Positions 1-64,000 of a DNA stretch of 64,000 nt are shown here, one piece after another (the stretch's first letter is position 1; each line of letters opens with the position of its first letter). The stretch lies in IMG/VR virus record IMGVR_UViG_3300043446_004437, positions 1-64,000 of that record; one strand, written 5' to 3'. Below the pieces are notes generated by a model. The model was not told the origin of the DNA, ran no database searches, and saw nothing but the letters and a program-made list of their open reading frames with translations. Origin of the DNA: a virus. The position numbers and the translations under genes are program-made.

Positions 1-53
1 GAGACGCTGTAGAAGCGATCTCTAATTAATGTTGTTACACCTGGTGTAGCCAT
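1..53 (-). CDS. Tail sheath-like protein, N-terminus only (cut by window edge)
   Basis: The start codon and first 17 codons are visible and the rest lies beyond position 1. The peptide begins MATPGVTTLIRDRFYSV. An early PGV after a short N-terminus is common in phage tail sheath proteins. A GGAGG ribosome site (GTCGGAGGTTC) lies 12-16 nt upstream. It follows the 156-926 gene in transcription order, close to another sheath-like gene (928-2814). The sheath call is an inference from the N-terminus and context. Confidence 0.45.
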   Translation of the reverse strand, partial: MATPGVTTLIRDRFYSV

Positions 54-88
54 GTTATTTTTGAACCTCCGACAGAATAACTCTTGTC

Positions 89-98
89 TTATAGTAAC
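89..98 (-). promoter_or_regulatory. TTACTAT motif, candidate late promoter
   Basis: On the minus strand this reads GTTACTATAA, 36 nt before the start codon at 53. It is one of about nine copies placed in the same way in the left arm. The promoter role is inferred from recurrence and position only. Confidence 0.4.
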
Positions 99-155
99 AA
101 GTAACTCATAAAAATAACTATGAATATATTAAGTAAGCTTAAATTAATATATGTT

Positions 156-926
156 TTAGTGCCTTGGAGTAGCGGTATTTTCCAAATCTATAAGATTAAC
201 TGGTATATCTTGATAGTTTGGAGTTGCGCCATTTAATAGTTCTGATTCGTAAGCCATAAATTGTCTTACGTCTACCGCGATCTTTTCTATTGTATTTGCC
301 TGTGCCGCAAAGGTTTTTTCAGTAGTCAGCATGTACGTTACGGTTCTTTTATGTACGTCTTTTACGTCTCTATTGACCTCTGAGTCCGAAAGCCTTCTTG
401 AATATACTAGTTCTGAAGCTCCTATCTTTTTAAAGATAGGCGTATATTCCAACATAAAATCTTCAAATGATTCTATTAAAGACTCAACAAGATAAGCGTT
501 GTCTTGGTCGTCGCAACCTGAGTCTGGGTTAGATCCTAGTCTTTTACCAACTGGAGACATAGCCGTGAATGCTACAACATTTTGAAATCTTTGCCCATAA
601 ACATATATATTATTATTTGTTATTTGTCTCATTCTAGGTTTTGGTTCTACAGAATGAGCTTTTCTTAACTCTAAAGAATAGACTATTATTGCGTCTGTTG
701 AATCATACTCTTGAGTTGCTGGATTAAACCAAGTAAAAGAATTTTCTGCGCTACTAGTTGCCTTTATAGGATAGTTTGGAAAACTTTGCTCCCATAAAGA
801 TTTTACTGCTGAAATGAATTCTAAATATGATAAATTTCCTTCAGACTGAAGAATATTTGCAAAACGTGATTTATCCATCGCATCTGCAAACCCAAGTATA
901 GGCATGTTTATCGGAAGTTGTGCCAT
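156..926 (-). CDS. Probable neck/tail completion protein (unknown family)
   Basis: A 256-residue soluble protein beginning MAQLPINMPILGF, with no signal peptide, membrane segment or enzyme motif that I recognise. It starts 1 nt after the stop of the sheath-like gene 928-2814 and lies between two sheath-like genes, where phages usually keep neck, tail-terminator or tube genes. The role is inferred from position only. It has ordinary AT-rich codon use like its neighbours. Confidence 0.45.
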   Translation of the reverse strand: MAQLPINMPILGFADAMDKSRFANILQSEGNLSYLEFISAVKSLWEQSFPNYPIKATSSAENSFTWFNPATQEYDSTDAIIVYSLELRKAHSVEPKPRMRQITNNNIYVYGQRFQNVVAFTAMSPVGKRLGSNPDSGCDDQDNAYLVESLIESFEDFMLEYTPIFKKIGASELVYSRRLSDSEVNRDVKDVHKRTVTYMLTTEKTFAAQANTIEKIAVDVRQFMAYESELLNGATPNYQDIPVNLIDLENTATPRH

Positions 927-927
927 G

Positions 928-2814
928 TTACGCTGCCGGTCCTGCTGATAAAGAAAGATTTATTTTTTTCAAACCTAAAGAAGATGTTAAATTAATATTT
1001 AATATTAATAAACCTTTTTCGCTTGTTGATTGTTCAGCTTTAAATTCATAATCAATAATTGATTTATTTTTCTTTAAAATAGCTAACATATTAGTAACAT
1101 TTGTTACCACTTTGTCATAGCCAAATTTGCCTATATAGTCATATCCATAAGCCTTAACTTGACTAGCAACAAAAGATGTTAATCTCATTTGTGGAAGCTT
1201 TGAAAATACCGAATTAGCATTTGCCAAAGTATAGTCTCCAGTTAAATAAACCTCATAGACATTACCTCTACGAGCTTTAACCCCTCTATATATAGTATTT
1301 ATTCCCATAGAATCTAGATCGTTTAATTGTGTTGATGTTAAATCAACTCCATATAAAGATAACGCTCCAGGAATTCTTTTTCTTGTTAAACCCATATTTA
1401 AATCAGATTGGGCTACCATCCCAGCAACTGCCGCGGCAACCGAAGCAGTATAGGTGGAATCTATTTGCATGTGTGAAAAAACTGCCTCTCCGTAAACTGG
1501 CATAACATATCTGCCAATATCTGAAGCTATTTGTGTGCTAGAGGTAGTATTTATAAAAGTTGTATATTTATATTTAAGATATTTGCTATTTTTAATTAAT
1601 TCTATATCATTTGCATTTATTCCATTAGTCCTACTTCCAATCACCCCCATTTGTACATAGCCTGTTTCGTTATGAAAATCATGGCAATAGTGAGCTAATT
1701 GCGAAAGAAAATCTACACCTTCTGTTTTAATTATGGAAGCTTCTAGCGGAACAACTATATCAATATAATCTAATTGTTTTATTATTTTATAAGTTTCAAT
1801 TAATCTTTTATAATATTTTTCATAAAAAGTTTGTGGTACAACATTAGATTGACTTTCACTAAAAATTGCATATGCTGTATTTCTATCTGGAACACTTGGC
1901 ACATACTCTGACATCGGCGCTGCTGCACAGATAAAAATGTTTCTTGCTCCAGCCCCATACGCATCTAGCACGCCTCTTAGAAGGGGGCTGTTTTTATTGC
2001 CAGACAATAAATCTATTGCGTTTTGTATAGAACTTATCTTTACTGGATTATTTATTTCTATTCCATCACCATGACCAATTAATAAGATTGATTGCATGTT
2101 TGTTTGATTCAAATCATCATATGATGGTTTATAGGATATTGTGGCAGATTTGTTTCCTTGCCCTGTTCCAGAAGTTAAATCATATAATGTATCTTTTAAT
2201 TCAAATTGCGCTATTGAACTAAGCGGATTACCATTAATAAATGTTTTAGCAACGACGGTATATATGCCGTTAAACAAAGAATTTTGGGCTTCTATATTTT
2301 CTGGTATCTTATAATTAAAGACAAATTCAGTTGTTCCATTTCTTTGGATATAAGCGTTAGGACTGGTATTTGCATCTGTGTACTTATATGAAATAGGAGA
2401 CCCTATAAGCGCTCCAGATTGATCTGGACCTCTATAGACGCTTACAACCACATCTGAGCCACCCGCTATTGGATCATAAGATAATCCACCATTTAACAAA
2501 TATGACTTAACTGATGCTGTCCCACCAGAAACTTGAACTGAAACATTTGATTCCATAGTTCTGTAAGAAAATGTTGAATCAGTAATTTCTTCTATTGTAT
2601 GTATTCCATTAAAAATACTATCAACACCGGCTATTGTTACGGCTTGACCAATTTGAAAACCGTGATTAACAACTGTTGTTATTGTTGCTTTACCATTTAA
2701 AATTTGTTTAAATGAAATATTTTTAGTATTAGTAGACGTACTTGACACATCTTTTGCATCAGCAACAAAAGTAAATTTAAATTTAAGTTGTTGATTCTTT
2801 TTTACTATTAACAC
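928..2814 (-). CDS. Tail sheath-like protein
   Basis: About 628 residues. The N-terminal 200 residues are beta-rich with repeated NG and SGG turns. From about residue 225 there is a sheath-type core: the segment ILLIGHGDGIEINNPV, followed by NAIDLLSGNKNSPLLRG, resembles the sheath pattern of an ATP-synthase-like fold followed by a 'ligf..Gp.n.pv.v.s' strand. The C-terminus has the long YVMPVYGEAVF...YTASVAAAVAG region typical of sheath subunits. I chose the GTG at 2814, 1 nt after the upstream stop. A TTG at 2844 would give 10 more residues overlapping the previous gene. If the call is right it forms the contractile outer tail tube. Confidence 0.6.
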   Translation of the reverse strand: MLIVKKNQQLKFKFTFVADAKDVSSTSTNTKNISFKQILNGKATITTVVNHGFQIGQAVTIAGVDSIFNGIHTIEEITDSTFSYRTMESNVSVQVSGGTASVKSYLLNGGLSYDPIAGGSDVVVSVYRGPDQSGALIGSPISYKYTDANTSPNAYIQRNGTTEFVFNYKIPENIEAQNSLFNGIYTVVAKTFINGNPLSSIAQFELKDTLYDLTSGTGQGNKSATISYKPSYDDLNQTNMQSILLIGHGDGIEINNPVKISSIQNAIDLLSGNKNSPLLRGVLDAYGAGARNIFICAAAPMSEYVPSVPDRNTAYAIFSESQSNVVPQTFYEKYYKRLIETYKIIKQLDYIDIVVPLEASIIKTEGVDFLSQLAHYCHDFHNETGYVQMGVIGSRTNGINANDIELIKNSKYLKYKYTTFINTTSSTQIASDIGRYVMPVYGEAVFSHMQIDSTYTASVAAAVAGMVAQSDLNMGLTRKRIPGALSLYGVDLTSTQLNDLDSMGINTIYRGVKARRGNVYEVYLTGDYTLANANSVFSKLPQMRLTSFVASQVKAYGYDYIGKFGYDKVVTNVTNMLAILKKNKSIIDYEFKAEQSTSEKGLLILNINLTSSLGLKKINLSLSAGPAA

Positions 2815-2815
2815 T

Positions 2816-3190
2816 TTAAACCTGTTTTTCTCTAGTCGCCCCAACAGTCCAATATACTATTTTTCCATTTTTTCCTCTAATTGGGGCACTTGTATCTATT
2901 ACGTAAATTGTATATTTATTTGCGGCGTTAGGAATCATTTCATATATTCTATCGCCTTCTCCTGGATTAATTGAGCCTTCAAAATAATAAACAATATCAG
3001 AATTAACCAATATACCTTCTGCTTCTTCATCAACAGATTTGGCTAAAAATCTTCCTTTTTGAAAAACACTTCTAGTAGTTACTTGTTGTAAGTTTTCTTC
3101 GTAATTACCATTGGGTTTTTTTCTTTGTATAAAAACATCATAGCCCCATTTTTTTAAAATGTTTAAAAAAGATTTTTCAAGATTAATCAT
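2816..3190 (-). CDS. Head-tail connector-like hypothetical protein
   Basis: A 124-residue protein beginning MINLEKSFLNILKKWGYDVF. It looks like a compact beta-rich structural protein (FEGSINPGEGDRIYEMIP, then TIYVIDTSAP). Its ATG overlaps the end of the 3183-4082 gene by 8 nt and its stop is followed directly by the sheath-like gene, so it belongs to the neck or tail-completion block. A longer start at 3223 would overlap the upstream gene more and has no better ribosome site. I do not recognise the family. Confidence 0.5.
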   Translation of the reverse strand: MINLEKSFLNILKKWGYDVFIQRKKPNGNYEENLQQVTTRSVFQKGRFLAKSVDEEAEGILVNSDIVYYFEGSINPGEGDRIYEMIPNAANKYTIYVIDTSAPIRGKNGKIVYWTVGATREKQV

Positions 3191-4082
3191 AATTATGTAG
3201 ACCCCTCTTTGGCATTGGGTCATACGATAGTTCTTTCTTTCTGCTAGCCCCGTATATATCCCTTTCGGTTAGATATGTAACTCTTCCTGTGTCTGGGTCT
3301 ATATACTTGCCTGCATTTACTATTGGGAGTGTTGGTATACCTTTAGGCTGAACTCCTCTCGCCCCGGTTATTCCAGCTAACATTTCTTTTCTTAGAGCAG
3401 CGGCTATTTGACACCAGGTTACGGCGTTGCCTCTGCTTATATTTGTTCTTGGAAGATTTCGAGCAGTTACAGTTAAATCACCAAGCTGGACAGATACGTC
3501 ATCATCACCACCATAACTATATGTTCTACTTAAATCGCACGCTGTTGCTGCTTTTATATATTCCAAACTTGTGTAATTAATATTTGATGCTGAATAAAAA
3601 TCATTAAACCCATAAATATCTCTTACTTCCATAGAATGGAAATGTATTATTTCTCCTATTTCCAATAAAGATGCTTCAGGAAAATATGCTTGCATTTCTT
3701 CTGGGTTTAAATAAATTGGATCAACATCTGGTGCAAATGTAATTATTTCATCTGCTTTTAAAGTTATTTTTGGTTTGTATTCATCGGTTGATGTGCTGAC
3801 ATATAACTGTTGATTTACTGTTATAGAGCTTCCACCAGGGATATTGCCAATGAAAACTATTTTATAAGTGTCAGCTACAGTTGGAGTAAAATCATAATAA
3901 TATTCAGAGCTAGTTAATGATGTCGCGCTAGTTGAAACAATTTCTGTATTATCTGATTTATATATAGCGACCAAAACAGAAGTGGGGCTAACTAAAATCT
4001 GTTCACCAGTAAGGTTGTTTACGTCAACAAATTTTACCTTTATTCTTATTTTATCATTTACAAGAACCGTGTTTGTTAACAT
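3183..4082 (-). CDS. Neck/connector structural protein with Ig-like N-terminus
   Basis: 299 residues. Residues 1-95 read as an immunoglobulin-like beta sandwich (alternating V/I/Y strands, KIVFIGNIPGGSSITVNQQLY). The remainder is mixed and includes PEEMQAYFPEASLLEIGEIIHFHSME and a helical segment LEYIKAATACDLSRTY, reminiscent of head-tail connector subunits. It starts after a TTGGAGATTAA ribosome site, 24 nt downstream of a TTACTAT motif. The function is inferred from position between fibre and sheath genes. Confidence 0.5.
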   Translation of the reverse strand: MLTNTVLVNDKIRIKVKFVDVNNLTGEQILVSPTSVLVAIYKSDNTEIVSTSATSLTSSEYYYDFTPTVADTYKIVFIGNIPGGSSITVNQQLYVSTSTDEYKPKITLKADEIITFAPDVDPIYLNPEEMQAYFPEASLLEIGEIIHFHSMEVRDIYGFNDFYSASNINYTSLEYIKAATACDLSRTYSYGGDDDVSVQLGDLTVTARNLPRTNISRGNAVTWCQIAAALRKEMLAGITGARGVQPKGIPTLPIVNAGKYIDPDTGRVTYLTERDIYGASRKKELSYDPMPKRGLHNYD

Positions 4083-4105
4083 TTAATCTCCAAGTTTAAT
4101 ATTTT

Positions 4106-4115
4106 TTATAGTAAC
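4106..4115 (-). promoter_or_regulatory. TTACTAT motif, candidate late promoter
   Basis: It reads GTTACTATAA on the minus strand, 24 nt before the start at 4082. Confidence 0.4.
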
Positions 4116-4120
4116 TATAT

Positions 4121-4408
4121 TTAGCCTAATATAGATACTTCGCCATTTGTAGTAATAGATATTACTTGGGCGGACGCAATAGCGCTTACGTCTTCATCTA
4201 AAACTTCAATGGAAATAATTCCTTCTGGATTTACATCAATACTTAAAACGCCAATTGTAGTTGAATTAGAGTAATCTTCATTATTAGCGTAAAATACTGT
4301 TATATTGTTTAATACAATTGGATTTATTAAACTACTTGCGTATATTAAAATTGTTCCATTGTACGTAACATTAGAAGAATTATATGAAATAGGTTCGTTG
4401 TATCGCAT
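4121..4408 (-). CDS. Small beta-rich virion protein (unknown)
   Basis: A 95-residue protein beginning MRYNEPISYNSSNVTYNG, almost wholly made of short beta-strand-like segments (IEVLDEDVSAIASAQVISITTNG). It has no cysteines, signal peptide or membrane segment. It lies between the polyglycine adhesin gene and the neck genes and has its own TTACTAT motif 30 nt upstream. It is probably a small fibre or decoration protein. I do not recognise the family. Confidence 0.5.
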   Translation of the reverse strand: MRYNEPISYNSSNVTYNGTILIYASSLINPIVLNNITVFYANNEDYSNSTTIGVLSIDVNPEGIISIEVLDEDVSAIASAQVISITTNGEVSILG

Positions 4409-4437
4409 GTTTTTCCAAAATTAAAGATTGTATATAA

Positions 4438-4447
4438 CAATAGTAAT
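4438..4447 (-). promoter_or_regulatory. TTACTAT motif, candidate late promoter
   Basis: It reads ATTACTATTG on the minus strand, 30 nt before the start at 4408. Confidence 0.4.
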
Positions 4448-4475
4448 ATCAATTATTGTATTCGACCAGCGTATT

Positions 4476-5546
4476 TTAGAAAGTCACCGTTCCTGTTCCA
4501 GCAGTAAATTGATAATATCTATAGCTACCATAAGTAGATGTTGAGTATGTCAAACCTGCACCGATAGATGAAATAGTTGGCATGCTGCTTGAATAACGAA
4601 TGATTACAATTCCTGAACCACCAAGGCCAGGAGTGTTACTCCACGCAGAGTATTGTGCTCCACCTCCGCCTCCGCCTCCACCAGTGTTTGCTGTGCCGTT
4701 TGTACCGCTTCCACCGCTTGAACCTCCAGAACTAGCGCTTCCAGCATTATATTCAGCTCCACCTCCACCGCCTCCAGCACGACCAACCGCTGATCCAGTT
4801 ATGCTACTAGATATTCCAGCGCCACCATTACCTGCGTATGGCTGGTATCCGTTCAGAGTATACCCATTTCCCCCTGCTCCGCCTGCTCCACCACCACCAC
4901 CACCACCTGCCTCGCCGCCGGGTCCAAAACCACCAGAATAGCCGTATGAGCCAGCATTTCCACCTGTGCCACTCCCTGAATTAGCACCAGCCGTAGCGGT
5001 AACGCTACTAAACACCGAATTACTACCACCACCGCCAACTGTGACGGTAACAGAAGTTCCAGCGTTGATTGATAATGCTGATTCAAGCGGCTGACCACCG
5101 CCATTTGATTCGCCAGACACAGAAGAACGGTATCCTCCAGCACCACCGCCTCCTCCGCCATAATATGTTCCGCTGCTACCTCCAGTACGCCCAGTGCCGC
5201 CTCCACCAACAACAACATATTCCACAGAGAACGGTGGAGGAACCGGTGTAACAGAACCAGACGAAGAAGACGTAGCCGTTTCACTAGTCGATGATGTAGC
5301 TCTAACTGTAAAAGTATAGGCGGTTCCGTTAGTTAGACCAGTTACAGTAAGAGGAGAAGAAGACCCCGATGCCGTAAAATTTCCTGGCGATGAAGTCGCA
5401 GTATAAGTTACAGAACCAGATTTACCTTTATACGTCGATGCGGTAAAAGTTACTGTCGCCTGTGCGTTACCAGCGGTAGCCGAAACGCTCGTAGGAGCAT
5501 CGGGGATCCCCCCGCTGCGAGATGCAAAAATGCCTCTACTAGGCAT
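4476..5546 (-). CDS. FN3 plus polyglycine adhesin, probable tail-tip or fibre protein
   Basis: 356 residues. Residues 15-105 form a fibronectin type III domain (PDAPTSVSATAG ... LTNGTAYTFTVRATSS). Residues 110-330 form a glycine-rich domain with runs of GGGGG separated by short strands, ending GGSGIVIIRYSS. This is the layout of glycine-rich phage adhesins, whose polyglycine helices form the receptor-binding core. The start is the ATG inside TAATG, coupled to the stop of the upstream fibre gene. A GTG at 5615 in the same frame would overlap that gene by 70 nt and is less likely. It is probably a receptor-contact protein. Confidence 0.7.
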   Translation of the reverse strand: MPSRGIFASRSGGIPDAPTSVSATAGNAQATVTFTASTYKGKSGSVTYTATSSPGNFTASGSSSPLTVTGLTNGTAYTFTVRATSSTSETATSSSSGSVTPVPPPFSVEYVVVGGGGTGRTGGSSGTYYGGGGGGAGGYRSSVSGESNGGGQPLESALSINAGTSVTVTVGGGGSNSVFSSVTATAGANSGSGTGGNAGSYGYSGGFGPGGEAGGGGGGGAGGAGGNGYTLNGYQPYAGNGGAGISSSITGSAVGRAGGGGGGAEYNAGSASSGGSSGGSGTNGTANTGGGGGGGGAQYSAWSNTPGLGGSGIVIIRYSSSMPTISSIGAGLTYSTSTYGSYRYYQFTAGTGTVTF

Positions 5547-6916
5547 TAAGCGCTTAGATCTCCAATTAAAACCCATGTGTCCGTAGCACGTTTGGTTAAC
5601 GTTGCTGCAGACCATTGAGCACGTAGCTTAAGACCAGGGGTTCCGTTTACTGTTACACCACCAGCACCAGCTACCGTTATTTGACCAGCGCCAGTTTGTA
5701 AAATGTCGATGCGTGCACCTACAGGGAAAGCAACCGAAGTATTAGCTGGAACCGTAAGAGTTGTTGCCGAAGCATTACTTAATTCAACAAGTTTATTTTT
5801 ATCAGTTAAAACTAAAGTATAGCTTGCTGTTTGTGCATTTATTATAGTATCAGCTATCTTACCTTGATCAATTGCTGCTGTAGCAGATATATCAGCGTTA
5901 ACTATTGCTCCAGCAGCAATTTGTACGTTGCCAGTATTTGTAATAGTTACGTCACCAGAAACCGCTACAGATGTAGCAACGCCAGTTGCATTACCAACTA
6001 AAATATTGGCACTTGAAAGTGTTGCCAATTTGCTAAAATCAATTGCTGCAGACGCGTTTACGTCAGCGTTAACAATCGTCCCATCTGCAATCATTGTGCT
6101 AGTTACCGTGCCGGAATCTGCTGTTGTTACTATATTACCGTAAGTGGTTCCATCATTAGTGGATTCCCATATGTCATTGGTTTCATTCCAACGAACAGCA
6201 ACGGTGTTGGATAACCCGCGAAGAACTTCAATACCAGCATTTTCTGTTGGCGTACCGGTTGTAAAATCGCTGTTAAGGGTAACAATATTATCAGCAACGC
6301 TGAGAGTTGTGGTATTAATAGTTGTAGTTGTCCCAGAAACAGTTAAATTACCAGAAACAACTAAATTATTAGCAACTGTTATTAACCCTCCGGTTGAAGC
6401 AACTGTCAAGTTACCAGAAGATGTATTAATTGTTCCAGCTGCACTAGTGCCGATTGTAACAGTATTTGCTGTTACACCACCAAATGTTGGACTGTCAGAT
6501 GTGCCAACTCCAAGAGTTGTTCTAATTGCTGAAGTTGAGGCATCATCAAGAATGCTGCGTGCAGCAGATGTAACATCAGTTAAAGCAGCAGTGCCTGAAC
6601 CGGTAAAATATGGCATTTTGTCTGCTGCACTAGTTAACCCAGCAAGTGCGGTAAGTTCTGTATCAAGGGGTTGAGCGTTTGCATGAAGGCCATCTACATA
6701 ACCTTTTGTAGCAAGATCGGTAGAACTACTTCCTGCACTAGAAGCTACAATTGAACTAACATTTAAAACACCATTTGCTGCGATGTTTGCAACAACGTTA
6801 CCACTAGAATTTTTAAACTCTACTAGTGGTGCAGTAGCTCCGCTTGCTGCTTTAAATACAACGGATTCGTCGTATACTGTAATTTCTGGTGCGGTCTCAG
6901 TTCTTAAACGGGCCAT
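5546..6916 (-). CDS. Modular tail fibre protein
   Basis: 456 residues of low-complexity Thr/Ser/Ala/Asn-rich beta repeats typical of trimeric fibres. Residues 190-260 carry a module ([22 protein letters not shown] ... [19 protein letters not shown], shown in part) that recurs in the 13560-16974 and 18960-21536 genes. Residues 285-345 repeat the motif 'IVNADxxASAAIDxxK'. The C-terminus ([20 protein letters not shown]) is shared with the 18960-21536 protein. The ribosome site is TAGGAGTATC. It is one of at least eight fibre-type genes in this block. Confidence 0.75.
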
Positions 6917-6970
6917 GATACTCCTATTAAAATCGGTTTTGAAAATTATAGTATTGGGTACAAACCAATT

Positions 6971-6980
6971 TTATAGTAAT
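6971..6980 (-). promoter_or_regulatory. TTACTAT motif, candidate late promoter
   Basis: It reads ATTACTATAA on the minus strand, 55 nt before the start at 6916. A second partial copy (AATACTATAA) lies near 6946-6955, about 30 nt from the same start. Confidence 0.35.
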
Positions 6981-6995
6981 GAAATTATATAAATT

Positions 6996-7802
6996 TTATT
7001 GTGTTATTCTTTTTAAGAATTCTAACATTTTTCCAACGTATTTAATACGACCAAAATGTGTTAAATTAATAGTTGGATCAACCCAAACTTTTCCACCTAT
7101 TTTTTGCCAATATCTACAAAAGCCATAATCTTCCGACAAAAATCTACCATCTTCATCTACATAAGAATTAAACAACGCATAAGAAAAATTTTTTTCTACA
7201 CCATTTAAAGCACCAGTGTCATCATTATACTTTAATTTTTTGTATTTTTTAAACATCTTATCAAAGACTTGACGTTTAATTAACATAAAACCAGTCCCAG
7301 CTTCATAACACTCTATCGCACCATTATCGATATTTAATTGTGATTCTCCTGGTTTGACCATATGTACGACATATCTTGTGGCATACTCCATCAGATCTTT
7401 TGCTTCTAAACCTTCTGTTGCACCTTCTTTTATTTTATCCCAATTTATTTCTTTAATTGGATAAGAAGCTGTCACTACATCTTTATCATGCCACAAAAGT
7501 TTAAGAATTGCTTCTTTATCAAATTGTAAATCTACATCTATAAAAACCATATGGGTAAAAGACTCGTTGCCCATGAATTTAGCTACAAGATTATTTCTTG
7601 CACGATTAATTAAAGAATCAGAAATTGTACAAACTGAATACTTTAAACCAATTTCTTTATAATATAAAAGAGCTTGTAAAAAGCTCATCATAAAAGGTTC
7701 TGTTACGTGCGAATCATAACAAGGAAGAGCAAAAAAAACATTCCATTCTTGGATTTTTTCTTTTGGAATTGTTATATTAATTTGTTGTTGTTCTATAGAC
7801 AT
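6996..7802 (-). CDS. GT-A type glycosyltransferase
   Basis: 268 residues. After WNVFFALPCYDSHVTEPF comes a nucleotide-sugar type fold: SVCTISDSLINRARNNLV, then the DxD motif in MVFIDVDLQFDKEA (about residue 90), which would bind the metal and sugar nucleotide. The C-terminal FLSEDYGFCRYW is the acceptor-side 'ED' motif of family 2-like enzymes. It has no signal peptide or membrane segment. A second, more distant glycosyltransferase is at 28569-29339. Its place among fibre genes suggests it modifies virion proteins or host surface sugars, but the target is unknown. Confidence 0.75.
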   Translation of the reverse strand: MSIEQQQINITIPKEKIQEWNVFFALPCYDSHVTEPFMMSFLQALLYYKEIGLKYSVCTISDSLINRARNNLVAKFMGNESFTHMVFIDVDLQFDKEAILKLLWHDKDVVTASYPIKEINWDKIKEGATEGLEAKDLMEYATRYVVHMVKPGESQLNIDNGAIECYEAGTGFMLIKRQVFDKMFKKYKKLKYNDDTGALNGVEKNFSYALFNSYVDEDGRFLSEDYGFCRYWQKIGGKVWVDPTINLTHFGRIKYVGKMLEFLKRITQ

Positions 7803-7814
7803 AATGAAATTATA

Positions 7815-7946
7815 TCATAACACTAGAAAATATCCAAATTTATATAATATATTTATATCCCAAGAAGAGCCATTCCAAATCCAACTTCTTCCACCCGATG
7901 TATATATCTGATTACTTGTTGGGGAATCTGGAAAGTCAATAGCCAT
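7815..7946 (-). CDS. Small fibre-type protein
   Basis: A 43-residue gene beginning MAIDFPDSPTSNQIYTSGGR. A start like MAIDFP(N/D)SPT followed by a tryptophan-rich W.W.G..W strand is common at the N-terminus of phage and viral fibre proteins. Here only that short unit is present, so the gene may be a free unit or a truncated fibre. A good ribosome site (TAGGAG) lies 9 nt before the ATG. It lies between the glycosyltransferase and the 7958-8611 fibre gene. Confidence 0.6.
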   Translation of the reverse strand: MAIDFPDSPTSNQIYTSGGRSWIWNGSSWDINILYKFGYFLVL

Positions 7947-7957
7947 TAAAATATCTC

Positions 7958-8611
7958 CTAATTATCTGAGTATCCATAAACACGATAGAATCCTGTTATA
8001 GAAGCAGTAGCAATCCATGTTAAACCATCATTTGCTTCTGCAACATGATAAGTTCCTCCCCCGCTAATACTTGCATAACTATTAGCATCATCGCAACCAA
8101 AACCAGTCAGTGCAAAAGTTGTTCTTGTTGTTGCTTCAGTTGGGTTAAAAATTGTCATATTGGCAGAATATAGACGAATTGTAGATGTTGCACCAATATT
8201 TACTGAAGTTCCTGCATTTGTTTGATTAATTGCTGTTGAACCACTATATGGATATCTTTGAACATTTCCATAATAGCTAGAACCTGTCCTAGCCGAGCCA
8301 GCATTATTAACGCGAACTGAAATTTGACCATCAGAGCAACTTGTTATTTGAAATATAACTTGATATGTTTTATAAGTTGAAGTAAAAACCCCAGTTGCCA
8401 TGCTAACTGATGTAGAACTACTAAAACTTGCTCCAGCAATATATTGCAAACCATTCTGCGTAACCCATGCACTTCCGTTATAAGCAGCCAAACGGTTGGT
8501 ATCGGTTTCAAAAATGAGTTGACCAACATAAGGAACAGATGGGCGAGTAGATGAAGTAACGACTCCTGGTCTAATCGAAGATGATGCGCCGAGAACAGAT
8601 GAAAGAGGCAT
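7958..8611 (-). CDS. Fibre/virion structural protein
   Basis: 217 residues. Residues 1-55 (SSIRPGVVTSSTRPSVPYVG, QLIFETDTNRLAAYNGSAWV) are a fibre shaft motif with the 'P.Y.GQLIFETDTN' pattern found in many phage fibres. The rest is a compact beta-sandwich-like C-terminal domain (NDGLTWIATASITGFYRVYGYSDN). The ATG lies within TAATG at the stop of the previous gene, so the two are translationally coupled. It is probably a receptor-facing or fibre-tip protein. Confidence 0.65.
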   Translation of the reverse strand: MPLSSVLGASSSIRPGVVTSSTRPSVPYVGQLIFETDTNRLAAYNGSAWVTQNGLQYIAGASFSSSTSVSMATGVFTSTYKTYQVIFQITSCSDGQISVRVNNAGSARTGSSYYGNVQRYPYSGSTAINQTNAGTSVNIGATSTIRLYSANMTIFNPTEATTRTTFALTGFGCDDANSYASISGGGTYHVAEANDGLTWIATASITGFYRVYGYSDN

Positions 8612-8829
8612 TATTCAACAACCTCAGGTGCTACTGGTGAAGTGAAATCTTCTGATTCTTCGTCGTAGATAAAGCCAATACCAGCGTAGGTCTTGCCCTC
8701 AGTGTCAAAGAAGGTTTCAACCCAACGTCCTGGATAACGATCAGGGTTGGCCTTAAGAAAGTCCTCCATGACCACTGCGACATGGGTGACTATATTATTT
8801 TCATCTATTTGTGCAAAGTATTGACTCAT
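8611..8829 (-). CDS. Small conserved fibre-associated protein
   Basis: A 72-residue protein beginning MSQYFAQIDENNIVTHVAVV. The pattern 'AxIDENNIVTxV...G.WVET...TYAGIGF.YD' is a known small protein of marine and freshwater phage fibre loci. Its role is not settled (fibre assembly or tip are both suggested). It has a strong AGGAGG site 5-6 nt from the ATG and an acidic C-terminus. It is coupled to the downstream fibre gene. Confidence 0.65.
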   Translation of the reverse strand: MSQYFAQIDENNIVTHVAVVMEDFLKANPDRYPGRWVETFFDTEGKTYAGIGFIYDEESEDFTSPVAPEVVE

Positions 8830-8849
8830 ATATCCTCCTATTATATCAT

Positions 8850-10589
8850 TTATGAAGTTCTGTAACGTACGTAGACGATACCTGATCCACCAGCACCAGC
8901 GGCATACGTTGGCGAACCATCTCGTCTACCACCGCCACCACCGCCACCACGATTAGTTGCACCAGCAGTTGCAACAGAACCACCAGCACCATTACCTCCA
9001 CCATCTTGACCAGTGCCGCCAGTGCCATTTGAACCACCATTGGTAGTGTTTGCCCCACCACCTCCACCACCACCAGCAACAGTTGTTGTTACTGTGCCAC
9101 CAGTAAATGTTGAAAGACTAAATCCAGAACCACCGTTTCCAGCCGCAGAACCCACGACATTATTCGCTCCGACAGAGCCATAACCTCCGCCTCCGCCGCC
9201 ACCTTGATAAATTGCACTACCTGCTCCACCAGCGTTACCCTGTCTTGGTGTTCCAGCACCAGCACTTGAACCAGAATTCTGAGATGCGGCACCACCACCA
9301 GAGCCACCAGCACTTGCGGCACCACTTCCAGATGTTTGACCAAATCCTCCACCTACTGCCGCAACACGACCAACAAGAGATGCAAGACCAATACGGTCAA
9401 CAGCACCACCAGCACCAACTGTTACAGAGGTGCTACCTGCTGGTAGATAAATAGTTTGTTCAACTACACCACCACCGCCACCTCCTCCACAACCAGAGTC
9501 GTTGGAACCAGGTGTTCCACCACCACCACCACCACCCACTAAAAGCACATCAAACAAACCTGCGGTTGTAACCGTTAATGTACCATCTGAGGTAAAGGTT
9601 AAAAGATTATAATTGATCCCTCCCGATACAATTGATGATGGGGAAGAAGCTCCGGTTGCAGCACCATATCCAGCAGTAGTAGCGAGGGCATCGCCTTGAA
9701 CACGGCGACGAATGTACACAATTCCTGAACCACCAGCGCCGCCAGCACGGCTGGAGCCTCCGGATGGTTGCCCACCACCGCCACCACCGGAGGCCGTGTT
9801 TGCCGAAGCGGCAGAACCTGCGGCAGAAGAACCGCCACCAGCACCACCAATAGAAGAACCACCAGCACCACCAGTAGAACCACCGCCACCACCACCGGCC
9901 CCTTTGAACAAGGATGCTCCGCCGATAAATGCGCTTACGTCTGTGCCTACACCGCCAGCGCCACCTGTAGTGCTTGCTCCATTTTGTCCAGCGCCACCAG
10001 TTCCGCCACCACCACCGCCAAATGCATTATCTGACCCGTTTCCGCCGCTGTACCCATAATCCGTCGAAGCATATGAACTTGCATATCCGGTCGTGTACCC
10101 CGTGTAACCAGCTCCACCACCGCCACACCCTCCAGTGACATGTGTCGATGTTCCAACAACAAATGGGCAACCACCAGAACCACCACCGGTCACTGCAAGA
10201 ATCGTCCCAATTCGTGACGCAGCACCAATCGTTCCCCAATCACCACTTGCAGATGCCGCACCTCCAGCACCACCCGCTCCGACCGTCACCGAGTAGGAGC
10301 CTGCGGCAAGATACACGGTGGTCTGAAGTTTTCCTCCAGCACCACCGCCTCCCGCTGGTCTGCTGCTGCTTCCCTGAGAAGCAGAACCGCCACCTCCACC
10401 GCCGAACATCAAAACATCAAACCACCCCGCTTTGGAAACAGTGAATGTTCCATCAGCAGTGAATGTATGCAACTGGTATGACACACCAGAGATCGTAATG
10501 GTGTCTCCAGTAGGGTCAACCTGACTTCCACCTGACCCAACGCCGTATTGCGTCACCAATCGTTGTGTGCGACCACCAGAAACACTCAT
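8850..10589 (-). CDS. Double polyglycine adhesin
   Basis: 579 residues made of two tandem glycine-rich modules (about 45-300 and 325-578). Each has the order 'GGINYxLxxFTxDGTxTVxxxGxFDVLxxGGGGGG', a 'VYLAAGSYSVTVGAGGAGG' strand, several GGGGG runs and a closing 'AGGSGIVYVRxR' strand. The pattern matches glycine-rich phage adhesins, and the 10586-12259 protein is a close paralogue of the same design. It starts 4 nt inside the end of that gene. The complementary strand shows long proline-rich open frames, which are only shadows of the glycine codons. Confidence 0.75.
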   Translation of the reverse strand: MSVSGGRTQRLVTQYGVGSGGSQVDPTGDTITISGVSYQLHTFTADGTFTVSKAGWFDVLMFGGGGGGSASQGSSSRPAGGGGAGGKLQTTVYLAAGSYSVTVGAGGAGGAASASGDWGTIGAASRIGTILAVTGGGSGGCPFVVGTSTHVTGGCGGGGAGYTGYTTGYASSYASTDYGYSGGNGSDNAFGGGGGGTGGAGQNGASTTGGAGGVGTDVSAFIGGASLFKGAGGGGGGSTGGAGGSSIGGAGGGSSAAGSAASANTASGGGGGGQPSGGSSRAGGAGGSGIVYIRRRVQGDALATTAGYGAATGASSPSSIVSGGINYNLLTFTSDGTLTVTTAGLFDVLLVGGGGGGGTPGSNDSGCGGGGGGGVVEQTIYLPAGSTSVTVGAGGAVDRIGLASLVGRVAAVGGGFGQTSGSGAASAGGSGGGAASQNSGSSAGAGTPRQGNAGGAGSAIYQGGGGGGGYGSVGANNVVGSAAGNGGSGFSLSTFTGGTVTTTVAGGGGGGGANTTNGGSNGTGGTGQDGGGNGAGGSVATAGATNRGGGGGGGRRDGSPTYAAGAGGSGIVYVRYRTS

Positions 10590-12259
10590 GTTCTAAACCT
10601 CACATAAACGATACCAGAACCACCAGCACCAGCAGCGTAAGCACCATTACCGCCACCGCCACCGCCACCAGAGTTTGTTGTGCCAGCAGTCGCATTGCTG
10701 ATTGTTCCATCTGTTCCACGACCGCCACCACCAGAACCACCAGAGCCACCAGTAAAATTACCAGACCCACCACCACCACCGCCACCTTTGTAGGTTGTGC
10801 CAGCCGATTGACCGAGCCACAAAGAAATATCTACACCAGCACCTCCAGTACCAGCAGTTGTTCCCGATGCGTTACCACCAAGCGCACCAGCACCACCACC
10901 ACCACCAGCGCAAGAAGTCACCGCCGTTCCACCATTGAAGCCCATTCCAGCAATAGCGTTTTTGGGAGCAGTCACACTACTACCTCTTGCACCAGAACTA
11001 CAAGCACCGCATAAACCAATGTCCATTGCGCTGTCCATTGTTCCGCCGCCAGCGGCAATAATTGCGTTGTTTGTAGTGCCGATGTATGACGACCCACCCG
11101 TTACTGATGTACTAGAGGCGGCAGTACCAGCACCAACGACTACTGAGTGGCTTCCAGCCGCAAGATAAATAGTGCGCTGAACGACACCACCACCACCGCC
11201 ACCACCACCGCCATTACTTACGGCGTAGCCACCTCCAGCCCCACCGACAAGAAGCACATCAAACAAACCAGATTGAGACACCGTAAGCGTCGCATCAGAA
11301 CTAAAAGTCAACAGCGTGTAGTTGATTCCCGACGAGGTGATAGAGGATGAGGTTCCGCCAGTCGCGGTCCCGTACCCAGCCTTAGTGTCAGGGGTGTTCG
11401 TTGTGAAGGTTGTGATAGGGAATCGCACATAGACAATCCCTGAACCACCAGAACCACCAGCCTTATTTGCAGCACCACCGCCACCACCACCAGAGCCAGT
11501 GTTGGCACTCGCAGATGTTCCTGCTGCTCCAGTATTGCCAGCACCACCAACGCCAGAGCCACCAGCACCGCCAGCAGTTGCGCCAGAACCACCACCACCA
11601 GCACCTTTGTAGAGAGCAGAACCACCGATGAAAGCACTCACATCCGTTCCTGCTCCACCTGCGCCACCAATACTTGAAGCACCATTTGACCCGACAGCAG
11701 TTGTTCCACCACCACCACCACCAGAGCCACCGCCGATTTCACCAGTTCCACCTGCGTAACCACCAGCCGTCAGTGCCTTCCCACCATTACCAGAATCAGA
11801 GTTGAACGAACCACCACCACCGTTGCCACCTTCACAGGTATTACCAGCAGTTCCAGAGCCAGACCCACGACCGCCACCAGTACATTTCACAACAGAACTA
11901 AGAGAAGAACCGTTTCCCCCAGTGCCACCATTGGCAGAACCTGCACCACCAGCACCAACAGTCACCGCATACGAACCAGCAGCAAGATAGACCGTAGTTT
12001 GAAGAATTGTTCCTGCTCCACCTCCACCAGAGTTGTATCCTGACGAACCACCAGAACCACCAGAACCACCACCACCAAACATCAAAACATCAAAGAATCC
12101 ACTTTTAGTAACTGTCAAAGTTCCATCAGAAGTAAAACTCAAGACGCGATACTGTTGCCCCGAAATTGTTGGGTCTGGAGAAATAGCGGTACCACCAGTA
12201 GCCGAGCCATACTGATAACTATTCAGGCTCTTTGGACCGTAGGCACTAGCAAAGCCCAT
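10586..12259 (-). CDS. Double polyglycine adhesin, paralogue
   Basis: 557 residues with the same two-module layout as its downstream neighbour: 'QYRVLSFTSDGTLTVTKSGFF', GGGGSGGSGG runs, TTVYLAAGSYAVTVGAGGAG, and AGGSGIVYVRF at the end of each module. The two proteins differ mostly in the glycine loops, which in known adhesins carry receptor specificity. Its ATG follows the 12260-12595 stop directly. This gene and 8850-10589 are probably a tandem duplication that supplies alternative receptor binders. Confidence 0.75.
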   Translation of the reverse strand: MGFASAYGPKSLNSYQYGSATGGTAISPDPTISGQQYRVLSFTSDGTLTVTKSGFFDVLMFGGGGSGGSGGSSGYNSGGGGAGTILQTTVYLAAGSYAVTVGAGGAGSANGGTGGNGSSLSSVVKCTGGGRGSGSGTAGNTCEGGNGGGGSFNSDSGNGGKALTAGGYAGGTGEIGGGSGGGGGGTTAVGSNGASSIGGAGGAGTDVSAFIGGSALYKGAGGGGSGATAGGAGGSGVGGAGNTGAAGTSASANTGSGGGGGGAANKAGGSGGSGIVYVRFPITTFTTNTPDTKAGYGTATGGTSSSITSSGINYTLLTFSSDATLTVSQSGLFDVLLVGGAGGGYAVSNGGGGGGGGGVVQRTIYLAAGSHSVVVGAGTAASSTSVTGGSSYIGTTNNAIIAAGGGTMDSAMDIGLCGACSSGARGSSVTAPKNAIAGMGFNGGTAVTSCAGGGGGAGALGGNASGTTAGTGGAGVDISLWLGQSAGTTYKGGGGGGGSGNFTGGSGGSGGGGRGTDGTISNATAGTTNSGGGGGGGNGAYAAGAGGSGIVYVRFRT

Positions 12260-12595
12260 TTAGACTTCCTTTTCCCACCCGACGAGTGTGACATTTACAA
12301 GGCTTGCTGAATCAGCTAGACCCTGCAATGTTTCTGCTGCGGTGAGAACCAGGGCTGTATCAAAAACCATAATGTCATTAGCACCTAATGGGAGAGCTGA
12401 CATAAACCTATTAGCCGCTGTTGCTGCTGTACCAATCGATAGTGTCACCGTTCTATCTGCCGTATCAGTGTTACAGATAATGATCTGTTTGATTACCCAA
12501 ACTCTTGCAGATGGTACAGTGCCAATTGTAGTTGTTGTTGTTCCCAGCTGTGTTGGTCCAGCAAGACGTTTTTCTGTTCTATCTCCAACTGCCAT
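12260..12595 (-). CDS. Small virion protein (unknown)
   Basis: A 111-residue protein beginning MAVGDRTEKRLAGPTQLG. It reads as a small beta-sandwich (VWVIKQIIICNTDTADRTVTLSIG, given in part), a pattern seen in minor virion proteins encoded beside fibre genes. It has no membrane segment. It is tightly packed, with 1 nt to the 12597 gene and a direct junction to the adhesin gene. The function is inferred from position. Confidence 0.55.
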   Translation of the reverse strand: MAVGDRTEKRLAGPTQLGTTTTTIGTVPSARVWVIKQIIICNTDTADRTVTLSIGTAATAANRFMSALPLGANDIMVFDTALVLTAAETLQGLADSASLVNVTLVGWEKEV

Positions 12596-12596
12596 T

Positions 12597-12977
12597 TTAT
12601 GCTCCTATATCCATTGTCATAATTGCACCTTCTGTAGTGGTTGCAAGTCCACCAGAAGGCGGGATAGCAGCCCATTTTACACCAGTTGCAGTTGAAGAAT
12701 CTATCATCAACACATACCCAGCAGTCCCCGCTGTAAGAACACCAATAGTGTTATCTGCTGTACCTACTAGCAAATCACCTTTTGCATTGATTGTATTAGT
12801 ATCAATAGCGTTAGATGGCAGTGACGAATAGGCAAGGCTGGACCAAGCAGTGGACCCATTACCGATCTTATACTTTGCAGTATCGGTTTCTAGACCCAAC
12901 TCACCAGCAGCAAGCGTGGGATTAGTCGTAGTCCAGTTAGCGGCGGTATCTCGTCGTAATTGAATTTGTACTGGCAT
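12597..12977 (-). CDS. Fibre protein with Mtd-type N-terminal module
   Basis: 126 residues. Residues 1-50 (MPVQIQLRRDTAANWTTTNP, then LAAGELGLETDTAKYKIGNG) match the 'IQxRRDTAANWTxxNPxLAxGExGxETDT.KxKxGDGxTxW' module known from the N-terminus of major tropism determinant and many phage fibres, which anchors the receptor-binding part to the baseplate or fibre. The rest is an alanine- and threonine-rich linker. The gene is coupled to the next fibre gene by TAATG. Confidence 0.75.
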   Translation of the reverse strand: MPVQIQLRRDTAANWTTTNPTLAAGELGLETDTAKYKIGNGSTAWSSLAYSSLPSNAIDTNTINAKGDLLVGTADNTIGVLTAGTAGYVLMIDSSTATGVKWAAIPPSGGLATTTEGAIMTMDIGA

Positions 12978-13498
12978 TATGCGTTTCCTCCATCAAGAGA
13001 AGTGATTCCTCCGTATGTGGATGAGGCTGTTCCACCATCCAGGTTATACGAATTATTTGATAGTTGTGAGGCGGCCCAAGACGTACCATTATAACTAATG
13101 ACGTATCCAGAAGCAGCCCCAGTGGTGCTTAGTTTAGACAGGGCGATTGCAGCAGAAGCATTGATATCTGCATTAACAATAACCCCAGAAGCAATTGCTG
13201 TAACGCCAGCATTTGTGATCGTGATATCACCAGTTACCGCTGTTGATGTGGCAACATTTGACGCATTACCGACCAAAATATTTCCGCTTGTAAGAGCGGC
13301 TAATTTATTGTAATCAATTGCTGCCGAAACGCTTACGTCTGCATTAGCTATTGTTTGAGCCGCAGAAACAAATTTTGTACCATCAAACTTAAGAACTTGA
13401 CCAGAACTAGCACCAGCTGGGTCAATAACTACGCCATTAATTGTGGCAGTGTTGCCAACAACAAGCCCATTTTTTACTATAAAATTTTTGTCTGTCAC
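12977..13498 (-). CDS. Short modular fibre protein
   Basis: A 173-residue fibre-type protein. It contains 'GVVIDPAGASSGQVLKFDGTKF' (given as a pattern) and the 'NADVSVSAAIDYNKL' repeat found in three other genes of this block, then 'SGYVISYNGTSWAASQL' and a C-terminal TYGGITSLDGGNA. The 'YNGTSWA' strand is another shared unit. It probably works as a shaft or linker part of a multi-protein fibre. No enzyme motif is visible. Confidence 0.65.
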   Translation of the reverse strand: MTDKNFIVKNGLVVGNTATINGVVIDPAGASSGQVLKFDGTKFVSAAQTIANADVSVSAAIDYNKLAALTSGNILVGNASNVATSTAVTGDITITNAGVTAIASGVIVNADINASAAIALSKLSTTGAASGYVISYNGTSWAASQLSNNSYNLDGGTASSTYGGITSLDGGNA

Positions 13499-13515
13499 TA
13501 AAGTTCACTATCCCT

Positions 13516-13530
13516 CTAGTTTAAAACTAG
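13516..13530. repeat. CTAG-ended 15-bp palindrome between fibre genes
   Basis: CTAGTTT and AAACTAG flank a single central base. It lies in the 61-nt gap before the 12977-13498 gene. It may be a protein-binding or RNA-processing site. I saw no T-run that would make it a terminator. Confidence 0.35.
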
Positions 13531-13559
13531 CTATTAAGTTTTAATACTTGCTAAATATT

Positions 13560-16500
13560 CTACACTGCTATTAATGTTCTTGCAACTTTTACCGTAGCAT
13601 TTGTTGAAGCTGCATCTGTAATTGTTACTCTTAACAGTACGTTTCCAGCTGATATTGAAGTTGAAACTGTCATTGGTATTCTTGATGCGCCAAGTTCAAT
13701 AACAGCGTACTCTGACATGTAGGAGTCTGTTCCGTCGTGTGCAAGCAGAACTTCTGAGCTTGTGTATTTTGACCCTTGAGTAACCTGAACCAAATACTTA
13801 GCTGTTCTGTAAGCTGTTTTGCTAAAGCTATCAACTGTTGTAATTGTATTAACATTAACAACTTGAGTTGATGTGTTAAGTTCACCAGTTGAATCAAGTG
13901 TAAATGCGCCTGCTGCAACAGTGCTAAACTCTACTGCTGCGTTAGTTGCAACGTTTTGACCAATTGCAAATGTTGGGTTTGATCCCTCACCACCAGCAGA
14001 TGTTATTATTACACCTGTACCAGCGGTAACATTTCCTACATAGTCACCAACGGTGTCTGTTCCAAGATTAATTGCATCATTAACCCAAGCCGATCCGTTA
14101 TACTTTAAGAAATCGCCAGAAGCTACAGATGTTATTGTTACATCGCCAATATCGTCTATTGCATTGATTGTTGGGATTGAAGCCCATTCAACACCATATG
14201 TTGCAGATGAATTTGCCTTTAGGAAAGAACCATTTGTTCCAACTGATAGAATTGCAGGCGTATCATTTGCGCTACCTACAATTAAGTCACCTTTTGCATT
14301 TATCTCAGACTTAAGTATTGCTGTTGTAGTATCGCCAAGTTCTGTGTAATTAGTTCCGTCATTGGTAAACTCCCATTTGTCTGATGATTCATTCCAACGA
14401 ATTTGAACATCGGCAGATGTTCCACGCTCAACTTGAATACCAGCATTTGTTGATGGAGCACCTGTGACTCCAGAGTTAAGAACTATAATATTATCTTCAA
14501 CAGCTAAGGTTTCAGTATTAAGAGTTGTAACGTTTCCATTAACAGTAAGGTTACCTGAAACGGTCAAGTCTTGACCAATTGTGACATTGGAAGGAAGACC
14601 AATTGTGATTGAACCAGCAGAAGCTGAAACTTCAACTTCATTTGCCGTACCAGTCAAAGATGTTACCGCATTTGAAGAAAGGTCACTAATTTGTGAAGCA
14701 ACAATTGATATGGCTGAGTTAGAGGCTGCTGTAAGGCGTCCCTGAGCGTCTACAGTGAATGTGGCTACAGTATTTGCTGCACCGTAGTTACCAGCTGTTA
14801 CAGTTGTATTAGCAAGGTTTAATGTAACAGCACCCGAAGTTCCGCCGCCACTAAGACCTGTGCCAGCAGTTACCGACTCAATGTCACCCGCATCGTTTGT
14901 AAAGCTTATAACACCAGTGCTTGAATTATAGGAAAGATCTCCTGATACACTTATGGCAGCTCTTGCATTTGCAGTAAAGTCAGAAACTTGGCTTGCAAGA
15001 ATATTAACAGCGTTACTTGAAGCTGCAGTTAGACGGCCCTGTGCGTCAACAGTAAAGCTTGGAATAGTATTTGCATTGCCATATGTGCCAGCAGATACAG
15101 ATGTATTATCAAGATTAATTGTAATTGTATCAGTGTTGCTTCCAACTGAGCTCAAACCAGTGCCACCAGATATGGTTAAGGTATCTGTTCCCGATGTAAT
15201 TGTTTGATTTGTGCCCGTATCGCCAGCAACAGTGAACGATGTTGCGATATTTGCGATGGTGTTATTAACATTTGAAATAGCACTGTCTGTGTATGATGTG
15301 GAGTTTGAATAGGCGGTGCTTACATCTGTATTGCTTGCAATATTAACATAAGTTGTTCCATCATTAGTAAACTGCCATTTATCATTAGTTTCATTCCAGC
15401 GAAGTTCAACGTTTGTTGAAGTACCGCGTTCAACTTCAATTCCAGCATCTGCTGAAGGAGATCCTGTTACGCTTGAGTTTAAGAGAACCTTATTGTCTTC
15501 TACCGCAAGTGTTTCTGTGTTAAGCGTTGTTGTATTGCCTTGAACCGTAAGGTTACCTGTAACGGTAAGATCTTGACCAATTGTAACATTTGAAGGAAGA
15601 CCAACTGTTACTGCTCCATTAGAGGCTGAAACCTCAACCTCATTAGCTGTACCAGCAAGTGAAGTTACTCCTGCACTTGTGAAGCTTATAACGCCAGTTG
15701 AAGAATTATAATTTAACTCACTGCCAGATGTGCTTATCTGTGCTCTTGTGTTAGCAGAGAAGTCTGAAACTTGACTTGCAAGAATGCTAATTGAAGTATT
15801 GGATGCTGCAGTTAAGCGACCTTGAGCGTCTACAGTATAGTTCGGGACTGTATTTGCATTGCCATAAGAACCTGCAGCTACTGCAGTGTTATCAAGGTTA
15901 AGGGTGATGGTATCGGTATTTGAGGTTACCGACGTCAAACCAGTCCCACCAGAAATAGTTAAAGTGTCACCGCTAGTGGTAGAATTACCTGTTGTTATTG
16001 TCTTAGAAGTTCCTGAATCTCCAGCAACCTCAAAAGATCTTACAGCTGCATTTGTATAAATTTGTGCATTGGCGTATGCATTTGATTCAGCTGCAGCTGC
16101 GGCACCATAAGCATCGTAGGTATTAGCTGTTACTGAAATTGTTGGAGTTGAACCTTCTCCACTATTGTTTGCTAATGTGATCCCAGTACCGGCAACAAGT
16201 GATTCGACATATGAACCAATTGTGTCAGTTGACAAATTAACTGCATCATTTATCCATGCTGAGCCATTGTAACGAAGGAAATCACCATTTGCAGGAGAAG
16301 ATAATGTAACATCACCAAGATCATCAATTGATGCAATTGTAATTGTTGAACCAGCAACTGCGGCATAAACGCCAACTCTTACGGAATTATTAGATGGTGC
16401 GGCTGAGAAATCTAATGTTACTGTTCCAGTTGTTGTAGCTTCCCAACGAACATCAATTACTTCATAAGGACTTGCGGCGTTTCTTGCAACGACTACAACG

Positions 16501-16974
16501 TCTCTAGTCCCAAGACCATGAGTAAGAGTATAGGTTGTTGCGGAACCATCCCCAATGGTTGCGGTGTAAACAGTGCCAGCTAAACCTGTATCAGTTCCTG
16601 GAACAAAATTATTTCCATCAAACTTAAGAACTTGATTTGTTGTTGCGCCTGTTGGGTCAATAGAAATTCCATTAACAGTTAATGTATTTGCATTAACATT
16701 GCCTATGTTTACTGTTGAAGGAAGACTTAATGTGTAAACTCCAGAAGTTGCATTTGCAGTAACGCTTACTTGGTTAGCTGTGCCAACAACATTAGATATT
16801 AAATTAACTCCGTATTACTGCATTTGCAGTACTGTTTTTGTAAAACAACTTTCCATCGGCTACGTTTATAGCAATCTCGCCTAATTGCAAAGAACTTGGC
16901 GCGTTATTAGATTCGTCTGACCTCTTGAGAAGAAGCGTGTTATTTACAGCAAATATCGAGCCACTATAAGCCAT
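13560..16974 (-). CDS. Long modular tail fibre protein, read with a +1 skip at CGG
   Basis: About 1137 residues. The ATG at 16974 (MAYSGSIFAVNNTLLLKRS) has a strong AAGGAG site. That frame stops at 16804. Skipping the C of the CGG at 16810-16812 continues at residue 55 as GVNLISNVVGTANQV and stays open to 13560. No ATG, GTG or TTG occurs in the second frame before 16235, so it cannot start on its own upstream of that point. The protein contains two copies of the NLTVxGNxTTLNTETLAVED / RWNExxDKWxFTNDGT module and repeated 'VDAQGRLTAASN' strands. Without recoding it would be a broken gene with a 56-residue N-terminal peptide. Confidence 0.75.
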
Positions 16975-17009
16975 TTTATCTCCTTAAAATTAACTGTTAA
17001 AATCATAAA

Positions 17010-17019
17010 CAATAGTAAC
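17010..17019 (-). promoter_or_regulatory. TTACTAT motif, candidate late promoter
   Basis: It reads GTTACTATTG on the minus strand, 36 nt before the start at 16974. Confidence 0.4.
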
Positions 17020-17034
17020 TATATTATCATATAT

Positions 17035-17766
17035 TTACCAATTAGGCTGTACATTATTTAAATAATTTTGAGTAAAAGTTATCTGTTTCTCATACGCTGA
17101 TTGATATGGGTTTTCTGTCCAAGTTGAAGAAATAGTATATCTTGTTTTTTCTTTAATTTTAGTAACACCATGAAGATGAGAATGACCACTATCGTGAGCA
17201 AATATGCTTCCTGTCTTAGGTGTATGTATTTTTTTATAATATGGATAAAATGTTTCTCCACCCTCATAATCATCATTTAAATATATTACACAACCAGCAA
17301 CTCTATTTAATTCTGGGACATTGTCAATGTGGGGGGGTTGAAAGCTTCCTGGCGGCCATCTAATGATACCAATTTGATCAGCGTAACATTCTTTACCAAA
17401 TGCAGTAGAAACAAATTCTTTTGCCTTTGAATGAATGCTAAGTATTAATTTAGCTGTTTCTACTCCTGCGTAATGATGCCTTGGAAGATCATTAAATAAA
17501 TTAAAATTTCTTTTATCCCAAAAATTTAAAGATGATTTTGGCCATTGAAGAACTGTTTCCGCCATCCAAACTAAATATTCACATTCTTCTTGTGATAAAA
17601 AATTTTCTTGAGTAAAAATTTTAGGTAGTTCTTGATTTTCTACATATTTATAAGGAAAATTATTTTTATCTATTTCTTTATAATTTATTGGCTTATTAGT
17701 TTGTTCGTCAACAAAATTTATATAATTTTTATATTCATGCGTTTCAGTATTACCAAAATCAAACAT
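17035..17766 (-). CDS. 2-oxoglutarate/Fe(II) oxygenase, prolyl-4-hydroxylase-like
   Basis: 243 residues. The C-terminal half has the full double-stranded beta-helix signature: PPHIDN (H-x-D iron ligands), then VIYLNDDYEGGETFYPYY, then HLHGVTKIKEKTRYTISSTW with the distal histidine and the basic residue that binds 2-oxoglutarate. The N-terminus (LPKIFTQENFLSQEECEYLV) is the usual helix before the core. The start is the ATG inside TAATG at the end of the zinc-site gene 17766-17993. It probably hydroxylates a protein, peptide or nucleic acid. Such genes are common in phage fibre loci but the substrate is not known. Confidence 0.8.
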   Translation of the reverse strand: MFDFGNTETHEYKNYINFVDEQTNKPINYKEIDKNNFPYKYVENQELPKIFTQENFLSQEECEYLVWMAETVLQWPKSSLNFWDKRNFNLFNDLPRHHYAGVETAKLILSIHSKAKEFVSTAFGKECYADQIGIIRWPPGSFQPPHIDNVPELNRVAGCVIYLNDDYEGGETFYPYYKKIHTPKTGSIFAHDSGHSHLHGVTKIKEKTRYTISSTWTENPYQSAYEKQITFTQNYLNNVQPNW

Positions 17767-17993
17767 TACCATTTACCTAAAGGACATTCAGCTTTTGATA
17801 ATTTTGTTTTAAGTTTCATAAAACAACCACACTCTTTACATTGATGCGTAAATTTAATTAAACTTGGACAAGTCTCACAAAAAGACAATCGTCTTTTAGC
17901 CTCTTCTTCTGGAACATACTCAGCATTAGGGTTAACTATATCCCAAGGACGGGTTTGACCTAACTTTTTTTTATATTCTTGCCATGGTGTCAT
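17766..17993 (-). CDS. Small cysteine-rich zinc-site protein
   Basis: A 75-residue protein beginning MTPWQEYKKKLGQTRPWDI. The C-terminal half holds CETCPSLIKFTHQCKECGCF and later AECPLGKW, so three closely spaced cysteine groups (CxxC, CxxCxC, C) form a probable zinc-binding site. This short family is common in phages beside hydroxylase genes, function unknown. It is coupled by TAATG to the oxygenase gene, which suggests shared expression. Confidence 0.65.
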   Translation of the reverse strand: MTPWQEYKKKLGQTRPWDIVNPNAEYVPEEEAKRRLSFCETCPSLIKFTHQCKECGCFMKLKTKLSKAECPLGKW

Positions 17994-18017
17994 ATGATGA
18001 TTATGTCACAATAATAA

Positions 18018-18497
18018 TTACATCTTATTTTTTTGTTGATATATATTGTTAACATATTTATTAGTAAAATTAGCTGCTGGAGCTGTATATAAAGTATTTC
18101 TTAAACTTTTTTCGTAAGTAAAATCTTCATTTCTTTCTGCTTTATATCTTTCAATTATATAATTAGCCATCATTGTTCCAAGACCCTGTCTTTGATGATC
18201 TGGATGCGCCAACCAAATAAATGGTTTTTGTAGATTATTATCATATTCATCTATGTAACACCCATGAACAAATAGGAGCTGACCATCTTCTCCTCTATAA
18301 AAAGTAAATCTAACATTTACTTCATTATTATGACCAGTAATTCCTGGAAATCTTGCAGGAAGCGTTTGTTCAGAAAAACCTGGAGTTCCAAATTCACCAA
18401 ATTTTTGTTCAAAGAAAGCCCACTCTTGAAAAAACCCTTCTTGAGTTTGCTCATAACCAGTTGTAACATCTTGCCAAGAATTATTATTATCACTCAT
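18018..18497 (-). CDS. GNAT-family N-acetyltransferase
   Basis: 159 residues. The segment IWLAHPDHQRQGLGTMMANY is the acetyl-CoA binding motif A (Q/R-x-x-G-x-G) near residue 100, after the strand LLFVHGCYIDEYDNN. The N-terminus is longer and more polar than in small GNATs and the C-terminus ends in a helical KYVNNIYQQKNKM tail. The acetyl acceptor cannot be told from the sequence. It lies with the oxygenase and zinc-site genes in a small enzyme cluster within the fibre block. Confidence 0.7.
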   Translation of the reverse strand: MSDNNNSWQDVTTGYEQTQEGFFQEWAFFEQKFGEFGTPGFSEQTLPARFPGITGHNNEVNVRFTFYRGEDGQLLFVHGCYIDEYDNNLQKPFIWLAHPDHQRQGLGTMMANYIIERYKAERNEDFTYEKSLRNTLYTAPAANFTNKYVNNIYQQKNKM

Positions 18498-18539
18498 ATT
18501 TAAAATATAACTCCTTAATTTATAATTAATAAATTAATT

Positions 18540-18955
18540 TTATATACATCCAACAGTACCCTTGATTGTAACACATATAGAACCGCTACCGCCACCACAA
18601 CTATCACAAGCTGCAAAAACTGGTGGCGGAGGTGGTGGTGGAACTCCTCCACCATTATCTGGCGGAGGTCCTCCACCACCATCTGGTGGAGGAGGAGGTG
18701 GTGGTGGTGCAGAAGCTAAAATGTATTTTGTATAATTAATAGCTTCCCCTAATAACGCCACAGTTGTATCCGTAAGGGCAATAGCTAAAGTGTCTACCGC
18801 ATTAGAGTCGCTAGTATCAGTTGTTGATACGGTTCCTACTGTAAATCCAGCAGATGTGATCGCGGAATTAACATTAGCTTGACTTGTGCCGAGCTGAAAC
18901 AGATGGTTTAGCGTTTCTTCTTGCTCCGTCCTGCACTACCTGCTGGAATTGTCAT
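18540..18955 (-). CDS. Pro/Gly/Cys-tailed small virion protein, read with two +1 skips at CGG
   Basis: About 137 residues if the C of CGG is skipped at 18926-18928 and again at 18889-18891. It then reads MTIPAGSAG-GARRNAKPSVSA-G-TSQANVNSAITSAGF and joins TVALLGEAINYTKYI. The tail has runs of 7-8 prolines, GGGG turns and a CDSCGGGSGSICVTIKGTVGCI end with four cysteines. The plain frame from 18955 stops after 14 codons, while the long frame has no usual start codon before a GTG at 18761. A single -1 shift would also join the two outer frames, so the two-skip reading rests on the pattern seen in other genes. Confidence 0.55.
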
Positions 18956-18959
18956 AAAA

Positions 18960-28568: not shown

Positions 28569-29339
28569 TCAAACTTTGGTAAGTAAAACTTTACTTCTAT
28601 AATCACCATTTGTCAAATAGTGCGCATACATATCTTTAGACATTATGTGTGGAGCATAGATATACGAAGCACTATAAAGATTAAAGCCTTTTTCTGTGGC
28701 GTTTTTAGACCAACCCAAGTCTTCACCCTGCTTATGAAATTCATAATCTACATTATTATAAACATCTTTTGACATCATTTTAGCGGCCATAATAACATCA
28801 GATTTAAAATAATCGCCCAAAGGATAATTATCTTTTCTGTATGCCACATCATGGCTTTCGTCTCTCCAAGACATTACACTTGGAAAACGAGTATCATTTG
28901 GCGTCATGAACATGAGCGGAGAAACAGCGTCTGCTCCATCTTTTATGTGAGCTATCAAAAGTTCTATTGTATTAGGATTTTCCAATAAAATATCTGAATC
29001 CAAACTTAAATAAAAGTCTGGTTGGTATTGTCTAACTTTAGCTAAAATAGAATTTCTTAAAGAAACCATATTGTGATATTTAGACATAGTCCATTGTCTA
29101 CCATTGTTCTCATGTTCAAAATGAGGAATATCATTTCTTTCATTAATTTCAAAAAGCTGAAATCTTGTATCTATTTTTTTCCAAGTAATTAAAGAGTTTA
29201 CAGTTTCAAAATCATTAGGAGATGTTTCAAAAATAAAACCAACATCTCTCATATCGATGGATTGACGTATTACACATTTAATCCATCCTGGTAGAATCCA
29301 GTCTCTTTTGTAAATTGGACAACCAATTATTAGCTTCAT
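28569..29339 (-). CDS. GT-A type glycosyltransferase
   Basis: 256 residues. It begins MKLIIGCPIYKRDWILPGW, the usual first strand. The DxD motif is in FYLSLDSDILLENPNTIELL (about residue 113), which would bind metal and nucleotide-sugar. Near residue 205 FHKQGEDLGWSKNATEKGF carries the acceptor-side acid. It has no signal peptide or membrane span. It sits between portal and protease genes, so it may sugar a head protein or act on the host. The acceptor is unknown. It shares only the fold pattern with the 6996-7802 enzyme. Confidence 0.7.
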   Translation of the reverse strand: MKLIIGCPIYKRDWILPGWIKCVIRQSIDMRDVGFIFETSPNDFETVNSLITWKKIDTRFQLFEINERNDIPHFEHENNGRQWTMSKYHNMVSLRNSILAKVRQYQPDFYLSLDSDILLENPNTIELLIAHIKDGADAVSPLMFMTPNDTRFPSVMSWRDESHDVAYRKDNYPLGDYFKSDVIMAAKMMSKDVYNNVDYEFHKQGEDLGWSKNATEKGFNLYSASYIYAPHIMSKDMYAHYLTNGDYRSKVLLTKV

Positions 29340-29342
29340 TGC

Positions 29343-29618
29343 TTACGATGTTTTTTCTTCTTTTGTTTCAGCTTTTTTAGCGGTTGGTTTTTTTGGTTCT
29401 TCAGCTTTTACTTCAACCGGTGCAACTTCTTCAGCAACAGGAGTATCTTCTTGTTCTACTAAAACTTCAAACGCTTCCATGAAAGCATCAACTATTTCTG
29501 TTAGAACCTGCAAAGCTAATCTAATTTGATTGTTGTCTACAGCTTTTTTAAAACCTTGAATTGCATCTTCTTCAAGAAGATACTGTTTACTTATCTCTGA
29601 ATTAATTAATAGACCCAT
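29343..29618 (-). CDS. Small acidic-tailed virion protein
   Basis: About 91 residues. The N-terminal half is helical (EDAIQGFKKAVDNNQIRLAL and QVLTEIVDAFMEAFEVLVEQ), and the C-terminal half is rich in Glu/Ala/Pro/Lys (EEVAPVEVKAEEPKKPTAKK). This head-with-disordered-tail layout suits a portal-adjacent or scaffold-like protein. I chose the ATG at 29618, with an AAAGG site 7 nt upstream. The ATG at 29624 overlaps the portal gene a little more. It is translationally coupled to the portal. Confidence 0.55.
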   Translation of the reverse strand: MGLLINSEISKQYLLEEDAIQGFKKAVDNNQIRLALQVLTEIVDAFMEAFEVLVEQEDTPVAEEVAPVEVKAEEPKKPTAKKAETKEEKTS

Positions 29619-31296
29619 CTTCATCCTTTGGAATATCTGACGTTAGTTCGTCTGTGTATATCACAGTATAGTCTTTTTCCAAAAGATTTTCAACTACTGA
29701 TAACCAAGATAAATCATCTGTTCTTCTTATGTTTGGAGAAGTTCTTGTACCCTGTTGATTTGTTGGTCTAATAATGTTTGCAGCTCCGCGAGTTTTATTT
29801 GGCAGGTTTGTTGATTTTGGCTGCTTTGGTGCAGCAATCTTTGTAGTCCCACCACTCGGTGAGGTTTTAGTTGTTGCCCCTTGTTCTGGTGTTGTTGCTG
29901 CTTGGACATCAGCTTGATGCGTAGCAAGATCCATTTGGATTCTTGCCTGAATAGCAGCAAATAGTTCTGCTTCGTCAATCTCGGGATCTAAACCTAATTC
30001 TTTTCTTGTTTCAGGTAAAGATATAACTGAGTTTGTAAACTTTTGAATTACGTGCGTTTCTTTTTTAACTTGAGTATCAACATCTATTTCATTAAATTTA
30101 AAATAACAACGATCAGATACACCGTCTTCAACCGGATTTTTAATTGGATCAAATCCGCCTTCAAATAATAATTCATTAAATATATTTACTCTAATTATCT
30201 CAGCAAATTGTTTTTGATACTGTTTTATCTTATCATAAAGAGCAACATCTAATCTATCTGTTACGGATCTGTTTCCCCCATTCATCATCATGCCCAAGTG
30301 ATGTGGCGCCAAACCCAAACCAACAGCAACTCTTTCCTTAAAGTGCTCTAAGTATCTTGATGCATCTAATAGCTGATTACCTGATGCAACGACTTCTATG
30401 TCGTGTCTGAAAGGTAGTATTAAACCACCTTCTGTTCTTAGATTCTCTATCTCATGTGCTGCGCGTGAAATTTCTTCTGGCTCTGCTGGCTGTTCTGCTG
30501 TACCAATCTTATATTTGTACAACGGAAATAATTCTCTGTGTACTAAGTTTTGTATATCTTCTTCTAATTGTCTTAATGCTATTACGTCATCTAAAACATT
30601 TGTTAAAAATGGAGTACCAAAAGCTCGCCCAGCTTTTTTATCAAAGTGCAAATGTATAACTCTGTCAGCAGTCCATACCGGAGTTTTGATAGACGGTGAA
30701 TAAGTTAAAGGGTCAGTTCTTTGCTGATATGATTTAGGTCTATTAAATCTATCTCTTAAAATTCTTACCTGTTCAGTTGGTATTAGATAATAACCTATTA
30801 CTGTTTGCTCTGCGCCTACGGGCGTTAGTTTTTCAGGAAAGTAATCTGATATATCGCCTCTAGCTTTTACCACAAAACAGTTTGCATATTTAAAAAGCTG
30901 ATCTGAAACTTCTATGAGAAAATCTAAAAATGGTCTCTTCATAGTCATTTCTAAAAAGTCTATTCTTTGATAAAGGTAGGCAACTGCTTCTGGATTTTCT
31001 CCAACTATCTGCCAATTTTCTTTCCAAAACAATTCTTTATACTTATTCATTGCTTGGCGAATATAAGAATCTGTATCTATCGCCTGCATGATTCTGTCAA
31101 AATCGTAAGGAGAAGGCTCAAAAGTGGCTCTTGTATTATACCAATAAACAGAACCATGATAGCCAAGGGCAAGCGAAGCCACCTTCATTACCTTGCCCAG
31201 AGTACCAACGTCTTCTGGCTCTATTGTTTTGGCTACAAAATTGCCATTGTTAAATTCGTCTATTTGACGAAATGGCAAATAATCTACTAATGGCAT
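29602..31296 (-). CDS. Portal protein
   Basis: 564 residues. Portal signatures include RVIHLHFDKKAGRAFGTPFL, then DVIALRQLEEDIQNLVHREL (crown/stem helix), and FKERVAVGLGLAPHHLGMMM followed by NGGNRSVTDRLDVALYDKIK, the wing segment common to siphovirus and myovirus portals. The C-terminal 110 residues are rich in Gln/Thr/Ala, a flexible tail. The gene lies one step from protease and capsid genes, the usual head module. The twelve-fold ring would sit at one capsid vertex as the DNA entry channel. Confidence 0.8.
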   Translation of the reverse strand: MPLVDYLPFRQIDEFNNGNFVAKTIEPEDVGTLGKVMKVASLALGYHGSVYWYNTRATFEPSPYDFDRIMQAIDTDSYIRQAMNKYKELFWKENWQIVGENPEAVAYLYQRIDFLEMTMKRPFLDFLIEVSDQLFKYANCFVVKARGDISDYFPEKLTPVGAEQTVIGYYLIPTEQVRILRDRFNRPKSYQQRTDPLTYSPSIKTPVWTADRVIHLHFDKKAGRAFGTPFLTNVLDDVIALRQLEEDIQNLVHRELFPLYKYKIGTAEQPAEPEEISRAAHEIENLRTEGGLILPFRHDIEVVASGNQLLDASRYLEHFKERVAVGLGLAPHHLGMMMNGGNRSVTDRLDVALYDKIKQYQKQFAEIIRVNIFNELLFEGGFDPIKNPVEDGVSDRCYFKFNEIDVDTQVKKETHVIQKFTNSVISLPETRKELGLDPEIDEAELFAAIQARIQMDLATHQADVQAATTPEQGATTKTSPSGGTTKIAAPKQPKSTNLPNKTRGAANIIRPTNQQGTRTSPNIRRTDDLSWLSVVENLLEKDYTVIYTDELTSDIPKDEDGSIN

Positions 31297-31322
31297 CGGC
31301 AGCTCCTATATAATTCTAATAA

Positions 31323-31332
31323 GAATAGTACT
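31323..31332 (-). promoter_or_regulatory. TACTATTC motif, candidate late promoter
   Basis: It reads AGTACTATTC on the minus strand, 27 nt before the portal start at 31296. It is a weaker match to the motif and lies inside an inverted repeat (CTAATAAG / CTTATTAG). Confidence 0.3.
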
Positions 31333-31354
31333 TATTAGATTATATTTTTATAAG

Positions 31355-31540
31355 TTAGTTACCTTGTTCAAGCCCAGCTTTATTGAAAGCATTCTTGATA
31401 ATAAGATCTTTTACTGCTTCCAGCCAAAAAACTGTTTCTGCTTCTGCAAAATCGCTTCTGTAAGAAAGGTTCTGTTCACTAATTTTAATCTCAACAGAAA
31501 AATCTTTTTTCTCAGTATCTACATCTGTTACATCACTCAT
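31355..31540 (-). CDS. Small hypothetical protein
   Basis: A 61-residue protein with an acidic start (MSDVTDVDTEKKDFSVEIKI) and an amphipathic C-terminal helix (AVKDLIIKNAFNKAGLEQGN). It overlaps the preceding gene by 8 nt (ATGA-type), so it is translated from the same message. I do not recognise the family. Its place upstream of the portal suggests an assembly role, which is a guess. Confidence 0.5.
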   Translation of the reverse strand: MSDVTDVDTEKKDFSVEIKISEQNLSYRSDFAEAETVFWLEAVKDLIIKNAFNKAGLEQGN

Positions 31541-31745
31541 AATTTTGTCCTTTTAATCTTTTAATTAAATTTGCTTGTTGTTTAATTGTAGCTTCTTTAA
31601 TAACTAATTCAGTCATTAAATTACTAAGTTTCTCTTGAAATGTTGCTATAATTATATTTATATCTAAATTAGAATCAAGATTTTGATTGTTTATGTTTTC
31701 CATATTTAAAATATTTTTTTCTTCTTTATTAATCATTTTAGACAT
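31533..31745 (-). CDS. Small coiled-coil protein
   Basis: A 70-residue protein. The N-terminus is Asn-rich and the C-terminal 40 residues form a heptad-like helix (TFQEKLSNLMTELVIKEATI, then KQQANLIKRLKGQ). This resembles short coiled-coil proteins encoded near portal genes. It could be an assembly chaperone or a small terminase-like oligomer, but no motif decides. It overlaps the next gene by 8 nt. Confidence 0.45.
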   Translation of the reverse strand: MSKMINKEEKNILNMENINNQNLDSNLDINIIIATFQEKLSNLMTELVIKEATIKQQANLIKRLKGQNYE

Positions 31746-31798
31746 ATGTATATTACATACTATCTTTGAATAGTGGTTTTGTCAATTTTATTATAATA

Positions 31799-33790
31799 TT
31801 ATTTTTCTAGTTCTGATACCCTTTTGCGCAAGTCTTTGACCGCAGCCACGGTCAACGCCAGAATATCAAGGTGCTTATACATCTCGACCTCTCCGTTGCC
31901 TCCTACTTCATAGTTGTAGATCGACAGTAGTCCGTCACTGACCTCTTCAACCTCTTCAGCAACGAATCCAATATGTACTGAGGACTCTCTGCGCACTTTT
32001 TCTTCTTCTGTCTCCGGCTTGTGAGCGTTTTTTGGCGCTTTCCAAGTAAATGTTCTCGGACGCAGTTCATCTATCAACCCTACGTTACTGAAGTCTTCGA
32101 TATTTTCTTTGAGCTCCCTCATCGAGGCCTGCCTGTACACCTCCCCGCCGTTGACGACAAGCACGCTTCCGGACGACACGTGGGTATCAAGGCCAACAAT
32201 TGTTCTTGCAGAAATAAATTCATCATTATTAATATACCAAGTTTGACCTGCAATCACTGTGCTACCATTAAAGCTCGTATCAATTCTCAAACCTTGAGCA
32301 ACGCCACCATCATAACCTGTATAAATGTAGCACTGTGTTGCAGAGCCTGCGTAATCAACACCAAGAGCTATATAGCTATCATCTGTTGGCAATCTAATCC
32401 TTCCGCTTGGATTTTGGTATAAAGTTCCATTAATTTCTGAACCAGTAATATTAACCCCAGTAATATTAACTCCACTAATATCTGCTGCGTCAATAGTTCC
32501 CGTAACCAAGGCGCCAGAAATATTTCCGGATGTTGCGTTTATTTCTCCATCAACACTTAATGTTGATCCGTCCCAACTTAATTTGTTTCCTAAAGAAAAA
32601 TTAGCTTGACCACCAGGATTTTTCCCAACATAAAAAGCTGTATCACCACTAGCAAAATTTCCGTTTCCATAATACATTGTATTAGCAGATATAGTTAAAC
32701 CGCCTATAAATCCATCTTCATAGATGGCGTTACCAAATTCATCAACAAGATCTTGCGCTATATTTGAAACATCTCCAGAATCTAATACATCAGAACCGTC
32801 GCTTAATTTCAAAACACCTTGTACAGTTAAAACACTGTTTGACCAGGTTAATTTGTTACCTAAAGAAAATTGTTCATTTGCGTCAACATAAAAAGCTGTA
32901 TTAGCGTCATTATAAAGACCAATGCCATTTTCATTATTAGTTAAATATATTGATGCTGTGCTATCTGGATCTAAAACTGTTTTACCTGTTAACGTTAAAC
33001 TATTTGCTGTTACGTCACCAGTATTTAAAACTTTAAATGGAGCTGATTCAAGGCTTGCGCTATTGGAACCTAGCCACATGTTTCCATTAACATCAACGTG
33101 GAATGACGTTGCATCTGAAGTTCCCTGGTCTTCACCAATATCTAAACTAGATCTAATGCTAGCGTCATTAAACACCGCTTTGCCATCTCCGCTTATCTTC
33201 CAACCGGTTCCGCCAAACGTAGCATTTGCTGCCGCATAATTATTTGATTTAAGTATTGAATTTGCTCCAGCCATAGTTATGGTATGAGCACCGATTGTTC
33301 CAGCGGTTATTTTAGATGCTGTTAAACTACTTATGTATTGGCTGTTTATCAAAGGAGTTGATTGATCTGTTTGAACTAAAGATGTCCAAGGTCCAACATT
33401 TTCAGATGTATCAACTGTTCTAACTCGACCCCAATAATTTTTTGTTTGTGTATCTGTACTGTTTGATACTGCTACAGAAAAAACATTAGCCAAATTAAAT
33501 CCACTTGAGACAGGAGTTCCTGTACCCGAAGAATTATCATATAATTCATATTCATATTTTGCTATGTCTAATTCATTGCTAAAATCAAAAGCAAACATCA
33601 CATTTTCAAACGACGCGTACAGGTTAAGGTTTGTTATTAGCCCAGGGATTGTTGAGTCTTTTGGAATAGAAACTAAAATAGAGTTAACATTTTCTGAGTA
33701 AGCATTAAGGTCTGTATTTTTTGTTCTTACGCTAAAAATATAATTTTTACCTGGTTTTAGATTTTCTACTTTTTTTATTATGTCAGCCAT
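31799..33790 (-). CDS. Tail fibre/spike with S74 intramolecular chaperone
   Basis: 663 residues. Residues 1-150 are FN3-like strands. The middle is a long beta shaft with 'SLGNKLTWSNSVLTVQGVLK' type repeats and ITGVNITGVNITGSEINGTL. Residues 555-663 form the S74 chaperone domain: SMRELKENIEDFSNVGLIDE supplies the Ser-Lys pair that cuts the chaperone off after trimer folding, then FVAEEVEEV and the helical ILALTVAAVKDLRKRVSELE. The DNA for that domain (about 31800-32200) is clearly richer in GC than the shaft, a sign of acquisition. Its ATG overlaps the end of 33790-34731. Confidence 0.8.
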   Translation of the reverse strand: MADIIKKVENLKPGKNYIFSVRTKNTDLNAYSENVNSILVSIPKDSTIPGLITNLNLYASFENVMFAFDFSNELDIAKYEYELYDNSSGTGTPVSSGFNLANVFSVAVSNSTDTQTKNYWGRVRTVDTSENVGPWTSLVQTDQSTPLINSQYISSLTASKITAGTIGAHTITMAGANSILKSNNYAAANATFGGTGWKISGDGKAVFNDASIRSSLDIGEDQGTSDATSFHVDVNGNMWLGSNSASLESAPFKVLNTGDVTANSLTLTGKTVLDPDSTASIYLTNNENGIGLYNDANTAFYVDANEQFSLGNKLTWSNSVLTVQGVLKLSDGSDVLDSGDVSNIAQDLVDEFGNAIYEDGFIGGLTISANTMYYGNGNFASGDTAFYVGKNPGGQANFSLGNKLSWDGSTLSVDGEINATSGNISGALVTGTIDAADISGVNITGVNITGSEINGTLYQNPSGRIRLPTDDSYIALGVDYAGSATQCYIYTGYDGGVAQGLRIDTSFNGSTVIAGQTWYINNDEFISARTIVGLDTHVSSGSVLVVNGGEVYRQASMRELKENIEDFSNVGLIDELRPRTFTWKAPKNAHKPETEEEKVRRESSVHIGFVAEEVEEVSDGLLSIYNYEVGGNGEVEMYKHLDILALTVAAVKDLRKRVSELEK

Positions 33791-34731
33791 TATAAGGTTG
33801 CTCCTGTTACCACTCTGCCCAATAGCGATGCGCTTATTTCTTCTTTGCCTAAAATTAAATAATTATTTAAAGAAAAACTATAACTTTTAATATTTATTTT
33901 TCCATCTGAAGAAAGTATATTTTTTTCATAATTAGATATTATTTCAAACAAATAATTTTTAAACAATAAATTTGTCTTAGAAAAAACTAAAACATTTTCT
34001 TGTTTTGTTTGATTATATAAATCTATTTCTTGCCAATCTAAGATAACCTCATTGCTTGAAATTTCATTTTCATCATATGAAATTATACGCATCTTAAATT
34101 TTCCATAATCTGGACCTTTATCACAATATACTTTTAGGTTTGGTCCAGTAAAAGTACCCATTAAAGACGCACCAGAACTTTTAGATACTCCTGCATTCCA
34201 ATTGGATTCATTGTTTATAAATGATAGATTATAGTAATTGTTTGAATTTATATTTCTTACATCGGCGGTTGTATTCACATCTTCTTCAGAAGTTATAAAC
34301 TCAGATTCCGTTTCCTCGCAACTTTGATAAGAACTATCCTGTGTTCTTTTTTTAATTAATTTTAAATTGGGAGTTTTATAATACAAACTATATTGTTTTT
34401 TTAATTCTGTATTTTTTGCATGATCTTCTGCCGCTTTAAAATAAAGCAAATCACCAACAATATGAGTTTTAACAGGAGTAAAATCAAAAACTTCAGACGA
34501 TTTATCTTCATAAACAACAAGATAAGATTCTGGATCAACCTCAGGTGTTTGTGTGAATTGAGAATTAGTTTTACTTAATTGATAATAAATATCAATATCT
34601 AAATCTTTTACATTCAAAAAGATCCAAGAATCTTTACTTATATTTTCTTTTAATTCAGAAAAAGTTATTTTTTTTCTTAAATTAGGATAAACGTAATTGT
34701 TGTCAAAATTGTAATATCTAAACCAAGCCAT
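33790..34731 (-). CDS. Tail/baseplate structural protein (unknown)
   Basis: 313 residues. It has many aromatic residues and short strands, beginning MAWFRYYNFDNNYVYPNLRK. Segments such as KVYCDKGPDYGKFKMRIISY look like a beta-sandwich. It has no enzyme motif or signal. It lies between the S74 fibre and the 34734-36302 gene and shares 1 nt with the fibre start, suggesting a joint assembly. The role is inferred from neighbours. Confidence 0.5.
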   Translation of the reverse strand: MAWFRYYNFDNNYVYPNLRKKITFSELKENISKDSWIFLNVKDLDIDIYYQLSKTNSQFTQTPEVDPESYLVVYEDKSSEVFDFTPVKTHIVGDLLYFKAAEDHAKNTELKKQYSLYYKTPNLKLIKKRTQDSSYQSCEETESEFITSEEDVNTTADVRNINSNNYYNLSFINNESNWNAGVSKSSGASLMGTFTGPNLKVYCDKGPDYGKFKMRIISYDENEISSNEVILDWQEIDLYNQTKQENVLVFSKTNLLFKNYLFEIISNYEKNILSSDGKINIKSYSFSLNNYLILGKEEISASLLGRVVTGATL

Positions 34732-34733
34732 AG

Positions 34734-36302
34734 TTAAACCTCATAAACGAAAATTTCATATTCATGATTAGGCGAAACATTATTATCGTCTACCTCTATT
34801 TTTACAATAACATCAACAACTGGCACTCCGCCGTCTATTATTTCTTGAACAATATCATCAATTTGTACTGTATTAACTTTTGGAACAACTACGGTTGAAT
34901 CACTTCTTGGTGTATCGTAATCTATATCTGTCGACCTAATTTTTTTACTACCATCGTTTCCTGTATGCGCGTGACCAGACAATGAAACGCCATCTATTTT
35001 TATATTTTTAGCTACAGAAATATCTCCAATTATTTCGCCGCCATCCCTTAGCAGATACTGGGGATGATGATTTTCTGTCAAATTATGTAAACTTGCGTGG
35101 TCGGATAATAAATCGCTTTGATCTTTATAGGTAGTATGGGAATTTTTAAAAATAACTGAATAGTTATCTTCTGTTACCTTTTTTATAATAATTTTTTTAT
35201 TTTGTCCCTTAAATGATAATTGGTAAATATAATTTGAATATTTTCTTTTATCTTTTATAAGATCTAAACATTTTTCAAGTTTAATTTTTACTATTTGATT
35301 TCTTTGTATTAGATCACTTAATATCATGCCAAAGTTTGCATTAATTATATTTGTTGCTATAACCAATTCTTCTGTTAACATTGGAAACTTATTGGCAAAG
35401 GTTGTCGTGTAAAAATTTATTTCCATTGGCAAAACTATATTGGTTTTAAATTTTAAAGATTGTGCTAAGTACCTATCGTAAAAAATATTACAACTATCTA
35501 CATAATCTCTTTTTAAACTATTCAACAAATTTGCTATTTCTTCATTTAATGCTTCTAATCTAATCGAAAAAAATGCTTGAAATTCAACGGCTTGTTTTTC
35601 TGTGACTTGACCCAATTCGGAAGCTGCAATTTCTGATGCTGGTGATGAGATCGACTCGACAATGCGTTTCGTGCATTGTGTTGCGACTTTTGCCCACGCG
35701 TCAAACTGTACTGCGATTTCTTTTTGCGAATCATCTGTATACTGCTCCTCAAAATTTATCAAAATAAAATTTTTAATATAATATGCTTCATTTAACATTG
35801 CTTTTAATAAAGATCTATAGTTCAATAAAAAAGAAAAAGCGTTTTGAGAACAAATCTGATTAAACTCTGAAATAAATCTTCTGGCTACAGTGGAGGTAGA
35901 TCTTTCTGCATATTTGTACTCTTCAAAGCACACAAATTCTGGTTCAGACATTTCGATGTCATTATATTTGCATAATTCTTCCCATAATTTAGTGTGGCAT
36001 TCCTCCATGTCCGGAGTAATTTCTTCATTTATATAAACTACTTTTATTAAAAGTTCTTCTATTGATTTTATTGTTTGCTCTATATAATCGTAAACCTGAA
36101 AAGATTGGTTTTTTAAAAAAGATAAATTTACTGAAAAATCTGGCGCTAAAGAATAATCTAAATTAGTTGGCACACTGTTTTGATAGTGGTCAATAATTAA
36201 ATCGTTTCTAGTTTTTTCTTCAAAAAAAGATACGTCTGGTTTATAGCCATCAAATATTTTATCAGTAGGGTTAAAATTATTTTCAACATTATTGACAGAC
36301 AT
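34734..36302 (-). CDS. Fibre/baseplate structural protein with helical N-terminus
   Basis: 522 residues. The first two-thirds are long helices (IEQTIKSIEELLIKVVYINE; VTEKQAVEFQAFFSIRLEAL), then comes a short fibre-type domain around LLSDHASLHNLTENHHPQYL and DGGEIIGDISVAKNIKIDGV. 'L..H..LHNL....HPQYL' is a common fibre trimerisation motif, and SLSGHAHTGNDGSKKI is of the same kind. This looks like a fibre hub or a baseplate-to-fibre connector. It precedes the terminase gene by 2 nt. Confidence 0.6.
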   Translation of the reverse strand: MSVNNVENNFNPTDKIFDGYKPDVSFFEEKTRNDLIIDHYQNSVPTNLDYSLAPDFSVNLSFLKNQSFQVYDYIEQTIKSIEELLIKVVYINEEITPDMEECHTKLWEELCKYNDIEMSEPEFVCFEEYKYAERSTSTVARRFISEFNQICSQNAFSFLLNYRSLLKAMLNEAYYIKNFILINFEEQYTDDSQKEIAVQFDAWAKVATQCTKRIVESISSPASEIAASELGQVTEKQAVEFQAFFSIRLEALNEEIANLLNSLKRDYVDSCNIFYDRYLAQSLKFKTNIVLPMEINFYTTTFANKFPMLTEELVIATNIINANFGMILSDLIQRNQIVKIKLEKCLDLIKDKRKYSNYIYQLSFKGQNKKIIIKKVTEDNYSVIFKNSHTTYKDQSDLLSDHASLHNLTENHHPQYLLRDGGEIIGDISVAKNIKIDGVSLSGHAHTGNDGSKKIRSTDIDYDTPRSDSTVVVPKVNTVQIDDIVQEIIDGGVPVVDVIVKIEVDDNNVSPNHEYEIFVYEV

Positions 36303-36304
36303 GA

Positions 36305-38152
36305 TTAAAACATCTTTCTTTGATTTCTAGAAGAAACAGAACTTTTCTTTTTAAACTTAGTTGCAGATAAACCACTATTTCTTCCAACTATTGCATACTT
36401 TGGTTTTTCTTCTTCGTCTGCTGTTTTAACTTTTGGCATATAAAAATCATTTGAAAAAGATTCCGTATTCATCGCATAGTTACCTTTAGAAAACTCGCCA
36501 TAATTTTGCGTAATTGCCAATAAAGCAAGCATCAATGCGTCGTGCGCGTGATCCATAGCGGTTCCGCTTGCTTCAAAAATTGGCCTACCAATTTGGGTTG
36601 TTCTAATAACCACATAAGATATTAATTGCAAATAAAGTTCTTCGTCTGAAGAAGGAAAAACTATTTTTTCTTTTTCTAAAAATTGCCTAAGATTGTCAAC
36701 CATAAATGGTTTTATTTCTTTTTTTACAAGCATTTTTGTATACGGATCTCTTACTTCTATTGCTTCTGCAAAAGATATGCCTTTAACTTTTTCTTTTAAT
36801 CCTGATTTAGGATTTTCTATTCCGTATTTATGCAGTAGTTCAACCTGAACTTCTCCAAAACCTCTGTCAACATATATGTGCTTTGGTTTAAAAATATCAT
36901 TAAGTTCAAATATTCTATCTACTGCTTTAGTTAAGGTGTATTCAGATCTATCTATTTCTTCCCTATATGCAACTCGTGATCTTCCTCTAAACCTTGGGTC
37001 TTCGTGATTATCGGCGCATGCTTCGACAACAACTATATTTGTTCCGGCGCCATACTTGTCCCAGTCAACACCCATAACATGAAAAGATCTTGCCGAAGTT
37101 ATACTTGGTTCATAATCCCATGAAGGGCTAATAAATGCTTTATCAACATATTTTCTTGGGTATACGCCTTCAGAATCTTCTCCCCAATCAGCTTCTATTT
37201 CATGACGATAACCCATTTCCGTATACTGTTCTCTAAATTCATCTTCTTGATCTTTAGAAAAATAAGGATTACAGTATGATGGAAACCAAAATTCTTTAAA
37301 CCTTTCTGATCTACACCATTCCCAAAATTTTTCTCTTCTACCAGTTGGAGTAGAAGCACCAATCATCATTTTGTCTGGTTGATCTTCGGCGGTTTTTTGA
37401 AGCATCGCGTACAACGCATCTAGGTCATCCGTATGCATGTAGTCCATTTCGTCCAAAACTATAACATGTGCTTCTTGACCACGAGCTACGTCTGATTTGC
37501 CACCAGAACGCATACCAGAAGTAAAGAATCTTATGGTGGAACCATTAGAAAATTCCATCATAAATTGAGGACTACTTACCTTTCTGGTTATTGAATTCAT
37601 AACTGCTTCGTTTTTGCCAGCTATTCTTCCAATTTCTTGATAGATTAATTCCACTTGAGTTTTCATTGGAGCAATAACAAGACATCTTCCGTCTTTATGT
37701 GTATAACTATAATGCAATAATGTTATAGCTAAGGTAAATGTTTTTCCCAAACGACGACCAGCTCTTAACACTTTTCTAAGCGACGGATCTCTCAGTATTA
37801 GGATTTGATATACTCTTGGATTAACTTGTAAAAAGTTTTTTGCCCAAACAACTGGATCTTTGGCTACATGCATTTGTCTTTGTTGTTCACCCGATATTCC
37901 AAGTTCCAAAAGTTCTTTATCTATTTCAAATGGTTCATCAATTAAAAAAGATAATTCTCTATTTGTTAATGGCCTACTTGTAATTGGCGTACCATCAGCC
38001 CAGTTTATATGTTGTAGTTTATTTTCAAAAACCCATTCAATTCGGTTAATTTGTTTATATAATTCTATGTCTTGATCTTTTATCAACTCTAAAAGATCTT
38101 CTCTAGAAAGTTGTTCTAGTTTTTTTCTAAACTCTTTAGTTTTATTATCCAT
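36305..38152 (-). CDS. Terminase large subunit (ATPase and nuclease)
   Basis: 615 residues. The motor domain has a Walker A RAGRRLGKT (130-138), then Walker B IVLDEMDYM (231-239) with the catalytic glutamate, and motif III around GASTPTGRREKFWEWCRS. The nuclease domain has FHVMGVDWDKYGAGTNIVVV (first Asp), KHIYVDRGFGEVQVEL (middle acid) and AMDHAHDALMLALLAI (last Asp). This RNase H-like set cuts packaged DNA. No small terminase gene is recognisable beside it. It is the core packaging enzyme and would dock on the portal encoded at 29602-31296. Confidence 0.9.
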   Translation of the reverse strand: MDNKTKEFRKKLEQLSREDLLELIKDQDIELYKQINRIEWVFENKLQHINWADGTPITSRPLTNRELSFLIDEPFEIDKELLELGISGEQQRQMHVAKDPVVWAKNFLQVNPRVYQILILRDPSLRKVLRAGRRLGKTFTLAITLLHYSYTHKDGRCLVIAPMKTQVELIYQEIGRIAGKNEAVMNSITRKVSSPQFMMEFSNGSTIRFFTSGMRSGGKSDVARGQEAHVIVLDEMDYMHTDDLDALYAMLQKTAEDQPDKMMIGASTPTGRREKFWEWCRSERFKEFWFPSYCNPYFSKDQEDEFREQYTEMGYRHEIEADWGEDSEGVYPRKYVDKAFISPSWDYEPSITSARSFHVMGVDWDKYGAGTNIVVVEACADNHEDPRFRGRSRVAYREEIDRSEYTLTKAVDRIFELNDIFKPKHIYVDRGFGEVQVELLHKYGIENPKSGLKEKVKGISFAEAIEVRDPYTKMLVKKEIKPFMVDNLRQFLEKEKIVFPSSDEELYLQLISYVVIRTTQIGRPIFEASGTAMDHAHDALMLALLAITQNYGEFSKGNYAMNTESFSNDFYMPKVKTADEEEKPKYAIVGRNSGLSATKFKKKSSVSSRNQRKMF

Positions 38153-38154
38153 GA

Positions 38155-47474: not shown

Positions 47475-47654
47475 GTGACTAAAACAATCAAACCATCATA
47501 TGAATATCTTAAGAAGTTAACAAAATTGCGCGAGCAAGTGAGACAGTCAATGCTTGGACAGGATCCACAAACTCAAGCAGAGTTAAGATTTGTAGAATCT
47601 AGAGTTGTGGAAAAGATGAAAGAAGTGCAACAAGCTTTGACGCTGAAAGTATGA
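47475..47654 (+). CDS. Small helical protein upstream of recA
   Basis: A 59-residue gene starting with GTG, 9 nt after an AGGAG site. It reads as one long charged helix (YLKKLTKLREQVRQSMLGQD, then AELRFVESRVVEKMKEVQQA). It ends 12 nt before the recA start, so the two are likely co-transcribed. It has no motif that tells its role. Confidence 0.55.
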   Translation: MTKTIKPSYEYLKKLTKLREQVRQSMLGQDPQTQAELRFVESRVVEKMKEVQQALTLKV

Positions 47655-47666
47655 TAAAATATTTTC

Positions 47667-48638
47667 ATGGATGATTCAAAAGCTTTAGATGTAATAATTG
47701 CTCAATTAGAGCGTCAATTTGGTTCCGGTTCAGTAATAACACTTGGTTCTACTAATATAGAAAAATGGCCATCGATACCTACTGGTGCACCAACACTGGA
47801 TAGAATACTTGGAATTGGTGGACTTCCTAGAGGAAGAATAGTAGAGATATATGGACCTGAGTCTTCGGGCAAATCTACAATAGCATTAACAGTTGTTACC
47901 GAAGCACAGAAGATGGGTCTTAAGTGCGCATATGTTGATGCCGAGCATGCGTTAGATCCGATCTACATGAATGCTCTTGGTGTGGATTTGGATAAGCTAA
48001 TATTTTCTCAGCCAGATTACGGCGAGCAGGCGCTTGAAATAGTTGATCGACTTGTTAGATCAGGAGAGGTTGGAGTTGTTGTTATTGACTCGGTTGCTTC
48101 GCTTATACCAAAAGCTGAACTTGAAGGTGAAATGGAGTCCGCTCAGATGGGTTTACAAGCTCGTCTAATGGCCAAAGCTATGCGCAAGCTCGTTTCTGCC
48201 GCATCGGAAACAAAAACACTTTTATTGTTTCTTAATCAATTAAGAAGTAAAATTGGTATTATGTTTGGTAATCCAGAAACCACTCCTGGTGGAATGGCAT
48301 TAAAATACGCTGCTTCAGTTCGCATAGATCTTCGCAAAAAAGAAGACCTAAAAGATAAATCAGGAGAAGCTGTTGGAATTAAGGTAAAAGCTAAAGTTAT
48401 TAAAAACAAAATGGCTCCACCATTAAAGATAACTGAGTTTGATATTCTTTATGGCAAGGGCGTTGACCAATACGGTTGTTTGTTTGACCTCGGATTGGAA
48501 CAAGGTATTTTTACTCAAAAAGGAGCATGGGTTTATTACGATGGCGAAAATTTTGCCCAAGGTAGAGATAATGCTGTAGAAAAACTTAAGCTAAATCAAG
48601 ATCTTGTTTCTTTGATTAAAGAGAAAAACAATATATGA
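47667..48638 (+). CDS. recA: RecA-type recombinase
   Basis: 323 residues, close to bacterial RecA length without its usual acidic tail. It has Walker A GPESSGKST (63-71), then YVDAEHALDP, Walker B VGVVVIDSVASLIPKAELEG, the L2 loop region FLNQLRSKIGIMFGNPETTP and the GGMALKYAASVRIDLRKKE strand. It catalyses ATP-dependent strand pairing in recombination and repair. It probably supports recombination-dependent replication in the phage. It starts the plus-strand side, with AT-rich codons like the left arm, and its stop overlaps the next gene by 4 nt. Confidence 0.9.
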   Translation: MDDSKALDVIIAQLERQFGSGSVITLGSTNIEKWPSIPTGAPTLDRILGIGGLPRGRIVEIYGPESSGKSTIALTVVTEAQKMGLKCAYVDAEHALDPIYMNALGVDLDKLIFSQPDYGEQALEIVDRLVRSGEVGVVVIDSVASLIPKAELEGEMESAQMGLQARLMAKAMRKLVSAASETKTLLLFLNQLRSKIGIMFGNPETTPGGMALKYAASVRIDLRKKEDLKDKSGEAVGIKVKAKVIKNKMAPPLKITEFDILYGKGVDQYGCLFDLGLEQGIFTQKGAWVYYDGENFAQGRDNAVEKLKLNQDLVSLIKEKNNI

Positions 48639-48802
48639 GTTCAAGTTTTGAATCAACAACTTGTGCGGAGTGTTCTTTCCCACCAAATCATTCAGTTACT
48701 AAACTTGGATCTAAAGATAAAGCTATAGATCGTTTTTCTATTAAGTGTAGAGATTGTGGTGATATGTGGGAAGAAACTTTGGTAAAAGACTCTAAAGAAT
48801 AA
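48635..48802 (+). CDS. Small zinc-ribbon protein coupled to recA
   Basis: A 55-residue gene starting inside the recA stop (ATGA). It has TTCAECSFPPNH near the N-terminus and KCRDCGDMWEE near the C-terminus: two CxxC knuckles about 25 residues apart, a classic zinc ribbon. The coupling to recA suggests a helper in recombination or transcription, though this is inferred from position. Confidence 0.6.
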   Translation: MSSSFESTTCAECSFPPNHSVTKLGSKDKAIDRFSIKCRDCGDMWEETLVKDSKE

Positions 48803-48810
48803 TCTTTTAT

Positions 48811-48850
48811 TTTCGGCGTTTCCCGCGGCGAAATTATTTTTTTATTTTTT
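48811..48850 (+). terminator. Putative terminator after the recA operon
   Basis: Imperfect arms TTTCGGCG and CGCGGCGAAA are followed by a T-rich run (ATTATTTTTTTATTTTTT). One mismatch lies in the stem. Confidence 0.45.
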
Positions 48851-48852
48851 GA

Positions 48853-48877
48853 GAGATTACTATATGTGTAGTATCTC
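48853..48877 (+). promoter_or_regulatory. Inverted repeat before the 48892 gene
   Basis: GAGATTACTA and TAGTATCTC pair with one bulged base and end 14 nt before the ATG at 48892. It could be an operator or a 5' leader hairpin. Confidence 0.35.
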
Positions 48878-48891
48878 AAGAGTTGGTGTTC

Positions 48892-49203
48892 ATGGAATAT
48901 TTGCGAAAGCTTATTGAGTTTATTAACTCTTTGGGTGATGACATTTTTGATGACAATGTTTATATCATGGATTCTGAAGACGAAAATGATGGCAAGTCTT
49001 TTATTTTAACTGTTCATTCTAATGATGATGGGAATGTTGTTTTTAATACTTTTAGCGTGGAACAGTGGGAGATGATGGACGATATTTGTGAGTTGACCGG
49101 CAAAGACAAGTTTGATGTTATAGAAGATCTTTGTAGGGATGGAGAGATTGAGTCTTGGATTGTTGATCCTACAGAGTTTCCTGATGATCTAGATAAATTC
49201 TAA
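48892..49203 (+). CDS. Acidic hypothetical protein
   Basis: 103 residues from the ATG at 48892 (GTG 48886 and TTG 48883 are in the same frame). It is very acidic: SLGDDIFDDNVYIMDSEDEN and VDPTEFPDDLDKF. This charge pattern resembles DNA-mimic or inhibitor proteins of phages, but no family is recognised. The ribosome site is weak. The gene faces a second acidic gene (49277-49471) across a shared two-way terminator. Confidence 0.5.
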   Translation: MEYLRKLIEFINSLGDDIFDDNVYIMDSEDENDGKSFILTVHSNDDGNVVFNTFSVEQWEMMDDICELTGKDKFDVIEDLCRDGEIESWIVDPTEFPDDLDKF

Positions 49204-49224
49204 TAATACTCATATAAAGATATA

Positions 49225-49256
49225 AAAAAACCCCCCGGTATATCCAGGGGGTTTTT
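49225..49256. terminator. Two-way terminator between convergent genes
   Basis: AAAAAACCCCCC and GGGGGTTTTT arms with a short loop lie between genes that converge. The A-run on one side and T-run on the other allow it to stop transcription from both directions. Confidence 0.75.
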
Positions 49257-49276
49257 CTTTTTATATATGTTTAATA

Positions 49277-49471
49277 TTAGTCATCGTAGCCATAGTTATC
49301 AAAATCATAATCCTCAACATCAACATACATAGATTTAGCCCCATAGTATGTCTTAGAGTCAAATTGATAAAAGATATCATCTTCAACATCTAACCCTTCA
49401 TAATCCTCAAACATATCCAGTTCGAGATTATCTTGGGATTCTTTTACCAACATATTCTTGTTGTCACTCAT
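49277..49471 (-). CDS. Highly acidic small protein
   Basis: A 64-residue gene with about a third Asp/Glu and many tyrosines (LELDMFEDYEGLDVEDDIFY; VDVEDYDFDNYGYDD). It has an AAGGATAAGAAA site. Its composition fits a DNA-mimic or a protein-binding inhibitor such as an anti-restriction factor. That is only a guess from charge. It is a minus-strand gene within the plus-strand block, so it is regulated separately. Confidence 0.5.
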   Translation of the reverse strand: MSDNKNMLVKESQDNLELDMFEDYEGLDVEDDIFYQFDSKTYYGAKSMYVDVEDYDFDNYGYDD

Positions 49472-49879
49472 TTTCTTATCCTTTTGTATTAGGCATTGAT
49501 GGTTATATGTTTAACGTACATGATATGTATATGACAGAGAAGATACTAGCAAAGCATGTGTGTTATAGCAACCTTTTGTAGAGAAATATTTCTATCTTTT
49601 TTCGCCGGCGATTTCCCTATAGGTATAAAAACATAGAAAAAAATTTTTCATATAAAAACATATATAAAAAAAACTAATAGGCTGAAAAAAAGAAAAAAAT
49701 TAGGGCCAGTACTAGTGGGTATTTGTTGAACCTTAAAGGTTTTAACGAGCCCACCCGGGTATACCCCATACAGTCTGATTGGATCGACTATAACTGTCCA
49801 TGATCCCTGGTTATTGATTACCCAGGTTAAATAATGTAATCAGAGAGACACTATCTCTCTATAATAAAAAGTGTAATAA
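49472..49879. other. Non-coding stretch of about 400 nt with inverted repeats
   Basis: No convincing gene on either strand. It holds the palindromes AGAAATATTTCT (near 49581) and CGCCGGCG (near 49603), an A-rich run at 49630-49700, and beyond it a two-level inverted repeat near 49715-49755 (AGTGGG with CCCAC, and within it AACCTTAAAGGTT). Further repeats follow at 49805-49825 (CCTGG...CCAGG) and 49843-49860 (AGAGA...TCTCT). The GC content changes here from the AT-rich to the GC-richer arm. It is a likely promoter or replication control region. Confidence 0.4.
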
Positions 49880-49891
49880 GGAGGTGTTGCT

Positions 49892-50461
49892 ATCGCAACA
49901 TACGCAAACCCAATCACAGACAAGCAATTCAACCTGTACAAGCGGGTTATCTCTGCAGCACAGGAAGGGCGCTACTACTTCGGTAATAGTGCTCTGTGGT
50001 ACATCAATGAGGGTGGCAAGAAGCTCATCATTGATATTGTGGATGCCTCTGTAGTAGAGTACAGTGACTACAATGGTGAGATGTACACTGATCACCGTGT
50101 GGCATCAGACCTTGTCACCTTCCTGCGTGGTGCAGAACCACAAAAGGAAGTGTCGGCTGAGTTCACTGCTTCAACAATGGAGTACTACCTCAGCGAATTG
50201 GTGAGGGCTGCTGAAGAAAACCGTATCATGTTTGGAAATGGCAAATACTTTGTCTATTTCAAGCATGACGGTACTGTAATGTGGTTTGACTACATCCATG
50301 CATGGAGCGGTACGGTGACAGTAAGCCAAATGTCCGAGCTTGGATCATGGCAGTACATGCAGAGCTACAGTGACCTTCGTATCAACGGAGAAACACGCAA
50401 GTGGATCATGGCGTATGAAGGAAACGAAATACGCAAGATCGTCTACAGGATTGCTAGCTAA
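49892..50461 (+). CDS. Hypothetical early protein with probable ATC start
   Basis: About 189 residues. The frame is open back to 49880, and a perfect AAGGAGGTG site ends 5 nt before an ATC. This gives an N-terminus (I/M)ATYANPITDKQFNLYKRV. A GTG at 50039 is the first usual start in frame but has no ribosome site and would lose 49 good residues. The protein has many Tyr/Trp and strands such as GNGKYFVYFKHDGTVMWFDY. I do not recognise the family. It ends just before the first of seven terminator/hairpin cassettes. Confidence 0.5.
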   Translation: MATYANPITDKQFNLYKRVISAAQEGRYYFGNSALWYINEGGKKLIIDIVDASVVEYSDYNGEMYTDHRVASDLVTFLRGAEPQKEVSAEFTASTMEYYLSELVRAAEENRIMFGNGKYFVYFKHDGTVMWFDYIHAWSGTVTVSQMSELGSWQYMQSYSDLRINGETRKWIMAYEGNEIRKIVYRIAS

Positions 50462-50483
50462 CTAGCTATCTTGCACAAAGAAG

Positions 50484-50556
50484 ATTCCCCTGGGCCAGTA
50501 ACCCTCTGCTGGCCTGGGGGATCTTTTTTTTATGACTAGGGAAAAGGTCTCTAGTT
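50484..50556 (+). terminator. Terminator plus CTAG hairpin, cassette 1
   Basis: A GATTCCCCTGGGCCAG / CTGGCCTGGGGGATC stem with T8 lies at 50484-50530, followed directly by TATGACTAG and a small stem ACTAGGGA / TCTCTAGT with loop AAAGG (50535-50555). It ends one gene and leads the next. Confidence 0.8.
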
Positions 50557-50609
50557 AGCAGGTGTGCTTTTGCTGCTTGTGTATGTGTACTCCACAAAAG
50601 GAGAACGAA

Positions 50610-51113
50610 ATGAGCACATACTTAGTAGTGATTGCATTTCTTGTCATTTCCATGGTTCCACAGCTTTTGGCAGTGTGGTACATCAATTGGGATTTCAAGA
50701 AGGAAGCCATTGCAGAACAGTTCGTTAAGAACATGATTTCTGCTATGGATGAAATTCTTGCCCAGAAGGAATTGCAAGAAAAGGTAAACCAGTTTGTAGA
50801 AGTAGGTTTTCCAACACCTTTTGTAGTTGGCATCACTGAAAACGATGTTGATTACTACAATTGGATTGATAACTACGCTTTTGCAAATGAAGAAGAAATC
50901 AGTGATCTTGATTTCTTTGCGGAATTACTTGAAAGTGAAATTGAACGTAAATCTTGGTCAGGAGTTCCTGACGGTAACGGGATTAAGCGCTACAATGGCA
51001 CTATCAAGTGTGGGTACCAGTTGTATCATGATGGGAAATTCGTTTCTCATAACAAGATGGACTTTTTCCGTTCACACGGAATCCGCGGAAACAAGCCAAA
51101 AACACACAAGTAA
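50610..51113 (+). CDS. Membrane-anchored early protein (unknown)
   Basis: 167 residues from the ATG at 50610, 5-6 nt after AAAGGAGAACG. A GTG at 50562 would add a Cys-rich stretch without a ribosome site. Residues 2-24 (STYLVVIAFLVISMVPQLLA) form a membrane segment. The rest is soluble and acidic, with DVDYYNWIDNYAFANEEEIS. It is probably a cytoplasmic domain tethered to the membrane. The function is not known. Confidence 0.55.
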   Translation: MSTYLVVIAFLVISMVPQLLAVWYINWDFKKEAIAEQFVKNMISAMDEILAQKELQEKVNQFVEVGFPTPFVVGITENDVDYYNWIDNYAFANEEEISDLDFFAELLESEIERKSWSGVPDGNGIKRYNGTIKCGYQLYHDGKFVSHNKMDFFRSHGIRGNKPKTHK

Positions 51114-51173
51114 TTACTAACCCGTATACATACACGGGCTGTAAGAGAACACCTGAAGATAGTCAAATAAAAA

Positions 51174-51240
51174 GATTCCCCTGGGGACTTCGGTCCCTGG
51201 GGGATCTTTTTTTTATGACTAGTTAATAGACCTCAGAAAG
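51174..51240 (+). terminator. Terminator plus TATGACTAG element, cassette 2
   Basis: GATTCCCCTGGGGAC / GTCCCTGGGGGATC with a TTCG loop (51174-51205) and T8, then TATGACTAG. The small downstream stem is weak in this copy (ACTAGTTAATAGACCTCAG). A further inverted repeat CCCGT...ACGGG lies at 51121-51138. Confidence 0.75.
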
Positions 51241-51247
51241 GAGGTGA

Positions 51248-51427
51248 ATGCTTACCAGCAATATGCATGGGCAACGGCCTACGCCATATTGTCACATCAC
51301 GGGTGAAGGACTCATGGTGGACAAATGGGGTGACCCGTTGGATTCGTGGATAAAGTTCGTCAATGGAGAAGCCATATGTGGCCATCGCCATGCTGACGGG
51401 ACAGACCACGAGTTCCCAGCAAACTGA
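51248..51427 (+). CDS. Small His/Cys-containing protein
   Basis: A 59-residue gene beginning MLTSNMHGQRPTPYCHITGE. Histidines and cysteines in PYCHITGE and AICGHRHADGTDHE could bind a metal. The AAAGGAGGTGA site lies only about 3 nt from this ATG. The next in-frame ATG at 51263 is too far (about 18 nt), so the exact start is open. It is bracketed by two terminator cassettes, so it is its own transcription unit. Confidence 0.45.
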   Translation: MLTSNMHGQRPTPYCHITGEGLMVDKWGDPLDSWIKFVNGEAICGHRHADGTDHEFPAN

Positions 51428-51478
51428 CTAAGAGTCAGGGCAGTGGTGACGCCTGGTAACAGAACAATCACCAACTAA

Positions 51479-51543
51479 GAAACCCCTGGAGGCCTTTGCC
51501 TCTGGGGGTTTCTTTTTTATGACTAGGGAATAGGTCTCTAGTT
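51479..51543 (+). terminator. Terminator plus CTAG hairpin, cassette 3
   Basis: GAAACCCCTGGAGGC / GCCTCTGGGGGTTTC stem (51479-51512) with T6, then TATGACTAG and the small stem ACTAGGGA / TCTCTAGT with loop ATAGG (51522-51542). Confidence 0.8.
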
Positions 51544-51563
51544 TTAGAGTAAAGGAGAAAGAA

Positions 51564-51779
51564 ATGGATGAGTTCTTTGAGCTCATCGAAGAGATCTATG
51601 ATCTCCAGATGAAGTGGGAGAATCTGTTGTTTGAACAACAGGTTTTGCTGTTGAGTAGGGTGAGTTGTTCAAGGGGAAGGTACGATGAGATAAATCGTGA
51701 ATTGCGTGAAGTTTGCGATGAGTGCAGTCGTATTGGAGTGTTGTTGGGAGAGAAGGAATTGGAACTCGAGAAGTTTTAA
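51564..51779 (+). CDS. Small coiled-coil early protein
   Basis: A 71-residue protein of one charged helix (MDEFFELIEEIYDLQMKWEN; LREVCDECSRIGVLLGEKEL) with an AAAGGAGAAAG site. It has two cysteines spaced CxxxC. It could bind a host protein as a small takeover peptide, as many phage early genes do, but no family is recognised. Confidence 0.5.
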   Translation: MDEFFELIEEIYDLQMKWENLLFEQQVLLLSRVSCSRGRYDEINRELREVCDECSRIGVLLGEKELELEKF

Positions 51780-51823
51780 TAACTCAAAGTGCAAGACCAA
51801 GAAGTGGGTATCAGGTCAAAGAG

Positions 51824-51877
51824 AAAAGGGTCCTTTTGGGCCCTTTTTTCTTTATGACTAGTGGATAGGCCACTAAT
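51824..51877 (+). terminator. Terminator plus CTAG hairpin, cassette 4
   Basis: AAAAGGGTCC / GGGCCCTTTT stem (51824-51847) is a different terminator from the others, yet is followed by the same TATGACTAG element. The small stem is ACTAGTGG / CCACTAAT with loop ATAGG (51857-51877), one mismatch. Confidence 0.75.
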
Positions 51878-51898
51878 CTTTAATTAAGGAGAAGAATA

Positions 51899-52225
51899 AT
51901 GAAAGAAATGGAATGGTGTGGATGCATGGATGCGCGTTCATGGAAAGATGGCTTTGCTGACATCTTTAGCAGGGAGCTAGTAGAAGGTAAAAGAAAAGGT
52001 GAGTTGTATGAATTGTTTGAAGTGAAAAGCTTTGAAGAATTCAAGGATGAGTTAAGTGATATTGCATGGGGCATAGGACGTATTGTTGGTGGTTTGTTTG
52101 GTAAGCCATATGTACGGATTATTGGTGATGCAAAGCACTACAACAAGGTTGTTTCTCGTATAAATGAATATGGTTGTATGAGGAGCAAGCGATTCTTGGT
52201 TAACGGCGAATGTCCAAACAAGTGA
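51899..52225 (+). CDS. Hypothetical early protein
   Basis: A 108-residue protein beginning MKEMEWCGCMDARSWKDGFA, with an AAGGAGAAGAAT site. It has an N-terminal CGC and helical segments (ELFEVKSFEEFKDELSDIAW), then a small glycine-rich strand region (GIGRIVGGLFGKPYVRIIGD). It is followed at 15 nt by the HAD phosphatase gene. I cannot name a family. Confidence 0.5.
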   Translation: MKEMEWCGCMDARSWKDGFADIFSRELVEGKRKGELYELFEVKSFEEFKDELSDIAWGIGRIVGGLFGKPYVRIIGDAKHYNKVVSRINEYGCMRSKRFLVNGECPNK

Positions 52226-52239
52226 TTAAGGAGAACAAC

Positions 52240-52671
52240 ATGAAAGAAAAAGCGATAATCGTTGACATTGATGGCACTTTATTTGAAGAGGCGCCAGGCT
52301 GGACAATGGAGACTGATGCATGGTGGGTGGAAGAAACACTTAAGATGCGTGAGTTGGAAGTTGGGATTGGATTAATTAAGGTATTTAAGGAGATGGGATT
52401 TAAGTTGGTTTTCTTGACAGCAAGAGGACAAAGCTGCAAGAAGAACACTTGGATCAGATTTAAGAAAGCAGGCATTCATAGCTTGGTGGACTCGATGTGG
52501 CACAGGCCAATTAAGTGGAGCGAATTACCACCAGTTGAATACAAGAGGCTTATGATGCAACGGATTATGAAAAAGTATGATGTTGTATTTGCTATGGATG
52601 ATAGCGATAAGAACCTGGAAATGTTCAAGGGTTTGGGAATTAAAGTATTCGATGCAAAGAAATGGTGGTAA
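52240..52671 (+). CDS. HAD-superfamily phosphatase
   Basis: 143 residues from ATG 52240, 6 nt after AAGGAGAACAA. The aspartate nucleophile motif is VDIDGTLF (first and second Asp), motif II is VFLTARGQSC, a lysine follows near KRLMMQRIMKK, and the metal acids are in FAMDDSDKNLEMFKGLG. This is a small capless HAD, like polynucleotide 3'-phosphatase or nucleotidase domains of phages. An earlier ATG at 52210 lies within the previous gene. It is followed by a possible ADP-ribosyltransferase at 2 nt, so the two may act in one pathway. Confidence 0.75.
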   Translation: MKEKAIIVDIDGTLFEEAPGWTMETDAWWVEETLKMRELEVGIGLIKVFKEMGFKLVFLTARGQSCKKNTWIRFKKAGIHSLVDSMWHRPIKWSELPPVEYKRLMMQRIMKKYDVVFAMDDSDKNLEMFKGLGIKVFDAKKWW

Positions 52672-52673
52672 AC

Positions 52674-53078
52674 ATGAAAACGTTGGAACAAATCAAGCAA
52701 TACATTCTTAATACTGGTGTACTGTGGCACCTTACCACAGAGGCTAACAGTAGGCGGATAGTTAATGGTGGGATGGTGCTTACGCCTACCAACAACAGGG
52801 TTTATTTCTATGTAAATCCATCGGTGACACCATCAGACTATGATCTTTGCAGGTCGTATGTTAATGCAGATGGGGTGTATGTGTACATGCGTAACCTTGA
52901 TATGTGGCAGGTAGAGGTTACTCAAGAGATGCTTGACAACATGCATCTAGACATGGCGTTGAATGAGTTCCACCCAGGTGCAGCTGTCTACATTGAGGGT
53001 GTTGAAATCAAAGCTACCCTCCATACTCCTAGCGCACGAAAGATCGGTGTGCCATGTACTGAGTACCGCAACAAATAA
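52674..53078 (+). CDS. Possible ADP-ribosyltransferase-fold protein
   Basis: About 134 residues. The segment GVLWHLTTEANSRRIVNGGM resembles the first strand of ART-fold enzymes (hydrophobic-W/Y-H-x-T, then N..xI...G). RVYFYVNPSVTPSD follows at the place of the aromatic second motif, and a glutamate near WQVEVTQEML could be the third. Together they fit an H-Y-E type ADP-ribosyl or RNA 2'-phosphotransferase fold. I rate this as a lead, not a firm call. It lies 2 nt after the HAD gene. An ATG at 52662 is also in frame. Confidence 0.45.
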   Translation: MKTLEQIKQYILNTGVLWHLTTEANSRRIVNGGMVLTPTNNRVYFYVNPSVTPSDYDLCRSYVNADGVYVYMRNLDMWQVEVTQEMLDNMHLDMALNEFHPGAAVYIEGVEIKATLHTPSARKIGVPCTEYRNK

Positions 53079-53215
53079 GGCGAAACCCTACCAAGGGTCA
53101 CTGTGGGATGACTGCCCACGGTCTGAAGAAGCCAAGTCAAATTAAACAACAGTGCTACTGTTCTTTACTTGCTGTCCAGGTTGTTAAGTAAACAACAAAC
53201 AACAAGGAGAAAAAC
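53079..53215 (+). promoter_or_regulatory. Structured spacer before the 53216 gene
   Basis: It contains two small hairpins (ACCCT...AGGGT near 53086-53100, GTGGG...CCCAC near 53103-53119) and the left arm of a 31-bp inverted repeat (53152-53182), followed by the AAGGAGA ribosome site. Confidence 0.4.
53152..53182 (+). repeat. Left arm of 31-bp inverted repeat
   Basis: It pairs with 53509-53539 at 30 of 31 positions. The one difference would be a G-U pair in RNA. Key part: CTTGCTGTCCAGG. Confidence 0.85.
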
Positions 53216-53500
53216 ATGCACATATTGTCAGAAATCATCCTGGTGCTCTTCGCCGTATCGGTGATTGGCATCTTCGTTCTCACCATTGTTGGTGAGGTGG
53301 CATGGAGCTTGCTGGCTATTGCCGGCAAGATCAACAGGAAGTACGGTTCCTACGAAGCGGTGAAGGCTGCTGCGTTTGGGGTGGTGTACTACATGCTGCT
53401 GGCAAGTCAGAGTAACTCAACGTTTGTCGTGTGGTTTCTCACAATCTTCATGACATTGGGTTTTCTGAATCGTGTACGACAGAAGGCAGTAAGTAAGTAA
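53216..53500 (+). CDS. Small membrane protein framed by inverted repeats
   Basis: A 94-residue protein with two hydrophobic segments (residues 5-35, SEIILVLFAVSVIGIFVLTI; and 58-85, FGVVYYMLLASQSNSTFVVW), so probably an integral membrane protein with a basic tail. It has an AAGGAGAAAAAC site. Its stop lies in a run of five GTAA units. Matching arms of an inverted repeat flank the gene exactly, so it may be a mobile or RNA-folded cassette. The function is not known. Confidence 0.55.
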   Translation: MHILSEIILVLFAVSVIGIFVLTIVGEVAWSLLAIAGKINRKYGSYEAVKAAAFGVVYYMLLASQSNSTFVVWFLTIFMTLGFLNRVRQKAVSK

Positions 53501-53508
53501 GTAAGTAA
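53489..53508 (+). repeat. GTAA tandem repeat, five units
   Basis: Five GTAA units run through the stop codon of the 53216 gene, up to the right inverted-repeat arm. Slippage here would not change the protein much, as stops occur often in the repeat. Confidence 0.8.
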
Positions 53509-53539
53509 AACCTGGACAGCAAGTAAAGGACAGTAGCAC
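53509..53539 (+). repeat. Right arm of 31-bp inverted repeat
   Basis: Complement of 53152-53182. It lies directly after the 53216 gene and 24 nt before the next ATG. Key part: CCTGGACAGCAAG. Confidence 0.85.
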
Positions 53540-53562
53540 ATAAACAAACAAAGGAGAAAGAA

Positions 53563-53808
53563 ATGTCAGCAAACCCTGAGCAGCAGGCTCGTGACGCCGT
53601 CATGAGCAAGTTGAAGATGATCAAGTCCTTGGACTTGACCCCAAATGAGTTGGAGTCCACCGAGCAGGAGGAGATCGAGTACCGTGCGATCTACGAGCTC
53701 GTGCTCAACGAGGGCATCGCACGTGGTTTCGAGCCTCGCGTGGTCTGCGCGATCCTTGGTCAGGCTCTCAACCTTGCTGCTGCAACCTGGTGGATCAGCC
53801 GGAAGTAG
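53563..53808 (+). CDS. Small helical early protein
   Basis: An 81-residue protein beginning MSANPEQQARDAVMSKLKMI, rich in Glu/Ala, with a hydrophobic C-terminal helix (VVCAILGQALNLAAATWWIS). It is markedly more GC-rich than its neighbours. It has an AAAGGAGAAAG site and ends before cassette 5. I do not recognise the family. Confidence 0.5.
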   Translation: MSANPEQQARDAVMSKLKMIKSLDLTPNELESTEQEEIEYRAIYELVLNEGIARGFEPRVVCAILGQALNLAAATWWISRK

Positions 53809-53825
53809 CTGATTGCAATAAAAGT

Positions 53826-53888
53826 AACCCCTGGGGACTTCGGTCCCTGGGGGTTTCTTTTTTATGACTAGGGAAAAGGTTTCTAGTT
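53826..53888 (+). terminator. Terminator plus CTAG hairpin, cassette 5
   Basis: AACCCCTGGGGAC / GTCCCTGGGGGTT with a TTCG loop (53826-53854), T6, TATGACTAG and the small stem ACTAGGGA / TTTCTAGT with loop AAAGG (53867-53887). The 3' strand differs from cassette 1 but keeps pairing through G-U. Confidence 0.8.
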
Positions 53889-53914
53889 TACAGTTAAACA
53901 AAGGAGAAAAACAA

Positions 53915-54217
53915 ATGATGAAACTAATTGAAGTTCGTCGTGACAACGAGGAGACGGAAATTCTTCTGCTCGATGTCATTTCAACCCATGACGAATGGGA
54001 AAAGATGAACGAAGAAGAACACAGGCGAGTCGATGAGTTGCTTGCTAACCAGCGAAACGACGAGTCCGGCATGCTCGTCGCTCGAGACCCAGATGATGGG
54101 TCTATGATCATCTTCCCCGAAGATACGGTTGTGGCAACACTTGACAAGTACAACTTTGCGACTGTCGTCTGGGCTGGCAAGTTTCCAAATTTTGTGTGCA
54201 GAATTTTGCGTAAGTAA
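53915..54217 (+). CDS. Acidic early protein (unknown)
   Basis: 100 residues from the ATG at 53915, after AAAGGAGAAAAACAA. It is charged (RRDNEETEILLLDVISTHDE; NEEEHRRVDELLANQRNDES), then a beta stretch (IIFPEDTVVATLDKYNFATV). An upstream start at 53864 would lie inside the terminator cassette. There is no known family or motif. Confidence 0.5.
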   Translation: MMKLIEVRRDNEETEILLLDVISTHDEWEKMNEEEHRRVDELLANQRNDESGMLVARDPDDGSMIIFPEDTVVATLDKYNFATVVWAGKFPNFVCRILRK

Positions 54218-54243
54218 TCGCAATCATCGTTGCAATGCAGTGA

Positions 54244-54280
54244 GATAGCATAAGAGTTGGTTCGTCCTGCTTGTGCTATC
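54244..54280 (+). ncRNA. Intergenic 11-bp hairpin, copy A
   Basis: GATAGCATAAG (54244-54254) pairs with CTTGTGCTATC (54270-54280). Its flanks GTGAGA and CAACTCTGT are shared with copy B at 54651-54693. No T-run follows, so it is not a simple terminator. Confidence 0.6.
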
Positions 54281-54325
54281 AACTCTGTTGTGCAACATCA
54301 ACAGATAACAGAAACAGAGATAACA

Positions 54326-54625
54326 ATGGCATTGTACAAGACAATGAACAACAAAGAAAAGCGTCGTCACACAGCCGAGTTTGTTGGCAAACTTTGGAAT
54401 GAGTCAGACCGACTCGTATCCGAGGCTGGCAAAATCGTGCTTGGTTGCATTCATAGCGAAGTGCAACTTGCTGGCGACAAAGAGAATCCACGCAACATCA
54501 AGTTCGACCTCAATGACGAACTCCGTGATGTCGTCGAGGCTTTCCGCACGAACTACATACTCATCAGGCACTACTCGAAGGTTCTTGGCGAACTGGATGC
54601 GTTGGTTGCCGAGGAGCAGAAGTAA
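54326..54625 (+). CDS. Small helical early protein
   Basis: 99 residues from the ATG at 54326, with only a weak AGAGATAAC site, so the hairpin upstream may affect translation. It is a charged helical protein (EKRRHTAEFVGKLWNESDRL; VVEAFRTNYILIRHYSKVLG), ending AEEQK. A longer frame to 54257 would run through the hairpin. I do not recognise the family. Confidence 0.5.
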   Translation: MALYKTMNNKEKRRHTAEFVGKLWNESDRLVSEAGKIVLGCIHSEVQLAGDKENPRNIKFDLNDELRDVVEAFRTNYILIRHYSKVLGELDALVAEEQK

Positions 54626-54650
54626 CCGTAATCCGATTCGTACTCGGTGA

Positions 54651-54693
54651 GAGCGCACAAGAGATTTCCACACTAGGTATCGCTTGTGCGTTC
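54651..54693 (+). ncRNA. Intergenic 11-bp hairpin, copy B
   Basis: GAGCGCACAAG (54651-54661) pairs with CTTGTGCGTTC (54683-54693). Compared with copy A the stem bases differ on both sides, but all 11 pairs are kept. The loop is longer (21 versus 15 nt). Confidence 0.6.
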
Positions 54694-54761
54694 AACTCTG
54701 TGGTATGAACCATAGACACAAGTTTGCAAATGCAAACTCGTGAACAGACAAGGAGAAACAA

Positions 54762-54953
54762 ATGGCTAGGATCAAGTCGGCCACCACGATCAACCCCAAG
54801 CGGTTGCGCAGGCCCAAGCACAGGGAGCTCTTGCAGCTCTTGCCCATGATGGAGTCCCTCCACGCGATGAACGGGTATGGCATCCGTACTCCAGAGGACT
54901 ACCGCCACCACTGGCGCAAGCCAAAGAACTCAAAGCCCAAGCTCAAGAAGTAG
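54762..54953 (+). CDS. Small basic protein
   Basis: A 63-residue, strongly basic gene (MARIKSATTINPKRLRRPKH; HHWRKPKNSKPKLKK) with an AAGGAGAAACAA site. Its charge suggests nucleic-acid binding. It uses CGG as an ordinary codon (in KRLRRP), unlike the left arm. The family is not known. Confidence 0.5.
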   Translation: MARIKSATTINPKRLRRPKHRELLQLLPMMESLHAMNGYGIRTPEDYRHHWRKPKNSKPKLKK

Positions 54954-54980
54954 CTGTCGGCTTAAAATCGCAAACTACCC

Positions 54981-55031
54981 AAGGACAAAGTCCTCCTGCC
55001 ATTGAGCAGGTAAAAAGGAGGTGAATTAAAA
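54981..55031 (+). promoter_or_regulatory. Twin-hairpin leader with anti-Shine-Dalgarno, copy A
   Basis: AGGAC-aaa-GTCCT is followed by CCTGC...GCAGG and then the AGGAGG ribosome site (55016-55021). The joining CCTCCT (54992-54997) is fully complementary to AGGAGG, so two exclusive folds are possible: two hairpins with a free ribosome site, or a long-range pairing that hides it. The leader at 55395-55445 has the same plan. Confidence 0.6.
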
Positions 55032-55313
55032 ATGAGCGACAAGACCTACACTCTCAACGAAATCGTTGAGTCAGTCAGGAAGCACTACAACTTTCTGTTT
55101 TGGCAGACGAACGGCGAGCGAACGACTGCTTCAGCTTCTGAAGCACTCCTCGTACTTGCTGTTATCGCCGGCCTTGACGAGGCAGCACATGCCAAGTGGA
55201 CGGTTGCGGACATCACGCAGATTCTTGTGGACGGCAACGTCATGCCACAAGAGGAGGCGCAGAAGTTCGCCACCAGCTGCGTTGATGAGTACAACAACGT
55301 AACGTTGTACTAA
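55032..55313 (+). CDS. Early protein (unknown) under a switch-like leader
   Basis: A 93-residue protein beginning MSDKTYTLNEIVESVRKHYN. It is helical, with the segment LLVLAVIAGLDEAAHAKWTV and an acidic C-terminus. AAAGGAGGTGA lies 10 nt before the ATG. It ends before cassette 6. I do not recognise the family. Confidence 0.5.
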   Translation: MSDKTYTLNEIVESVRKHYNFLFWQTNGERTTASASEALLVLAVIAGLDEAAHAKWTVADITQILVDGNVMPQEEAQKFATSCVDEYNNVTLY

Positions 55314-55327
55314 GAAAAACAAAGAAT

Positions 55328-55389
55328 AACCCCTGGGGACTTCGGTCCCTGGGGGTTTTCTTTTTTATGACTAGAGGAAGAGCCTCTAG
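55328..55389 (+). terminator. Terminator plus CTAG hairpin, cassette 6
   Basis: AACCCCTGGGGAC / GTCCCTGGGGGTT with a TTCG loop (55328-55356), T6, TATGACTAG and a perfect small stem CTAGAGG / CCTCTAG with loop AAGAG (55371-55389). Confidence 0.8.
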
Positions 55390-55394
55390 CAAAC

Positions 55395-55445
55395 CAAGGG
55401 CTTTGCCCTCCTGCTTTATGGCAGGTTAAAGGAGGTGAACTGAAA
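55395..55445 (+). promoter_or_regulatory. Twin-hairpin leader with anti-Shine-Dalgarno, copy B
   Basis: GGGC-ttt-GCCC, then CCTGC...GCAGG, then AGGAGG (55430-55435). The joining CCTCCT (55407-55412) is complementary to the ribosome site. Compared with copy A the first stem changed on both sides (AC/GT to GC/GC), keeping the pairing. Confidence 0.6.
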
Positions 55446-55589
55446 ATGAAAGTCAACACCTACGCAAGCGAGCGTGGTTACGGCAACTTCTGCGATGCAT
55501 GCATCCAGAGGGAGTCCGAAAACCTCGTGCAGGTGGAGTTCGTCTGTGAGACGGACGCACCGTGCGCAGGCTGCTCCGAAAAGGAGTAG
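55446..55589 (+). CDS. Small zinc-site protein under a switch-like leader
   Basis: A 47-residue gene beginning MKVNTYASERGYGNFCDACI. FCDACI gives one CxxC, and VCETDAPCAGCSEKE gives a second group (C-x5-C-x2-C). Four cysteines could hold one zinc. It has AAAGGAGGTGA 9 nt before the ATG and is a complete unit between two terminators. The family is not recognised. Confidence 0.55.
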   Translation: MKVNTYASERGYGNFCDACIQRESENLVQVEFVCETDAPCAGCSEKE

Positions 55590-55665
55590 TTTGCGATTGC
55601 GAAGTATGGGCTAGTACCCCATCCAGAGCAGTAGTGACGCTTTGTTAAAAATAATCACTCGTTAA

Positions 55666-55730
55666 GATTCCCCTGGGGGCTTATGCCCCTGGGGGGTCTT
55701 TTTTTTATGACTAGTGGATAGGCCACTAGT
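55666..55730 (+). terminator. Terminator plus CTAG hairpin, cassette 7
   Basis: GATTCCCCTGGGGGC / GCCCCTGGGGGGTC with a TTAT loop (55666-55698), T8, TATGACTAG and the perfect small stem ACTAGTGG / CCACTAGT with loop ATAGG (55710-55730). Confidence 0.8.
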
Positions 55731-55755
55731 TTATGCTCAAACAAAGGAGAAAACA

Positions 55756-56028
55756 ATGAGCAAAGCAACAAAAATGTTCATTGCACTCATCGTAGCTTTG
55801 GTTACGCTGCTGTGCTTTGGACTGATCAAGCAAAACCCAACCTATTGTGATGTGAGTTCTGTGTTCACGTCACCAGGTGACACGCTGTGGGGTATCGCAA
55901 AAGAGTACTGCCACGGTAACAGCACAACCATCATGGTTGATGACATCTTCCAGCTCAACCCAGAGTTGAAGAAGCGTGATCTTCAGCCATCAGAAACAGT
56001 CAAGCTTCCAACTAAAGGAGACAAATAA
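55756..56028 (+). CDS. Membrane-anchored LysM protein
   Basis: 90 residues from ATG 55756, after AAAGGAGAAAACA. Residues 6-26 (KMFIALIVALVTLLCFGLIK) are a signal anchor. Residues 42-86 form a LysM domain: SPGDTLWGIAKEYCHGNSTT, then DIFQLNPELKKRDLQPSETV. The domain has two cysteines (CDVS and EYCHG) that may pair outside the cytoplasm. LysM binds peptidoglycan sugars, so the protein probably sits at the cell wall, perhaps in superinfection exclusion. That role is inferred. Confidence 0.75.
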   Translation: MSKATKMFIALIVALVTLLCFGLIKQNPTYCDVSSVFTSPGDTLWGIAKEYCHGNSTTIMVDDIFQLNPELKKRDLQPSETVKLPTKGDK

Positions 56029-56030
56029 CC

Positions 56031-57557
56031 ATGACAAACAAAACAACAAACAACACAGCTGCAGTGCCAAAAGACACACTGTACGCCAAGTTCAGGAGGG
56101 CTCTCTACAAGGCAGTAGAGAACCAAGTTAACTTCAAAGACATGCAGTTCGATGCAAATGGCAGGTGCTATTTGTCTTGTGCTATGAAGAATTGTGGTTA
56201 CGATCACTACACTCGTGGAATGATTGCAACCGCACAACGCAAAGCAAACGGTAAGGGATGGGTAATATTCTTTACCATTGCAATGCCAACAGCAGGTGAG
56301 GTTGAAGATGAGATGTTTGAGGGAGAACGTAACTCCTTCAAGCCACGCAAGGGCAACAAAGTGTTCATGCGTGATCTTCCAATCAGGCTCACAATCAACG
56401 AAACACCATCTGGAGTTAAGCTCCTGTGGTTCTTCAAGAACAAGCCACAATGGGGTATGAACGCATTATGGGCTACAAACGCACATCTGTATTCAATGGA
56501 ACCACTTGTCCAAGATCTATTTAAACAAATTGAACAGTGGTATTCTCCGGCAGACTTCATCCCAATTGCAAAGTACCTTCGCCATTCATCGGTAGAAAAC
56601 ATTTTCTACGGAGATATGTTGTATGGTTTCCCGGATAAATGGATAAACAACCTTTCTGGCGGGACAAATCCTCGGGATATCTTGAATAAGGCCTATGGAA
56701 AGTCTGGTCAGCATGGGCTTAGCAAGAACGCCTTTGGTGGAGTTGCAAACTTCACATCGTTGGAGCAGCTTGCAACAGCATACAAGCTGGTGTCATGTCT
56801 CAGGTCGTTTCCACCTCATTTCTTTGATCGGATTAAAATCACTGATACAGAGAACATGCGATTCCCAGGAGATCAGCCCAATGGTCTTCCAATGATTAAG
56901 TATTTCTTTAAATACTTTAATCACAAGAAAATCTTGGATGATGCTGTTAGATATATCAGTATAGCTGATAGAAGAGCTGATGGCGATTCTTTACTCATAC
57001 ACCCAGATGAACCAGAAGATATTCATTTTGACTGGGATTTCTTTGGAACTAGCTCAATGATGATCTACAGCAGAGACGCAGGAAGAATGCTTCACCAGAT
57101 AAGAGATCGTGCTGTGCGTAGAAACATTCTTGCTTTCAAAGGAAACATTCGTGAAACTCATGACTTAATTATGTCTGAGTTCAACAAGTTGAAGACTGAA
57201 GACAAGAAGATCAAATACAACAAGAAATATGCGGTATTGGATAATCAAATGGTGACAAATAACATTGTTTCCGTTCTTCCGAAATCAACACACGATCTTG
57301 TTTCGTGGGGTTCAGACCAGCACAACTGTATTGGCAGCTACGCGAACAAGGTAATGCAGCCTTCAAAGACAATCATTGTTGGATTTAAGAATCAAACAAC
57401 AAATGATTGGATTGGACACGCTGAATTGAGTCAAACAACAAATGGTTGGGTAGTTATCCAGCTCAGAGGAAAGTACAACCAAATTCTTGAAGACAACGAT
57501 AACAAGGTAATTCGCAAGTTCATCGACAATGTGTTCAAGACCTGGAAAAACGTTTAA
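56031..57557 (+). CDS. PcfJ-like protein
   Basis: 508 residues. The C-terminal 100 residues show the PcfJ signature: DLVSWGSDQHNCIGSYANKV (H-N-C-(I/V)-G-S-Y), then TIIVGFKNQTTNDWIGHAEL and VVIQLRGKYNQILEDN. The central part is helical (LLIHPDEPEDIHFDWDFFGT). PcfJ-type proteins occur in conjugative plasmids and phages, and their exact chemistry is not settled. The gene starts 2 nt after the LysM stop, so both are on one message. It is AT-richer than its neighbours. Confidence 0.7.
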   Translation: MTNKTTNNTAAVPKDTLYAKFRRALYKAVENQVNFKDMQFDANGRCYLSCAMKNCGYDHYTRGMIATAQRKANGKGWVIFFTIAMPTAGEVEDEMFEGERNSFKPRKGNKVFMRDLPIRLTINETPSGVKLLWFFKNKPQWGMNALWATNAHLYSMEPLVQDLFKQIEQWYSPADFIPIAKYLRHSSVENIFYGDMLYGFPDKWINNLSGGTNPRDILNKAYGKSGQHGLSKNAFGGVANFTSLEQLATAYKLVSCLRSFPPHFFDRIKITDTENMRFPGDQPNGLPMIKYFFKYFNHKKILDDAVRYISIADRRADGDSLLIHPDEPEDIHFDWDFFGTSSMMIYSRDAGRMLHQIRDRAVRRNILAFKGNIRETHDLIMSEFNKLKTEDKKIKYNKKYAVLDNQMVTNNIVSVLPKSTHDLVSWGSDQHNCIGSYANKVMQPSKTIIVGFKNQTTNDWIGHAELSQTTNGWVVIQLRGKYNQILEDNDNKVIRKFIDNVFKTWKNV

Positions 57558-57587
57558 CCAAAACAACAGCCTTAAGGAGGCAAAGCA

Positions 57588-58073
57588 ATGAATAGGTATC
57601 AGTTCACATTCTCCGATAACGGAGAAAAGATGATTGTTGAGGCAGACAACTTAGTCGACCTCACCCCAATCATTCAAGGATTCAACAACCAAAAGAGAGG
57701 CTGCACCATAAAGCGTGTATCCGATCCTCAGGTTGCTGAAGAAAACACAAACACAAACAAAGGAGAAAACATGAGCAAGATCCAAGAAACCTGCCCACGC
57801 TGCAAAGGCACGGGCAAGTACCAAGACAAGGAAGACAGCAAGTGCTTTAAGTGCAGTGGGAAGAAGGTTGTGTTTTACGACCCGATGAGCAAGGCACAAA
57901 TCGGCTTGATCAGGATACTGTTCAAGGAGGCACGGCCGGCAATGTCCGTTGACAAGCAGGAAAACCTGATCTCCATTATGGAGAAGCACATCAGCGGAAC
58001 CGAGCTCAAGTCCACCTTGTGGGCAAGCGCAGCAATCGACACTCTCAAGACGTACGCAGGAGGTACAAAATGA
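57588..58073 (+). CDS. Two-part protein with DnaJ-type zinc motif and internal start
   Basis: 161 residues from ATG 57588 (AAGGAGGC site). Residues 1-55 form a small beta/alpha unit, MNRYQFTFSDNGEKMIVEAD. A second complete start (AAAGGAGAAAAC then ATG 57771) lies in the same frame and would make a 100-residue protein beginning MSKIQETCPRCKGTGKYQDK. CxxCxGTG and CFKCSGKK form a zinc site like those of DnaJ. Two genes may have fused, or both products are made. Confidence 0.6.
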   Translation: MNRYQFTFSDNGEKMIVEADNLVDLTPIIQGFNNQKRGCTIKRVSDPQVAEENTNTNKGENMSKIQETCPRCKGTGKYQDKEDSKCFKCSGKKVVFYDPMSKAQIGLIRILFKEARPAMSVDKQENLISIMEKHISGTELKSTLWASAAIDTLKTYAGGTK

Positions 58074-58351
58074 GAACATCACCAAGATGCGTTGGCACAA
58101 CACGTGCTGGCAAACAGTGTTTGAGGAGTGAAAACTGCCCCAAGCACAAAGAAGCCAATGCAAAAGCAAAGGCAAAATGGAATGCCATAGAGTCAAACAA
58201 GACCTTAAAGCATTTCATGCGCACAAACGGTGGGGCAGAGCTTCCATTGGAATACATACCCTTAACAAAGGCGCAAATCAGAAACCTGGTGAACCAGGGG
58301 CACATTGAGGCCTGTGGTCGCCCATACTTTACCGAGGAGGTAACGCAATGA
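58070..58351 (+). CDS. Small zinc-finger protein
   Basis: 93 residues from ATG 58070, overlapping the previous stop (ATGA). The N-terminus SPRCVGTTRAGKQCLRSENC plus PKH forms a C-x8-C-x6-C-x2-H knuckle, a pattern seen in short phage and plant-type 'RCxGxTxxGxxC' fingers. The remainder is basic and helical. It overlaps the large gene downstream by 4 nt. Binding to DNA or RNA is likely but the target is unknown. Confidence 0.55.
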   Translation: MRTSPRCVGTTRAGKQCLRSENCPKHKEANAKAKAKWNAIESNKTLKHFMRTNGGAELPLEYIPLTKAQIRNLVNQGHIEACGRPYFTEEVTQ

Positions 58352-61300
58352 CAACACCACCAAACGTAGGCAGAGCCCCGGATTCAATCCGGAAGCATGT
58401 CGTACTGAGCCCAGAAGTCCAGAAATGGTTGCGTGATACGCTTGAGCGTGACATTGCTCCAATCCTGGAGACTGATGTCTCTTCGTACGCACGTGGTCGC
58501 CAGAGGATCTGGATGCCATATCAGGCTCCACTTGACACGGCATCAAACATCACTCAGCCATTTGAGCCGAAGTTGATGCATGCGGAACTCTGGCAATGGA
58601 TTGTTAACATTTGCCACCAGTATGGGATGAAGGCACAAACTGCTTTGATCTCAAAGGGTGGGTCAATCAAGCCACACCGTGACACCACGTACGCCGCCGA
58701 ATGGGCCTTTGCGATCAATCTTGGGCAGTGCAAATGGAGCATTGCCTCAGATCGTGAATCCAGCAAACCCGATTACACCATGCTGCTTAAGGGGGGAGAA
58801 GTATTTTCTTTCAACTGCAAACACACGCATAGTGTCAGTGATGTATCGCCAGACCGATGGGCGATCAACGTTTGGGCTATTGCTGAAACAAAGGCTGCAC
58901 GTAACGCAAGGATCCAAGATCGCATTGAAGAGATGCTTGCAAACAACCCAGAATTGGATGAGTTCATCCAACGTCATCAACCAAACATACCACCAAACAC
59001 AGGAGGTAACGCAATGAAACCAAAAACAAATGGGGAGGTAAAACCCATGAAAGAAGAAACACCACAAGAAAAACTCAAGCGTTTGACGCAAGAGTTCCAC
59101 GACAACCAGAAAGGAGCAGAAGTGATTGCATTCATGCATGACTTCTTCCACGTCGTAACCAACGACCCAAGCGACATTGAGAAGCTGGGCTACGACACGT
59201 CACTCAAGACGAACAAGCCATTCAAGATGGGAACCGTAACCCGCGTGGGTCAGAACGGTGAGTACAAGCACAACTTGTGGCTCATGCCCATCAAGAACAG
59301 CCCGACCTGGCAATACGGCTTGTTTGAACACAAGCTCAACAGCCGGGGCAAGAAGTTCAAGCTCAAGATGATCACCATCAGGGAGCTGAAGACGTGGATG
59401 GAAAAGGACAACGGAGACCTGGATGCGCTTATCGCAGAATCCAACTTTGCTTGGGCCAACGCAACCCACGCTTTCTTCTTGAAGATGCGCGACGATAACA
59501 GCTGGTCATTGAGCGAATTGGGTCTCAACGTGCTTGATATGAAGAAGACACCAAAGCGTCTTCAGGAAATCACGCGGTTTACCGAGATCTACCGCTCAAA
59601 GCCAATGAACACGATCAAGCTTGGCGTGTACACCAACAAGTGGTTGCAGGACAATTACATTGGGTATGATCCTTCTGAGGAGGTCATGTTCGATGGTCCT
59701 GCATTCATGCGCAAGTCAAAGTTCATCAAGATGTGCTTTGGCATTGAGGATGAGGAAACCAAGCGTCGTATCATCGGTGGAGTTCACCGCGGCAATCACA
59801 CCTGGCTGTTCCGTATGATCACGCCAAACTTCATGCTGAAGGGCTTGTTGCACATCGTTGAAGATGAAGACATCCAGTCAGACTTGGTGTACCACGAATC
59901 CATGGAAAAGAAGGAGTTGTTCACTACCAATGGCAACTACACTTTTGTTGCATGGGAAATGCCAACCCTGTACGAAGTCTCAGTTGATGATCAATCGATG
60001 ATCAACAACCCGTGGCTGTACACGCCAGAACACATGAAGGCAACATGCAATAATCTGTTGGCTGATTTCAAGGATGAAATTGAGCTTGGACTCATGCCAA
60101 AGTGGATGAAGGTGGATGCCATTGATCAGGAGGAAGGTGGAATCGTCAACGAGAACAACGAACTCCAAGAGTGGCAGGCAAACTACGTCAAGTGGCAGGA
60201 AGCAGGTTTCTCCCTGTACGACAGCTCAAACTTCATCCATCTGGCCTATGGTCAGTTGGCTAACAGGATGGCTGCATCGCTCAAGCGTGGAAACATCTGG
60301 CTGCCCATGCACAACGCATTCATGGCACCGGTGATCACTGACGAAGCATTGGCTGTGCTTGGAGGCCAAAACCTGCCCGAGGAAACCAATAACCTTGTCT
60401 GGTTTGACAAGCGCTTTGGTGCAGTCATCCCTGGGTATCGCTTTGCCGAAACCGCAGAGATGCACGACACCTGGGACCAGGATGGTGACATGGCTCGCTT
60501 CATCCGTATTAAGCTGTGGTGCAGCAACGACATGATGTTGCAGGAAGCAAAGGGTGGATTCATCATCCCTGCTAACCTGGACGTGCCGTCTACGCCAGAG
60601 GAAGCAATCAACATGGTCGTTGTGATCCGTTCACCAAACGGTCCTGGCGGCTATTCGATTGAGCCTTACCACGAGGACTACATGCCGTTCATGCGTGTAA
60701 ACGAAGCAATGGTTCAGGTAATCGACTTGGCTGAAGCTACACCATCAATGAGCTCACTGCTCAGTGGTGTCACGGTTGATGACAAGTTGAACAAGATCAT
60801 TGACAACACTCCGTACTCAAAGCGCACGTTTACTCGTGAAAACGCCACGGACATGATCAAGGCTCAGTGCTTGAACCCTGGGTTTGGCTCGTTTGCCAAC
60901 TTCATGATGGTTTACGCATGCATCTACGGTCCAAGCTACCCAAGCTTCATGCCGGCAACGGGCAATGACATCATCGACGCATCGTCACAGACGGCAAACC
61001 TTGATGCATTTGACTACATCAGGGGCAACGTTGGTGATCTCTGGGACAGCATGGTCAATGACCTTGTGAAGCGGCCATCTGTCAGCATTGACGGGTACAT
61101 TGCCAACAGGATGCCAAAGACCGTGTACGAAAAGCTTTCGCAGTACATGTACGATGGTCCATTGACCGAACTTGTCAAGACCTATGTCCAGGTACTGAAG
61201 AAGGTTCAGGAAGAAAAGCAGAACACGATTTACTTGCGTAACCGTTCTGAGTTGATTCCCAAGCTGCAGGAGTTGATCCCAACACTTTCCACTGATGTTC

Positions 61301-61707
61301 AGGCGGTTCTTGAAGAGTTCAACACCAAGTACATGCGCAAGCTCCGTGCATACGATCAGGCAAAGGCAGAAGCAAAGAGCGAAGAGACACAGTGGTCCAG
61401 CCGTTACTTCAAGGCATGGAACGCTGTCATCGCATCGGACAATCTGTCGGGTATCATCAAGGAAATGGTCGACGAGATCGAACAGGCAAAGTCACCCAGC
61501 AAGATGGCTGTGGCCTTGTATCGTTGGCTCACCGACCCCAAGATGAGCTACGAGAAGGTGTGGCACGAGGGACGTGGTGAGTACGTCAAGGCAAATGCTC
61601 ACCTGCGTTACGGCTTGCTGGATCGCGTAGTGTTCCAGGCCGGTAAGCGTGGACAGAAGTGCATGATGGATCTGCTGATCGAAGGACTCAAGAATCTGGG
61701 TCTTTAG
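58348..61707 (+). CDS. Large early protein with 2OG-oxygenase-like N-domain
   Basis: 1119 residues. Residues 95-180 carry an H-x-D...H...R set (H110, D112, H161, R170: SIKPHRDTTYAAEWAFAINL; CKHTHSVSDVSPDRWAINVW), as in 2OG/Fe(II) oxygenases. From residue 223 a second start with AGGAGGTAACGCA repeats the exact start context of the gene itself, so a 897-residue product is possible. The large C-part is not recognised. It contains TWDQDGDMARF (D710, D712, D714), reminiscent of a metal-binding DxDGD motif, but the rest does not match known RNA polymerases. It is GC-richer with normal CGG codons. Confidence 0.6.
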   Translation: MTTPPNVGRAPDSIRKHVVLSPEVQKWLRDTLERDIAPILETDVSSYARGRQRIWMPYQAPLDTASNITQPFEPKLMHAELWQWIVNICHQYGMKAQTALISKGGSIKPHRDTTYAAEWAFAINLGQCKWSIASDRESSKPDYTMLLKGGEVFSFNCKHTHSVSDVSPDRWAINVWAIAETKAARNARIQDRIEEMLANNPELDEFIQRHQPNIPPNTGGNAMKPKTNGEVKPMKEETPQEKLKRLTQEFHDNQKGAEVIAFMHDFFHVVTNDPSDIEKLGYDTSLKTNKPFKMGTVTRVGQNGEYKHNLWLMPIKNSPTWQYGLFEHKLNSRGKKFKLKMITIRELKTWMEKDNGDLDALIAESNFAWANATHAFFLKMRDDNSWSLSELGLNVLDMKKTPKRLQEITRFTEIYRSKPMNTIKLGVYTNKWLQDNYIGYDPSEEVMFDGPAFMRKSKFIKMCFGIEDEETKRRIIGGVHRGNHTWLFRMITPNFMLKGLLHIVEDEDIQSDLVYHESMEKKELFTTNGNYTFVAWEMPTLYEVSVDDQSMINNPWLYTPEHMKATCNNLLADFKDEIELGLMPKWMKVDAIDQEEGGIVNENNELQEWQANYVKWQEAGFSLYDSSNFIHLAYGQLANRMAASLKRGNIWLPMHNAFMAPVITDEALAVLGGQNLPEETNNLVWFDKRFGAVIPGYRFAETAEMHDTWDQDGDMARFIRIKLWCSNDMMLQEAKGGFIIPANLDVPSTPEEAINMVVVIRSPNGPGGYSIEPYHEDYMPFMRVNEAMVQVIDLAEATPSMSSLLSGVTVDDKLNKIIDNTPYSKRTFTRENATDMIKAQCLNPGFGSFANFMMVYACIYGPSYPSFMPATGNDIIDASSQTANLDAFDYIRGNVGDLWDSMVNDLVKRPSVSIDGYIANRMPKTVYEKLSQYMYDGPLTELVKTYVQVLKKVQEEKQNTIYLRNRSELIPKLQELIPTLSTDVQAVLEEFNTKYMRKLRAYDQAKAEAKSEETQWSSRYFKAWNAVIASDNLSGIIKEMVDEIEQAKSPSKMAVALYRWLTDPKMSYEKVWHEGRGEYVKANAHLRYGLLDRVVFQAGKRGQKCMMDLLIEGLKNLGL

Positions 61708-61916
61708 TAATATTCTTGCCCCCGATTCTAAATGAGCCCAGTGCTGGCTATAGTCCGTAGGTTTCGGGTTTGGCTTTTGTTCGTTCTAAGATGTTCTGCG
61801 GTAAGTTCCCTAACGGGTCTGGCCGTGGAATAAGTCGGGATTTGTTTCCCGCCTGCTGGTAGCAATCGGGCTACCGCAGTTGATGTGACTCAGGTCACAG
61901 AAAGGAGTTGAGTCTC
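61708..61916 (+). promoter_or_regulatory. Structured leader of the SSB-like gene
   Basis: A 209-nt gap before ATG 61917. CTGCGGTA (61796-61803) pairs with TACCGCAG (61872-61879) and encloses smaller hairpins (CGGGA...TCCCG near 61836-61851). TGTGAC-tcag-GTCACA (61884-61899) follows, 18 nt before the ATG. The motif GGAATAAGTCGGG lies inside (61827-61839). This is a good candidate for translational autocontrol. Confidence 0.55.

Positions 61917-64000: not shown

Follow-up and report, generated by a model that had tools for sequence, protein, structure and literature searches.

Seven copies of a covarying hairpin element behind terminators in an accessory-gene array of an uncultivated phage

Why should one short sequence, opening a small hairpin, follow each of seven terminators in a single segment of a phage genome? 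The segment lies in the window, a stretch of 64,000 nucleotides (positions 1 to 64,000 of IMG/VR record IMGVR_UViG_3300043446_004437). An earlier note on this DNA had suggested a promoter start with a stabilizing hairpin, an RNA-processing site or a protein-binding site.

The seven elements in the window

The invariant sequence reported after seven terminator T-runs was confirmed: all seven copies of TATGACTAG were found where the earlier note placed them, starting at 50531, 51214, 51518, 51853, 53863, 55366 and 55706 (0.37 copies expected; 0/100 shuffles reached 7). The entire 216,024-base phage record contained no other exact copy, a T-run preceded every copy, and a covariance model scan of the record returned the same seven elements and no other significant match. 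An intrinsic terminator stem-loop lay directly upstream of the element at 7/7 sites in the window, that of site 4 being identified by direct reading of the sequence. Numbering within each element begins at the first T of TATG, and the stem is formed by 4–12 with 18–26. The features of the array, all on the + strand, are as follows (CM, covariance model).

49640..49765, +, P0, single-copy conserved region upstream of the array, with A-tracts, TAGTGGGTAT and TTTAACGAG...GGGTATACCCC; 24 distinct copies in the window and relatives
50486..50530, +, terminator 1 with T-run, 15 pairs
50531..50556, +, element 1, TATGACTAG and hairpin (stem 50534-50542 / 50548-50556); fold z -3.9, CM 51.7 bits
50610..51113, +, cassette 1 gene, no Pfam or PHROG match
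51177..51213, +, terminator 2 with T-run
51214..51239, +, element 2, TATGACTAG with no standard hairpin; ACCTC pairs with Shine-Dalgarno GAGGT; CM 28.8 bits
51248..51427, +, cassette 2 gene, 59 aa
51477..51517, +, terminator 3 with T-run
51518..51543, +, element 3; fold z -2.4, CM 51.5 bits
51564..51779, +, cassette 3 gene, 71 aa
51828..51852, +, terminator 4 (GGGTCC-TTTT-GGGCCC, unrelated in sequence) with T-run TTTTTTCTT; sequence read directly
51853..51878, +, element 4, stem with one C.A mismatch, follows the unrelated terminator; fold z -2.4, CM 47.5 bits
51899..53808, +, cassette 4 genes: 108 aa; HAD/PNKP-type phosphatase (52240-52671); 138 aa; 94 aa; 81 aa
53826..53862, +, terminator 5 with T-run
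53863..53888, +, element 5; fold z -2.2, CM 50.3 bits
53915..55313, +, cassette 5 genes, four small ORFs
55328..55365, +, terminator 6 with T-run
55366..55391, +, element 6; fold z -4.2, CM 43 bits
55446..55589, +, cassette 6 gene, 47 aa, Cys-rich
55669..55705, +, terminator 7 with T-run
55706..55731, +, element 7; fold z -4.8, CM 51 bits
55756..57557, +, cassette 7 genes, LysM protein, then PcfJ-like protein

P0 presumably serves the first unit as master promoter or as regulatory region. With RNAfold, six of the seven sites formed the small stem claimed for them, lengthened to 9 bp with a 5-nt loop (z -2.2 to -4.8), and the loops AAAGG, ATAGG and AAGAG had been read correctly. At element 2 (51214) the 3′ part paired with the Shine-Dalgarno sequence instead.

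The suggestion that the element is used in all early units did not hold. Only seven accessory units over ~5 kb carried it; the unit preceding the array (gene at ~49.9–50.46 kb) and the remaining rightward genes as far as ~103 kb had none, and a whole-record scan of a near-complete close relative found no array. No Rfam family matched the window above its gathering score. Window leaders had AAGGAG of the ordinary kind only, with no 13-bp SAS at the ribosome-binding site.

Conservation, pairing and exchange in related phages

Relatives were gathered through RecA; scanning viral contigs with a strict pattern gave no match, and no DNA similarity to cultured phages was found. A terminase search of cellular genomes for the host gave no match, and a RecA host search returned only 53–59% matches from mixed phyla, mostly Alphaproteobacteria. 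Related loci (counted as 80, also as 33) yielded 182 distinct elements of the general form T-run–T(AT|GA)GnnTAG–hairpin, on a single strand throughout. In whole-record scans of relatives, up to ~20 co-oriented copies lay in one segment, the remainder being near control level. The distance from element to Shine-Dalgarno sequence or start codon was usually 40–80 nt (start codon at median 68 nt), so that a promoter between hairpin and gene would have little space.

A strong terminator lay upstream of 157/182 elements. The other 25 failed the strong-terminator criterion, and ~15 had no real hairpin but kept the T-run, which bears out the view that selection acts on terminator and element independently. 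T-rich sequence preceded 94/95 plus-strand copies of TATGGGTAG versus 0/11 minus-strand copies. Because some copies keep the T-run without a terminator hairpin, the T-run is, on this comparative evidence, part of the element.

Pairing was examined across the set. In the stem, 83% of cells were paired versus 30–48% when slid, and 0/500 shuffles reached the score; without sequence selection, 69% were paired versus 32–44% in other registers. Pair 5–25 was A-U, C-G or G-C as position 5 changed. Within one genome the 5′ arm was invariant and the loop-side stem bases covaried. The change of bases with kept pairing, first noticed in the window, passed formal tests in relatives; a loss of pairing there, which the earlier note had named as a refutation, was not seen. 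Among mismatches G.U outnumbered A.C (45 vs 14), an asymmetry that stood at 27/34 vs 3/12 for fixed columns (P = 0.001), pointing to plus-strand RNA as the probable selected form. The idea of a structured RNA opening each unit gained support, and the same asymmetry disfavoured a protein-binding site in the form of a DNA palindrome. Of the earlier interpretation as a whole, pairing, separate selection and structured RNA stood, but use in all early units did not.

The predicted structure was the same in all classes: the T-run and T1 were mostly unpaired, the hairpin began at about G4 and the loop occupied 13–16. Diverged classes (TATGGG, TGAGGA and TACGGA) had the hairpin at the same place. By inspection, a second hairpin was apparent in some TATGGG-class leaders.

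Tracts of DNA common to phages started at the T-run in 23/76 cases versus 7.8, and ended at TAG in 21/76 versus 7.4. An 800-nt tract shared with one relative (L040), 95.8% identical, ran from P0 to the exact end of TATGACTAG (50539), and similarity with relatives broke at P0. Because shared DNA tends to have its start at the T-run and its end at TAG, the elements are, judged from these alignments, the joints of a swappable cassette array. The ending of tracts at a conserved motif is partly trivial, because similarity runs into any conserved site. A homologue of the cassette 3 gene, 47% identical, occurred in another relative (L025), again behind an element but one with no terminator before it. 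The idea that cassette order is strictly permuted was rejected: the shared gene families reflected gain and loss, with no clear contradiction in order.

Candidate function and rival explanations

We put at roughly one half the probability that the element is a composite terminator and start module, resembling the promoter early stem-loop (PeSL) modules, such that every cassette mRNA would begin with the hairpin. Each copy would form a composite joint where two independent cassettes meet. The GC hairpin and T-run would terminate the upstream transcript, and the T-run with TATGnnTAG would also serve as start element for the following unit. The new transcript, its 5′ end at TATG, would fold from G4, so that the hairpin would stand no more than 3 nt from the 5′ end and usually 40–80 nt ahead of the start codon. 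The hairpin would work as RNA, its sequestered 5′ end protecting the mRNA or standardizing translation start, and the invariant 5′ arm (T-run, T1, G4 and TAG) would in addition be recognized by its sequence, a non-sigma-70 start signal being its likeliest role. The cassettes would be exchangeable between phages, as are the PeSL modules of T4-type phages, because each brings its own start and a common joint. The one unfolded copy among the seven of the window counts against this reading.

No sigma-70-like -35/-10 was found at any element of the window and the core T-run-TATGnnTAG had no conserved -10, so any promoter would be of unknown type; a promoter start at the element is possible. As to a putative polymerase or factor reading it, no RNA polymerase beta′ was matched (the positive control matched), and in the search for a single-subunit RNA polymerase the control itself matched nowhere. 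A phage sigma-like protein (133004-133138, - strand) was rejected as sole dedicated reader, since the array-free relative carries one too. The idea that the ATG in TATGACTAG starts a leader peptide was dismissed, since the TGAGGATAG class has no ATG.

Transcription could instead read through the array as one RNA from P0, the U-run and structure acting after each terminator as a put/nut-like antitermination site, or as a site of cleavage in the U-run, after which the upstream RNA would end in a 3′ hairpin and the downstream RNA begin with a 5′ hairpin. This is a possibility to be taken seriously, if a doubtful one. Selection on plus-strand RNA and the absence of a recognisable promoter from the elements fit it, as does the single-stranded U-rich stretch next to the stem, which suits endonucleolytic processing; hairpins of 5–9 bp are, on the other hand, rather short as RNase III substrates. 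In six relatives the first copy lay ~45–60 nt inside the leader expected from P0, mostly without a terminator hairpin, a position for which read-through accounts equally well. Terminators at 157/182 joints would be costly if always bypassed, and a put-like copy per gene would be unnecessary, as HK022 put acts over 10 kb from one site (PMC9378689).

That exchange tracts terminate at the element is also what a DNA-level site for binding, nicking or recombination (a palindromic operator, or REP/attC-like) would give, a protein regulating or moving the cassettes and the RNA hairpin being incidental; GTAG/CTAG followed by a hairpin even has a superficial REP likeness. We think this improbable: G.U exceeded A.C, stem bases varied freely in one genome with pairing retained, and every copy pointed the same way and stood at a constant distance from the T-run. 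A REP/IS200-type hairpin was rejected, the genome having no PF01797 (Y1 transposase) match with a positive control. Nor do we give much credence at all to an element without function of its own, its similarity arising from repeated cassette exchange and gene conversion. Cassettes were indeed exchanged and terminators were nearly identical among copies, but conversion would have copied both arms, not left an invariant 5′ arm beside covarying loop-side stem bases, and several diverged classes kept the hairpin in place.

The element may further represent a new RNA family, of structured start elements acting in cis, across a lineage of large uncultivated phages, one T-run being both transcript end and obligatory part of the start, read by a putative non-sigma-70 factor and forming a plug-and-play joint for accessory genes; this larger proposal is tentative. 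A T-run that both stops and starts transcription would raise the testable question of how transcription restarts beside a terminator without a recognisable promoter. Small accessory genes in other phages often act against the host, and the array offers a sequence-level rule for packing and swapping such genes in a group of large environmental phages. Cassette arrays can also be located by the covariance-supported RNA element in genomes of uncultivated phages, whose gene content alone tells little.

Comparison with known systems

PeSL modules of T4-type phages were reportedly described by Arbiol in 2010 and Comeau in 2014. They resemble the present element in having a unit of small genes start directly behind a terminator stem-loop, in dense copies within a variable region, and in the exchange and shuffling of modules between related phages, encountered here too. 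They differ in having a recognisable early sigma-70 promoter; here no sigma-70 motif was found, and the start element is T-run-TATGnnTAG with a covarying hairpin. To our knowledge, PeSL modules have no conserved second RNA hairpin. PMC4503421 refers to the PeSL modules of T4-type phages.

The SAS/ESAS repeats of Cluster K mycobacteriophages and Microbacterium Cluster EF phages, in which ESAS is a 17-bp imperfect repeat adjoining the 13-bp SAS, with SigA-like hexamers (PMC3203893, PMC7302621, PMC11373665), are likewise repeated start-associated inverted repeats with the left arm better conserved than the right. Changes in the ESAS arms did not support RNA pairing, according to the authors (PMC3203893); here the arms covary, SAS is absent, a T-run is always present and the stem has 9 bp with a 5-nt loop. 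The covariance model gave no match in AnnaSerena, whose repeats have no T-run. Membership of SAS/ESAS was rejected on the absence of SAS, the covarying arms and the lack of an AnnaSerena match.

The HK022 put RNA (~70 nt, two stem-loops, lying downstream of the early promoter), which suppresses termination farther along, is also a cis-acting phage RNA structure in terminator-rich early transcripts. It occupies two sites per genome (putL and putR), whereas here one small 9-bp hairpin accompanies each gene unit. The ompA leader carries an mRNA-stabilizing 5′ stem-loop. Such 5′ stem-loops that stabilize mRNA, ompA among them, are reviewed in PMC7509114. The likeness to ompA is that the hairpin lies at the 5′ end or close to it, ahead of the ribosome-binding site; ompA is one host leader, whereas the present element is repeated and tied to terminator T-runs.

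Copies of the element and conservation of its hairpin

Seven copies of TATGACTAG, each after a terminator, had been placed in this region by the earlier note. All seven were found where it put them, each preceded by a terminator T-run, against a chance expectation of 0.37 per window, and the entire 216,024-base phage record contained no other. On single-strand folding, six of the seven formed a stem of up to 9 bp (positions 4–12 with 18–26, counted from the first T of TATG) and a 5-nt loop, with z-scores of −2.2 to −4.8; the stems and loops described for these six were correct, the stem lengths being slightly short. Copy 2 did not form the standard stem on single-strand folding.

A RecA-based retrieval from IMG/VR gave 80 loci of the record's lineage; no DNA-level relatives of the record were found among cultured phages. 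Downstream of RecA in these relatives, T-runs were followed by TATG[AGC]CTAG, TATGGGTAG, TATGGATAG or TGAGGATAG, and additional classes were TACGGATAG and TATAGGTAG. The 182 distinct elements, from 33 loci, all lay on the strand of RecA. Whole-record scans of relatives placed as many as about 20 copies, all in one orientation, within a single segment, with counts near control elsewhere. T1, G4, T7, A8 and the T-run were invariant in the main classes and G9 nearly so (a few had TAA); positions 5–6 varied even inside a single genome.

In 30 in-register sequences, 83% of stem positions formed standard pairs, compared with 30–48% when the partner was slid. The covariation score of these sequences exceeded all 500 shuffles; relatedness inflates such shuffle tests, but the slid control retains it and agreed. 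The unselected set, all 49 copies of the class, gave 69% pairs in the stem register and 32–44% in others. Pair 5–25 occurred as A-U, C-G and G-C. In every class the best-helix score was above that of shuffled downstream sequence, and four classes had similar average pairing probabilities, which were low over most of the T-run and T1, rose at G4 and showed a loop at 13–16. It is well supported that the hairpin matters as RNA.

A strong terminator hairpin lay upstream of 157 of the 182 copies, and about 15 kept the T-run without any credible hairpin. Because T-runs had been a condition for entering this set, a second search for the core dropped that requirement: 94 of 95 plus-strand TATGGGTAG sites had at least five T in the nine preceding bases, whereas on the minus strand the count was 0 of 11. 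Judged from these sequences, the T-run is part of the element. Two further observations concern copies in relatives:

L025 17516–17576, 17840–17892 and 17960–18017: three terminator-less copies with the common upstream sequence GATGAGTACATNACTAGTAAATyCA
L044 13988–14052, L046 13079–13143 and L048 14348–14412 (also in L048, L052, L054 and L060): recurring structured leader segments 3′ of elements, GGGTGCGTCCCTGTC...GCTAATCAGCATGCTG and GCCAAGTCCTGCATCA...GATGTGGGC, which may be further RNA modules

Cassettes, genome and lineage

Genes between elements were small and mostly of unassigned function; flanking genes were common to relatives, whereas cassette content differed. The first unit of the window was 95.8% identical over 800 nt to a related locus (L040), from TTTAACGAG to the exact end of TATGACTAG, while the RecA proteins of the two phages were only about 74% identical. 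Shared tracts of 200 nt or longer numbered 76; 23 of them started and 21 finished near an element (7.8 and 7.4 for shifted positions), an excess that is partly trivial because similarity runs into a conserved site. Many tracts started 10–13 nt 5′ of TATG and stopped at TAG. Homologous downstream genes retained the element while their upstream context differed; the 71-aa gene of cassette 3 is preceded by a strong terminator in the window but by none in L025. A 204,904-base relative (RecA 90% identical) had the sigma-like protein and no array, so the array is dispensable.

The 216-kb record encodes RecA, DNA polymerase III alpha, a DnaB-type helicase, RNR, ThyX, an AAA protein and a sigma region-4 protein. 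The last (169 aa; G000 133004–133138, − strand) was present in eight of nine relative records searched and is probably a late sigma factor of the phage group. The two ends of the record overlap, so that the genome, of about 207 kb, is probably circular or permuted. Window 1–8647 matched record 207378–216024 at the start, after which the gap-free alignment stopped; this points to circularity or permutation together with either strain variation or an overlap in the assembly. Among proteins of L007–L011 (alignment A1), one matched the PF00227 proteasome subunit family and others ThiF and Prok-JAB domains. Such matches are unusual in phages and point to an actinobacterial host weakly at best.

Start module, read-through and DNA-site readings

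Two features lie upstream of the array:

49224–49258 (− strand): strong terminator of a leftward 64-aa gene (49277–49471) found only in the closest relatives
49640–49765 (+ strand): P0, a conserved non-coding region, one per genome, just upstream of the cassette array

P0 consists of A-tracts, TAGTGGGTAT and TTTAACGAG, then GGGTATACCCC, with 24 distinct copies in as many loci; its outline is TTTAACGAG...GTATACC with A-tracts.

We consider the element to be, with a probability of about 0.5, a composite of a terminator and a start module with a 5′-terminal RNA hairpin. A Shine-Dalgarno sequence and start codon followed at a median of 68 nt (commonest range 40–80 nt; leaders in the window, 34–80 nt). 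Because this leaves little space for a promoter between hairpin and gene, any independent transcript has to begin at the hairpin or 5′ of it. None of the elements in the window had a sigma-70-like promoter. Read-through of the array, with antitermination or cleavage at the element, is a less likely possibility, kept alive by P0, a good master-promoter candidate (the alternative candidate is a replication origin). In six relatives (L048, L051, L052, L054, L058 and L065) an element lay 45–60 nt 3′ of P0; in the window no element separates P0 from the first gene.

A site acting as DNA is improbable. Stem mismatches were of the G·U type in 45 cases and of the A·C type in 14, with 27 of 34 at fixed G/T columns compared with 3 of 12 at fixed A/C columns (P = 0.001). 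This pattern points to plus-strand RNA, more than to a DNA palindrome, as the target of selection, although the asymmetry was weak in the TATGGG class (25 versus 17). That the element has no function of its own seems more improbable still.

Comparison with known systems

Membership of the ESAS family of mycobacteriophages was excluded: its arm changes do not support pairing, according to its authors (PMC3203893), SigA-like hexamers occur within it (PMC11373665), and the element model had no match in AnnaSerena. The element and the HK022 put RNA are unlike in size and in copy number (PMC9378689).

The closest working analogue of the element is PeSL of T4-type phages. In PeSL a terminator is fused with the start of the cassette that follows, and the module also aids exchange. 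Unlike PeSL, the element fails the promoter test and has an RNA hairpin as an extra feature; it was therefore set beside PeSL as an analogue and not filed as a member.
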